NCBI GenBank assembly: GCA_021234155.1 | Contig: JAJEKV010000020.1 | Coordinates: forward strand, 9,983,172-10,047,171 | Direction of reading: 5' to 3' | DNA length: 64,000 bases | DNA from: Isoetes taiwanensis | Lineage: Eukaryota; Streptophyta; Lycopodiopsida; Isoetales; Isoetaceae | Part shown: in pieces, positions 1 to 64,000 of the stretch | How the letters are laid out: each line of letters opens with the position of its first letter | Position numbering within the stretch: position 1 is the first letter of the stretch | Translations under genes and position numbers: made by a program | The notes under the pieces: generated by a model | What the model was told of the DNA's origin: nothing | The model's database searches: none | The model's input: the letters and a program-made list of their open reading frames with translations, nothing else

Positions 1-2975
1 ACACGGGGTTGTGCCAAGTGTCTGGAGTTAGGCACTGATAGCCGTAATTGATCATAAACGGCGACATTTGGGATGATTCTTGCTTGGTGCTATTGTATGC
101 AAACTCCATCAAGTGAATAAATTCTTCCCACATACCTTGCTTGTTCCAGACATAGTTTCGTAGCATGTCTTCTAAGATCCTGTTGGTTCGCTCCGTTTGG
201 CCATCCGTCTGAGGATGATATGCCGTGCTCATGGATAGCTTGGTCTGAATCGTCGCAAAGAGGTCTTGCCAAAAGGCACTCATGAACTTCGGGTCCCTGT
301 CGGATATAATCTCCCTTGGCATGCCATGAAGCCTGAAGAACTCTTTGGTGAAGAGCTTTGCTGTATCCATAGCTGTATCTGTGGTCCTGCAAGGCACAAA
401 ATGTGCCATCTTCGACAACTTGTCGACCACTACCATCAAGGCATCTTTCCCTCTTACTGTTCTTGGGAGCCCTGTTATAAAATCCATGCTGATTACCTCC
501 CACTTAGTGTTTGGCACCGCTAATGGCTCTAATGCTCCTGGAATTTGAAGCTGCTCTGCCTTTGTCTGCTGGCATAACTGACATTCCCTGATGTAGCGAG
601 CTATACCTGCTTCTTCATTCCTGGCCAATAATAGCTGTTGCGTACTTTGAAATATGTTTTCATGAATCCCGCATGGCCAGCTATTGGGCTGTTGTGCGTG
701 TCATGGAGGATCAATTTCCTTACACCTGATGATTCGGGCACGCACAACTTGTTCTTGTGGTATAACAGGTTGCCCTCCTTCTTATAATGCTTGAAGACTT
801 CCCGTTCTTTATCTGTTCTAGCCTCCCTAGAGAGGCTTGCCCATACTTCTCTGAAATCCACATCCGTTGGCAAGGTCTCTTCAATCTTCTTACCAAAGTC
901 GCTGGAGAGCGTCGAAATTGCATTGCAATGCACCGCATCTGCTACCACATTGAGCTTCCCCGGCTTGTAGACTATATCAAAGTCATATTCCTCGAGGAAC
1001 TCCATCCACCTCCGCTGCCTTAGATTAAGGTGTGGTTGCATGAATACATACTGGAGGCTCTGATGGTCGGTATCCAATTGAAACTTCCTTCCCAAGAGAT
1101 AGTGCCTGATTCTTAACGCATACGACAACCGCAAGCAATTCTTGATCATGCGTGGGGTATGCGTTTGGCGCCGCTCATCTTCACGAGTCATACGCTACCA
1201 CACGCGCTCTTCTTGCATAAGCACCGCACTTTGTAGCTATCTTACTGCGCATCTGTTGCTACAAGCTTATCTTTCTCCCGTGCCGCGGGGTCAAGAGGGG
1301 CGTTTGTCGTCGAGCTTCTTTCAACAATTCAAACCCCTTTTGGGCTTTCTTGTGCCAATGCTCTGCCCAATATTTCACCTTCTCCGCCTCGTCCGTCCGT
1401 TAGCGGGGCCGCTATCTTAGCAAAGTTCTTCACTTAACTTCCCTGTAGTACCGCTAGCTGGCAGAAAACCGACCTCATGCACATTCTTCGGGCCACCATC
1501 GAATCAATCGATTCGATCTTGGCGGGATCCGCCGAGATTCCTTCTACCGAGATCACATGACCAAGGTATTCCACCTTCTCCGTTGCGAAGTGGCACTTCG
1601 ACAACTTGGCGTACAACTGGTGCCTCTTCAACTTCTCCAAAGACTTTTCAAGTGTTGTACATGCTCTTCAAGGGATCTGCTATACACCAAAATGTCATCA
1701 AAGAAAACAATCACAAAGGTGTCTAGGAACTCCTTGAAGATATCGTTCATGAGCCTCATGAACGTCGCGGGGGCATTTGATAAGTAAAAGGCATTACCGC
1801 GGAACTCATAATGCCCATGCCGGCGTCCCGAAGGCGCTTTTATGGATATCTTCTTCCTTTATCCGGATCTGATGATAACCCGACCTTAAGTCGATTTTGG
1901 AGAAGATCCTTGCTCCTTTGAAGCTGATCCATCAAGTCGCCTCGATCTTGGGGGCGCATATTTGTTCTTAATGGTGTGCTTATTCAACTGCCTATAGTCT
2001 ATGCACATCCTCAAGGAACCATCCTTCTTCTTGACAAAAAGAATGGGCGCTCCAAACGGCGAGACGCTAGGTCTAATGAAGCCTAGGTCGAGTAGCTCCT
2101 GCAATTGCTTTTTTAGCTCCGTCAACTCTTGCGTCGTCATTCTGTATGGAGCCTTGCTTGTCGGCTTTTTCCACGGTTCGAGTGCTATCTCGCACTCGAC
2201 TCCCCTATAAGGAGGAAGCCGCTTGATCTCATACGAAAGAGATCATGGAACTCCGTGATCAGCTTAGCTATTTGCTTCGGCAACTTGCTGAGCACCTTGT
2301 CTTCTTTGCTTTCTTCTGATTCCGGCTTACTAATCTCAAGCTTGAAGATGTATGCCACCTGCTAACTCTGGATGCACTTGAACAACCGTTTAGAAGACAT
2401 ACACTGCATGATGGGAACAACTTCTTTACCTCGCGGATCTCAATGATCTTGCCGTCGGTGTTGGGAAGGTCACCTTCGGCTTCCACAATCAATAATGGCC
2501 TGCTGGTCCAAGGTACTCCATACCTATGATCAAGTCGTATTTGCCAATGCCCATTACCTCTGCCCCCATCCGGATATTAATCCACGGCAAGTCGATGTCG
2601 AAGTTAATTCTTGCACTCGATGCGCCCTTCTTGCTCCACTTGCTAAGACAACGGGCCTTGGCTTTGACTTTAGTGGTTTCAACTTCAACATTTGAACCAT
2701 TGGGGGATGCAAAGTTATGGCTACTTCACCGAGTCTATCGGGGACTATGAAGGACTTGGCCTTGGCCTTCCCTCCGTGGAAATTACTTTATCTTGGCTCT
2801 CGCTTTGCTCTCAGTATCTATTGCGGCAAAGATATGATACTCACCACTGAATGTAGTCGCGGGCTTCTTCGCCGTCGTCGTCCGAGACGGGATGTCCCAA
2901 TCTCCCAACTCCCGCCATTTTGCACTCATGACGGGGGGCGGGCCACGTCCTATGCCCCGGCCGGAAGCACCTGAA
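1..2975 (-). pseudogene. Element A pol: protease, RT, RNase H, integrase (broken)
   Basis: Pol polyprotein, which would copy and integrate the element. From right to left: aspartic protease and RT N-terminus remnants (about 2140-2960), RT finger with [20 protein letters not shown] (1886-2140), more RT with the YLGHVISVEGI block (1434-1640), RNase H and the H2C2 zinc region (601-1191; HDTHNSPIAGHAGFM), and integrase core cut by the window edge (1-600). Several frameshifts separate the pieces. The region 1200-1430 is shifted relative to element B. DNA identity to B pol looks high, roughly 85-90% by eye over the integrase part. Ty3/gypsy assignment is firm. Confidence 0.88.
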
Positions 2976-4169
2976 GCAAAATTTGCTTTTCTATGCACTC
3001 TCTTTTCCTTGGGCATAGCTCATAAAAAGGATCGCACTGCTTTGGAGTAGTTTGTCCCCTCATGTTTGTCCTTGAAGGACACCTGCTTTTTCTCATGCTG
3101 CTTCCCCTGATTGCCACCATATGGGGCTCTAGCTGGACCTGGGCTAGCTGCCCTAGGGCTATAACGCCACTTTGCCTTGCCTTTGTCTCCGTATCTTCTG
3201 CGCCTCGCCTCGCTATTTTGAGGTCCCGTTCCTTGCAAGCTTATTGCCTTGGACTCTGCTTCTGATACTGTCTTAGGATTTATTGCCCTTACAAGCTTGC
3301 GGATCTCCTCATTCAGGCCTTCTATGTAGCTTTCTACTGCATGCTTCTCACCTAACTTTGGCACATCTGACCTCGACCTCATGAATTCCTCAGATATTTC
3401 TGACTGATTTGTTGCCTTGTCGCAACTTCGTGAGAACCGCCGCATCATCTTTGGACTTGTGCTCTCTTGGAACGTAATGGTGCTTGAAGGCTTTAGCAAA
3501 CTTCTTGAACCTGCAAGCATCCCTGCTTAAGCCATGAGCCTTGGCATAACCCTTCCACCAAATGCGTGCTGCTCCCTTCAGGTTCGCTGTTGCCACCCTA
3601 CCTTTATCCTTATCCTTCATACCATAGGCGTTTCCATATTCACTCATCTCGTCAAGCCAAGCCTCCGCCTCCATGCCTGACCTATTCTCGCCTGAGAATT
3701 GCTCGAGCTTCCTGACCTTCCAAACATTTCCCAATGCAGAGTCTACTTTCTTCTGGTAGTCAGAGGTTCTTGTGTCCCTTTGTCGTCCGTCCGTGGTATT
3801 CCTCTGCCTTCCATCTGTAGGGTCTTGGTTCTGGTCTTCCTCTTCCTCGGAGTCGGAGTTTGAGTCCGAGCTTGAGTCAGAGGACTCCGGGCTGGAGGAC
3901 CTCCTTCTCTTGTTCCTCTTCTTGTCTCTTCCTATTTTCCGAGTTGATGCTTGCGGCAACTGAGCGTTGCCCACCGAACCCGCTCCTGCTTGCGCGGCCA
4001 GCAAAGCCTTTATCTGCTCCAGGTCCGTCCTCATCTGAGATATTTCCTCTTCTGGGGTTATAGCTCCAAATTCCTCGAACAGGTTCCTTGCCGGGCGTGG
4101 CCTGGGTGGGCTCTGTTCTTCCATATGTTCCCGGCGTTGTCGTTCCCCTGAGCCTATATCAACAAACAT
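2976..4169 (-). pseudogene. Element A gag (broken)
   Basis: Capsid and nucleocapsid precursor. The N-terminal half (3390-4169) has a charged Ser/Asp/Glu-rich tract and then a Retrotrans_gag-type core (AEAWLDEMSEYGNAYGMKDK; RIWWKGYAKAHG). The second half (3020-3520) has ESYIEGLNEEIRKLVRAINP, in another frame. The zinc knuckle expected near 2975 is scrambled by a frameshift; B keeps it. The stop of the unknown ORF lies about 80 bp upstream, so gag is the third ORF of the element. Start chosen at 4169 by similarity to B. Confidence 0.82.
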
Positions 4170-4249
4170 TTACAGTGCAAAGGAAATTATATTCATGTTT
4201 TATAATATGCTAATACAAAATTTAAAACTCTCGGGATCAAGATTGCTAA

Positions 4250-5784
4250 TTATTCTTGATACCGCCGGTAGGATGGATTGTCCTCTAGGAACTTTTTCAC
4301 TTGGGCTGTTCCCACTGAATGACCCAAGTTCCTAAGGACGTTGACTGAAGATCCACCCTGCAAAGCTCTCGCCAAGTCTTCCACTCTGCGGTCGGAGGTA
4401 TAAGCTGCGGTCACCGCCAGTTTTCCCTGCCGCCTGTAAGGTATGGCGAAGTTGAAAACATCGAGTGCTACCGCTCTCTTCACCAGGATGGCATACTCGG
4501 TGTTGAGGGGTAACCGCGCATGCCGGCCAAATCCTGAGAGCGCAATTAGCATCGATACTCCTTCCTCGCCTCTGGGGGTGAATTTGCGATGAATTACCGC
4601 TATTCTTCCATCCATCGGCAGGGGGAGGTAATACCGCAGCGACCTGTCATTGCGTGACGGGTCCTCGGCCACTCGGTATCCAGCTCTGTGTCTGCCCGCA
4701 AAGTCATCTACCTCTACTGTGATGAGCTCCCTGTAGTCTCTGACTGTTGCTGAAGCTCTCCTGAGGTCGAACTCGCCTCTTCTCTCCCGGGGAGGCGTTG
4801 CCGACGAGCTTGCCGTTAAGATGTTTGATGTTGCGTAGCGGATCCCCATCTGTTCCTGTAACTCTTCCTCCGTCGGTAGTTGATTTGCGGCTTGGTCTGC
4901 CTCCATAATCTGTCTGATGCTGCTGTAGGCTTGGACGTCGGAGGTCGACTCTCCCGTGTAAGTGTCGGCTTCCCTTACTTGGAGTGGGAAGTCGATGCTC
5001 CTGACGATGAAGTCGCCCGGTGTCCGTTAACCCGGAGTTGGTGCAAGAACTCTTGGTCGTGTCTCCCCCTTTCCACACTCAAAGGGAGGTTTTGGATGTC
5101 GCTTAGAAGCAAAAACTCCTCGCCCTCGACAATAATGGGGGCTAGGCTTGTGATGCCTAGCCCGAGGGCAGAGGCAGCGACTCTAAGAGTTTGCCGTCTT
5201 CTTCGGTCTTACCCACTCTTGTTACGCTTGTCGCGCTCTTCCATTTGGGTCGAGCTCTCGATGTAGTCTTCCTCCTCTTCGATTCTCGTTCTTTTGAGTC
5301 CTCCTCTTCTTTTCCTTCCCGCTCCACGTTAGAGTATTGTGCGTAAGGAGCCGTTGTTACTTTGCTATGGCTAATGGGTCCACGCCCATGGGAGGAATGG
5401 AGGTTTCTTCCTGATGTTTCGACGGTAAGAAAAATTGCCAAGCCAAAGCGTAAAAATAGAAATATTTGGTCCTATTTGATTAGGACCATTGGCTCAAAGC
5501 GTCATGCGCCTTGTTTGTCAGTACTTGGCAATGTTTGGAACATCGCCTAATGCTGCTTGCAGGGATTGCCTAGGAACAAAGTAACCTATGCAAGGTGGGA
5601 GTTGCACTAGCGCTGGTTCTACCCTAGCTTGGAACTCAGACAAGACTATACTGTAAGCTGGGGTTGCGTGCAAGGTTGCTTGGACATCTACCTCCTTCCT
5701 GAAGATATGGAAAATTTGGTCGATGTCGGCCTCGGCAGCATGAGCGCTGGCGCTGTACCATCTGCGAAAATCAGAGGTTGCCAT
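4250..5784 (-). pseudogene. Element A conserved unknown ORF upstream of gag (one net frameshift)
   Basis: I recognise no family. The N-terminal domain begins MATSDFRRWYSASAHAAEAD (5784-5518) and the C-terminal domain (4250-4906) contains LRYYLPLPMDGRIAVIHRKF, ALSGFGRHARL and ends in NPSYRRYQE. Element B has the same protein with similar length, start and end. By eye the N-terminal domain is about 75% identical to B. The span is not a multiple of three, so at least one frameshift is present, in the 4906-5518 stretch. The middle is acidic and poorly conserved. It is neither gag nor pol, because both follow downstream. Its TATA box was separated from it by the 5891-8966 insertion. Confidence 0.72.
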
Positions 5785-5890
5785 TGGCTAAATGCGGAAA
5801 AGGGTATCAAACGGTTGCAAGAGCGCCTCAGGGAGTTGGAAAATCGGCTAAGAAGGCAGGAGCAGATTTGTAGGGTGCTATTTGAGAAAT

Positions 5891-8509
5891 ATGTAGCATT
5901 ATAACAGGGGGTTTTTTTAGTGATTTTATACGCTTTTTTGGCATGGTTTTTATATGATTTCATGGGCGTAATACACGAGGCATACTAATCAGTATATCTA
6001 GAGTGCACACTGGATTCATCTATTTGAATTGCATTTTATCTATGGTTTTGCCTTGTATGTTTTTGTTCCTTAAAAACTTAATTAATTTAATTTTATGCGG
6101 TCCATGCAAGCAACGAGGCATTGAACTTTAGGGTTAACTATAGGGTTCGTGGAGTGAAGGGGATTTAGAGAAGAGATACACGGTGAAGGGGATTTAGGGA
6201 ATTTCTGGCAGTTTTCTCCTCGCTATGGCTTCCCCAGTTCTCTGATGGCTAGATTAGTAGCCTGATCCATCCCTGCAGCTGAAAAGGTGTCAAACGCAAC
6301 AGCTTTATCAGCCTACTTGGGGCCATAATATCCTGCCATAGTATGGAGCTCTTTTGTATCAGGTTATTACTGCCGGTACTGTTCTCACAAGCAAATCTTC
6401 TTCTTCAAATTGGACGAAAGGGCATTACATGATGATTATGCAAATGAAGGCCTTGTTCTTTCCGCAGATCTGACATCTGCATTGTTCTCCCTTTATTCTC
6501 GTGATCTTCCTGCAGGTAGTGGTGAAATTGACCCAAACTGGGTAGGGAGACAAGGCGTTGCCTTTGCACTTGATGCAGCTGCTGATGTTCTTTCAAGAAG
6601 AGATATACCTGTGGTCGCAACGTTCTTGATATCAAGGGCTTTGGTATGCAATTTTAGCTTTGACACATCAAACCTAAGTCCAATTCTGCTAACTGACATG
6701 ATGAACAGGATTTTCTTTTGTTAAGCCTTGCTAAGTGTATTTTTCTACATGCTAACGAATGACAAATAGCAATGATATTTGGCTTTGTTTTCATAGAAAC
6801 TGTGGAGAAGAAACTGCATATCGCATAACACTTCATTTTAAGAGTGGCTTCAACATCTCGGTTAGCTAATTAGATGACAAACGCAGTGAAGATCTTATTT
6901 GGGCATATTGATGTCCAAAGCGAGAAGCCTGAGAATTCTTTAATCAGAAGCTTGTCTTTGTTTTATATTGCTTCATGTGGCATTTAAAAATGCATCAAAG
7001 CTCTATGCATGTTTGGATGTGTTGCTCAACGTTGTATAAACTATGCCGCAACATAGAAGTTTGGACTGGTTGCCATTTCAGGCTGATCTTAATGGAACCG
7101 TCAGATCCAAGTTGGTAGAGGCGGGTATTGCAATCATTGACAAACAAGCCTATGCTCCGTGAACTATGTCGTGGGGTTAATACAAGTGGACTAGTTGAGG
7201 TGAAGGTTTTCACATGCAATACCTTTTGTCTCACTATGTAAGCAATACTTGTAATTTTCTTTTACAGGTCCTTTCTGGATTGTATTCAAAGCATGTGCAT
7301 GTCCGGGCGGCTTGTTTGGATGCAGTGAAACATGTGCCTGTCCTGGCAAAAAGGGCATGCCCTTGTGTTCCACTCATAGCGAGTACTGGTTGAATTGCAT
7401 TATTTGATCCTGATCAAGTAAGCTAAATACCAGGTGTTTATATTAACTAGGAAGTTAAACTGCATATACTATGCTGTATACATCCATATTATATTATATT
7501 ATATTTATATATTATGAATAAGAGAACTCCATTGCATTTATACTCGTATATGTCTGTAGGCTGTTGCAGAGGCTGCTGAAGAGTTGTGGGACCTTTATGG
7601 TCATGAACTTGGGAATGATTATGCCGCTGGTCTTTTGGGAGCACTTTCTCATGAAAATTTAAATGTTCGACAAGGTGCTGCAGGTGCCTTGGCTTCGGCT
7701 ATGGAAGAGTATCCTAGCAGCATTCAGGCAACTCACATGCAATTTCTAGCTGCCTTGACTGCTAATGCTTTGTGAGGATTGAACATATTCAATGGTTTGC
7801 TCTGCAGGAGACACTCGTATTTCTCTTTTTTCACAACCTTATTGGATATGGAGCTATTTTGGCATGGGTGATACAACTTCTGTAGCAAAAGACGTATCAT
7901 TTGGCACTATATTTTTTGCACTTTGTTTGGACAATAGGACTGGAAACTATAGTTTAGAATCTAATATCTTAACTGGAGGACTCCGTGATATTGGAAGGCT
8001 ACCTCCTTATCCTCTGCTATATGCCATTATTCACAACATCTTGTCTCATCACATCTGCTACGTATGATTGTAATATGCATTCTCAAATTCTGTTTGTACT
8101 GGTACTGCAGAGACTGCAAGGTAGCAGAATAACGGATTTTCCACTTCCTTTCTTCTACTAGTAGTTGAAACAATGTAAACGGGATTTGCCCTAGATGAAA
8201 GGTGAATCTATTTAACTATTTATGTAATGACTAACTTTCACATGCTGAATACATGATACTTGTCATGTTGAAATAGGATATTTGTTTGATGAAATAGGAT
8301 ATTTGAAATTCAATATAAGCTTGACGTAAGATACAAAGATGGTCCTATTTGCTGATCTTTGTAAAACGCATGTCGATATGGAATTAAAACTCCTATTTGT
8401 ATATTTCTTGGCACTTACATACTTACATAAACAAGCTAACTGGCCCATAAAGTTTACCTATGTTTGCTTTAGTTAGGGCCCGAAGGGCCGAAAATTTTTT
8501 TTAATATAA
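5891..8509 (+). pseudogene. GCN1: GCN1/ILITHYIA gene segment with permuted exons
   Basis: GCN1 is a HEAT-repeat protein that binds ribosomes and activates the GCN2 kinase. Pieces seen on the plus strand: exon at 6468-6643 (acceptor CCGCAG before, GTATGC after; LFSLYSRDLPAGSG, GRQGVAFALDAAADVL); 7082 to about 7147 (DLNGTVRSKLVEAGIAIIDK); joined in mid-exon to about 7147-7200 (LRELCRGVNTSGLVE); 7268-7417 (LYSKHVHVRAACLDAVK, one TGA inside); 7560-7727 (LWDLYGHELGNDYAAG, HENLNVRQGAAGALA). In the native protein the last three pieces come before the first two, so the order is circularly permuted. Introns and splice signals remain, so this is captured genomic DNA and not a processed copy. Outer limits were set by alignment of the flanks to element B. 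Confidence 0.85.
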
Positions 8510-8961
8510 CAATTAACACACAACTACCATTAATATTATTAACACAAACTATTGCATTTAACACATTTAAATTAAAATCCCCCTTAAACCCCCTTTGGTT
8601 TGGGTGCATATTCACACGGCGGGTTACGTAGGGCAGCGAGAACCCCAAAAATATATTTACAATACATGTACAAAATTAACACCATTAAGTACATTCTCTC
8701 AAACCTTATAGTATTTTGCAAACCTTAATATACAGTACACAAAAACTTGTACATGCATACCCCACAAACGAGGATCGCTATGTACGGTCCAGATCTTGGA
8801 ATAAAGGGCAAATATGCCCATCCGACAGCTCTCGTTGCCCGGAGTAACCCCCCGTGTGAATATGCACCCAAACCAAAGGGGGTTTAAGGGGGATTTTAAT
8901 TTAAATGTGTTAAATGCAATAGTTTGTGTTAATAATATTAATGGTAGTTGTGTGTTAATTG
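8510..8961. repeat. Foldback element with 118-bp near-perfect inverted arms
   Basis: The left arm 8510-8627 is the reverse complement of the right arm 8844-8961 over almost its full length. The arms start CAATTAACACAC and end GTGTGTTAATTG. A weaker match (GGGCAGCGAGAAC against GCTCTCGTTGCCC) extends pairing about 15 bp further in. The loop is about 216 bp without an ORF. No clear target duplication or transposase is visible. It looks like a non-autonomous foldback/MITE-like element. It lies at the right end of the GCN1-carrying segment, just before the resumed element A sequence. Confidence 0.85.
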
Positions 8962-9160
8962 TATGAGGGACCTTTTTATAGAAAAGGGTTTTTTGGATGA
9001 CTTGGAAAATTCCTGGGGTTGGGCAATTCTAGTCTATACTGAGGTCAAAATGGGATTTTGAAGACTAGCTCAAGTGTTTGAACATGGCTGGATTATCTAA
9101 AGATGCTATACAACATGTTGAAGATGATTTGGGCAAGTCCTGGTGAAGAAATGGTAGGAG

Positions 9161-9227
9161 GTCTCACAGCTTGCGCCTCGCTCAAAAACTAAAGTTTAGT
9201 TCTTCGACCAAGCGCGAGCTGTGAGAC
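9161..9227. repeat. Hairpin A-1 (67 bp)
   Basis: The outer arms GTCTCACAGCT and AGCTGTGAGAC pair over 11 bp without mismatch. The centre is AACTAAA-G-TTTAGTT, a 7-bp palindrome around one base. An almost identical copy is at 11273-11339. Confidence 0.9.
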
Positions 9228-9359
9228 ATCAGTCCCATTTTGATCAAAAGGTGTCCAATTTGGGTAAACTAAGGGTGTAAGGATGATGGGCTCATCAAAT
9301 CAGGTAGAATTGACCCCTTATTTGGTCAATTTGGAGCTATTTTGGGCAAGTTTGGGCAA

Positions 9360-9427
9360 GGTTTCACGACTTGCCTCGTTCAAAAAACTAAAGTTTAGTT
9401 TCTTGACGGTAGCGAAATTTGTGAGAC
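9360..9427. repeat. Hairpin A-2 (about 68 bp, decayed)
   Basis: Same plan as A-1 with the centre AACTAAAGTTTAGTT intact. The outer arms (GGTTTCAC against GTGAGACA) have mismatches. Confidence 0.75.
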
Positions 9428-9589
9428 ATCAATTCTTCGGTCTACAATTGTCCTATTTTGCTGAAATAAAAGCTAAAACCTGCTAGCTTATCCTAATTAA
9501 TCAAGTTCATGCAATTAAAGTACACAAAATTGCTCTATATTACAAAAATTTTCAATTATTTACAAAAGGCTCTATAGGCGTTCTCCTTA

Positions 9590-10877
9590 CGCGAAGTCAT
9601 AAGAAGCATGTCTTGTCTCATGAGGGTTACCGTTTGGCGTGAAACGATTTGCAAGCTGTTGAGTCCTCAAAGTGTTGCACTATCTTTTGCCTTAGCCGCT
9701 TCTGCATTGCCGGTGGCGCCTCATCGTGACCACAGAGTCCGTCACGAGTCTTGCATCACTCCAGAACTAGCCCAGAGCAAAGGGGGCACGGGGGATTAGG
9801 AGGACCGTAGGCTCTTATTTGGAAGTGCCTAATCTCCCTCGGCGCTCTCCTCTCCACCTCCCTGTCCGAGCTTCTTCTTCTCTTGGGTGGCGGCTTGGGG
9901 CCTTGGGCTTTGGTGGTGGCGGCTTCAAAGATGCATTTAGCCGTTGGTGCGCCCTCCCTCGGCGAGAATGCAACCCGTTTTTCTTCATAGTACTTCTTGT
10001 AGGCCTCCCACTTCTTTATATCGCTTTCGTGTTCCCTCATCTTCCTTTCGTATATCTTGACCGAGTGTGACGCATAGGCTTCTACCGGGCAGGTCGTGGC
10101 TGTTTCTTCTGTCCCAAGCCGGTTTTCGAGGGGGCTTACGCGCTTGATCTGTGCAGATTACATTATTTGTTGCTTTCGGGTACTACACGCTTTCGTCACT
10201 TGGGGGTTTAGAAAGCTTCCACCTCGGCATTGGGGTTGAAGTCCCTCGTCCCGGAAAGAGTCGTCGGAGGGTTGGGAGGTTGGTTCGGCTTGCCGCTCTT
10301 TGATAGCGACCTTGGGGTTGGGCTTCCTTCTTGGTGGGGCGTCCTTCGACTTCCTTGGGCTGTCCACAATTTCCCCTTCGCCTTCCTCTTCTCTTGACCA
10401 CCTTATTTCCTCCTCTTCCCTCTTCCTCTTTTTGTTTCCCTCTTCTTCTCGGCGTTCATACTTCACGATGAACCTCATGAGATCTGCTTCCTCTCCTTAG
10501 GCTCAAGTCTCGTTGTGCTCTTGGTGCTCCTTTCTCCTCCTCTCAGATGTGCCCGTCTTCATCTTGGAGGATCTCTGTTCTTTGCATCGAGTGGTCCCTC
10601 GCCCTTTCTTGCTCTCTAATCTCCCTCTCTATTTCCTCGTCGCCTCCCTTGTCTCCTCGTCCATGGAGGTTGGTGATGTGGCCTCATCACGATCCACTGG
10701 CGATTGAAGACATCAATCGAGATCAGATGTATCTTGATCTCTGAGGTGTCTTCCTGCATTTCGGCCCGAGCGACCCCTTTCGCGAGCCTCTCATGAAGCA
10801 TCACCGAATGATGTCGACATCGTGGCGGTGGTTTAGCACAGGCGGCGGCTTCTGGCGATCTGTTTGGTTCGGGCCAT
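9590..10877 (-). pseudogene. Element A histone H3-like ORF (heavily broken)
   Basis: The minus-strand ATG at 10877 opens MARTKQIARSRR, which is the H3 tail ARTKQTARKS with few changes, then a stop after two more residues. The middle (10158-10800) holds Arg/Lys/Glu-rich stretches in several frames (KRKREEEEIRWSREEEGEGE). The C-terminal part (9756-10040) has KKWEAYKKYYEEK, PKPPPKRRR and REIRHFQIR, matching the start of the H3 fold in element B; the rest of the fold (9600-9756) is frameshifted but keeps VTLMRQDM near 9610. It lies between the 5' leader and the unknown ORF, as in B. It cannot make a protein now. Confidence 0.78.
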
Positions 10878-10977
10878 GTTTTCGGTTAGTCAATGGGATA
10901 TCAGCGCCCAAAGATCGCCTAAGTGCGGGAGAGCGGATTTCTAGGGCTGGGATGTGGAAATGAGGGGGGGTCTACGT

Positions 10978-10987
10978 CTATTTATAG
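10978..10987 (-). promoter_or_regulatory. TATA box of element A H3-like ORF
   Basis: CTATAAATAG on the minus strand, 101 bp before the ATG at 10877. It has the same sequence and spacing as the one before the B H3-like ORF. The distance suits a plant TATA box with a 5' leader of about 70 nt. Function is inferred. Confidence 0.65.
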
Positions 10988-11088
10988 CTTGGGAAATTTT
11001 AGGTCAAAGTTCAAGTTGCTCGGTTTAACATGCTAAAGCACCTATTTAATTAAAATTTACACTTATTTCAGACTTTTCCTACTTATTG

Positions 11089-11152
11089 GTCTCCGCAGGG
11101 CGCCATCTCAAAAACTAAAGTTTAGTTTTTAGACGGTATGGTATGAGATCTC
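11089..11152. repeat. Hairpin A-3 (decayed)
   Basis: The centre AAAAACTAAAGTTTAGTTTTT is a long perfect palindrome around one base. The outer arms are partly paired (ATCTCA against TGAGAT). It is the first hairpin upstream of the H3-like ORF TATA box. Confidence 0.75.
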
Positions 11153-11272
11153 ATACATTTCTAAGTAATTTAAGTAATTAAAACATGCTATTCTAATTAA
11201 TTCCTATCTTAGAACTAGCCTTACCACATTACTTTTCTTAAATTCATCATGTTTGAGTGATCTTGGCTCGAT

Positions 11273-11339
11273 GTCTCACAGCTTGCGCCTCGCTCAAAAA
11301 CTAAAGTTTAGTTCTTCGACCAGGCGCGAGCTGTGAGAC
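11273..11339. repeat. Hairpin A-4 (67 bp)
   Basis: Nearly identical to hairpin A-1, with the same 11-bp outer arms and the same centre. It starts 184 bp from A-3. The finding of the same hairpin in both leaders points to duplicated cassettes. Confidence 0.9.
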
Positions 11340-11529
11340 CACCTCACTTGGCAAATTTTTGGCTCATACATTTTAGTCTTTTTAAGTTCCAATTCGCTTA
11401 ATTGTTACTAGCTTAGCATAACTATAAAAATGAGAAAAAAATTTCTCACTTTTCGAGGCTTGAGGATTCTATCAAGTTAGTACTACTGGGAGCATGGCCA
11501 GTGCTTTGCTCTTGGTCTCCAAGAACATT

Positions 11530-11542
11530 GCTCACGATACCA
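11530..11542 (-). promoter_or_regulatory. Element A primer-binding site (decayed)
   Basis: The minus strand reads TGGTATCGTGAG right after the LTR end, against the usual TGGTATCAGAGC complementary to initiator tRNA-Met. Element B has the intact form at the same position. Confidence 0.7.
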
Positions 11543-13108
11543 TGTGGCGTCCCCCCTACTGCATACACGATTGCTCTCACCGTATACAAACAGGAGTTCT
11601 TCCCCCATATCAGCTCCACACTGATACAGGGCCCTCCACATATCACTACACCCGTAACGAGTCCCAGTGGAAAGAGTGAAGGTGTCATTCTACCATGTCT
11701 CCCTCAGGGCCTACCTAGCGGCGGAAGCGTAAACATACATGTCAGTATACAACATAATCCTCCAACCACCTAGAAGGGTGGTGCATCAACATCTGCATAG
11801 ACAATGATCAGCATCATACATATGGAAACTCTACCCAAGGCTCAGACTCGGAGGGATGACCGACGGCTTGGGTCTCCAAAGTTCATTGCAGACAGAATTC
11901 ATGGCAATGGATTTGGCTGGCATAAGAACATGGCATAGGGTTGTCCACTCCATCCGCCCCTCCTGTGCACACTTTGCAGAGTAGGCTGAAAAGTGTCGGG
12001 ACCTGACTGTAGCCCGCCGGATGCATAGCCAAAGGGGCTATTCCTGGGTCTCATCCTCCCAGTTCCGTTGGGGCAGGAAGGGATCGCTCCCTCCAGAGAT
12101 CGCAGATGCGACTCAAGGCTGACTAGAGGGCCTTTGCCCGTATGGACGGTGAACCCACCGGAAAGTGTACACCACTTCCGCGGGTGTCGAGCCCATGCCT
12201 TACCCACACTCAGTGGTAAGCCATTAGACCTAGTCACAATGATCCCTGGTAGGCCTTACACACTAGAGGGATCGTTCAAGAGTCAGGGACATGAACCTCC
12301 TTCTTATCGGTCTGCCCCTTCACCCACAACGGTGTGGTTCTTGTACGAGGCCGAATCTCTGATTGTGCTAGAGAGGCTACTCTAGGAGCATCAACTACAA
12401 AGCCTTGGGGCCTCTACCCCCTTCCCAATACAAAGGAGTTCCACAGAGATACATCATCCATATACATCATGAGAAGAACTAAAGAACTAGATCCAATCTA
12501 TATCATAGAGTTAGGTTCTTTAGTTAGTGTCCAGGATCTAGAGATCTAGATAGCTGCTATGGGCAATTTAATAGGCTAAACTTACTCGATTCTATGACTA
12601 GAAGGCGGTTTAAGCTATTAAATTGACCAAATACCGATCCTTGGGTGGCTCCTCCCGACTGAAGTTCAACCATCCTCTTGGTGATCGAATCCGGGGAAAC
12701 TAATGGTGCGATTCGCAGGCGTCACGGAGGCGGTTTTTGGCTCTGGGGCAGCCAAAACCGAGCTCTAAAACCCTATGGACGAAAACTAGCAAGTTAGGGT
12801 TTTCCTACCCTAAATAGACATGGGGTTTAGGGCTAGGGTTTCCAATTACCCATTTTGGCATATGGGATAATTGGAAAGGCCCCACTTGCCTTTAATGGCT
12901 AGGTGGCAAAATGTGCCTACATGGAAAGGTGTGCCCACATGTGCACATTAATAATATATGAACATACCTAGCAAGTTGCCCCTAGGGCTACTTACCTGGC
13001 TATCTGTCGGTGACACGTCGATGGAGGGAGTGGCGTAATGCAGCGTGGCGATCATGATCGGCGATAATCGTTACGGGACCGTTATCTTGTCTTTGGGCGA
13101 ACGTCACA
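11543..13108 (-). repeat. Element A 5' LTR
   Basis: On the plus strand it starts TGTGGCGTCCCC and ends CGTCACA, giving TG...CA ends and a short terminal inverted repeat (TGTGRCG/CGTCACA). Length is about 1566 bp. It aligns with the B LTR 26434-28006 through the block around 11830-12060. The primer-binding site lies on its left, which fixes it as the 5' LTR of a minus-strand element. Confidence 0.85.
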
Positions 13109-13849
13109 TGTATCGATTGTTCAATTTAAGCACACGAAAACTTTGCCATAGTCGCGAGGATTTTATAGATGCATTATATGCTACATTTCTTCCTCCTCCC
13201 TTGACAATAAGCACGACTTGTCTAAAATCTCCAGCACCGATAAAGTGTTTGCCTCCAAAGGGAAGATTGCTCCTGCATAGCCGTTGCATTACGACATAGG
13301 TGCTTTCTATGACCGCTTTGTTGGCCATCGGGAACTCATTCCAGATAATGATCTTAGATGCAATGAGTAGTTTTGTTGCTCCAGAATAATGTTCTATCAT
13401 TGAGTGAAGCCCTATGTTATTCTCTTCGACGGGGATTTGAAACATTGAGCATCATTCTCCTTCTAATACTGACGACCTGCTAATGTTGTTGTACCATATG
13501 GGAGCACTATACCTTGGTTTCCTCGTATTATTATCAGGCATAGCAATTCAGCAGGAATATTTTTATTTCTGCCGGCTTTTCCATCAATGAACATAGGTTG
13601 ACTGCTTCTTGGTAATTCTAACCATTGTATATCCTCCGTTGATCATTATTCATTATGCTCGTCATTTGCATCACAGTATCCAAGCACATCTCATGGTCGA
13701 AAAATTTTCGTAATTCATGCATGACATTTCTTCCAAGTGAAGGTTGTAGTTGGAGGCCAAATGCCATGATGTTGGTACTATATTGTGTTATAATGATGTT
13801 GATTAAATGAAATCATTTGGATATTCATCTAGTAAGTCTACACTTATTG

Positions 13850-13881
<32 letters not shown>

Positions 13882-15384
13882 GAAAAACTGTGTCATCAAT
13901 ATATTAAAAGAATGGTAATGTTACAAAGCAAGTGAGGAGGAAGGAGAACTGCCCCAAAGAGACAGTGATACCTCGACACTCCACAACAAACTCACAGAAA
14001 AACTACAACTCTACTGCGGTACAAACCGACTATCACCATCTACAACACCCAAGAAGTCCTGCCAAATGGCAAACTTCCGCTTTACTACTCCCGGGAACAC
14101 CAGAAAGCTTTGAAATAGCTTGTACCTGAGTCGAGGAATCAGAGAGGCTGCAGGCTGCTGAATCCCCTGAAAGATCCACAACTGCCGCCGCTTCCAAATC
14201 AGCCACTTATTGGTATTTTGAACCTGGTCCATAGCTCAATTCCTGGACATTGATCGAGCAGCAGAACAAAAAGCGTAATTATGTGGGACTTAGTGATAGG
14301 AAAGCAGCTTCTTCCATGACTAATGTTGCCTTGTTGTTATGTGTTGCAAGTAATCCCTTTGCCTCTACAACTTACTGGTATGTTTCACATTGTTGTGCGT
14401 TGACAATTTTTGGATCATCCCATGTCCTTGCAGAGCAATGTAGCAAGATTTATCTCAAATAGAACGCTTCTCCCTCTTGAGGCAATAGTAATTGTATCTT
14501 ACATACAATTGGTTACTAATCCTCCCCCCCACCCTCTCCCCCTCCCCCTGTTCCACATGAGTTCTAGATTCGATTGCCAATGCCGGATTATATGTTGTCA
14601 ATGTGTGTTGTTTGTAATATTGAGTATATGTGAAGGAATCGAACTCGAGATCTAGAGATCGTAAAAAATATCAATCTAACAACGACCTTGTGTTCAGGTG
14701 TGGTAGATGCAGGGGTAGACATTTGACAGCAAGGATACTTATTTGTTACACTATATGCCATTGTTCTCCATGCTGCTTCTATTGCTGATAGATAACGTGT
14801 CCTCAAGTAATCCTATATTTCATTTCTAGGAGGTCGCCTAGCAGTTTGGTTGGATGATGCATGCCCTGGTAGTTGACTTGTGGAATTTTCTCTTTGACCA
14901 TCGATCCTCGAGGAGGATTCTGCGACTGTTTCAGGTTCATTTCTTAACGATGGTATAAAGGTTGAGTGTCTAACTTGGATATTAGCATTGTCAAATCCTT
15001 TATAAATATAACCGTAAAGATATGAGAATACATGGACTGTAGACGTTATGTCTACCATAATGCGACAATCTAACTCATGTAGAAGGAATGCATTGTATGG
15101 AACCACCTATACGTCGTCTATACTCCTCTTCTTATATTGTACGTAACCCTTCGAATCAAGAATGTTGTTGGGTTGATATCCTTCGGGAATTTGTAACAAC
15201 AGGGAGAGCACCTTTATGTGTATTTATGCATCATGAATTTTTGGACTTGTCCTCGAAGGATTGGATCTGTAGGCAATTTAGCAGAGATGATCTCATCTAT
15301 GCATTCAATTGGTATATCAGGTTTTGTACGCAAAACGAGATGGGCATGTGGCAATCCACATTTTTTAAACTCTATGACTGTTTA
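13109..15384 (-). mobile_element. Helitron RepHel remnant
   Basis: Helitrons move by rolling-circle replication using a Rep endonuclease fused to a Pif1-type helicase. On the minus strand: Rep two-His motif region EFKKCGLPHAHLVLRTKPDI (about 15320-15380), then VVPYNAFLLHELDC and YLYGYIYKGFDNA (14960-15110), the Rep-helicase linker TRYLSAIEAAWRTMAY (14750-14806), a decayed P-loop near 13560-13590, and helicase FGGKHFIGAGDFRQV with WQSFRVLKLNNRY (13104-13445). Both ends are cut by gypsy LTRs. Stops are frequent. The termini are not in the window. Confidence 0.85.
13841..14219 (-). mobile_element. 5'-truncated LINE insertion with 16-bp TSD
   Basis: Target duplication CACTTATTGGTATTTT at 13841-13856 and 14204-14219, exact over 16 bp. 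Next to the left copy is a run of about 25 T (to 13881), the poly-A tail of a minus-strand insert. The 3' end reads TTGTAACATTACCATTC, then a TATATTGATGA stretch before the A tail, like plant LINE 3' ends. Only about 350 bp of the element is present. A 73-residue frame in it (14011-14232) may be the end of a reverse-transcriptase ORF, but I cannot confirm that. It sits inside the Helitron. Confidence 0.85.
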
Positions 15385-16510
15385 TGTGACATCCCCTGCT
15401 CATATACGATGCTCGCATCGTACAGAACCGGAGTTCATCCCTCCTGCCAATGCCCTGGCTGACATGAGGCCGTCCACCTAACATCAGATCCTTGCTAACA
15501 GTCAAGAATCCAATGCGGAAGAATGGACGTGTCATTCATCCCGTCTCCGTCGGGACCTACCTAGCTGCGGAAGCACATCAAACATGAGTATATAGCATCA
15601 AATGACATACATATCCACCTCGAAGTGTGGCTCACCATAACATAACATAACATATGTAACAACATCTGTAACATCAACATAAGGGGAATCCTACCCAAGG
15701 CTTCGACTCATGGGGATCGACTGACGGCTTGGGTCTCCAGAAGTCAATGTAGACAGAATTCATGACAAATGGATTGGGCTGACATAAGAACATGGCCGTT
15801 GGGTAGTCCACTCCATCCGCCCCTCCTGTCCATACTTTGCAGAATAGGCTGATAAGTTTTGGGACTCGACCATAGCCTGCCGGGTGCATAGCCAAGGGGG
15901 GTACTCCTGCGTTGCATCTCCCCAGTCCCAATGAGGCCAGAGGAGATCATTCCCTCCAGAGGCATGCATGCCCATCACAGGCGGCAAGAGGGCCACTGCC
16001 CATCTACGACTTGAACCGCATGGAAGGTGACGCATCACCCCAGAGTGTCGAGCCCATGCCTTGCCCACATGCAGTGGCAAACCATCAGGCCTAGCCCGTT
16101 AAGATCTCTGGTAGGCTTTACACACCAGAGGGATCAATCTGCAATGGGACAAGTCCCCCTTATATGCTTGTCTAGTCCCGCCACTCACAGCCAGGCGGGC
16201 TCTTATGCACAGGCTGCGTTAACTGGGAATTAATGAGGCTATCTAGAATCATCTACTACTGAAGGTTTCAGGGCCTCTACCCCCCTTCCCAATACACAAG
16301 AGACCATAGAATGGAACATCATCATCATCATCAAAGAACTAAAATACTGAATAACATCTAATCTATCTACCTAAACATACATGGTTAGGTTCCTTTGTTA
16401 CGGCTGGGGATCTCAGAATCTATAAGGCCTCTAAGGCTGAACTAACATGCTAAACCAGCTCATTGCCGGACTAGAAGTCGGTATTGCACAATAGAATAGG
16501 CACAAACCCT
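15385..16510 (-). repeat. Element B 3' LTR, outer part
   Basis: It starts TGTGACATCCCC at 15385 right inside the Helitron Rep sequence, with GTTTA before it. It aligns with the A and B 5' LTRs over the blocks CTACCCAAGGCT, CCACTCCATCCGCCCCTCCTG and TCTACCCCCCTTCCCAATAC, roughly 75-80% by eye. The alignment stops near 16510, where a second LTR piece begins. No primer-binding site lies to its left, so it is an outer 3' LTR end. Confidence 0.75.
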
Positions 16511-17262
16511 CCCATGCAAACTTTGCAGATAGGCTGAAACATGCTATGGCGCGATTGTAGCCTTCCGGAGACGCAATCCTATGGAATCACCCTATGAGAC
16601 TACTCCACGTTCCCCGGTCCGATGAGGCAGGTCAGAGAGGCGTCCCCTCCCCAGGCATGACGGATCCCTGGGTGTGCTAGAGAACATGTGCCACATCAGT
16701 GACCCCCGCATCTGTACCCGACTTATTCCCTTAAATCTAAAGGCCGGCTCACCGCACCCGTTCGAGTCCAGGACGTCCATATAGGCACGTCGCCTGCAAC
16801 CCAGGGAGTGTCAGACCCATACCTGGCCCATGCTCAATGACCGATTATAAGCCTAGCACACTATAGGAGTCCTGTAGCTAAGCTAGGCAAGACCCCACCT
16901 CGTTTCACCATCATACCCGTTGTCTGATGATAAATCACAACATAGCATCCACAGCCAGGTGGGCTCTTGTGCACAGGCCGCGTATACTGGGTCTTAAGGA
17001 TACTAGCTAGAGACATCTCTACTTCTAGGAAGTTTTCAAGTCTCTACCCTCCCTTATTCCCAGACACACAGGAGAAACAGAAAGAGAGAACACATTTATA
17101 ATCAAAGTATCAATCATTATCTTAGTAACACATAAAAAAAAATAAACCATTCCATCTAATCAGAGAAGGGTTAGCTAAAGCACAGACTGTCTAGGGACTA
17201 ACCGCTCTTGGCTAGAGCCATTTTCGGGAAAGGCTTCCATTCTTCAAGTCTGCATGCAACCC
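16511..17262 (-). repeat. Second LTR fragment, type of element C
   Basis: From CTTTGCAGATAGGCTGAAACATG onward (described, 23 bp matched) the sequence follows element C LTR 45110-45850 (TAGCCTTCCGGAGACGCAATCC, shown here as a block at 16558-16579) to GGCTTCCATTCTTCAAGTCTG. So the LTR next to B pol is a composite of two LTR types. The inner end expected next to pol (GTCACA and polypurine tract) is missing. Confidence 0.7.
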
Positions 17263-17315
17263 ATACCTAGCATAGGCTGCATGCGTAGATTAATCTTAAC
17301 TACACATCAATTAAT

Positions 17316-18690
17316 CTAAACATGAATCGACATGCCTGAGTCGATTGCTTCGGAGATGACCTTGCCGTCCCATTGCTCCATGAACTGCGGGTACTGCCTT
17401 ATCAGGTCCTTCTTAAGTACCCATGTCGCGTCTTCCACCGGCAAGTGTTTCCACTTGACCAAATATTGGAGAAACTCTGATCTCCTTGTTTTCTTGAAGG
17501 CTTTATCAAGAATCAATTCTGGGACTATCTCCAGCTGCTCTTCTGTCATTTCCAACAACGTTGGCGTGTCCCAGACTTCTTCTGGGTTTGGAGTATGCTT
17601 CTTCAACAAACTCACGTGGAAGACTGTATGAATCTTTAGGTGTGCTGGCAGCTCTAACTTGTAGGATTGGTTACCTACTCTCTTGGCAATTCTGAAAGGG
17701 CCAGCCCACCTTGGAGCAAGCTTCTTACAATTTCCGATGCAGAGCTTCGCCTGCTTCACTTTGATCTTGAGCCAGACGTTGTCGCCAACCTGGAACTCTC
17801 GGACCGTTTGATGCTTGTCGGCGACGCTCTTTTGTCGACTTCTTGCTGCAAGAAGATATCCTCGGACTTCTTCTACCAGCTGCTGCATGACGGCCAACAT
17901 TTCCTGCGAAACTTCTACCTTTGACACAGGATTGTGCCAAGTGTCTGGAGTTAGACATTGGTAGCCGTAGTTGATCATGAACGGCGACATCTGGGATGAT
18001 TCCTGCTTGGTGCTATTATAAGCGAACTCAACCAAGTGAATATAATCTTCCCACTTACTCTGCTTGTTCCAGACATAGTTTCTTAGCATATCTTCCAAGA
18101 TTCTGTTGGTCTGTTCTGTTTGTCCATCCGTCTGAGGATGATAGGCCGTGCTCATGGACAACTTTGTCTGAATCGTCGCAAAAAGGTCCTGCCAAAAGGC
18201 ACTCATGAACTTCGGGTCTCTGTCGGAGATGATCTCTCTCGGCATACCATGGAGCCTGAAGATTTCCTTGGTGAAGAGAGCCGTTGTATCTAAGGTTGTG
18301 TCGGTGGTCCTGCAAGGCACAAAGTGTGCCATCTTCGACAACTTGTCGACCACAACCATCAGGACATCTTTTCCTCTTGCTGTCCTCGGGAGCCCTATTA
18401 TGAAGTCCATACTGACAACTTCCCACGTAGCGTTCGACACCGTTAATGGTTCCAATGCCCCTAGAATTCGAAGCTGCTCTGCCTTCGTCTACTGACAGAG
18501 CTGACACTCTTTGATGTAGCGAGCTATCTGCTTCTTCATCCCTAGCCAATAATAACTGTTGCGCACTTTGAAATATGTCTTCATAAATCCTGCATGGCCA
18601 GCTATTGGACTGTTGTGGGTGTCGTGGAGAATCAACTTCCTCACTCCCGATGATTCAGGCACACACAACTTGTTCTTATGGTACAAAAGG
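17316..18690 (-). pseudogene. Element B integrase with chromodomain
   Basis: Integrates the cDNA. In order: H2C2 zinc region (18489-18686; HDTHNSPIAGHAGFM, ECQLC), one in-frame stop, then a 379-residue open frame (17316-18455) with DDE core residues in MDFIIGLP, SDRDPKFMSAFWQDL and ILEDML, a GPF-like region APRWAGPFRIAKRV, and a C-terminal chromodomain YLVKWKHLPVEDATWVLKKD. Chromodomains of this class guide integration toward chromatin with modified H3 in other chromoviruses. This is the best preserved part of the element; only the stop near 18490 breaks it. Confidence 0.93.
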
Positions 18691-19104
18691 TTACCTTCTT
18701 AAAATTCTTGAAGGTCTCCCTCTCCTTATCTGTTCTTGCCTCATTGCACAAGCTCACCCACACTTCCTTGAAGTCTGCATCTGTTGACAAGGTTTCTTCG
18801 ATCTTCTTTCCGAAGTCGAGAGTGAGCGTCAAGATTGCATTGCAGTGAACTCTTATTGTCAGAGGATGCCTTGACAGCGCATCTGCTACCACATTGAGCT
18901 TCCCCGGCTTATAAACTATATCAAAGTCATATTCTTCGAGGAAATCCATCCACCTTTTCGCCTCGGGTTGAGATGTGGTTTGCGTGAACTGCGTATTGGA
19001 GGCTCATGATCCGTGTCCAGCTGGAACTTCCTCCTCACGGTAGTGCCTTCAAATTCTTAGTGCTCGACAAGCGCAAGCAACTCGATCATCATGAGGCAGC
19101 GTTT
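18641..19104 (-). pseudogene. Element B RNase H region
   Basis: Degrades the RNA strand of the RNA-DNA hybrid. FLEEYDFDIVYKPGKLNVVADALSR (18870-18940, shown as the positions of a 25-residue block) is the tether end of Ty3/gypsy RNase H with its conserved ADALSR. The stretch 18950-19104 is frameshifted against element C and known gypsy order. Confidence 0.82.
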
Positions 19105-19872
19105 TTATGGTCGTTCATCTTTTCGAGAGTCATAAGCCACTACTCCGCTCTTCCGCATCAAGCCTTTTTGTGGCAATCTTACTTTGCATCGGTTGCCAAG
19201 TTTGTCCTTCTCACGGGTCTGGCGGGGGTCAAGGCGGTGATTTGTCAAAGCTTCCTTCAACATCTCCGAATCTGCTTGGGCCTTCTTACGCCCGATTGAT
19301 GCGCCCAATCCTTCACTTTTTCCGCCCTCGTCAAATCCGTTAGCGGGGCCGCTATTTTTGCAAAGTTCTTCACGAACTTCCTGTAGTACCTTGCTAGGCC
19401 AAGAAAGCTTCTGACCTCGTGGATGTTCTTGATTGCCGCCTTTGTATATTTGCCGATCTTTGCGGGGATCCGTCGAAATCCCCTCTGCTGAGATCACATG
19501 ACCCATGTACTCTACTCTCCCTGTTACGAAGTGGCACTTCGACAACTTAGCGTACAACTGGTGCCTCCTTAGCTTCTCGAGCACTTTCCTTAGGTGTTGT
19601 ACGTGTTCTTTCAAGGATTTGTTGTACACCAAAATATCATCAAAGAATACTATCATAAAAGTATTCAAAAACTCCCTGAAGATGTCGTTCACGAGCGTCA
19701 TGAATGTTGCTGGGGTGTTTGACAAGCCAAACGGCATTATAATGAACTCGTAATGCCCATACCTGGTCCTGAATGCTGTTTTGTGGACGTCTTCTTCCTT
19801 AATCCTGATCTGATCGTACCCCGACCGCAGGTCTATCTTGGAGAAAACCTTCGCCCCTTGGAGCTGATCCAT
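19105..19872 (-). pseudogene. Element B reverse transcriptase core
   Basis: The palm is visible: [13 protein letters not shown] with the first catalytic Asp, [15 protein letters not shown], and the catalytic motif FFDDILVYN. Next come [18 protein letters not shown] and [10 protein letters not shown] of the RT thumb/connection. The tail after about residue 160 has lost the reading frame of the connection domain. It follows the N-terminal RT part (19877-20110) after a frameshift near 19875. Confidence 0.9.
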
Positions 19873-19876
19873 CAGG

Positions 19877-20866
19877 TCATCCGATCTGGGGAGTGCACTT
19901 CTTCTTGATGGTGTGCTTGTTCAGCTGCATGTAATCTATGCACATCCTCAAGCTGCCATCCTTCTTCTTCACAAAAAGAATGGGTGCCCCAAATGGTGAG
20001 ACGCTAGGTCCAATGAACCCTAGGTCAAGCAACTCCTGCAATTGCTTCTTCAACTCGGTCAGCTCTTGCGTCATCATCCTGTACGGTGCTTTGCTCGTTG
20101 GTTTCGTACCTAGTTCGAGTGCTATCTCACACTCGACTCCCCTGTAAGGAGGAATCTGCTTGATCTCGTCTGGAAAGAGATCATGGAACTCCTTTACCAA
20201 CTTAGCTATCTGCTTTGGCAATTTGCTGAGCACCTTATCTTCCTTGCTTTCTTCTGACTCGGGCTCTTCGATCTGAAGCTTGAAGATATATGCTACCTGC
20301 TCGCTCTTTATGCACTTGAGCAGCCGCTTACTAGACATACACTGCATGATAGGAACAACTTCCTTACCTGTAATTTCTATGCTTTTGCCGTTGGGCGCCG
20401 TGAGGGTCACCTTACGCTTCCCACAGTCAATGACTGCCCCTGCTGGTCCAAGATACTCCATTCCTATTAACAAATCATACTTCGCGATGCTCATCACTTC
20501 TGCCCCCATTTGAATGTTGATCCCTGGCAAGTTGATGTCGAAATTTATCCTCTTGCCTGCCGTGTGTCTCACTGCCCCACTTGCTAACACCACGGGTCTC
20601 GGCTTTGACTTCAGTGGCTTGAGCTTCAACATCTCAACCATTCTTGGAGACGCAAAGTTGTGGGTGCTCCCCGTATCTATCAGGACTATGAAAGACTTGG
20701 TCTTGGCCTTCCCTACTATGGAGATTACTTGATACTGATTTTCTGCTTGGTCTGAATCTATGGCAGCAAAAATGTGACACTCACCCTGAATGAAGTCGCG
20801 TGCTTCCCCGCCGTCGTCGTCAGAGGGAGTCTCCCATCCACCCAACTCTGCCAATGCTGCATTCAT
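19877..20866 (-). pseudogene. Element B aspartic protease and RT N-terminus
   Basis: 329-residue open frame. The protease active site is [16 protein letters not shown] near residue 60, with the flap region [19 protein letters not shown] further on. Residues 260-320 are the RT fingers: [20 protein letters not shown] and [12 protein letters not shown]. The start is chosen where the gag zinc-knuckle frame passes into pol; no initiator is implied because pol is normally translated as part of a polyprotein. Confidence 0.9.
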
Positions 20867-22093
20867 GACAAAAGTGCAGCTTGCTGTTCTGTGGCCTGGT
20901 TGGAAGCATCTGAAGCAGAGCTATTTCTTAATGCACTCCTGCCTCTTCTCCTTAGGCATTGCTTGTAAGAAGGATCGCACCGCTTTCGAATAGTTTGACC
21001 CCTCTTGCTTATCCTTGAAGGATACTTGTTTCTTCTCCTGCTGCTTCCCATAATTGCCACTGTATAGAGTTTTTGCTGGTCCTGGACTAGCTGCTCTAGG
21101 GCTATAACTTCCTGCTGCTTTGCCCTTATCCTGATAGTACTGTTGTTTCTGCCCGCTGTTCTGAGGGCCGGATCTTTGCAGGCTGACTGCTTTTGACTCC
21201 GCTTCTGATACTGTTCGAGGGTTGATTGCTCTTACCAGCTTCTTTATCTCATCGTTTAATCCCTCGATGTACCCTTCCACTACATGGTATTCGCTCAGCT
21301 TCGGCACATAAAGCCTCAGTTTCATGAACTCTTCTGTGTATTTCTGCACTGACTTGTTGCCCTGCTGTAGCCGATAGAATTGCTGCATCATGTGACATTT
21401 GTGCTCCCTTTGCACATGGTGGCGCTTGAATGCCTTTGAGAATTTCTTGAACCTGCAGCTATCTCAGCTCAGTCCATGTGCTTTGGCTTATCCCTTCCAC
21501 CAAATGCGAGTTGCGCCCTTGAGGTTGGCTGTTGCCACCCTGCCTTTGTCTTTGTCCTTCATTCCGTATGCATTCCCATATTCCCTCATCTCGTCCAGCC
21601 AAGCCTCTGCCTCCATGCCTGACCGACTGTCCCCTGAGAACTGTTCAAGCTTCCTTGCCTTCCACATGTTACTCAGCACCGAATCTACTTTCTTCTAGTA
21701 GTCTGAGGTCTTTGTGTCCTTGGGCCTGCCATCTCTACGATCCTGCATCTCTTCCGCCTCTTCCTCGGAATCGGAGTCTGAATCTGAGCTTGTGTTGGAG
21801 GAGTCCGTGCTTGGGGACCTCCTTCTCTTGCTCTTCTTCTTATCCTTTCCCGCCTTTCGAGGTGGTGCTTGCGGTAACTGGATGTTGTCGTCTGGGCCAA
21901 CTCCTGCTTGTGCTGCCAAAAGGGCCTTTATTTCTTGAAGGTCCGATCTCATCTGCGACATCTCCTCTTCGGGAGTCATGGGACCGAATTCTTCGTACAT
22001 GTTCCTTGCAAGGTGTTGTCTGGCCGGAGTCTGTTCATCTCTCTGGACTCGTCGCTCTTGTTTAGTTGTTCCTGGACCTCTAGTTGCATACAC
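20867..22093 (-). pseudogene. Element B gag (broken by frameshift and stops)
   Basis: N-terminal part 21695-22093 with a charged linker of Ser/Asp/Glu repeats; capsid core 21488-21679 (AEAWLDEMREYGNAYGMKDK, TRIWWKG); second part 20921-21415 (YIEGLNDEIKKLVRAINPRT). A CX2CX4HX4C zinc knuckle, [14 protein letters not shown], is at about 20880-20925 and binds RNA. The parts are in different frames or separated by stops at 21694 and 21487. The unknown ORF ends about 170 bp upstream. Confidence 0.88.
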
Positions 22094-22261
22094 AAGTAGA
22101 TCATAGCCTTACGGTTAGCTTCATTTATTTTATTGCATTACATGTGTTTGCTGATATAGTTGTGGAAGCAAAATACATCAACAAAACATTTAAAATGCGA
22201 AACAAAATGTATTTTTATATACAATAGCTTAATTACAATGCTTCCGAGATCAAGAGTCTAA

Positions 22262-23803
22262 CTATTCTTGGAATTGTCGGAAGGATGGGTTGTCCTGAAG
22301 AAACTTCTTAACTTGGGCTGTTCCTACTGTGCGCCCCAAGTTCCTGAGGATATTTGTTGGTGTCCCGCCCTACAAGGCTGTCACCAAGTCTTCTACTCTG
22401 CGGTTGGAGGTGTAGGCCGCAGTCACTGCTAGTCTTCCTTGCCGTCGGTAGGGTACGGCGAAGTCGAAGATGTCAAGTGCCATCGTTCTCTTGACTAGAA
22501 TGACATGGTCAACTGTTGGGATCAGCTGAGCATGCCTACCAAAGCCTGAGAGCGCAATGAGCATGAACGCTCCTTCTTCGCCCCTTGGGCTGAATTTGCG
22601 GTGTATGACCGCTATCCTCCTGTCCATCAGCAGGGGAAGATAATACCTTAGCGACCTATCCCTACCCGTCGTTGTTGATTCGTCGTCCGCTCGGGCACCG
22701 GCTCTATGTCTTCCCACATATTCATCGACGTCAGTCTCTGTAAGTTCTCCGTGGTCTCTGATTGTCGATGTGATTCTCCTCGGGTCGATCTCGCCGCTTC
22801 TATGAACACCTGTGGGAGTTGATATCGAAGAACTTGGCATCAAAATGTTCGTGGTCTTGCCACGGATCCCCATCCGCTCTTGGATGGCATAGAATTCTTC
22901 TTCAGACGACAGATCCCGAGCTTCCATCATTTGCCATATGCTGCTGTACGCCTGGATGTCCGAAGTCGACTCCCCGGTGTAGGTGTCAGCTTCTCTTACA
23001 TGGATCGGGAAGTCGGAAGCCTCCCGGTCGATGAAGTCATCCAGATCTGGTTGTTGCGGCAGAAGGTACAACAACTCATCATGGCGGTACTCCCTGGCTC
23101 TGCATTCGGGGAGGTTCTGGATGTCGCTCAGGAGCAGGTACTCCTGGCCGTTGATGATGATGGGGGCTAGGCTTGTGATACCTAGCCCGAGCGGGGGAGC
23201 GATCCTGAGGGTCTGCCGGTCCTGTTCGAAAGCCGGTATCTCCTGCTCTGCTAGTTGCCGCTCTTGGTCGGGGTCGAGCTCGACGTAGTCTTCATCATCT
23301 GAGTCGAGCGCTTCGTCTTCGGCTCTTCCTTCTTGCTCCACTTGATATTGCAATAGGAGTTAACCCTCTGCTGAAGAGGCTAAGGGGTCTACGTCCATGA
23401 CAGGTATAGAGGGTTCCCCGATTGGGTTCTGGGCACGGTGAGAAAGAAAGATGGCTAGGGCAGCGGTGTAGGAGAAATACTTGGCCCTATTAGCTGTCAT
23501 GACCATGTAATATGGCAACCTAGCAACTTTGTTGTTCAGGTATTTGGCAATGTTGGGGACATCACTCAAGGCTGCTTAGAGGGATTGCTTGGAGACAAAA
23601 TATCCTGTACAAGGGGGAAGCTGTACTAAGGATGGTCCTACTCTAGCTTGGAACTCAGTCATGACTTCCATATAGGATGGGGTTGCCTGCAAAGTGGCTT
23701 GGACATCTATCTCCTTCTGGAAAACCTGGAAAATGGAATTGACATCAGCCTCAGCTACATGTGCATTGGCGCTGTACCATCGCCTGAAGTCTACAGTTGC
23801 CAT
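22262..23803 (-). pseudogene. Element B conserved unknown ORF (513 codons, three in-frame stops)
   Basis: The whole span 23803 to 22262 is one frame, interrupted only by three stop codons (near 23577, 23358 and 22370). N-terminal domain: MATVDFRRWYSANAHVAEAD, then VQLPPCTGYFVSKQSL. Middle: acidic (EALDSDDEDYVELDPDQERQ) and a hydrophobic GQEYLLLSDIQNL block. C-terminal domain: LRYYLPLLMDRRIAVIHRKF, GFGRHAQL, GRLAVTAAYTSNRRVEDL, ending NPSFRQFQE. Homologous ORFs are in A (4250-5784) and more distantly in C (38926-40191). I know no family for it. Its own TATA box and hairpin leader lie upstream. Confidence 0.8.
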
Positions 23804-23914
23804 TGATCTTGAGTGAACTGGACTAACAAACAGCTGTTGAAGCGCCTAAGGGAGTTGGGAAATTGCCTAAAAGTTGGGAGCAAACCTGTAGGATGCTAAG
23901 TGAGAAATGGGGGT

Positions 23915-23924
23915 CTATTTATAG
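23915..23924 (-). promoter_or_regulatory. TATA box of element B unknown ORF
   Basis: CTATAAATAG on the minus strand, followed by ACCC, 112 bp before the ATG at 23803. The same CTATAAATAGACCC stands before the B H3-like ORF. The repeat of both sequence and spacing argues for a real core promoter. Confidence 0.68.
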
Positions 23925-24118
23925 GCAAGGGGAAAACCCTAATTTTTGGGTGACTTGGAAAAATCTTGGGGTTAGGCAAATTTCACCTATTTTGGGGTCA
24001 AAATGAGGATTGGAAAGCTAATTTGAGGGTTTGAGCATGAATAAGACAATCTAATGAACCTATTGCAATAAACTTGAGGTCAATTGGAGGTGGCATGAAA
24101 GAGATATTGCTGGAAGTA

Positions 24119-24181
24119 CTCACGGTGTGCGCTGGAAGGCCGACCTTAAATTTAGGTCGAGGTCCTGGCGCATACCGTGAG
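24119..24181. repeat. Hairpin B-1 (63 bp)
   Basis: Outer arms CTCACGGTGTGCGC and GCGCATACCGTGAG pair with one or two mismatches. The inner part GACCTTAAATTTAGGTC pairs again with a short centre. It is 195 bp upstream of the TATA box of the unknown ORF. Confidence 0.9.
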
Positions 24182-24321
24182 CAATTTGGCTCTAATTGGT
24201 CAAGACTTGTCTAAAAAAGATGAACTAAGGGTCAAAACATAATGGTCTCACCGAGATATGCAAGATTGATCCCTTATTTAGTCGATTTGGAGGTGTTTAG
24301 GACTACTTTTGGTGTGATTTA

Positions 24322-24384
24322 CTCACGGTGTGCGCTGGGAGGCCAACCTAAAATTTAGGTCGGGGTCTTGGCGTATACTGTGAG
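24322..24384. repeat. Hairpin B-2 (63 bp)
   Basis: Same plan and length as B-1: outer arms CTCACGGTGTGCGC and GCGTATACTGTGAG, inner ACCTAAAATTTAGGT. Starts 203 bp from B-1. Confidence 0.88.
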
Positions 24385-24530
24385 CAACTCACTTTTTGGC
24401 CATAAATTGTCCAATTTAACTAAAACAAAAAGCAATTATTGCTAGCTCAACTTAATTAACAAACAATTGTGCACTTATAATTTACTAAAAACAACTTTTT
24501 TATCCACAAAACTTTATTATTTACAAGACT

Positions 24531-25737
24531 TTATCTTTCTCCTTTAATATGGCTAGATAATTGCATGTCTTTAGTCATTAGGGTCACTCTCTTGATATGT
24601 ATGGTGCACGCTGTCGAGTCTTCAAAATGTTGCACCAATTTTTGCTCCGCTGCCTCCTGTAAAGCCAGCAGCATCTCGCCTGTGACCCTCTTGTTCGAGT
24701 CAAACTCCTGTATGACTTCCTTCACCAGCCTGGCGAACGGTGCATGGGGGATGAGAAGACCATAGCCTATCTGAAAGTGCCGGATCTTCCGGATTGCTCG
24801 TGACAGCTTCGATCCGGATTTCCTTGCCATTGGCTTCCTCGGAGGAATGGGCTTCTCAGGAGGTGGCTTGAGGGTCTGCTTCTTTGATGGCAGTCCTCCC
24901 TCAACATAGGTGATCTTGTTCGCCTGGTAGTAGGAGTTGTAAGCCTCCTACTTCTTCATAAATTCTTGGTGTGCCTTCAACTTCTTCTGGTAGACCCTGA
25001 GATGGTCTACCATGTAAGACTCCCGGGCAGGCCGGGGTGGCTTCTTTGCGTCCTTGTCCTTCTCCCATGTTGGGTAAGGCGGGGGCGTCTGTACCTGTTG
25101 ATCCTGCTCTGTCCGCTTTTGGTCTGTTGGCTTGGAGGAGTTCCCACCTTCTTGATAAGGATTGTAATCCTCATCATCTGAGTCGTCGGATGATGTGGGC
25201 TGGTCTGCCGGCCGCTCCTCGATGAAGATCTTTCTTGATGGGGTCTTGCTCATTTTCCTCTTGGGCTCCACCTTGTCTTTGCCCTTGAGTTTCTTCTTCT
25301 CTTCGGCCTCTTTTGCCTCCTTTTCTTCCCTTTTCCTCTTCTTCTTGGCCTTTTTCTTCTCTCGGCGTCGCTCCTTCGCCTCGTGCATTTGAATCCAGGC
25401 CTCGAGCTGTTCTTCTTCGGCTGGCTCGGGAGTGGGCTCCCTCTGCTCCTCCTGTGCCTTGGCCTCCTGTTCCCGTTCCGCCCTTTCTTGTTTCTCCCTT
25501 TCCATTTGGTCGAACACTCTTTGAATTTCGTCATCTTGGTCCAGCTGCTGGTTGATGTCGTTAGCCAGCTTGTCTAGTGATCCGTGCTCGGATCCCTCCT
25601 CCTGTAGCTCCTCTGAAGTGTTTTCTTCATTTGATGGAAGTTCACCTCCCTCTGCGAGAAGTTGCTCCCGAAGCAGCTGCTGTATGCGCCACTTCGCCTG
25701 GTCGATACTTCCAGGCAGTCTGTTTGGTTCGGCCCAT
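24531..25737 (-). pseudogene. Element B histone H3-like ORF (one frameshift, one stop)
   Basis: The ATG at 25737 opens MGRTKQTAWK, the H3 tail with Lys4 kept. A frameshift right after KQ leads into a long linker (25700-24850): IQQLLREQLLAEGG, acidic stretches, then a Lys/Glu-rich coiled tract (AKKKRKREEKEAKEAEEKKK). One TAG (24948-24950) interrupts the same frame, and the C-terminal 99 residues (24531-24830) are a histone fold: [53 protein letters not shown]. Loop 1 has the canonical length, so it is not a CENH3-type insertion. Total about 400 codons against 136 in normal H3. It lies between the 5' leader and the unknown ORF. Confidence 0.88.
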
Positions 25738-25837
25738 GTCTTACTTCACGTCAATCGGAGGTCGGGCGCTCAAAAATTGCCTCGAAATGCGGAGCAAACT
25801 TCTAGACGGGAAGTCTGCAAATGAAAGGGGTTTGGGT

Positions 25838-25847
25838 CTATTTATAG
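25838..25847 (-). promoter_or_regulatory. TATA box of element B H3-like ORF
   Basis: CTATAAATAG followed by ACCC on the minus strand, 101 bp before the ATG at 25737. Identical to the box before the unknown ORF of the same element. Confidence 0.68.
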
Positions 25848-25951
25848 TTTAGGCAAATTTTAGGTCAAATTTCAAGTTACTCATTCTCATGTGTCAAAGC
25901 ACCTATTGACTTAAAAGATGTACTTACTTCAGAGCTTTCTAAGCAATTTTA

Positions 25952-26014
25952 CTCATGGTGTGCGCTAGGGGGTTGATCTAATATTTAGACCAAGGCTCTG
26001 GCGCATACCGTGAG
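25952..26014. repeat. Hairpin B-3 (63 bp)
   Basis: Outer arms CTCATGGTGTGCGC and GCGCATACCGTGAG, inner GATCTAATATTTAGACC. First hairpin upstream of the H3-like ORF promoter. Confidence 0.85.
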
Positions 26015-26163
26015 CAATTTTGCATTCTTGACTAAATTATATGATTTCTAGGCATATTACTAGGGGTGTAATATACAAATCTAACTAATTCTTACCTTAA
26101 AACTCGATCTAACATATTATCTTGTTAAAATTCATCAAGTTTCAAGGTGAATGTGGCCAGTTA

Positions 26164-26226
26164 CTCATGATCTGTGCCTGGGGCTCAACCTAAAATTTAG
26201 TTTGGTGCTCTGGTGCATACCGTGAG
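26164..26226. repeat. Hairpin B-4 (63 bp)
   Basis: Outer arms CTCATGATCTGTGCC and GGTGCATACCGTGAG with mismatches, inner AACCTAAAATTTAGTTT. Starts 212 bp from B-3. Confidence 0.8.
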
Positions 26227-26420
26227 CAATTTCTACATTTGATCCAAATTTAGTTCAACTTTTTAGTTTTCTTAGTTTTCAATTCTTCTAACTATTACTA
26301 GCTTAGCATAACTACAAAAAATGAGAAAACTTTTCCCCACTTTTCGAGGTCTGAGAATTCTACTAAGTTAGTACTACTGGGAGCATGGCCAGTGCTTTGC
26401 TCTTGGTGTCCAAGAACATT

Positions 26421-26432
26421 GCTCTGATACCA
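26421..26432 (-). promoter_or_regulatory. Element B primer-binding site
   Basis: The minus strand reads TGGTATCAGAGC, complementary to the 3' end of plant initiator tRNA-Met, one base from the 5' LTR. Confidence 0.92.
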
Positions 26433-26433
26433 T

Positions 26434-28006
26434 TGTGACGTCCCCTACTCATATACGGTGCATTCACCGTATACAAACATGAGTTCATCCCCCATACCAG
26501 CTCCACACTGATATAAGGCCCTCCACATGTCACTGCACCCTTGATGAGTTCCAGTGGGAAGAATGAAGGGGTCATTTTACCCTGTCAGTATACATAGCTG
26601 CGAAAGCGTGAACATACATGTCAGTATACATACATCGATATCACATGACCATCACGAAGGATGGATCACCATATATCTGCATAGACAAAGATCAGCACAT
26701 CACATATGGAGAATCTACCCAAGGCTCAGACTCGAGAGGGATGACTGACGGCTTGGGCCTCTAGAAGTCATTGCAGACAGAATTCATGACAATGGATTTG
26801 GCTGGCAATAGAACGTGGCTTGGGGTAGTCCACTCCATCCGCCCCTCCTGTGCACACTTTGCAGTGTAGGTTGAAAAGTCTTGGGACTTAACTGTAGCCT
26901 GCCGGATGCATAGCCAAAGGGGCTACTCCTGGGTTGCATCTCCCCAGTTCCGTTGGGGCAGGTAGGGATCACTCCCACCAGAGGTTGGCATGCTGTCTCA
27001 AGGTGACTAGAGGGCCACTGCCCGTACTGGACTTGAACTCCATGGAAGGTATCCACCACCCCAAGAGTGTCGAACCCATGCAAAGCCCGCACGCAGTGGC
27101 AGAGCATTAGGTCTAGTGCACTATAGTCCCCGATGGGCTTTACTACCAGAGGGACGTGATCATGAGTCAGGACATGCACCTCCTTGTAAGCCAGTCTAGT
27201 CCCTCCACCCACAACCAGGTTTGGTTCTTGTACATAGGCCGAATTTAATAGTGCATTAAAGAGGGCTAGCTAGGAGCATCAACTACTAGGCTTTAAGGCC
27301 TCTACCCCCCTTCCCAATACAATGAGTCCACAGAAATCACCATCACATACATATCATAGAAGAACTAAAGAATAAGATTTAATCTAATTCACAGAGTTAG
27401 GTTCTTTAGTTATGGCTTGGTATCTAGAGGTCTAGATGGCTGCTATGGGCAAATCAATAGGCTAAACCTACTTACTCTATGTCTGGGAGGCGGTTTAGAC
27501 TATTGAATTGGCAAAATACCTGATCCCTGGCTTGCTCCTCCTGGTCTGAACGCGTCCATGCTGCAGAACTGCTTGAAGATGAAGCTAGGAAGGGAAGCTG
27601 ATGAGCTAGGCTGCTCAGACAGACTTCGTGAGTCAAGATTGGCTATTGGAGCAAGCAAAACAGAGTTCTAGAAGGCTATAATGGACGAAAATGGAAAGTT
27701 AGGGTTTCATATACCTTATATAGACTAAGGGTTACGACTAGGGCTTCCATTAACCCTTGAGCATGTGGGATAATGGGTGTGGCCCACTTGCCTATATTAG
27801 ATAAGTGGCTAAAGTGTACACATGGATAAATGTGTACACATGAATAAATGTGCACATGAATAAATGTGCACACACTTGCAAGTTGCCCCCTAGGGTGCTA
27901 CTTGCTTAGCTACACGTCGGTGTACACGTCAATCGGAATGGCGTGTACACGTGACGAGGCAGTACAGTATACGTCCTGGGACCGTATACTGTGCTGGAAT
28001 GTCACA
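26434..28006 (-). repeat. Element B 5' LTR (1573 bp)
   Basis: Plus-strand ends TGTGACGTCCCC and GGAATGTCACA, so TG...CA with a 6-bp terminal inverted repeat TGTGAC/GTCACA. The primer-binding site on its left fixes polarity. The next five bases are CAAGA, which do not match GTTTA at the other end of B (15380-15384). Near the outer end an internal palindrome-like pair AGTATACG...CGTATACT lies at 27966-27990. Confidence 0.88.
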
Positions 28007-28370
28007 CAAGAGATGGCCCTGAACTGAGGCCTAAGATCTTCTGCAGTACGTCAGTACATGCTACTGGCCTGCAGAATTACAATACGTCAGTACTTATAAA
28101 ATAATTTAAGTAGTGTCGTTGAAGGGATCACCTCCATAAGAAAAAGAAATATGAATAAAGGAAATTCTATCATGCCTAAGGCTTGCATTTTGTCTCGGCG
28201 TAAGGAATGACAATATTCCTATTATAGCTGTAGACGAATGCGTCCTATCATGAATGCCTATATGCCCAATTCCCCATCTAGGATGTATGTAACCCAACCC
28301 CTACAATGACCCATGTTGGGTCAACTCTCATATGATCCCTGCTGGACCCATACATAATACTTATATTAGA
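28007..28370. other. Unassigned stretch between B LTR and C pol
   Basis: No ORF or repeat that I recognise. Two TACGTCAGTAC copies occur at 28046 and 28084. It may be the decayed 3' untranslated region or LTR of element C, but I see no alignment to other LTRs here. Confidence 0.4.
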
Positions 28371-28499
28371 GTTGGAGTTGACCGCGTCCTGAATGGTTCG
28401 AGCTTGGCATTCTTACATAAAGTCTGGATAAGCCTTGTCTAAATTCGCTTTAAGAACCCAGGTTGCATCTTCTGTCGGCAAGTGTTTCCACTTAACCAA

Positions 28500-29024
28500 T
28501 GTTGAAATAAATCATGTTAAATCCAGAGAGAGAGAGAAGGATGCAAATATGATCATTAGGGCAATGGTTCCTTATGGGATATATGTGATGAAATATGGAT
28601 ATTGAGTTAAGGTTAAACCATTAGAATTTGTTAATGGTTTAATATCGTGAATGTTGAAGCTTTGCATATTTGGAAAGACCTGACGGTCGTATATAGGTGA
28701 GATAGCTGCATCCGATCAAATCTGGCAAGTCAAAGGATCAGTGAATAGAAGATTCATGAAAGCTAAGCGGCCGGATCCAAGCCTAAGCGGCCGGATCTGG
28801 CCTTATAAGTAAAAGGAGAATTGTAATGTTAAAAAGCTGCAATGAGAATCATGCAGGCTTGGGTTGTCGAAGAAATTTAACACTGTTCATTGGTCAATGG
28901 TTATTTAAGTTTTTATGGTCCTATGCATTGTTATGAAATATTGTCTTATTAGCTATTTGATACTATTTCATATTTGAAGTTCTAAGGCTAAAAGATTGAA
29001 GTTGCATTGATCTATATCTCTTCA
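28500..29024 (+). repeat. Copia 5' LTR (525 bp)
   Basis: Contains an AG-dinucleotide run (28525-28537), a CGGCCGGATC pair near 28770-28795 and a candidate TATA-like TATAAGTAAAAGG at 28803. Ends TTCA before the primer-binding site. Confidence 0.93.
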
Positions 29025-29026
29025 TT

Positions 29027-29038
29027 TGGTATCAGAGC
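29027..29038 (+). promoter_or_regulatory. Copia primer-binding site
   Basis: TGGTATCAGAGC, two bases after the 5' LTR, matches initiator tRNA-Met. Confidence 0.93.
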
Positions 29039-29053
29039 AGGTTGAAATTTAAA

Positions 29054-30090
29054 ATGTCAACTAGACTAGGAGCTTCTCTTCTAAGTGATGTTGATGTGTT
29101 CAAAGGAACAGGGGGCTTCCAAGTGTGGAAGGAAAAAAAAAGTGTTAGAGGTTGAAGGACTGTGGACCTATGTCACAGGAGAAGCTGAGCAGATTGAGCA
29201 GCTTAGTAGCAGAAAGGAGGCAGTTGTATCGACTGCTTCAAGTTCAAGTGCTAAGGAAAAGGATGATGAAAGTCTGACTGAAGTGAGTTCAGAGGTAAGT
29301 GTAGCAGCTAAATTGATTGAGGCTAAAAGTATTATCACTGTCAAGTTACTTCTAAAAGTCAGAGGTATGAGTCCTAGGGCAATATGGAAATACTTGATTG
29401 CTACTTATGAGAATAAAACATCTTCTCAATTGGATGTTTTAGACAGGGAGCTAAGGAACCTCAAATATCATGATAAAGAGGATATTACTGAGTTTTTTCA
29501 GAGATTGGATAACTTGGTTGCAGATCTAGAGGCAGCAGGAGTTATGATTACTCAAGATCATTAGGTAATGACCATTGCCCGTGCCTTTTCAAATTATGAG
29601 CACTTGTCTACCAGTGAGAAACATAGCTAAGAATAGGGAGAGTGCTGAATTAATGGTGTTAAGACTGAACTTGAGCAGAAAGCACTTATCAATGAGACAA
29701 ATGAACAAACTGAAATTCTGTTTGCTGGAAGGGGAAAAGGGAAAAACAGTGATAAGAACAAAATTGGTCCTTGCTATGTATGTAATAATTATGGACATTT
29801 GAGAAACAATTGTCCAAAGAATGTGAAGGAGAATAAATGTTACAATTGCAATGGATATGGCCATATGGCAGCAAACTGTTCTAGTCCAAAGGACTATGCT
29901 AAGGGCAGAGGTAAAAATGATAATCCCAGAGGGGATTTTGCAAGGGGAAGAGGCTTTAATCCAAGAGGAAGAGGAAGAGGGAGAAATACCACTGCCATTA
30001 ATATTGCCAAGAATATAGAAGCTGAAGGAGAAGAGGTAATGGACGAAAATTTGGAGGTAAGCAGCACTACCCCAAAAAATTTAAATGCTT
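29054..30090 (+). pseudogene. Copia gag (broken)
   Basis: The ATG at 29054 starts MSTRLGASLLSDVDVF; a frameshift follows near 29130. The UBN2-type gag core is at 29085-29564 (LLLKVRGMSPRAIWKYLIAT, LDVLDRELRNLKYHDKEDIT). Two zinc knuckles are in the next pieces, CYVCNNYGHLRNNC and CYNCNGYGHMAANC (29780-29880), followed by an Arg/Gly-rich run (GRGFNPRGRGRGR). Zinc knuckles bind the genomic RNA. Confidence 0.88.
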
Positions 30091-33000
30091 TAAATGACAC
30101 AAAGTCTAAAGATGATTTATTTGTGTTAGATTCAGGAGCTGAAAGATCAGTCATAAAAGATCAAAGCAAACTCAAAGAAAAGGAGAAAAGGGGGTCCAGC
30201 TTTGTGCAAATGAGAAATGGGAGCATGCAAAGAGTGGAGCTGGCTGGGATGCTCGAAATTTTTGACCTCTCAGGGGAACCAGTAGAACTTAGAAATGTAC
30301 TTTGTGTACCTTCAATTATCAGAAATTTAATTTCTGTTAGTCAACTTGTTGACTTAGGATATAAAGTGTGTTTTGAGAGAACACATTGGAAATTTTTTTT
30401 GGAGAATGAACTGAAATTCTTGGCAAGAAGGCTTGGCAATTTATTTGCAACAATGCAAAACTTGATGGTTCCATTAATCTGATTTCAGCCCCTACAATTA
30501 AAAATTGGCATGAAAGATTAGGGCACATGAATTTAAACAATATTCAGTACTTGATTAAGCATAATATGATTGTTGCTGAACAAGGAAAAGATGAACACTT
30601 TGTTTGTGAAGGCTGCATGCTGGGAAAGCACACGAGATTGAGCTTTGAGGAATTTTGGATTTAATACATACAGATCTATGTGGATCCATCAATGTAACTA
30701 GTATGACAGGAAAAAGATATTTCATCATCTTTATAGATGATTATCTTATTTGCTGAGACACAAAGATCAAGCATTTGATGCATACAAGATATTTGAACAC
30801 GAAGCTGAGAGACAGACAGGAAGGAAAATCAAATGCATTAGGTCTGACAGGGGAGGAGAATTTCTATCAGGGGAATTTAAGCAACATTGCAAGGCTCGAG
30901 GTATCAAAAGACAACTAACTTGCAGGTTTACACCTCAACAAAATGGAGTTGCAGAAAGAAAGAACAGGACCATTTTGGATGCAGTTCGATCTATGCTCAA
31001 ACAATCAGGTATGCCAAACTATCTTTGGGATGAAACTGTGAAAACTGCTGTGTATATCCAAAATAGACTCCCATCATCAAGCATTAATGGTAAAACCCCT
31101 GAAGAAATATGGAATGGTCACATACCAGCCTATGACATGTTTAAGACAGTTGGATGTGTAGGATATGTACATGTGCCAAAGGAAATCGGAAAGAAACTTG
31201 ATGATAGGGCAATGAAATGCTATTTAGTAGGGTATGATGAACATACCAAAGGATATAGAATGTTCCATTTGGAAAAAGGCAGATAATCATAAGCAGAGAT
31301 ATTGTTTTCAATGAATCTGTGGTTCACAAGGACAAAAATAAGGGAGAAAACCTAATTCCAGAAACAAAGGATGATGAACATGCAAACAAGAAGAATAGTT
31401 ATGATGATTTTGAAGAAAGACCACAGATGAATCATGATATATCTGATGCAAAACAGGGCAGCACTTCAGGGGATGAGAAACAATCAGAGATAGAACCCGA
31501 GATTGAAAATGAAGAGGCCTTTGAACATGAGAATAACACTGAAATCAGAAATAGGAGGAGGAGAAAAACAGAAATTGAAAAACTCAGGGAAGGAATGCAA
31601 GTAGACCATGAGACATATGGCAGAAATGACAGTGGCAAGAGTAAAAGACTCAATGATGATGAATTAGATATACATCAAATTATGGCACTCATTGAACCAG
31701 GGTTACCAAGTAATTTTGTTGAGGCTGTTAGCTCAGAGAATTCAGATAAATGGATGGCAGCTATGGAGGAAGAGATGTCTGCATTTGAAAGAACACATAC
31801 ATATGAAATTGTTAAGCAACCAGATGGTAAGAACATTGTAGGGAGCAAGTGGATTTACAAGATCAAAACAGGGATAAATGGAGAATCAAAATATAAATCC
31901 AGATTAGTGACTCAAGGATTCACACGAAAGAGAGGTTTAGATTATGAAGAGACTTTTTCTCCAATAGTAAAATTAACAAGCATCAGAGTCTTACTTGCTT
32001 TTGCAAATGCACACAATTTGGAAATACATCACATGGATGTAAGTACAGCATTTCTAAATGCAGAAATAAATGAGGAAATTTATATGAGACCAGCTCCAGG
32101 TTTTGAACTTAAAGGAGAAAATATGGTGTGGAAGTTGAAATGTGCTGTGTATGGCCTAAAGCAAGCACGCAGAATGTGGTACAATTGCATTGACAAATAT
32201 TTGCAAAACCAGGGGTTTATTAAGTTTTTGAATGATGGAAATATGTACATTCTCAACAAAGGAGATCAATTTTGTATTCTTGCTCTATATGTGGATGACA
32301 ACATCTAGTGGCAAGCAATTTTGAAATTCTGGAATATTGCAAAAAAATTTTAACCAGCAAATACAAAATGACAGATTTGGGTGAACTGAAAAGGTTCTTG
32401 GGAATGGAAGTTTACAAGGACAGATCCAAAAACAGTTTTACAAATTACTCAAATTAACAACATTGAAGGTATGTTGAAGAGATTTCACATGGAAGACTGC
32501 AATACTTCAAGAACTCCTATTGTCCAAGATCTGAAACTATCAAATGACATTAGTCCAATGAATGAAGCAGAAATGATCCAGATGGCACATGTTCCTTATA
32601 GGGAGTTGATAGGCTGCTTGTTGTTTGTCTCAAACTCTACCAGACCAGACATTGCATATACAGTCAGCTTGCTCAGCAGATTTTGTAATATCCAGGATAC
32701 CAGCACTGGATAATAGCTAAGAGAGTATTAAGATACTTAAAGTACACAAAGGATCATGGTCTCACATTCAATAATAAGGACTTGACATTAACTGGATATG
32801 CTGATGCAGACTGGGCAAATGATGTAGACACAAGAAAATCCACTTCAGGGTTTTGTTTGATGTTGGGAGGAGCAACCATTGTATGGAAAAGCAAAAAGCA
32901 ATCAAGTATAGCTATGTCCATAGCTGAGGCAAAGTACAACTCAACCACACTTGCAGCAAAGGAAATTGTTTGGGTAAGACGTTTACTTAATGAGCTCAAA

Positions 33001-33235
33001 GTTTTCCAAACATCTCCTACATTGTTATTTTCAGATAGCTTAAGTTGCATAGCCGGTTTTTCATCAGAGAACCAAACACATAGAATTGCATGTGCATTTC
33101 ATAAGGGAAATGGTGCACAAGGGAATTATAATAGTGAAACATATTCCCACAAATGATCAAATTGCAGATGTTTTGACAAAGGGTTTGCCTGAATGCAAGT
33201 TTCAGAAATTCAATAGGAATTTCAGAAATTGATGG
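30091..33235 (+). pseudogene. Copia pol: protease, integrase, RT, RNase H (broken)
   Basis: Order protease-integrase-RT, which is diagnostic of copia. Protease FVLDSGAERSVI (30120-30155). GAG-pre-integrase NWHERLGHMNLNN and CEGCMLGKHTRLSF (30505-30650). Integrase core IHTDLCGS, then SDRGGEFLSGEF and NGVAERKNRTILDAVRSML (30665-31286). RT at 31319-32308: KARLVTQGF-like KSRLVTQGFTRKRGLDYEETF, HMDVSTAFLNAEI, and YVDDNI at the catalytic site. RNase H at 32782-33156: YADADWANDVDTRKSTSGF and KKQSSIAMSIAEAKYNS. Several frameshifts separate the pieces; the stop is near 33230. Confidence 0.93.
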
Positions 33236-33511
33236 CACAACATAAAGTTACAAAGGTTCATAGAATGAGCAGTTAAAGTTCTGAAGAAACAACTACTTTT
33301 GTCAAAATAAATATGTGATGTTGGAAGCACGAATTATGTTGAAAGCAGGAACCCTGTTACAGAACTAATCTTGAAGTTAAGCTGTGTTGAAACCAGAAAC
33401 TCTGTTACAGAATTTATCCTAAGGTTATGCTGCAGACAATTTATCTTGTGAGAAGACAGTTGCACAGAAAAAGGGGAACATATCTCAAGGGATATTAACA
33501 TGAAAGGGGAA

Positions 33512-34054
33512 TGTTGAAATAAATCATTTAAAATCCAGAGAGAGAGAGAAGGATGCAAATATGATCATTAGGGCAATGGTTCCTTATGGGATATATGTGA
33601 TGAAATATGGATATTGAGTTAAGGTTAAACCATTAGAATTTGTTAATGGTTTAATATCGTGAATGTTGAAGCTTTGCATATTTGGTAAGACATGACGGTC
33701 GTATATAGGTGAGACAGCTGCATCCGATCAAATCTGGCAAGTCAAAGGATCAGTGAATAGAAGATTCACAAAAGCTAAGCGGCCAGATCCAAGCCTAAGC
33801 GGCCGGATCTGGCCTTATAAATAAAAGGAGAATTGTAATGTTAAAAAGCTGCAATGAGAATCATGCAGGCTTGGGTTGTCGAAGAAATTTAACACCGTTC
33901 ATTTGGTTATTTAAGTTCACTTCTCAATGGTTATTTAAGTTCTTATGGTCCTATGCATTGTTATGAAATATTGTCTTATTAGCTATTTGATACTATTTCA
34001 TATTTGAAGTTCTAAGGCTAAAAGATTGAAGTTGCATTGATCTATATCTCTTCA
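33512..34054 (+). repeat. Copia 3' LTR (543 bp)
   Basis: Same ends as the 5' LTR. It carries an extra copy of a TTATTTAAGTTC stretch near 33905-33945, which explains the longer length. Confidence 0.93.
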
Positions 34055-34059
34055 ACCAA

Positions 34060-36800
34060 ACACTACAAGATTTGAGTTCTGCGGGTTTGCTTATATGCAT
34101 GATCAAGGAGAGCCTCAGGCACAATCTCCAATTGATCTTCTGTCATCTCCAAAAGTATCGATATATCAAAATTCTCTTCTGGATCGGGGTTATGCTTCTT
34201 GAGAAGGCTCACACAAAAGACTTTATGGACCTTCAAATGTGCGGGTAGATTCAACCCATATGATTGAGAATCTATCATCTCGGTTATCTCAAAAAGTCCT
34301 GCCCATGTAGGTGCAATTTTCTTGTAATTGTCAATTTTGAGTTTGGCTTGCTTCACCTTGATCTTTAGCCATACGAACTCACCAACTTGAAATTCCCGTG
34401 GTGTTCGATGCCGATCGGCAAGGCTCTTTTTGCCGAGCTCTGGCGGCTAACAAATACCCTCAAACTTCCTTGACGAGGGCCTGCATATCTGTAAGCAATT
34501 ACTGAGAGACTTCCACCTTGGAAACTGGATAATGCCATGTGTCCGGAGTAAGGCATTGATAACCGTAGTTGATCATAAAAGGAGACATTCTTGAAGACTC
34601 CTGTTTAGTACTGTTATGCGCAAACTCTACCAAATGGATATAGTCTGCCCATTGGGATTGCTTGTTTCAGACATCGATATGCAGCATGTCTTTGATTATG
34701 TGGTTGGTACGCTCTGTTTGGCCATCCGTCTGTGGGTGATAGGTTGTGCTCATCGCAAACTTAGTTTGAATTGCGCTAAAGAAATCCTTCCAGAATGCAC
34801 TAACAAACTTAGGATCCCGGTCCGATATAATGGTATGGGGCATCCCATGAAGACGAAACACTTCCTTCATGAACAACAAGGCGATATCTAATGACATTGC
34901 AAAAAAGTGTGCCATTTTGGAAAGCTTGTCGACCACCACCATCAAGGCATCAAAGCCCCTTATAGTGCGCGGAAGCCCCACGATAAAATCCATGGTAACA
35001 GCTTCCCATTTTGCATTAGGAACATCTAAGGATTGTAATTCCTATGGGATGCGTAACTATTCCGCCTTTGTTTGCTGACATATCTCACATTGCTTAATGT
35101 ATCGGACAATGTGTTTCTTCATCCCTGGCCACAAATAGCTGGAGCAGATCTTAAAATATATTTTTATAAATCCTGCATGCCCCGCTATAGGACTGTTATG
35201 TGTGTCGTGGAGAATGAGCTTGCTAACTCCTGATGTCTTGGAAACACATAGCTTATCCTTGTAATAAAGAAGATTAGCCTCCTTCTTATAATGGCGGAAA
35301 GCCTCCCTCTCCTTATCAGTTCTGGCTTCCTTGGATAGACTTTTCTATATTTCCTGAAATTTAGGATCTGTTGAAAGAGTCAGTTGTATATGCTTACCAA
35401 ACTCGTTGGAGAGAGTGGAAATAGTATTACAATATGTTTGGGTGACCAATGGATGTCTGGAAAGTGCGTCAGCAACAACATTATGCTTGTCCGTCTTATA
35501 GACTACTTCAAAATCATACTCTTCCAGAAACTCCATCTATCGTCATTGTCTAAGATTGAGGTGGGGTTGCGTGAAAATGTAGTGGAGGCTTTGGTGATTG
35601 GTATCCAAATCGTCTCCCGAATAAGTAATGCCTCCAAATACGCAAGGCACGCACGACGACAAGCAATTCTTGATCATGCGTGTGGTAACGTTGTTCTACA
35701 TCATCCATTTTTCTAGAATCATAGGCGATTACCCTATCTTCCTGTATTAATACTCCACCTGTAGCAATCTTACTAGCATCTGCAGAAACAATATGCCCCA
35801 AGTAGTCAACCTTGGTGGTTGCAAACCTACACTTGGAGAACTTGGCATAAAGTTGATGGCGTCTCAATTTCTGCAAGGCCAACCGAAGATGGCGCTCATG
35901 GTCTTCTAAGGTTTTGCTATATATGAGGATATCATCGAAGAAAATGATGATGAAGTCATCAAGGTATTCACAGAAAACATCTTCATCAACCTCATAAATG
36001 TGGCAGGAGCATTAGTTAGTTTAAGTGGCATAACAGTAAACTCATAATGGCCATAACGTGTCCGAAAAGTGGACTTATGGATATCATTCTCTTTAATTCT
36101 TATCTGGTGATATCGTGAGCGAAGATCAATCTTTGTGAAATACTTAACTTTTTGCAATTGATCCATCAAGTCATCGGCACACGGTAGAGCATAGCGATCA
36201 ATAACTTCCTCCTATTTAGACTTGATCTCTACTTATGCAAGCCTAACAAGACAAGCAACCTGATACTTCTTAATGGCTTTATCCAACCGACGCAATGAAA
36301 TACACTGCATAATTGGAATAACTAGTTTACCTGCTATGGTTTCTCGAGCTCCATTAACTGCGTTAGAGGTGGCTTCTCGCTTTTCAAAATCAATGTTGGC
36401 CTTTGCAGCTGTCAAGAATCTCATACCAACAATAAGATCATAACAACCAATATTCATAATCTCGGCTCCTAGAGCAACATATGTTCTTGGCAACTCAATA
36501 TTCAAATTAATACGTCGACCTTGAGTATGGCATACAGCCCCACTAGCCAGCGTGACTGGACGTGGCTTTGACTTCAAAGGAGTAAGTTGTAAAGCTTCTG
36601 CCATTCTGGATGAAGCAAAATTGTGCGTGCTATCGGTGTCCATAAGGATGATAAAGGGTTGTCGGTCTACTTGGCCAAGGTTGGCTATTTGCGTGACCTG
36701 TTTCAATAGCGGCATAAATGTGGGACTCACCCTGTATATAGTCTGGTGCCTCGTCATCAACAATGATTTTAAGTTCATTTGGAGTTATGACATAATCCCA
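34060..36800 (-). pseudogene. Element C pol (many frameshifts)
   Basis: Protease with ILMDTDSTHNFASSRM at 36640-36690; the usual DTG is DTD here, so the active-site Gly is lost. RT pieces at 35906-36169 ([13 protein letters not shown]) and 35550-35882 ([16 protein letters not shown], then RNase H DSRKMDDVEQRYHTHDQELL). RNase H end at 35345-35536 (FLEEYDFEVVYKTDKHNVVA). Integrase at 34667-34993 (MDFIVGLPRTIRG, SDRDPKFVSAFWKDF). The C-terminal part is at 34063-34356, and the chromodomain end is at 28371-28494 across the copia element. A homologue of A and B pol but on a separate branch. Confidence 0.85.
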
Positions 36801-37905
36801 ATCCACTTCTGCAAGAGCAGCTTGAGCAGCCTGTGTCATATAGGGGCACTCCTGCATATGGTTTCCCGGTCGAAAACATCGAAAGCAGGCCTTGTCTTTT
36901 CGTAACTGCTCACGAGAGCTTCTTTTGGAATGGCTTGCAAAATGTCACGGACAGCTCCTGCAGTATTAAAAAACTTATCTGGCACAGTAAAAGAAACTTT
37001 CTTATCTTGCTTCTGATACCCAGCCAATGAGGGAGGTCCTGGACTAGGTGAGCGTCCCCGATATGGTGTGTAGCCCCTGTTTTGACCAAAGGTAGAAGGA
37101 CATGGTGGCTGATACTTAGGGTTATCCTCCTCCAAGCTAAGAGCCTTAGCTTCAGCTTCTTGCTACTGTCTTGGGATCGATGGCTCGGACCATTTTCCTG
37201 AGAGTATGGGATAAGCCCTCAATATACCCCTCAACTGCCCTGCGTTCATTTATCCCCGAAACATACAACTGTAAATGCATGAATTCATCTGTGTATGCTT
37301 GGACTATCATATTTTTTTGTTCCAGGCAGTAAAAAGTTTGAATTTGTTGGTAGCGATGAGCTCTGGGGACATAGTGATATTTGAAAGCTTTGGCAAAAAC
37401 CTTATATCGACACCTGCCTCGAGTCAATCCATGAGAACGAGCATATCCCTTCCACCAAATACGGGCTGACCCTGTGAGGTTAGTGGCGGCAACCTTGCCG
37501 ATATCCTTTCTCTGTCATCCTATAGGATTTGCCAAATTCATGCATCTCATCCAACCAGGATTCGACAGCCACACCTGACTTGGTTTTACCCAAGAACTGA
37601 GCCAATTTATGGTTCTTCCAAATGCTGGTAATGGCAGAGTCTATGGTTTTCTGATAGTCCTTCTTTTTGGACTTTGCATAATCATCTGCTGACTCAAAGG
37701 ACTTCAATGACTCGGATGATTCCGAACTGGCATCAGATGATGAACTGCTCTGTGTATACTTTGTGTGTGCGGATGTAATTGGAGCAGGTATCGGTACAAG
37801 TGGCGATGGTGGCTGATGATTTGCTATAGCGGGAACCTCAGACCCATATTCTTGCGGTATTGGTGGTGGATTGCTTTGAAGCACATAAGCTTGGAGCTCA
37901 GTAAG
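36801..37905 (-). pseudogene. Element C gag (broken)
   Basis: N-terminal Ser/Pro-rich part 37480-37884 with VAVESWLDEMHEFGKSYRM; capsid part 37152-37427 with KAFKYHYVPRAHRYQQIQTF and VEGYIEGLSHTLRKMVRAID; then 36836-37135 and a zinc knuckle CFRCFRPGNHMQEC near 36850-36895. Reading frame is lost between the parts. Order and motifs match gag of A and B. Confidence 0.83.
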
Positions 37906-38103
37906 CTAATGCTTCATAAGTATGAGCTCCTGCTTGGGAGTGAGACGACCGGGTTGCACGGGTGTCCCCCATTGAGGGGGATGTACACCGTTGAAAATAT
38001 AGATGAGATTGAGATAAGCACAACATTCAAGCATTGTCATATTAACACCATTAGAAAAGAAGTTACTTGAGGTTAAAGTAGAAATTAACGTCACATTTAA
38101 CAT

Positions 38104-38925
38104 AGTGCTCGAATGGACAACAGAACGTGGAATTTCATTTATACAAGATGTTTATACATAAGCATAGTCCACTGGAGATGTGACTCGATTCAATATCGAA
38201 TGAAGGGTACTATCCCTTACTGACCACAACAGATTATACTTCTGCCAAGCCCGGAGGATGATATCCTGGTATTCCATAGTCGGGCTTATGATGGTGCATC
38301 GTAAGTCATGGGTGGATTTATCTCGAAGAAGCGTGACAAGTTCCCACCCATTAGTGGGGTAGCATGGTATGTTTGTTTCTACAGTAGACCCCGCAGTAGA
38401 TGTACAATCAATGACTTATAAATTACATACAAGGCATTCAACAGAGAGAGAGAGAATAAACATAGAATATCAAAGTTTGTATTGTAAATGGCATACACGT
38501 GCCTATTTGAGTAATACATATATGTTAATGGCCAAGGGCCATAAACTACAATAAAAAAAACTATCATTCGGGAACTAATGGGTCATTTTTCATTATAACT
38601 TTTGATCATGATCCATGTAGCAATGGGAGTCTTGGAGGTGATAATCCATTCATATATCTTTTTACGATATAAATATATAAGAAATAAGCAAAAATCATAT
38701 TTTTAAGGTTAACGATATATGACCATATTGAAATACATCATAAGGGTAACTCATTGGAAAGCTAATGATAACTTAACATTTTGACAAGTGGATCAAAAGT
38801 TATGGGGAAAAGCAATCTCATGAGGATAAGAAGTTAATAGTGGGCAAATTCCATTGGATTCTTATGGGGATGAAATGAGATCTCAAATTTCCTCTAAACA
38901 ATAAAAAAATAAAAAAAAACTATAT
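38104..38925. other. Non-coding stretch between C gag and unknown ORF
   Basis: No ORF of note. AT-rich, with an AG run at 38443-38454. In A and B this gap is only 80-170 bp, so C has gained about 800 bp here. I see no terminal repeats. Confidence 0.5.
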
Positions 38926-40191
38926 TCATGAAAGGAGCTTCATGCTCATCCATGGTGCGATGTCCGCTCCTAGGCGGTCAATCTCATGAGGATCCCGAGC
39001 AGCCACGGACACATATGTGAGCACACAATGTGGGAGCTTCTTATGGCCGGCTAAGGTGAATAACACACGGAGTGCCCACCATGATGCCTCTGCCTCTGGA
39101 GCTAGATCCCACGCCACAAAAAGGACATGTCCCTGCTTAAAAGCTGAAAGGAAGAAGCAGGTAATGTGATTTCCCCGAGCACTAACCTCTGGGATGACAA
39201 AGATGGTTACTTCCTTGTCGAGGTCCATAGTGACCTCCTCTTCCGTAACTTCCCGCTTTTCTTCCTTCAGATGATCTTTGTTGTCATAAAGATTTTCCCC
39301 TTCTTCATCCGACTCTGAGGGAATATCCACCATGTTAATGTTTGGGCCGTGGGGTCCCATAGCAAGAAAAGCTTCTTCAGGTGGCTGTGTCAGGGCCTCT
39401 TGCAACATAAGGTCTCACAGCCTCAAGAGGGTGTCAACTGGCTCAATGGTCTCCTGATGAAATTTAAGCAACTGTTGCACCTCAATAAAGAACTCGGCCA
39501 ATGTAAAATCGATGAAATCATCCATGCAATTCTCCGCGAGCTCATACAATACTCGTGCCTTCCTTTTGGACTTAAGGTCAGCAACAACATGGTAAGTCCA
39601 CATAATATCCTCCAATAGGAGGTATTATTGCCCTTGGTGGTAGATAACCGGGAGGGCATCCAAGCCAGTAAGATGTGCCCCTTGATCTCGGTGTAGGGGC
39701 ATCTGCTCCGCTAACTGTTTCCACCGGGCGACGTCATCCTCTCGGACGTACTCGTCATCTTTTTCGTCTAAAACCGCTGACGCTTTGTCCTTCTTTGCTG
39801 GGAAGGTTTCCTCTTCAACGTACTGATCCATGAGTATAGCCAGAGCAAAGTTTACCTCAAAATATTGCTGGCCCTCATGCATCAGGACGGGTGGGTTCTT
39901 GCCCCATCTAAGTTTTCATGTGAGGATGTTAGAGGCATGAGAACCACCCCCCAACATATCTCTCACAATGGCCCTCTCCAAATAAAGGTGGGGTGGATCC
40001 CCTATGGTGATACAGAGGGGTACTATTTCCTGAGTGTAAAACTCAAGGAAAGCAACATAGTCGGGGTGGGCCTGCGTGTTAGTAATGAGGTCCACCATTT
40101 GGAACAGAAAATGCTGAAGGAGGTCGAATGGGACTTGAGGATCCCAATGTTCTCCATGTTGGTACCATTGGAGAAGGCTAGAGGTATCCAT
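38926..40191 (-). pseudogene. Element C homologue of the unknown ORF
   Basis: Pieces from 40191 down: MDTSSLLQWYQHGEHWDPQ (39916-40191), an acidic part (39625-39882), YLLLEDIMWTYHVVADL in 39415-39615, and 38926-39408 with VTIFVIPEVSARGNHITCFF and LTYVSVAARDPHEIDRL. The pattern of blocks (RW/QWY start, YLLLxDI, a sheet-rich C-terminal domain ending before a DLxxDRL-like motif) follows the B protein in the same order, at low identity. That and its position before gag support homology. Two or three stops break it. Confidence 0.62.
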
Positions 40192-40329
40192 TGCACAAGC
40201 GAGTATTGGAGGAGGAGCGAGAAGCCAAGGAAGTAAAGAGAAAATGAAACCCTAAACAATATTCAGTGTAACTTTTTTTAAAACTTTATGCTGACATCAG
40301 TGCCAGTCATTATTAATAATTAAATAAAC

Positions 40330-40375
40330 AACAAATTTATCGCGGCGGCCAAGGCTGCCGCGAACATTTCTCTTC
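40330..40375 (-). repeat. GC-rich palindrome copy 1
   Basis: Minus strand: AGAAATGTTCGCGGC, AGCCTTGG, CCGCCGCGATAAATTT. It matches the copies at 57554-57603 and 60455-60502. It lies about 140 bp upstream of the C unknown ORF start. Confidence 0.85.
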
Positions 40376-40694
40376 ACTCACTCACTTATTAGTTTGAAAC
40401 CTTGTGCGAAGTTGGAACGCATTATACATGCTAGTGCTCAAAGTCTGTCGTTAAACTTTTTGTAGAGACACCCAGTTTTCATTCACTTAGAGTGCATAGA
40501 TCAACATATAATGCATTTGCCACAATAACCTCCAATCCCAAACAATATTTCTGCCACATTGCAATGTCCATGTACAAAAGATGTTGGCTTTCAAATTCAT
40601 CAACATAGAATTGAGAATCTCAACGTCCATATGTTTTCATACTTAAGAGAAAACTCAAGGGAATACAGTGATACATGCAGTAATAAATATGGCC

Positions 40695-41015
40695 CTAGCA
40701 AGTTGATTAGTTTTTCTTCAAGTCTTTCAACAAACCAACAACCTGTTGCATTGTTAGTCGTTTCGAACGGCACTCAGCAGTACATAAATATGCAATTCGC
40801 AACATTTCAAGCATTTCCTTAGTAGACTCTTCACTTAAAAGCCATCTAGTGCCTTGTGACTGTGTTTATCACGAACTAAGGTCCTTACCCAGTTAATCAA
40901 CTTACCACTATAATTTCCTTTCCCAATTACAAGCTCAGACAACACATATCCAAAGCTATAAACATCGCCCTTCGCTGATAGATCCTTGCTCTCTATGTCT
41001 CCTGATTTGTACTCC
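40695..41015 (-). pseudogene. LRR receptor-like kinase C-terminal fragment
   Basis: Ser/Thr kinase piece of plant LRR-RLK type. GEYKSGDIESKDLSAKGDVY continues to YSFGYVLSELVIGK and [13 protein letters not shown] (about 40860-41015), kinase subdomains IX-X. After a frameshift near 40842 comes [20 protein letters not shown] and [12 protein letters not shown] (about 40700-40820), subdomain XI with its conserved Arg. Catalytic loop and upstream parts are not visible. It lies in the spacer between two element C ORFs, so it was either captured or inserted there. Confidence 0.75.
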
Positions 41016-42628
41016 CCTTATTTCATGGCTAATAGTCTTGAGTAAAAAAACCATGGGCGCATTGAATAGGCAAGCTTTCTTCAAGGAGCAATCTCGGGGA
41101 TGTGACCTCTTTGAAAACACATTGTTGGCAGTATTTTATTCTTTGTTAGGAAGATAATAGGAAAGATGCAAATGTAAGAAAAAAAGCAAGGAATACCCAT
41201 GTATAAGGTTCCCAACAACAAACGACACTAAGATAATTATATATGGCCGCCATCACTCCAATTGCCAGCTGGTGCTATTGGCTCTCTCAACATCTAGTTC
41301 GTGTCTCATCCGGTATACAAAGAATCCTAAAAATGAGAGCAAAGTACTAAGACACTGGAGTACAATCATGACGAATTTGTGATGGAAGAATGTCACACAT
41401 CTTGCATTTGCTATATATAGGGACAACTTGATGCCAACATGTATTTTGGAAAATAGATAACATTTTTATTTTGAAAAGATAGATAGATAGATAGGCTGGG
41501 AAAAAAAAAAGCACTAATGTGGACCATCCGACTCTTGGCGCTTTCATTTTCCCTAGTTTTCGCTCATTCTGCCCAGCCGCTCAAATTGTTAGAAGCAGCT
41601 CGAGATTCGGCAATGGTGCAATGGATCAAATGGATCCGCCGGATTATCCACAAACATCCCAAATTAGGTTTTCAAAGATCTGACACAGATCCTCTTACAT
41701 GGTTTTCGTCCAAGTCTTAGATGCAAAAGAAGAAAAGCCCCTTTCAGGTTTTCCGTCCAAGTCTTAGATGCATGCATAGAAGGGATTTGGACGCCCAAAA
41801 TAGGTGAAACAATACGAGCATGGACAAAAATTTAGGCGAAAAACATCTCAGAATCGAGCAAACACACAGCTTTGCTTCAGACAGAAAAAACTCGATCTGA
41901 GCCAACCATTGCACATTTTTGTTTTGTTTTGCATAAGCATTTGCAGAAGACTGTACCTAATGCACCTTTCTGTTTTTTTCTTGCATCTGCATTTTAGAGC
42001 ATTTATTACCAAGAATTTCCATTGCCTCAAAGCTCATGAGCACCGAAAACAAAGAGAATAGCTCTGGATTAGCTCTTTCTTACTATTTTTTAGATGGCCT
42101 ATAATAAACGCCCATCAGATGATTCGGATTTGCCTTTGAGAGCTGCCATAGTCTGCAGAAGAATGCGGACCAGTTTTGTGCTCCCAAATCATATCAAAGG
42201 GGAAACGCATAGTATTTTTGGGTAAAAACAGAGCATATCACAACAAAAACAGGGGATTTCGGTGCTAAAACAGGGGATTTTGTGCCCAAATAGGTTGAAT
42301 CTGTCAATTTAGTAGCTTTTAAGCAAGAAATTCAAAAATCCATTTGCAGGGAAGAGTCGGCAAGGCATTACAGAGGCACAAAAATCAGAGATTCTTGTCT
42401 TAGAAGCAATCTATACAACCACATAATCCACACAAGTGTTCGCCGCCATTCAGACTTGCCAGATGGTCGGAGCAGCGAGGCAAACCGCACGATTATCTAT
42501 CTGGCGCAAGACGATCTATAGCTATTTTCCATTTTTCTCTCTCACTGAAAAAAATCCAGGGAAAACATGTGTTAACGTTAGAATGTACAATTTGCTGCGA
42601 CGTGGACGTCCCTATCGGACATAATAGA
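41016..42628. other. Spacer of element C without recognised gene
   Basis: Only short random frames. A/T-rich, with repeated phrases such as TTTTCCGTCCAAGTCTTAGATGCA-like copies at 41705-41770 and a GGGGATTT pair at 42252-42282. In B the corresponding interval is about 730 bp, so most of this and the kinase piece are extra. Confidence 0.45.
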
Positions 42629-44062
42629 TTATATATGTGTAGATAGTCTATACTTACAAAAGAATTTAGGCAATAATTTTTTTTTATATTTATATACAAA
42701 ATTCGTACAACAAAATGCTTGACAAGCAAGCTTAATATGGTCTCCCCGAATTCTCCTGGCAAGAGTCAAGTCCTTGGTCATGATGGTAACCCTCTTGGCA
42801 TGAATAGCACAGATGTTAGCATCCCCAAAAAGTGCTACCAGGTAATCTTCGGTGGCCTCCTGGAGGGCGAGCATAGAAAAGATTTGGAACCGAAGATCAG
42901 TCCGACACTCTTGTGTTATCTCTCGGACGAGGCGCTGGAAGGAAAGCTTCTGTAGCAGAAGCTCTGTTGTCGTCTGATATTTTCGAATCTCTCTCAACGA
43001 CACGGCGGTACTAGGCCTATACCTGTGCGGCTTCTTTGGTTGTGCCGGCTTCTTGGACAGGGTCTTGCCCCATGAGACCGGCCGAGGTCGGGCGGCATCC
43101 ATGCAGTCCTGCCGACGGGCAGAGCTCGTGGCTTTTTCGATGCTCCCAACTGTCTTGAGCTTCTCTTTATAGGCGCTTCCCGACTTATGAGTCGTGGATT
43201 TTCGCCTGTGTTTAACAAGAGGGGTCTTCGTCTGGTCAGGAGCCCGCTGCGTATTCTGCTCTTCGTTTTGTTGGGTCTACTGCCGATCCTCATTCTGCTT
43301 GGCAAGCTCCTCTGCCTGCCCTTGCTATTCGGCCCCTTCTACCTCTTGCTGCGGGGCGTGTGCAACTGCCATGCGCTCTTCCGCCTCTGCGAGGCGACGA
43401 GCAGTAATCCTTTGCAGCAACTCGGCGTGATATCTGTCTGGCCTATCCTGCATATCTAGCTGAAGGGAAATCAAGTGATCCACTGTGAGGTATGATGGGA
43501 CTTCACCTCAGACAAAACTTTGGGTTGCCTCATCATAGTGGTAGGGGGGAAGATCAAAGGGATCCCCCAATATGATGGCGTGGTTGTCTCCCAGGTAGGT
43601 ATATTCCTTACCTCTGGCCCCTGAATCTCTGCTCGCCGATTCTCGAGCGTCGTCACCTCAAGCGAGCCCTATGATCCTTTCGGCCTCTGCCCGGATGGCC
43701 TCATCTTCAGCAACCTCCACATACACGGGAAACTTGACCAGCATCAGGACCTAATCAAGCTATTCTACTAGCATGTAGGGTTGTCCTAGGGCATTAAGTT
43801 TCAGCAAAAAGCGCTCGGACAGATGGAAAATAGGGTAAGGGACCCTATGTCCAGCGATGAACCGTTGTACCAACTCTTCTAGGAGAAGGTCAACCTTTCC
43901 CGAGTCGTCGGCAAGCTGCTCGCCAAGCTCGGCAAAGAGCTGGTGGACGCTGAGGTTACTATAATATACAAAGCCACGGGTATGAGCCATGTTCATTGCG
44001 GTAAGAAAAGGATTTGAAAGGAGGCGCTGGTATGGCAGCTGTGGCAGCGATGAAACACACAA
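42629..44062 (-). pseudogene. Element C histone H3-like ORF (best preserved histone fold)
   Basis: The histone fold (about 42737-43024) is close to canonical H3: [74 protein letters not shown] then RIRG. The frame runs 34 codons past the normal H3 end. Upstream in other frames are basic/Gln-rich linkers (43190-43470) and an N-terminal domain (43760-44062; MAHTRGFVYYSNLSVHQLF). At least two frameshifts and two stops. Position between 5' LTR and unknown ORF matches A and B. A stray host H3 gene is less likely because of the fused upstream region and shared order. Confidence 0.85.
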
Positions 44063-44636
44063 AGTTATGGGGAAGCAAGCTCTTCTCCGGAGGCTATGGT
44101 GGAGGGGCGAGGCGAAGGGCGCTAAGCGGCGGGGTGGGATAAAAAAATAACCGTCACTTTTTTTAAAGGTTCAAATTTTTTTCAAAACTTTTTTTTTTTA
44201 ATAAAGAATTTTATACGGTGGAAATACGCATTTTTATACGAGTGTGTGTCGGGTGAAATACCGGTTTCTTTTTCGATTCTAAGACGCCATTTTGCTCGAC
44301 ACGCACTCTGTGCTCCCGGGCCCATTTGATGTCGTTTTGATGCCTGATGATGGTGTCCCTAGGGTAATTGGATCGTGCCCGACATGTTGGTGCAAAAATT
44401 GCCTCCATCCGAGTTACCTAGAAAAAGGTATGGCTCTTGACCTCTTTCCTCCACAACTTACATACTTAAGATACTAGCTTACACTTTCATGCCTAACTGG
44501 TTTAGTCCTTTAACTAGGCCAACACACATCCTAACTATGGAATTGGGATAGTTTAACCTAAGACAAAGTCTCCTACAACCAACCAACCTATCGAGTTAAA
44601 CTATGGCCAATGTAATGATTTGGTCTACCAAAATCA
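44063..44636 (-). promoter_or_regulatory. Element C leader between LTR and H3-like ORF
   Basis: No coding frame. A T-rich block (44151-44200, GTCACTTTTTTTAAAGGTTC) resembles 40268-40290 before the other C ORF (GTAACTTTTTTTAAAACTTT). No CTATAAATAG box and no 63-bp hairpin of the A/B type. Regulatory role is a guess from position. Confidence 0.35.
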
Positions 44637-44649
44637 TGCTATGATACCA
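44637..44649 (-). promoter_or_regulatory. Element C primer-binding site (decayed)
   Basis: Minus strand ATGGTATCATAG next to the LTR, against TGGTATCAGAGC in B. Confidence 0.65.
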
Positions 44650-44650
44650 T

Positions 44651-46081
44651 TCTGGTGCTCCTAGAATCCATACGATGCTCCCATCATATAAATACGGGAA
44701 TTCCCCTCTTGTGGCAACTACATCACCATGGAAGGGCCCTCCGTCTAACTCGAACCACTTGGGATGGCCAAGTGTCCCGGCGAGGAACACGGAGGTGTCA
44801 TTCGTCCCATGTCCTTTATGGGAGTCCTATACAGCGGAAGCGTACATACATGTTAGTAATCATGCTCAAAATAGTATACCACCATGAAGGGTGGTCCATC
44901 CATCATCATCATCATCTACATGGTAATACAAATACGAGATAACATAAGGCAAATATACCATAAACAAGGGCTCTACCATAGGCTCAGACTCCGTGGGATC
45001 GATTGACAGTTAAGACCTCAAGATAACAGCAGATAGAGGTATAACATGGCGTTGGCTGACATAGAACAATGGCTAGGGTAGTCCATTCCATTCGCCCCTC
45101 CTATACACACTTTGCAGATAGGCTGAAACATGATATGGCATTATTGTAGCCTTCCGGAGACGCAATCCCATGGAATTACCATATGAGACTACTCCAGGTT
45201 ACATCTGCCCGGTTCGATGAGGCAGGTCAGGGAGGCGTCTCCTCCCAGGGCATGTAGAATCCCTGGGTGTGCTGAGAACACGTGCCGCATCAGTGGCCGT
45301 CGCATCCGTACCCGATTTACTCCCCTAAATTTAAAGGCCGGCTCACCGCGCCCGTTCGAGTCCAGGATATCCATATAGGCACGTCGCCTGCGACCCAGGG
45401 AGTGTCAGACCCATACCCGGCCCACACTCAGTGACCGACTATAAGCCTAGCACACTATAGGAGTCCTGTAGCCAAGCTAAGCAAGACCCCACCCCCGTTT
45501 CACCATCATACCCATTGTTTGGTGCTGAATCACATGTCATCCACAGCCAGGTGGGCTCTTGTGCACAGGTCGCATATACTGGGTTTTAAAGGTTCTAGCG
45601 AGAGACATCTCTACTTCTAGGAAGCTTTCAAGTCTCTACCCTCCTTTAATCCCAGACACACAAGATAAATAGAAAGAGAGGAGAACACATTTATAATCAA
45701 AGTATCCATCATCATCTTAGTAACACATAAAAGAGAAATTAACTATTCCATCTAATTTGAGAAGGGTTAGCTAAAGCGCAGACTGTCTATGGATTAACCG
45801 GTCTCTTGGCTAGAGCCATTGCCATGAAAGGCTTCCATTCTTCAAGTCTGGTTACAATAGCTGGTAGCTCCTCCTTCCTCCAATCCTCCCCAAATCAATT
45901 TGGGGCAGAATTGGGAGTAGGGCCCCAATTTGCCCTCCAAACTTAGCATTTTAGCATAGCTAATAAAAACCCTTTTAGGCTAACCCAAGTTACCCCATGT
46001 TGACCTATAAGGGTCTAATTATATCCTGGTGACATGTCATAGTATGCATACGTATACCATATACATACGTGGAACGTCACA
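44651..46081 (-). repeat. Element C 5' LTR
   Basis: The right end GGAACGTCACA is clear. The left end TCTGGTGCTCC is a decayed form of TGTGACGTCCC. Shares blocks with the 16511-17262 fragment and, more weakly, with the A and B LTRs. About 1431 bp. Confidence 0.78.
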
Positions 46082-46193
46082 GATATGTGATATTCATTAC
46101 ATATTTGCTACATGTGTCTAAGTTATACTCGTCCCTTGCCGAGGTTGCCCATACTACCATGCCGAAGTAGCTTATATTACTGATAAATACCAT

Positions 46194-46217
46194 GATAATA
46201 ATAATAATAATAATAAT
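46194..46217. repeat. ATA microsatellite
   Basis: About eight ATA/TAA units in a row. Confidence 0.9.
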
Positions 46218-46326
46218 TCTATTAAAATGTCACGTAGAGACCCTTAGGTCTATGTGACAGCCAATACAATGGAACTGTATATGAATAAAGTACCTCCAAA
46301 GTTTTGAATAAACAGCCATTAAAATA

Positions 46327-46780
46327 TTAGTCAAACTCCCCAATTGCTTCCAAAATGCTCATATTATGATATAATTCCATAGTGTCTTCCCTCTCTTTAA
46401 TGATTGCTTGTATGTACCTAGCCAAAGCGGGCGGTGGCATGCACAATAGCTCTGCAAGTGTGATGTTCCCAATACCAAATCTATCCCGGATATGCTCATA
46501 TGCCGGGCATTCCAAGAAAGCATGCTGTTCCGTCTCCACTTGTGGCAAAGAAATACAACACGGACATAATCGGCTCACCCGTGGAATTCCTTTTGAAACA
46601 TGTTGAGGAAGTCTCGAGAATTGTGTCATACAGATGTAAATCTAACACATGCACTTCATTGAACAAATCATATACTAACATTATCCCTACAAATCTTACC
46701 ATCCAAACCCATTCCCATTGTTCCCATGCCTCAATGCCAAATCCACTTAATGCCACAGGCATTTTATTAGACTAACCGTT
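46327..46780 (-). pseudogene. LINE ORF2 C-terminal zinc region
   Basis: The minus strand gives RLCPCCISLPQVETEQHAFL followed by ECPAYEHIRDRFG, the CCHC-like zf-RVT end of plant non-LTR reverse transcriptases. An overlapping frame (46496-46762) continues upstream with DLFNEVHVLDLHLYDTILE. One frameshift near 46600. The RT core is missing. Element C ends 240 bp to its left. Confidence 0.68.
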
Positions 46781-46789
46781 GTCCCAAAG

Positions 46790-48767
46790 GGGGGTTCACT
46801 TCAAATCCCATATCGAACCATGTGAGTGTAAGATTGGTTATTTTATTTTTTGTACAAAAATATATTTAAAGGAGTGGTTTGTTTTATCACATTTTGCAAC
46901 ATTTTAAGCCCGTACGTTTTCAAAATGGGTATTTTTCTAGACCTTTTGGACCATATGCCAAGGGCTTACTTGCTACTCTAGGACGCAGATGGCATATCCA
47001 TATTGTATATAGGTGAATCTCTCGGGCATTATCGATGCCATAACCAAGTTCAGAAGCTCCCATAACTTCACATGGATAAATTTTCCAAAGTTCTACTCAT
47101 TTTACTAATCCTAAAGACTTTTAGCTACGGTTTCAAGCTGGATTGGCTCGGGTCGGATTTGTTATAGTTTGATTGGCTCCCAATGCTAACAGGGGGTTTC
47201 GACCATAGGGGTTCCAGCAGGTCATATTTGATCAGGCTGGATTTCTTCTTTGCATCCAATCCTCAGGTTGGATTGGTTCCTTGATAGTGTCAATAGGGAT
47301 TCCGACCATAAGGAGTTTTCAATGAGATCCGATTGGCTGTAGCACTCTAATCCATGCATCATGGGCCATGCTCAAGTCCCTGCAGCCAGCCACATATTTC
47401 AGGTGAATTGAAGTGAAAATTCCTCCTATCTCTTTTTGTTTCCTTCTGCTTCATTTTGGTCCTCTATGCCACTCCATCCTCTTCAACTGATTCAATCCTA
47501 GCCACGACCTCAGTCTTGTCTAGTACAATAGATTGAAGTTTGCCCTTCTATTGATTTGTTTCGATCTTCCCTCGCCCAGTTTCTATCCAGTACGTCATAG
47601 TTACAGACACTCAATAGGCCATGGCATAGGAGACCCATAAAGCCAGGAACATGATCAAGGCGCCCGTGCAAGCATCTGACAAACCCTGTGACCCTATTAT
47701 TGAAGCGTAACTTCTGGCAACCCCCTTCTTTGGGCCCCAACGTCCTATTCTGGCAAAACCAGATGCATAATTAGTAACATCTGTAGATGCAGACTTAATG
47801 CTCAGGTTCACTGTCTGCCTTCAGAAATCCATGCCAGGATCCAAATGGTCCGCTCCACTGTTGCTATCACAAGGACATCAATTCGGCTACCCCTAGAAAG
47901 ATGGGTACAACTTCTATAGTTACTGATACAGTCTGTAGGGATCATAGTCTAGTAGGCCATAGTAGTGTTCCAATGGTGTTTAGCATAATGCCTGCACCTG
48001 AGCATGTGGATGATATGCCCAAGCACGATGATAGAGTACACATATCCACATGATTGGTTGACTGCAGAGGTAGCAGTCCCACCTACTTCTTAAGGTATGG
48101 TCGCCATGTTCCACGCACTTAAGAGGCAAATTGGCCCAATGCACACGGATTTCATGCGTCTCTCGATCCGTCAACTAATTTGGATACCTAATGTTGTCTG
48201 TAACAACTTCTCCAAAGACATGGATACCAAAAAATATCAGGCTAGAAAGTTATGGTGCCTTAAAGCAAGGGGGTATAGCATCCACCGATGGCCCCTAACC
48301 ATCTTTGCGTGGTGCGGGGGCCACCTTTGGGGGGGTTATTACCTCGGCGCAATAAGTGCCACCCTACCGTGCATGAGTGAACACTGCAAGCGGCCGTCTC
48401 TCGCGGTCGGGCCACATCCATTAATATCGGCGGGCCTAGATGCGTTACCACGGGGCCCTCGGCACATTCTATTGATACGTATATGCGCCGACTATCAAGG
48501 TACACCATAGCGGTCACCATTGCCTTTTTAGCCCTCCCCCGCCAAAATTCGAGCTGATTTTCCACACTGCAATCCCAAATCTGCATCCAAATTGACCCGA
48601 ACATTCTCTGCCTCATCCAGAAGAAAGGTAATTTGGCTTTAAAAGCCAGATTTTTGGAAATCCGAAACCTCCAGGTACGTGGAAGGGGCATCATTATAGT
48701 TACTAGTTTAAATTGAGAGCTCGACCAGCCACTATTCCATTCCGCTCAAGCATCCCGGGGGCCCCAA
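46790..48767. other. No gene recognised
   Basis: Short frames on both strands, none with a motif I know. The part 47110-47350 has repeated GATTGG(C/T)T phrases. Frames at 48097-48510 (+) and 48260-48694 (-) overlap and neither looks like a protein. Confidence 0.4.
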
Positions 48768-49202
48768 ATGTCGGAGGTAAGCACTGATCGTCTGTTGTGT
48801 TTTTGGTGTCGAGTCGCCACTGATTTCAGGCGTTTTTCATTGCAGCACAAAAGAAGTCGCCATGGATCACGCAAGAAGAACCGCTATCCTGGGTCGGGTT
48901 CTAGGTGGGACGTGGTTAGGGGTGGCGGCTCTGATCCCAGCAAGAGGGCTCGCCCTCTTCCGAGCGCTCCGCCCTCGCCTGCGAGCTCGAGCACTTCAAC
49001 GATTCCTAACAGTTTCATGGTTAGGAATTGCTTAGTAACCCTGACCGAGATTACTACAGCCATGGGTTCATCTGTTAGTGTAGAGGTTTCGCCTGAGATC
49101 GTGTCCCAGGTTGAGCGGGCTAAGTCCGAAGCAGATCTCATCCATTGCCAGATCGTGATCACGGAAGAAGACCACGTGCTCTTGCAGAGCCCCGTGGGTT
49201 AA
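48768..49202 (+). CDS. Hypothetical 144-residue frame
   Basis: Open from MSEVSTDRLLCFWCRVATDF. Basic first half (HKRSRHGSRKKNRYP), then a Ser/Pro run (PSAPPSPASSSTSTIP) and a short Val/Glu-rich end. No family recognised. A TAATGAG stop and AT-rich tail with TATATAATGCATTGATC follow. It could be the end of a LINE ORF1, but I have no motif to show it. Low confidence that it is a gene. Confidence 0.2.
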   Translation: MSEVSTDRLLCFWCRVATDFRRFSLQHKRSRHGSRKKNRYPGSGSRWDVVRGGGSDPSKRARPLPSAPPSPASSSTSTIPNSFMVRNCLVTLTEITTAMGSSVSVEVSPEIVSQVERAKSEADLIHCQIVITEEDHVLLQSPVG

Positions 49203-49609
49203 TGAGCTGCAGCCCCTTTGTACAGAAGGCCCCTCTGGATGATTCCCTCCTGCCCTTCCTTTTGGTTTGTGTTGTGAAACAGCCCTTTGGGCTTATTTTG
49301 TGAAGCTTCAGGGCTAAATTTTGTATGATCAAAATTTTATATAATGCATTGATCTTCTGATTGTAATTGCTCTATTGGTTGTGTTGATTATTTAAGTTAT
49401 TTGTGTGGATGACAATAATTGTGTCAGGTCCATGCCCCATATTGGTAAAGGATTGGGAAATCAGTTGCAAACAATAAAATTATGCACAATGAGTTCACTC
49501 CATTCAGTAAGTTGTCGACACCTTAATTGTCTTGGGTTTCATCTGAGTCTTCAGATATCTGTGCATATTGTCTGTTAATAGCAGAGCCAAATAAAATGTA
49601 AACTTAAAA

Positions 49610-51146
49610 TTAAGAGTGCAAGGAAAACGAGCATACCTGACTACTAGCAGATGTAGCTATGAATGAGGTCCCCTCCCCAAACCTTGGAGTTGGCTGGGTT
49701 TCACGAGCCATCTCAACCCTCCATATTCTTGCAAACCCAACATCCATGCCCCTTGCACGGCTACCAATTGCAGGGTCCACCCCAATTTCCACCATATCCC
49801 TGATAATCCTTGCCTTGTCTATTGCAACATCTTGGTCATGTTGGGGTCCTGAATTGGCTGCAGTATAGTTCACCTATCCCTGTGTGTCCAGTCTTATTGA
49901 GTTGTCATGACCAATGTCAGCATGTTGCTGTGGAGCTGGCAAGTCCCACCTCTTCAATGGGGAATTGAGTGTGCTAATTGGGTTTGCTATAGGTCTAACT
50001 AGAGGTATGCAACCCTCAATGCTTACATTCTGCCCATGTTCAGCATCACTTGAGCAGATATGTGTGTCATCTAAACTGCACATGACTTGCACCTCATCAA
50101 CATCCTCCAATGGTTGTGAGTTCAGGTCTACACAGGGACTAGCAGGACCAGCAGGCTCAAGGTTTTGGTCAATACTTTGGCACGTCTGATTGCCTGTAAT
50201 GGCTGCTCCAAGTGGGCTGACTACCCTAAATGGACTCAACCCTTGCCCCATTCTCAATCTGTTCCACACCTGTAACCTTCTTGTCTTCACCTCCTCACTC
50301 AATGCCCTTTGAAAACAAAAAAACAGATGCCACTCTAGACACCCCCCTTGGATACATAAACTCCCTAAGCCTTGCAGCACTTGCAGCTCCAGCTGCATCA
50401 GCTATCTTCCTCCTCTCTCTCTCTCCTCCCTGTTAGTCTGTGCCCTCTTGGCAGCCTCCTCCCTTTCAACCTTCCTCCTTGCAGTCTCCACCTTCCTTGC
50501 TGCCAGCTGCTTCAATTTCAATTTTTTGGCCTCTGCCCTTCTTGCCTGTTCTGCTCTCAATGCCTCGCAAAAAACCATCACTCGATATGTGCACTCTTCC
50601 CCCCCAGATCTGGAGCAAAGCCCCTCTTCCTTGCCCTCATGGCCTGTGATGGCCGCATACATGTTTGAGATGGTTCTTATAGACCAGCCATAGACCCTCC
50701 AACATCATGGACCTGCACCTGACTTACAGGAGCCTGAAAAGCCATCACTGCAGCAGTACCTTCATCACCAATTAATTGTGTGTGTTCCACATGCACAGAT
50801 TGTGGCACATGCTCACCAGCTGGAATGTGTGGTGTTTGGTCATTTTGCACATCAGTTGGGAGTTGTCCAGGTAAGGTCTCTCATAGCTGGTGCACTTCTG
50901 CCATATCAAACCCTTCTATTGGTGCATCTGGATGGTACTCTTCTCCAGCCTGCTCATGGCCTTCTGTAATGTCTTCAACATGCACCCTCCCAAACCTGGT
51001 ACACTCTTGGCCTGGCCTAACCTTTTCCCGATCAAAGGGCCAGATACCAGTGGCCCTAAAACCTGCCTTGATGTTATGGAGTGTTAGGCCACATGCAATT
51101 GATTTCGCTTCTGCTATTTTGGCACATGCTTTCTGACTGTTGTGTT
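49610..51146 (-). pseudogene. Pogo/Tigger-like (DDE_1) transposase C-terminal remnant
   Basis: At 51020-51075 the minus strand reads NIKAGFRATGIWPFDREKV, the block found after the catalytic core of pogo-type Tc1/mariner transposases. The following frame runs to 50895, then broken frames give a Lys/Arg/Glu coiled coil (KKLKLKQLAARKVETARRKV, 50402-50662) and a poorly conserved tail (49874-50398; DLNSQPLEDVDEVQVMC). The DDE catalytic domain is not visible upstream. No terminal repeats found. Confidence 0.6.
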
Positions 51147-54100
51147 TGTTTCATTCAATCTGCTTCTTCAGATTAAGCTTGAGCAATATCCAACAGGGCC
51201 GCACATTGCATCACACATATTGTACATGGTAACAACTGTTATGTGCAAGCTATAAAGTAATTGCAGTTTAAAACATGTCTTGTGATACACGGCGAGACCA
51301 GCTTCTCTAACATTAGTGGGAAGGTTGTGGCCAACCTAGGCTGTGGTTGTGCAACGTTGGGAATTGCAGCCTCATTGTTAGATGCTGGGTAAGAATGTGC
51401 CTCAAACCCTTCGTTTGTATCGGTATATTTTATTGTCTGCATCAAAGGCATGCTACATTATGGATTTAAAGTAACCTTTATTCAGAAATACTTCTCCTTT
51501 AACTAACAAGCATTGTGCCTAAGCCATTGGATCAATTTGGTTAGAATCCTAATCAGTTAATCTCCCTTCTCCACCTTATCTTCTTGATGAAATGTAGCAA
51601 GCCCTTGAAGACAAGCACTTTGATATCCAAATTATCACCCACTCTATGCTACATTAATAAAGTCCCAAGAAAACACATTTTTACAGATATGTGCTCCTCC
51701 ATTTGCTTTCGTTCCATGCAAATTCATTTTGCATCTTATACATCTTAATTATTGATGTACATCTCTTGCCCCCCCATTTTAATTTACATGGAGTTGCTTT
51801 AGCTTGATATCTTGTTTGTAAAGTTAGACATGCATATCATAGTTGCGAGATGTTTGCAACAAAGGCATATAGGCATCGCATAAGAATTGTACGCAGATGT
51901 GAAACCACTATTAACATAGTTGCATGGAACATATACTTATAGCATTTGCCTTGCATGGTTATAGCAAAGATGCACTTGAATTATTTAGGAGGATGCAATG
52001 CAAAAGAAGTTTGACAATATTACTTTTATCGGCAATCTTGAGGAATGTACAATCTTTACAGTTTTAACTCACGACAATAGTCAAAATTCTAATTCTTAAA
52101 TCAAATTAATTGTCAAATGGAGCATAATAATCTGAGGGTCAAATTCCATTCAAATTAGGCGATATTATTCAGTTCACACCATTTTCTTGATTCTCAACAA
52201 AATTCCACACGTCTTCTAACTCAAATGTCACTTCCCCTTGCAATCGCTAATTGATATTAATGGTTTCGCTCCCATCCGGAGCTACAACCATTGTGAGGGA
52301 TTAGTCCTGGAAGACTAAGTGAGGGACAAGCTCAATTTGTAGAATATGTAACATGCTTAAACACCAACAACCTTCAACAATTATAATCAAGTATTATCAT
52401 AATGACTTATTCCTAGAATATCTTCAATTGGTAAAAACCAAATACTATAGCCTTCACCGCTGGAATTCACCAGCTACTATATAATAATGCAAGGTGATCA
52501 GCCCGACTTGTAACGATCCTAGCCACTCATGGTCCAATAATCTATATATAATAATAAAAGATTCTCCTTTTCCATGTATTATGGCGTCCTATCTAACTTT
52601 GGTTCCAAGCCATCGATCCACAGAATATTCCTCATAATATTCCAGATCGATGGCCATCAAATTTTTAAAGCCAAAATCTTCAAAAACAAATCAATTGGTG
52701 CAAAAGAAGTTGATGCTCCACATTATTTCTTATTCACATTACATTCATTTACAACAGAAACCATGGTTTCCCACTACTACAATACCACAAAGACATCAAT
52801 TACATCACACTATTCACATTGGCGAGAGTCTGTCCCAGAATATCTATTATCCAATCCAAAGAAGACACTTCTGCTTGAAGATCTACAGCTCTGTATCCAG
52901 GATCTATTCGATCATGAATGCAGGCAGATGTCTGCTAGCCTGGTCTAGTCTAGATGGGATAAAATCCGAAGCTATAGCTCGGCTATGGGTACGAAGAAGG
53001 ACCCTGAGATCACAATCTATCAAAGAACCCCAGAACTTATATTAAAAGATATGCATCACAATATTCATTTGCCTCGAAAATAAGAATCGATCAAATTTTT
53101 GGCCACCAATTCCATGCAGAAAAAGGAGCAAAAACCTGCACCAAAGGATCGTTTTTGGACCATCTGCGCCAAAGGATCATTTTTGGACAAGATTTTGGAA
53201 CCCAGGCCCCAATGGCCTCTCCAGAGCCCTTGATCCCCACCGGAATCATATGGGCGACAAAAACTCAAACCTAAAGCGGCCTCACATGCAACCCACAATA
53301 GCTTTCATTCCACGAGTGCGGAAGATGCGAGAAAAAACTATAGCGAGGGAAGAACAACCCCTTGAAACTTGGCTATGGCTACCCGATGCCCAAGCGCCCA
53401 TGACTCCGGCATGCGGGCCCTCCAAAGATGCCCCACCCTTCCTCCGGCATAAAAAGCTTGAGATATTTGCCCCTATCCAGTCACATGGTTTCCAATTTGG
53501 AACCTATGCACAACCCAATTTCGGACAACCATGGTCGACACCTAGCCAAAATCATATATTCATTCCTTAAGCCAATTAAACTCCCCAAAATGAGCTAAAT
53601 ATACCCTTTCCCATACAATACCATACCGAAATCTTAGTCCTAACGACTGCTAGAATACCCTTCCCCAATACCAAACGAATTGGGCAAACTATATGGTCCA
53701 GTATACATATTTTTGCTCATTACGTACATGAGATATACATGCAGCATGCACATAAGCAAGGGTTTTGCCTCCTTGGAAAAGGATTCTTGCAAGAGATTTT
53801 GTAGAGCTGAGGAAAGAATTCTCTAGAGAAAACTTTGAGGAGGCAAGAGTTTGGAGAGCATCAAGGCAGATGAGGAGGCCAGAACTTGAAAGGACTGCAT
53901 CAAATCTTCTTTTTTCAAGGGAGGTTTCGCTGTGGATTCATCTCGAGGTTTCAAATATTGCCATAACTAGATCTGCACATGTTCTTGTGCTGAGGTTAAG
54001 CTTGAATTCGCATTTCGTTGAAGGCGTGTTAGAGGCTGGATACATGAAGCCTGAGCTTCTCTTGACTTTGCAAGGAATTATTCATGTGATTGCTTTGATC

Positions 54101-54884
54101 TACTAGCTGGGTATGCAGGATAAGATTAAGTACAGAAGGATAATCTTAATTTGCAATCGTATGGGCATGGCAAAGTAGAAGGCAAATCCATGTAAATGGT
54201 GTATATCAGGTCGAATTTACTGAAAGAAGGTCGTTTTGATAGAATTAAAGGTCTATGTGTATGGTTGAAGTGGCCAACTGCTGCACAAACTGCTCAAGGA
54301 AAACAAATATGGGTCATCAAAGAATGCATGATAAGGGTCAGATTTGCTTGTTAGCAACTAGATTCGGAAAGATAAGGGAAAATTTGAGTGAATCAGAGGC
54401 TAAAAATTTATCTTAAATAGGGATTTTGAGCATCCAAGGAGCTGCTTAGAACTAATTAGATCTCTACGAGACCTTGTTGGATCAGTCCAGAATTGCTAGA
54501 AAAGGTTCGACTGGGATTTGAAGTCGTCGATTTGCCTTTGGGAAGACTTTGAGGAATCGATGCTTAAAAAGTTGTTATGTGTTTTCTATTCATTATTTTT
54601 AGATCTGTTGTTGTTTCTTTTGTGTCTATCAATGTAAACCGTTGTTATCTTAACATATATAATTATTGGAGGGTGATTCTTCTGGAATATTACCTTAGAT
54701 TCTTACCTTAATATTTGGACACGTTAGCAGATCTTGTGCGCAACACTCCTTTGTAAATTTTTTTGACACGTTTCAGATACCCTATATCAGATATAAAAAG
54801 AGGATAGCGTGGCTTCACGCCGTTTCCCAGACTGCTAACCGATAGCCCAGTAGCCAGGATTTGAATCTCAGGATCTTAACAGAT
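51147..54884. other. No gene recognised
   Basis: AT-rich, short frames only. The longest are 52574-52948, 52650-53045 and 53765-54106 (113 residues, basic, WKRILARDFVELRKEFSREN). None shows a family motif, so I do not call them genes. Confidence 0.4.
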
Positions 54885-55025
54885 GTAAATTTAAGCTTTC
54901 AATTTAAATTCAACTTAGCTTTCAATTTAAGCTTAGTTGAGAATTCGGCAGATCTATTTGCTTAAATTTAAGCTTAGTGAGACGTTTGCCAGAGTTCAGG
55001 CAGATCTATTGCTTAAATTGAAAGC
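54885..55025. repeat. Short degenerate repeats
   Basis: Repeated TTTAAGCTTAG and GGCAGATCTATTTGCTTAAA phrases in about 140 bp. Confidence 0.6.
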
Positions 55026-57553
55026 AAATTGTGCAAATTTTAGACCTCAGAGATCGAGATTGACCTCTGGAATTGTGTGGTTTATAGACCCAAATTTGGG
55101 TATGAACTCATGGATTGTCAGGTTGAGCTCTTAAATCCGAGATACAAAGAAGGGATGGACAAAAAGCTTTGTTTTTCAAACAGGGCATATAAGCAGATCT
55201 GAGAATTAAGGCATGCACTTATTTTTTATGTCTGGGAACAGGTCGGCCCGGCTCAATCCTTCAGAAATGGGTCCTGCAGATAAAAAAAAAAAAGAAAAGG
55301 ATTCGACATCCTTTCCGATTTTTATTGCTATTCAGATGACCTGATATGATATTTGTTGGCCCATTTCTCATTTGGCTCAGAGCACGAGCAGGGCTATTGC
55401 GCCTATGTCGCCATATCTGTACATGCTGAGTCCGGTAACTTGCAATCAAATTTGTTTCTATTACTCTTTTCTTCATAGTCTCCCTTCCTCCTCTCATCAA
55501 ATCCGCCCTTTATTCTCTGTTTCATTACGATGCTGCCTACAGAAAGAGCTGAAGAAGCTTCAATCCGGCATACCCAGCAAGGAAATTTCTTACAACATCT
55601 GGAATCTGGCCTTAGTGCCAAACTTGGTGTGTTTTTTGTAGAGCAGTAGGACCCATAGGTATAGCCGCCGAAAGTAGATTTCCTTTTTTTTTTTACCTTG
55701 GACTTGGTCTTAATTTGCTGTGCCAGTAAGAACGCCTGCCAGGGAAAGGAAAGAGCAAATCTTCTAAACGCCGTGTAGTTCATGGTTACTACTCATGGGT
55801 AAAGGGAAGAGCCAGTCATCCCATCTCATGGAAGATTACCATGTTGCAGAATACAGGTCGCTCTGAAGTCATGAATTAGGCCTTTTGGCCATATTTGATG
55901 ACCACCTGGGGCATGATGTTTCCCATTATCTGCCACAAAATCTGTTTAACAACATTTTGAATGAGGTAATTCCATTGAGTTTTGTCTGCATGTAGATCTT
56001 CTGTTTTGTTTATATTCTGTGTTATTTATCTTTTGACAAGCTTATCTATTTTTGTTTGAAGCCTTAACAGTACTCCTTAGCATATAAAACATTAGTTAAC
56101 ATAAGGAACGATTAATTTGAAAGTATCTAATTAATGTCAATGGCTTCTTTTGCAATCGCTCAAATTAAAATGGATTTCGAACATCCATATTTATATTAGG
56201 CCTAACTTCGGCCTGACTTGAGTGCCTTAAATCCATGCTAGTTCTGCTTGAGTTGTTGGCATTATCTTTATTGTTTATTTCTGGTGTAAAGGAAAGGTCC
56301 CTCGTGTCATTTAGCTTATAGTATCCCTGTAGGAGGAGGAGGAACTAAGCGGGAAGCCTAGTAAAACATCATATCATTATTCCTTAGTGTTTTTTAAGTA
56401 GCAATTGTTATGTGGAAAATGTTGCAGGAAGAATAAGTTCCAGGTGAAAAGGGTGTGGCAGATGTTCATTCTTGCATAAGAGGAACTTCATATGCAAAGG
56501 AAAAATGGCAGAAGGAGAAAGGAATTTTACAGTTGTAATAAGCTATATTTGCAACCCCACATCAGTCATGGAGAGGAACTCAGGAAGACAAATGAAGGCG
56601 AAAATTGTGGTGTTATTCGAGTGCCTTTTTTCTTTTGTCTCTGTTATTTTGAAGCACAAATAAGTACCCTTGAAAATTTCCTTTAGCCATTTTGTTGTCC
56701 ATGGTTCGTATATTATTACCCTTCTATACTGTTGCACGAAATCACTCCAAGAAGTGAAGCCAACTCCCTTGCATGACAATCAAATGGGTTTTGCATGCCA
56801 AAAGAAGAAAGGGGAATGGGAGAGAAAGAGCTCGATTTAATTGTTCCAAGTTTTGTCTCGAATATTTTAAGATGCCTAACAAGAGCGGCTAAAGATTCAG
56901 GAAATTATTGGATTCAGAGAGGTTATATCTCGGAAAAGCACACTGTGGCTCTGGGTTATCGACATTGTATTTGTTTCTTGAGATATTGCACTTCGTTAAT
57001 AATTGCAAGTTTGAAAACCACATCCTCCTCTCTTTTCCAATACAATGCCTTGCCCACGAAAGCACCATAAAAAAACTAAGATGGATCAATAAAATTATTA
57101 GAATCATAATCCTCTATGTACAAATAATCTCAATGATTGGAAAAAGTAGAGACCCTTAATTTGTCGGTATAGGTGCTCATGTACAAACAAAATCTCGGGA
57201 CTATAGTTGTATATGAGAATGTACACAAACTGTAACTAACCTTGAAATCTACTTACTATCTGTCTCATCTTCTACATATAGGCAGTTTGTAATATTCCAT
57301 TATTTGTAGAGTGTATTATCATTTCGCGTGTTTTAATTTTTTCAAGGCCATTAGATTGCAGTAGTTTATGGGGACTATTCTATGTCTAGACCATTCTTGC
57401 AAAGAATATGGGGTTGAAATGAACAGGCATGTCTTGACTTGCCTCACAATATGTGAACTGCAATCAACATACATCTCTATCATTGCATCTCAAGGATGTC
57501 CAGAATTAAGATCTATTCGACTTAGCACAAAACTTCTTTTGCAGTGGGTTGGA
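55026..57553. other. No gene recognised
   Basis: Short frames only, including 55403-55783 (-) and 56795-57070 (+), without known motifs. An A run is at 55280-55293 and a T run at 55684-55694. Confidence 0.4.
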
Positions 57554-57603
57554 GAAGAGAAATGTTCGCGGCGGCCGCAAGGCCGCCGCGATAAATTTCT
57601 TGT
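57554..57603 (+). repeat. GC-rich palindrome copy 2
   Basis: GAAGAGAAATGTT, then arm CGCGGCGGCC, loop GCAA, arm GGCCGCCGCG, then ATAAATTTCTTGT. The stem is perfect over 10 bp and the A/T flanks also pair partly. Confidence 0.9.
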
Positions 57604-59376
57604 ATGAAATAATTATAGGGCTTCATTATTTTAATGTGGTACACATTCATAACATGAAGCATAGCAAGATTGGGCCTCAATGGAAAATGAATCTAGGTCT
57701 GCGGAATAACAATACCAAATCGATTTAATAATCAGTGAATGATTATCTTAATGATGCAAATGGGTAATCCAATGTAAATATTATCAACACATATATAAGT
57801 ATACATCAACGTGACTTTTGAGCACGTGTCGAATCCAGGAACGCTGTAACGCTTGGGTTCCGGATTCGTGAATGGCTCGTGAGCGATATAAAAAAAGGGG
57901 GAAAAAAAATAAGGTCCATTTGCCGGGCGGGCGTGGCGGTTGTGGGTGTAGGCGATGGCGGAAGAACCAGACTGAAAGCGGTGCCAAGGAATCGGATGAT
58001 GGCCAGAGAATCGGATTCAGCCAGCCATGTGAATCTCTAATGAAGTCTGAGAATCGGATTCAACCATGGCGTGGATGCTCTAAGCAACAGCTATACGAAT
58101 CTAATTGAGTCTGAGAGTCGGATTAACGATGGAACGATCCCAGATGCTCGAATCCCAGCTGCCAGTTGCATGTGTGTGAGTATAAATAAGGGATGTTGGT
58201 TTTGCTTTGGCATTCGTCATTTGGTTCAGAGGTATGTTGGATGCCTTCAGAGACTTCTTTTTGTCCTGTTTCTGTTTTTAGAAGGAGGATAGAAGATGAT
58301 TTAGGCTGCTTATTGTTGCTATAATGTTGCATTGTGGTTCAAGACAGAATTTTCAATGTTACTGCAATTTTGCCTTGTGCTTCAGGATAGAATTTTTATA
58401 TAGGATATAACTGGCCCTCTTGTGGAAAACACGCTTTTTGCTCCAAATTTACGAGGGATATGCGGTTAAAATGCAATTGATATGCATTTAAAATGCAATT
58501 TAGCTTTGTCTCATCTAGAATCTCGGTCAATTTTTTTAATGATAAAAGCTCATTAGACCATTCCAATCCTCACGGAGTTTTAGTTTCCCTTGCATGCCTG
58601 ACTCCCTGTGATAATGTTACGTTTGAGGACAAGAGGTAAAACCAAACCAAAGCAGAAAGGTATCTTCTTGAAATGAACGCAATTCTTCAGGCTAGCATGC
58701 TTATTGGAAGGGAACACGTCGAGTTATGGAAAGTCTTAGTAACCTTAACATGTTGGCTTCGGGATAACTTAAGTCTTACCATATTTTGTAGGGGATGTAA
58801 CAACATCCACATGCATTTGTCTGGTCTGCAAAATAAAGCTTTGAATCCGCATGCTCATTTGTGCGTTTTGAAATTTGTTAATAGCTTGCGTTAAACAACT
58901 GGTCGCTTCGTTATGTGTTGCCGGACATCCATTCGAACCATAGTCTTTAGCATTTCCTGTGCCAAAATTGCTTAAAAAAATTGGCGGACATCCCAACTTC
59001 TTAGGAACCCCCACTAGCATCATTGTTCTTGCTCCATTGGAATGCAGATTCTGTCACCATTAAACAAATCATATTATGCCCTGCTTCTCACAAATTAGTT
59101 GTTTTCTATTCCATGCTGCTTTAAGTGCTTACAAATATTGCATTGTTTATTGATTGGACAGCATCGGGTATTATGTCCAATACAAGGCATAGTTTCACAG
59201 CTTAGAGCAGATTGCTTCGTTGCAAAGGTATTTTGCATCTAGCATTATGATGCTGCATGTATTCAAACATTTTGGAGGTCTGAAAATGTGCCATTATTAA
59301 AGCTGGAGTTTTATCCCTTAAGTTCAATTGGACATGGTCATTCTTTATTTCTGAAGGTGATTTACTGTCATTTCAG
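57604..59376. other. Mostly unassigned; possible promoter near 58178
   Basis: GAGTATAAATAAGGGATG at 58175-58192 looks like a plant TATA box, with repeats of GAATCGGATTCA-like phrases (57985-58120) before it. No downstream ORF fits, so promoter status is weak. A possible decayed exon at 58690-58780 (ELWKVLVTL) could belong to the TPR gene piece downstream, but I cannot confirm it. Confidence 0.3.
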
Positions 59377-59676
59377 GTATTCTCCATGAAGCCCGTGGAC
59401 AAGATAACGAGGCAATTTCTGCCTATAACAGTGCACTTACTCTTGATCCTGAGCACGTTCAAAGCAATGGGTGCTATTCTAAGGTGGTATGGCAAGAAAT
59501 ACTTGCCCATGGTACGAAGCTTGATGACTGATGCTCTACATTCTGAACCCAAAAACCACGCCGCTTGATATCACCTAGGAATCATGCATGAAGAAGAAGG
59601 TCGGTTATCTGACGCTTCTGAATGTTTTTAAGCAGCGTTCTTACTGGAACAATCAGCTCCCGTGGAAACGTTCACA
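59377..59676 (+). pseudogene. NPG1/NPGR-like TPR protein exon (broken)
   Basis: NPG1-related proteins (TTC7 family) bind calmodulin and, with the EFR3/PI4K-alpha complex, act at the plant plasma membrane. After the acceptor ATTTCAG at 59376 come ILHEARGQDNEAISAYNSAL and TLDPEHVQS, then a small deletion/frameshift, GAILRWYGKKYLPMVRSLM, TDALHSEPKNHAA, a TGA in place of Trp, YHLGIMHEEEGRLSDASECF, a TAA in place of Gln, then AAFLLEQSAPVETF. These are the last TPR repeats and the usual C-terminus of the family. The intron border means genomic DNA was copied or decayed in place. No other exon is certain. Confidence 0.75.
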
Positions 59677-60454
59677 GTTCACAGTACACTTTGGTAATCT
59701 GGCCATGTATATTATAACCTTTGAAGGATCGTTGTACACTAAAAGATGCTTCTGCAACTTCAACTGTATTTTAAATAACACGGGTTAGATATCTTGAGAT
59801 ATGGATTTCAATCTCTCAGGGTCTATTGGCCTTCACCAAAATGTTTCAATGTACAAGGATTTCAAATTGATATTGCATTTATTGAAATTGTGGGCTGGTA
59901 AGCCCTCCCATTTCTGATCATGTGGTTTATACCATCATTAAGCTCTCTGGGTGGAGCTCTGTCCATGCTGGATTCTTATTGTGGCCATGAACTCACAATT
60001 TTGTTATTGGGCATCCACTTCAAAGTCCAACTATGTCTCACGAGTTCGAACATACAATCATTGGGTCAAGATCAACAATAAACTATGAACCTAAGCATTA
60101 CCCTATTATAAACCATAAAGCAAATCCTCCTTGCCTTTTTAGGATGATCACAACTTGAAATGAAACATTTGACACTCTTAAAGGGCCAAACCGATGATTG
60201 AGATCCCTTACAAGATGTATACACGTCGCAAAATACGAACCACAAGCAACCATAATTTCAGCTAATTTAATATAGTTAATTGTGTCCATAATCCACGTTT
60301 CATCTTTCTTCGCGAAAAAATTTCCTTATATCCTTACTCGAATAATGCAAGATGTAGACCAATGTGTATGGTAGATATACATTAGCTATGATTTAAAGGG
60401 TCTTAAGTGCATCATCAAATGTTGGACAATGCCAAGTTTAGTCTAATGAGGGGT
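59677..60454. other. No gene recognised
   Basis: May include the 3' untranslated remains of the TPR gene. Only short frames. Confidence 0.4.
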
Positions 60455-60502
60455 GAAGAGAAATGTTCGCGGCGGCCTTGGCCGCCGCGATAAATTTCTT
60501 GT
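60455..60502 (+). repeat. GC-rich palindrome copy 3
   Basis: GAAGAGAAATGTT, arm CGCGGCGGCC, loop TT, arm GGCCGCCGCG, ATAAATTTCTTGT. Perfect 10-bp stem. Confidence 0.9.
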
Positions 60503-61540
60503 AATTCTAAGGCATTTTGAAATGGTTGTTTTTGCTCCTGGCGATGGAGCGAAAGTTGTAAGTCAACATGACGAAGGTTTGGAGCAGACGCACCCATGAG
60601 GTATAATGAATAATAAAGTCTGCAGTGCAACTTTGAAGAGGCAACATTAGTTGCACCATTTAAATTACGAGGTAAGATAATATAAGATAGAATAAGGATT
60701 TTTACGTCCATGGGGACCAATTGGGCAATAGGACGGGAATAGAGAAAAAGACATGAGCCTAAACAGCACTCGAGGGCTATAGCCCATTACGTTGGCAAAT
60801 GTTTTTTACAAGTTTTTTGTTAGAAAAAGAAAAGGTTTATTTAAAAATAGGGGTTTTGGGTATGTGCTGAACCATTGAGAGTTCATATAGTTATAAAGAT
60901 ATATAATTGCTATTGGCAAGATTCTTTGGGAATCTACCTTTTATTCTCTTCCTATTTTGCCGCCACGTCCTCGGCTTTGTCCGGGGGAAAAAATCAAGAG
61001 AAAAAAAATCGTATAATTTTAGTGTTGACACGTTTATGCGCTGGGGAGTCAGCGTCTCCTGTTCCGGCAATTTCTAGGGAGTCCGCCCTTTCGCCCTTCC
61101 AACTAATCCATTTTTCTTCCTAGTGATATTCGTTTGCCAAATCAGGCAGACTTCAGGCTAATCCGGAATCATCCTTCGCTTGCTTCAAAATCTCATACTG
61201 AAATCTGGGTTACAGAGGTCCGCTGTAGGGTTTCGAATCTTTTTTAGATTTCGGATGCATATATTGCTAGAGTAGAGCATCTTGCGCCAGCTTTTTGTTA
61301 TTGCGTAAGTAATTCCCCCAATTCTTAAACCGCAGGTAGTTGGAGTCCACAAATTGCTCCAAATTTTCTCATCCGAAGGTGCCCCACTGCCAGAATAGCC
61401 AATTCTTCACTTCGAGCTGAAGAACCCGATTCTTCCGAAATAGCGACAGATTCTTCAAAATTTAACATGGAGTCTTTAAATTTGATAGGGATTAAAAAAC
61501 CGGAATTCGTTTGTGCTTGGAAGCTAAAGGAATTTGTGCT
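60503..61540. other. No gene recognised
   Basis: A frame at 60875-61123 has no motif. Nothing else seen. Confidence 0.4.
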
Positions 61541-61705
61541 TGGATTTGCTGAGGCTAGGATTTGCTGAGGCTAGGATAGATTTGCTGAGGCCAGGTATTG
61601 ACTGAGGCTAGGATAGATTCGGCAGAGGCTAGGTTTGATTCGGCAGAGGCACGGGCATCTCCATCTAGATTTGCTGAGGCTAGGATTTGCAGAGGATAGG
61701 TCAGA
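61541..61705. repeat. Degenerate minisatellite
   Basis: About seven units built on TTTGCTGAGGCTAGGAT or the variant TTCGGCAGAGGCTAGG, 17-30 bp apart. Confidence 0.85.
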
Positions 61706-63294
61706 AGCATTGGTGAGAAGCGCATGAGGCTCCACATTTACACAGGTCTACATTTGCAGAAGCTCAGGTTCTGCTCGGTTTTGCATCTGTTAGCCGCAAT
61801 CGATCCGCAGGAGCAGCCTGTAAACAGCTATTTTCAGGGGATACCAGGGCTGGATTACCCTGACAAAGATTTTCTGTTTGCTGCATTGTTTGTAGATTTT
61901 CCATGTGAGTAATGGCCTCAATATTTTCGACCATGCGAGCCAATGTGCACCATTGAAATCTTATTTATCATTTCCATCCAAAATGATGTGAGCCACCGAT
62001 CTGAAAGAATTTGTAGAATATTCTGTAGATCAGCGGTGGGGAATAAAAATTAAACAAGACGCCATAATACTTAATACTTAGAAATAGCAATACTTAATAC
62101 TTAGAAATAGCAAATATCTAGAAGGTTCTTGGATATAACCCAATCTGGATCCGATGGTGGGGAACGGTGGGATTCAAAATAACTCGTGGTTAAGGTTGCT
62201 AAATACAACCTTAACATTATTGTCTAGATTGCTCAATAAATAGAGTCATGTTATCATAAGAGCACAAAAGGTCCATTGTCATACAGATTAAAAAAAAAAA
62301 AAACCTCGCCTCATCTAAAAAATAAAACCTCACATCTATTCTACAGGCACAACCCCGCATGTTTTATGATCAAACAGGGTTCTAGGCGGGAGAGAGATTT
62401 CTTGTAGTTATAAAGATAAGATAAGATAAGAGTTTTTAACGTCCACGAGAACCCAATTGGGTTATGGGAAAAGATGTAGCTAAAAATAAAAAGGGCAATA
62501 AAGAAGCTTATATTATTTTAAGGGCTTGTTATTTTTAAACCTAACAAACTTTTAGAACTTTTTTGGTTTACCGTTTTAAGGTCTTATTATTTCGAAACCC
62601 ACAAATCTGAAGGTAGCTAGGAGTTTTTGTTGGACAGCTGCTTACATGTCAGAGGATGCCTAGATGAGCTGGGCGATCTGCTTGAGTTGGACAGACTATT
62701 GTAGGGGGTGATGTAATTCGTGGACTTAGGGATTTGCTCGATCCTAATAAGCTTGAGCTTCATTGTGCGTGTGCTTGATTCTGGAACATAAATTTTCACT
62801 GGCAGATTGTATTGAATTGGTCATAAATTGATTTTATCTGGTTTTCTAGTTATATGCATGGCAGAATTTAGAGTCGCTTTTGGATTCATGCAGCAGAACA
62901 AGAAAGAGGAGATGAATGGGAGAGGCTTGGTTACTTTTAGAGCTTAGCCATTCCTGAACAAGCCAGAAGACCTGCAAAAAGCAATATTACAAACTATATG
63001 CGAAATTCATTGTAGTGCAGTAAGCTTTTATGAATATATTGAAACTAAGTCAGGTAGATTGGGCAATTTATTTTTAAGGGCCTCTTTCATTCCTTACTTT
63101 GGAAGATGATGTTATGGTGGTTACGCTTTATTACCGTATGTTGTAACGAAAAAGAATTTGAAATTTTTTGTTTTAGTATGCCATAGTTGCGGTGCCCATC
63201 GTTGATGGGCTAGGTTTGTTAGATGTATAGGGTTAGCTATCTAAGCGTTCAACTTTATAAACAAACGATCAAGTCCAGGGGTGTTGGGCTATAA
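61706..63294. other. No gene recognised
   Basis: AT-rich. A 27-bp direct repeat of ATACTTAATACTTAGAAATA is at 62066-62112 and an A run at 62289-62303. Confidence 0.4.
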
Positions 63295-63760
63295 GGAGTT
63301 GGTGTTTTGATATATTGTTATAGGTTTTGCTTGGTATGATGTTCAACCCCATTAGTTACAGTTGTTGGGCATAAGTTCTAAACTTGTACATTGTGTTATA
63401 TCTCTTAATTTTTTCTTTTTCAAGAATGGATTGTTGGCTGTATGGACGTCTCCTTGTCCACTTGTAAGGGGTTGCCTTTTGCATATTGCTAAATTGTTGT
63501 TTATATTGTTATAGGTTGGTTTTTTGATATATTGTTATAGGTTTTGCTTGGTATGATGTTCAACCCCATTAGTTACAGTTGTTGGGCATAAGTTCGTTAT
63601 ATCTCTTAATTTTTTCTTTTTTAAGAATGGATTGTTGGCTGTATGGACGTCTCCTTGTCCACTTGTAAGGGGTTGCCTTTTGCATATTGCTAAATTGTTG
63701 TTTATATTGTTATAGGCTTTGCTTGGTAGAATGTTTAACCCCATTATGAATAGTTAGTGC
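63295..63760. repeat. 217-bp tandem repeat, two copies and a part
   Basis: The unit beginning GATATATTGTTATAGG at 63309 restarts at 63526, nearly identical except for a short deletion after GGGCATAAGTTC. A third partial unit begins near 63705. Just after it, GTGTTGCTTAAG with CAAAACTTATAGTTTG occurs twice (63764 and 63826). Confidence 0.9.
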
Positions 63761-64000
63761 CCAGTGTTGCTTAAGTTCAAAACTTATAGTTTGTGTTGCT
63801 TTTAATTTTCCTTTTTCAAAATGGAAGTGTTGCTTAAGCTCAAAACTTATAGTTTGTGTTCTCTTTTTTCAAAATAGGTTTAATAAACTTCATCTTTGAC
63901 TGTAAGGACTCGTCTGCTTGCTTGTTCGCTTGTTTGCACATAGTGCCGAGGTTGCCAATATACATATATGTATTAGCTATTACACGCAATACTATAGAAG

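Follow-up and report, generated by a model that had tools for sequence, protein, structure and literature searches.

Histone H3-like open reading frames between the 5' LTR and gag of three related Ty3/gypsy retrotransposons in Isoetes taiwanensis

Results

Three related Ty3/gypsy elements (A, B, and C), all on the minus strand within the 64-kb stretch of DNA analyzed here (the window), each carry an H3-like open reading frame (ORF) between the 5' LTR and gag. Comparison of A with B showed that protein-level selection had acted on the frame of these two elements before decay set in, and we consider it very probable that the element-borne H3 gene was once kept by selection. The original prediction described one such ORF, in element B; the window holds three (A, ~9590-10877; B; and C, 42737-43996), confirming the observation in B as real and stronger than first reported. 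A second ORF, ORF2, sits between the H3 ORF and gag, clearly in A and B and as a weak remnant in C.

Layout of the three elements

Element B has protease, integrase, and chromodomain in Ty3/gypsy order together with LTRs and a tRNA primer site, and is thus a chromovirus. Element A extends from its 5' LTR to the window start, with the rest beyond the window edge. Element C gave Pfam matches for protease, RT, and RNase H, and its pol is split by a copia element. The chromodomain was seen in B only, since that of A falls outside the window and that of C is cut by the copia element. The main landmarks are as follows.

11542..13051, minus strand: 5' LTR of A, identified by sequence match to the B LTR
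26434..27957, minus strand, outer limit approximate: 5' LTR of B, 78% identical to the A LTR and ending directly before the primer-binding site
26421..26432, minus strand: primer-binding site of B, TGGTATCAGAGC, exact match, presumably of the initiator Met tRNA type
44655..45857, minus strand, approximate: 5' LTR of C, 87% identical to 16507-17259 and 66% to the B LTR
44638..44649, minus strand: primer-binding site of C, one mismatch, assigned by position, as the count is at chance level
17316..22108, minus strand: B gag and pol, split over several disrupted ORFs that encode protease, integrase, and chromodomain, with Pfam matches RVP_2, rve, SH3_Tf2-1, and Chromo
15384..17259, minus strand: composite LTR on the 3' flank of B, with a B-type part (15384-16510, 72% to the B 5' LTR) joined to a C-type part (16507-17259, 87% to the C LTR)

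The primer-site pattern occurs in the window at chance level (6 matches versus 5.3 expected), and the evidence for these sites is their position adjoining an LTR; the site in A is degenerate. The B-type part of the composite LTR is less like the B 5' LTR (72%) than the A LTR is (78%), suggesting that the 3' end of B may derive from another element. A Ty1/copia element (28498-34054, LTRs ~95% identical) is apparently inserted in the pol of C: on its flanks, B pol 17371-17462 matches 28408-28499 and B pol 17518-19183 matches 34115-35774. Other observations in the window include ~3.1 kb of A (5890-8990) for which no counterpart was found in B, a foldback in A at 8509-8962 (133-nt arms, 96% complementary), and a tandem direct repeat at 63298-63825 with a spacing of ~201 bp. 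An Rfam search returned zero matches.

The H3-like ORF of element B

The ORF in B is composed of a short H3-like tail, a long linker, and a histone fold.

24531-25745, minus strand: whole H3-like feature (tail, linker, and fold)
25708..25737, minus strand: N-terminal tail MGRTKQTAWK, with its ATG at 25737; the counterpart in A is MARTKQIAR
24948..25745, minus strand: linker ORF, acidic then Lys/Glu-rich, terminated by TAG, homologous to the A linker
24531..24947, minus strand: C-terminal part with the H3 histone fold (fold proper, 24534-24797), matched by Pfam Histone and PDB H3.3

The original prediction had placed the tail and the fold in the interval between 5' LTR and gag, on the same strand, broken by one frameshift and one stop and separated by a linker of ~270 residues, and each of these points held. 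The profile search that it proposed matched the fold to Pfam Histone with an E value of 1.8e-22 (80.3 bits; cut-off, 26.4), and a PDB search matched it to H3.3 (E value of 4.3e-22). Of the 88 fold residues compared with animal H3, 44 were identical. The tail frame is offset by one base from that of the charged linker, and a TAG at 24948-24950 splits linker from fold. The only candidates for an intron joining tail to linker were GT..AG stretches of 31-52 nt. The same +1 shift between tail and linker frames occurs in A (10877-10751) and B (25737-25623). The "frameshift" of B may therefore be an ancestral feature, the two elements may share a recoding signal, or their agreement may be a one-in-three coincidence.

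Neither A nor B has the full ARTKQTARKSTGGKAPRKQ... tail of canonical or replacement H3; instead, ~8 to 10 tail residues are followed by the linker. Because nearly all of the tail beyond about residue 10 is replaced, the usual K14, K27, and K36 positions would be absent. Within the fold, B retains D106, C110, H113, D123, and L126, which we take to be H3-H3 contact residues, and R49, R69, R83, and R116, which we take to contact DNA; R63 is lost and R72 is changed to K. Such conservation would allow the fold to pair with H4, to contact another H3, and to bind DNA. AlphaFold modeled this fold poorly (mean pLDDT of 54.2), too low for a fold search. A scan of viral contigs with the B fold found one locus, L001, where 27 residues matched within an ORF that appeared unrelated by eye; we took this match as chance.

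Elements A and C carry H3-like ORFs at the matching place

9590..10877, minus strand: decayed H3-like ORF of A, with tail MARTKQIAR at 10877, linker, and a fold remnant near 9600-9860; identified by the tail and by tblastn with B
42737..43996, minus strand: ORF of C, interrupted by six in-frame stops, with an unknown N-terminal part followed by a linker and then the H3 fold at 42740-43036 (Pfam Histone E value of 6.4e-35)

The original prediction was to stand or fall with the presence of an H3-like ORF in other copies, and A and C each have one at the matching place. In A, tblastn with B gave an E value of 5.7e-28 across linker and fold, in pieces with stops, and the two elements have the same layout and 56% DNA identity across the H3 ORF. 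The A piece 9756-10157 alone had no Pfam Histone match, and A is recognized only through its tail and tblastn with B. The fold of C was matched more strongly (120.5 bits; cut-off, 26.4), is 72% identical to plant H3, and lies in a frame of 420 codons. For both the B and the C folds, the best PDB match was H3. Given the E values of B and C and the recurrence at matching places, chance is excluded as an explanation of the H3 identity.

The N-terminal part of C differs from the A/B tail and likewise does not comprise the full ARTKQTARKSTGGKAPRKQ tail. Its similarity to ORF2 was no better than that of shuffles (187 of 300 reached the score), nor was that of the C linker to the B linker (83 of 300). 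In all three elements, the start codon of the H3 ORF is found at a comparable depth, 684 nt (B) and 642 nt (C) from the primer site and 665 nt from the LTR end in A. None of the three copies retains an intact H3 ORF: B has the TAG and the frame change, A has many lesions, and C has its six stops.

ORF2, a conserved neighbor of the H3-like ORF

22277..23803, minus strand: ORF2 of B, conserved, with in-frame stops and third-position bias; 48% identity to protein P0044 over its length (tblastn, 3.7e-146)
4265..5784, minus strand: ORF2 of A, found by tblastn with P0044; 66% identity to B ORF2 in the aligned part
39001..39717, minus strand: weak ORF2 remnant of C, found by tblastn with P0044 (E value of 0.044)

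Strongly conserved between A and B, ORF2 nevertheless had a single protein relative at E values up to 0.001 among the best 7995 candidates scored. This relative, P0044, is a stop-free 501-amino-acid frame on a 2007-base contig. There was no convincing Pfam match to ORF2, nothing was found in the viral contig scan, and its AlphaFold model (pLDDT of 35.8) was too low for a fold search.

Putative internal promoters and inverted repeats flank the H3-like ORF

25836..25847, minus strand: TATA box CTATAAATAGAC, 99 nt upstream of the B H3 ATG
10976..10987, minus strand: TATA box before the A H3-like ORF, same 12-mer
23913..23924, minus strand: second internal TATA box of B, before ORF2, same 12-mer
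25940..26240, minus strand: two ~70-nt inverted repeats upstream of the putative B H3 promoter, one strong (25940-26026, z of -6.4) and one not above shuffles (26150-26240, z of -0.2)
24108..24394, minus strand: two ~70-nt inverted repeats between the B H3 ORF and the putative ORF2 promoter (z of -6.4 each)

The 12-mer CTATAAATAGAC occurs exactly three times, at 10976 before the H3 ORF of A and in B before the H3 ORF and, at 23913, before ORF2. TATA-like matches with up to two mismatches were not significantly enriched (8 versus 5.6 expected), and the evidence for these boxes is their position and exactness. In B, the putative H3 and ORF2 promoter regions are related, judging from an alignment score of 55 that none of 500 shuffles reached (best shuffle, 37). 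For A H3 versus B ORF2 the result was borderline (score of 36, reached by 2 of 500 shuffles). In C, candidate TATAAA boxes occur at 44238 and 44215, upstream of the ATG.

In both A (9152-9436 and 11088-11346) and B (24108-24394 and 25940-26240), ~70-nt inverted repeats lie in pairs on either side of the H3 ORF, one pair upstream of its putative promoter and one between it and ORF2. Their sequences differ between A and B, and the pairing is largely kept: standard pairs make up 90.7% of pair cells across the eight repeat copies, and 24 two-sided changes were counted versus at most 7 with the partner slid. None of 500 column shuffles reached either the share of standard pairs or the number of two-sided changes; two-sided changes affected nine pairs, a number that 25 of 500 shuffles reached. 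Repeats of one element are related to one another (~77-97% to B1 or A1), and the pairing-change counts are therefore of non-independent events. Folding was weak in three of the eight repeats (B4, z of -0.2; A2, -2.5; A4, -3.9) and ranged from -6.4 to -8.0 in the others.

Evidence for past protein-level selection on the H3 frame of A and B

We aligned A with B and counted differences by codon position in the frame of B, using one pair of copies and limits set by ourselves; three gap settings yielded one identical alignment and hence amount to one test. In the main count, which left out alignment stretches below 50% identity, the H3 ORF differed at 57/205, 61/205, and 94/196 first, second, and third positions, respectively (p=3.4e-6), a change rate of 0.48 at third positions versus 0.28 and 0.30 at first and second. 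The excess also held for the initial part of the linker (p=0.005) and for the fold (p=0.01) taken individually, as well as with no columns dropped (156/391, 155/391, and 214/390; p=7e-7), and at a 60% threshold (19/97, 23/104, and 44/99; p=3e-5). ORF2, gag, protease-RT, and integrase showed the same bias (p from 1e-6 to 3e-20), whereas the LTR and leader controls showed no third-position excess between A and B (p=0.67 each). The presence of the excess in the H3 ORF and its absence from LTR and leader indicate that the H3 frame was once under selection as protein.

At third positions, the H3 ORF has diverged about as far (0.48) as gag and ORF2 (0.43-0.48), suggesting that the H3 gene has been in the element for about as long. 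At first and second positions, H3 changed more (0.28-0.30) than did ORF2 (0.15-0.22), gag (0.12-0.19), and pol (0.05-0.13), pointing to looser constraint or to an earlier decay of the H3 gene; the selection signal was weaker on H3 than on ORF2, gag, integrase, and RT.

These data bear on two alternative explanations. H3 genes are multi-copy, and unrelated host H3 pseudogenes could in principle have been inserted by chance in each element. We disfavor this explanation as highly improbable: A and B share the linker, the tail start, and the TATA box, the third-position divergence of their H3 ORFs approaches that of gag and ORF2, and C carries its H3 at the matching place. The ORF might instead be a passenger, a host H3 copy picked up and copied along that never mattered. 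All three copies are broken, fragments of genes are common cargo of transposable elements, and in Pseudocercospora and relatives the H3 copies amplified by hAT elements are reported as inactivated (PMC6710886). However, a passenger would not be expected to show a third-position excess in linker and fold that is missing from LTR and leader, a matching location in the deeply diverged C, or a built-in putative promoter, and we regard this explanation as unlikely.

Relatives of the H3-like fold

A protein search with the B ORF returned 42 proteins at E values up to 0.001 among 6315 candidates, 12 of which we inspected. Coverage was 20-33% of the query in 40 of the 42, 52% in one, and not given for one; in effect, the fold alone was matched. 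The C ORF gave at least 3080 matches among the best 7942 scored candidates, mostly ordinary H3. The original prediction had proposed a tree with H3.1, H3.3, and CENH3. Our tree of fold sequences had 25 rows: 19 of the 42 B-ORF matches, chosen by us, B and C, and four typed rows (rows P0007 and P0017 carried extra sequence). In this tree, C was nearest to plant H3.3/H3.1, grouping with canonical H3 at a support of only 59/84, whereas B, with a branch length of 1.78, was left unplaced. The AU test did not reject B with C (p=0.27), B with Adiantum (p=0.46), B with C and Adiantum (p=0.23), or B with the CENH3-like rows (p=0.41), so that the tree favors none of these origins. Because the C linker resembles the B linker no more than shuffles do and the tree does not join B with C, the H3-like ORFs may stem from one capture or from two.

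The Adiantum row is a 240-amino-acid H3-like protein of Adiantum nelumboides (P0005), which has a long non-canonical N terminus and the APFARLVKE motif, as in B, and is 48% identical to the B fold versus 67% to plant H3. This fern protein, with its H3 fold and long N terminus, may itself be element borne.

Could the captured gene have been a centromeric H3 (CENH3) that steered the element to centromeres? B has the residues LIPxAPF and IRHFQ, which we take to be CENH3-like, and its grouping with three plant CENH3-like rows was among those that the AU test did not reject. However, the loop 1 extension present in P0020 and P0024, two Brassicaceae rows that are presumably CENH3-like and are listed by their sources as unnamed products, is missing from both B and C (alignment A3); C is closest to plant H3.3/H3.1; and A and B keep a canonical N-terminal start. 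A centromeric origin is therefore improbable. We infer that an ancestor of A, B, and C took up a host H3, which was then retained as an accessory gene driven by a separate internal promoter.

The chromodomain of element B

The original prediction connected the H3-like protein to the binding of modified H3 tails by chromovirus integrase chromodomains. B does have a chromodomain (Pfam Chromo, in 17316-18488). However, by eye, of the three aromatic cage positions Y24, W45, and Y48, taken from an HP1 chromodomain sequence that we assume as reference, only W45 is kept, with no aromatic at the other two, and the domain is thus outside group I, the readers of methylated H3. This residue pattern is that of the plant group II type. 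Group II chromodomains are reported solely from plant Gypsy elements (PMC3350952), and no interacting partner is reported to have been identified for them (PMC3350952, PMC6317226). With two of the three methyl-lysine cage residues absent and a group for which no partner is identified, the link between the H3-like protein and the integrase chromodomain is weak. The plant group II chromoviruses, Galadriel-like, resemble B in gag-pol-chromodomain order and, in a comparison of the chromo box by eye with the description in PMC3350952, in a YLVKWK motif without Y24 and Y48 (PMC3350952, PMC6317226). The excerpted descriptions name neither an H3 nor an ORF2 and report other extra ORFs in some lineages (PMC3350952, PMC6317226); A and B, unlike the elements so described, have two extra ORFs upstream of gag.

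The features of element B also bear on a structural function, in which the histone fold would serve the element's own particle or integration complex, wrapping or condensing cDNA or tethering the complex to chromatin through the tail. The charged linker and the conserved fold are consistent with such a function. The clearly H3-like tail is limited to residues 1-8 or so, the part of H3 bound by many H3 readers, and a further targeting part would be useful to an element whose chromodomain lacks two cage aromatics. In contrast, the H3 ORF apparently stands apart from gag-pol and has a TATA box to itself. We regard this function as possible, nearly as likely as a role against silencing.

Discussion

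Hosts silence retrotransposons by marking the H3 wrapped around them. We tentatively favor, at somewhat below even probability, the interpretation that a captured H3, retained as an accessory gene, becomes part of nucleosomes or H3-H4 complexes and blunts host silencing. By this mechanism, an ancestor of the elements would have captured a host H3 and retained it under an internal promoter of its own. The H3-like protein would then pair with H4 and enter nucleosomes or H3-H4 complexes, which we infer and consider the least certain step. Nucleosomes of this kind would be without the usual K14, K27, and K36 positions. Acting as a dominant-negative or decoy H3, the protein would dilute silencing marks on the element and thereby blunt silencing by the host. 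The complete scenario, in which a plant LTR retrotransposon lineage captured H3, remodeled its tail, and long kept it as a separately promoted anti-silencing histone that could not be marked normally, is a doubtful though possible one.

Histone genes on mobile DNA have precedents. The excerpted reports describe hAT DNA transposons that carry H3-like genes in Pyrenophora tritici-repentis (PMC3538342) and in Pseudocercospora and relatives (PMC6710886). H3L of Pyrenophora is likewise an H3-like gene of unknown function amplified by a transposable element; it belongs to a fungal DNA transposon with near-identical recent copies and some expression evidence (PMC3538342), whereas the elements described here are LTR retrotransposons, older, with a long linker and evidence of past selection. 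In Pseudocercospora, an intronless H3 is also carried through the genome by an element, in that case a DNA transposon whose amplified H3 copies are reported as inactivated by RIP (PMC6710886). Bracovirus histone H4 is likewise a core histone on a mobile genome (PMC5423620, PMC9145170), and its N-terminal tail is reported to alter host expression after it joins host nucleosomes (PMC5423620). It differs in being an H4, from an insect polydnavirus, with a function that has been tested.

The original prediction knew of no retrotransposon with a captured H3. Among the matches listed in the open-licence PMC literature without preprints, judged by titles and the starts of abstracts, no H3 encoded by an LTR retrotransposon was found. 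The strings "retrotransposon" and "retrovir" are absent from the viral-histone review PMC9145170, and in the excerpts of PMC6317226 the single use of the word histone concerns chromodomains. With H3 capture already published in hAT DNA transposons, novelty can be claimed for retrotransposons only.

If the favored interpretation is true, an element with its own H3 attacks silencing at its substrate and provides a natural test of which tail residues are needed for silencing. Odd plant H3 genes also call for care in annotation, as some may be transposon genes. Core histones have been described from DNA viruses and hAT DNA transposons, and a selected retrotransposon H3 would extend them to the most abundant elements of plants.
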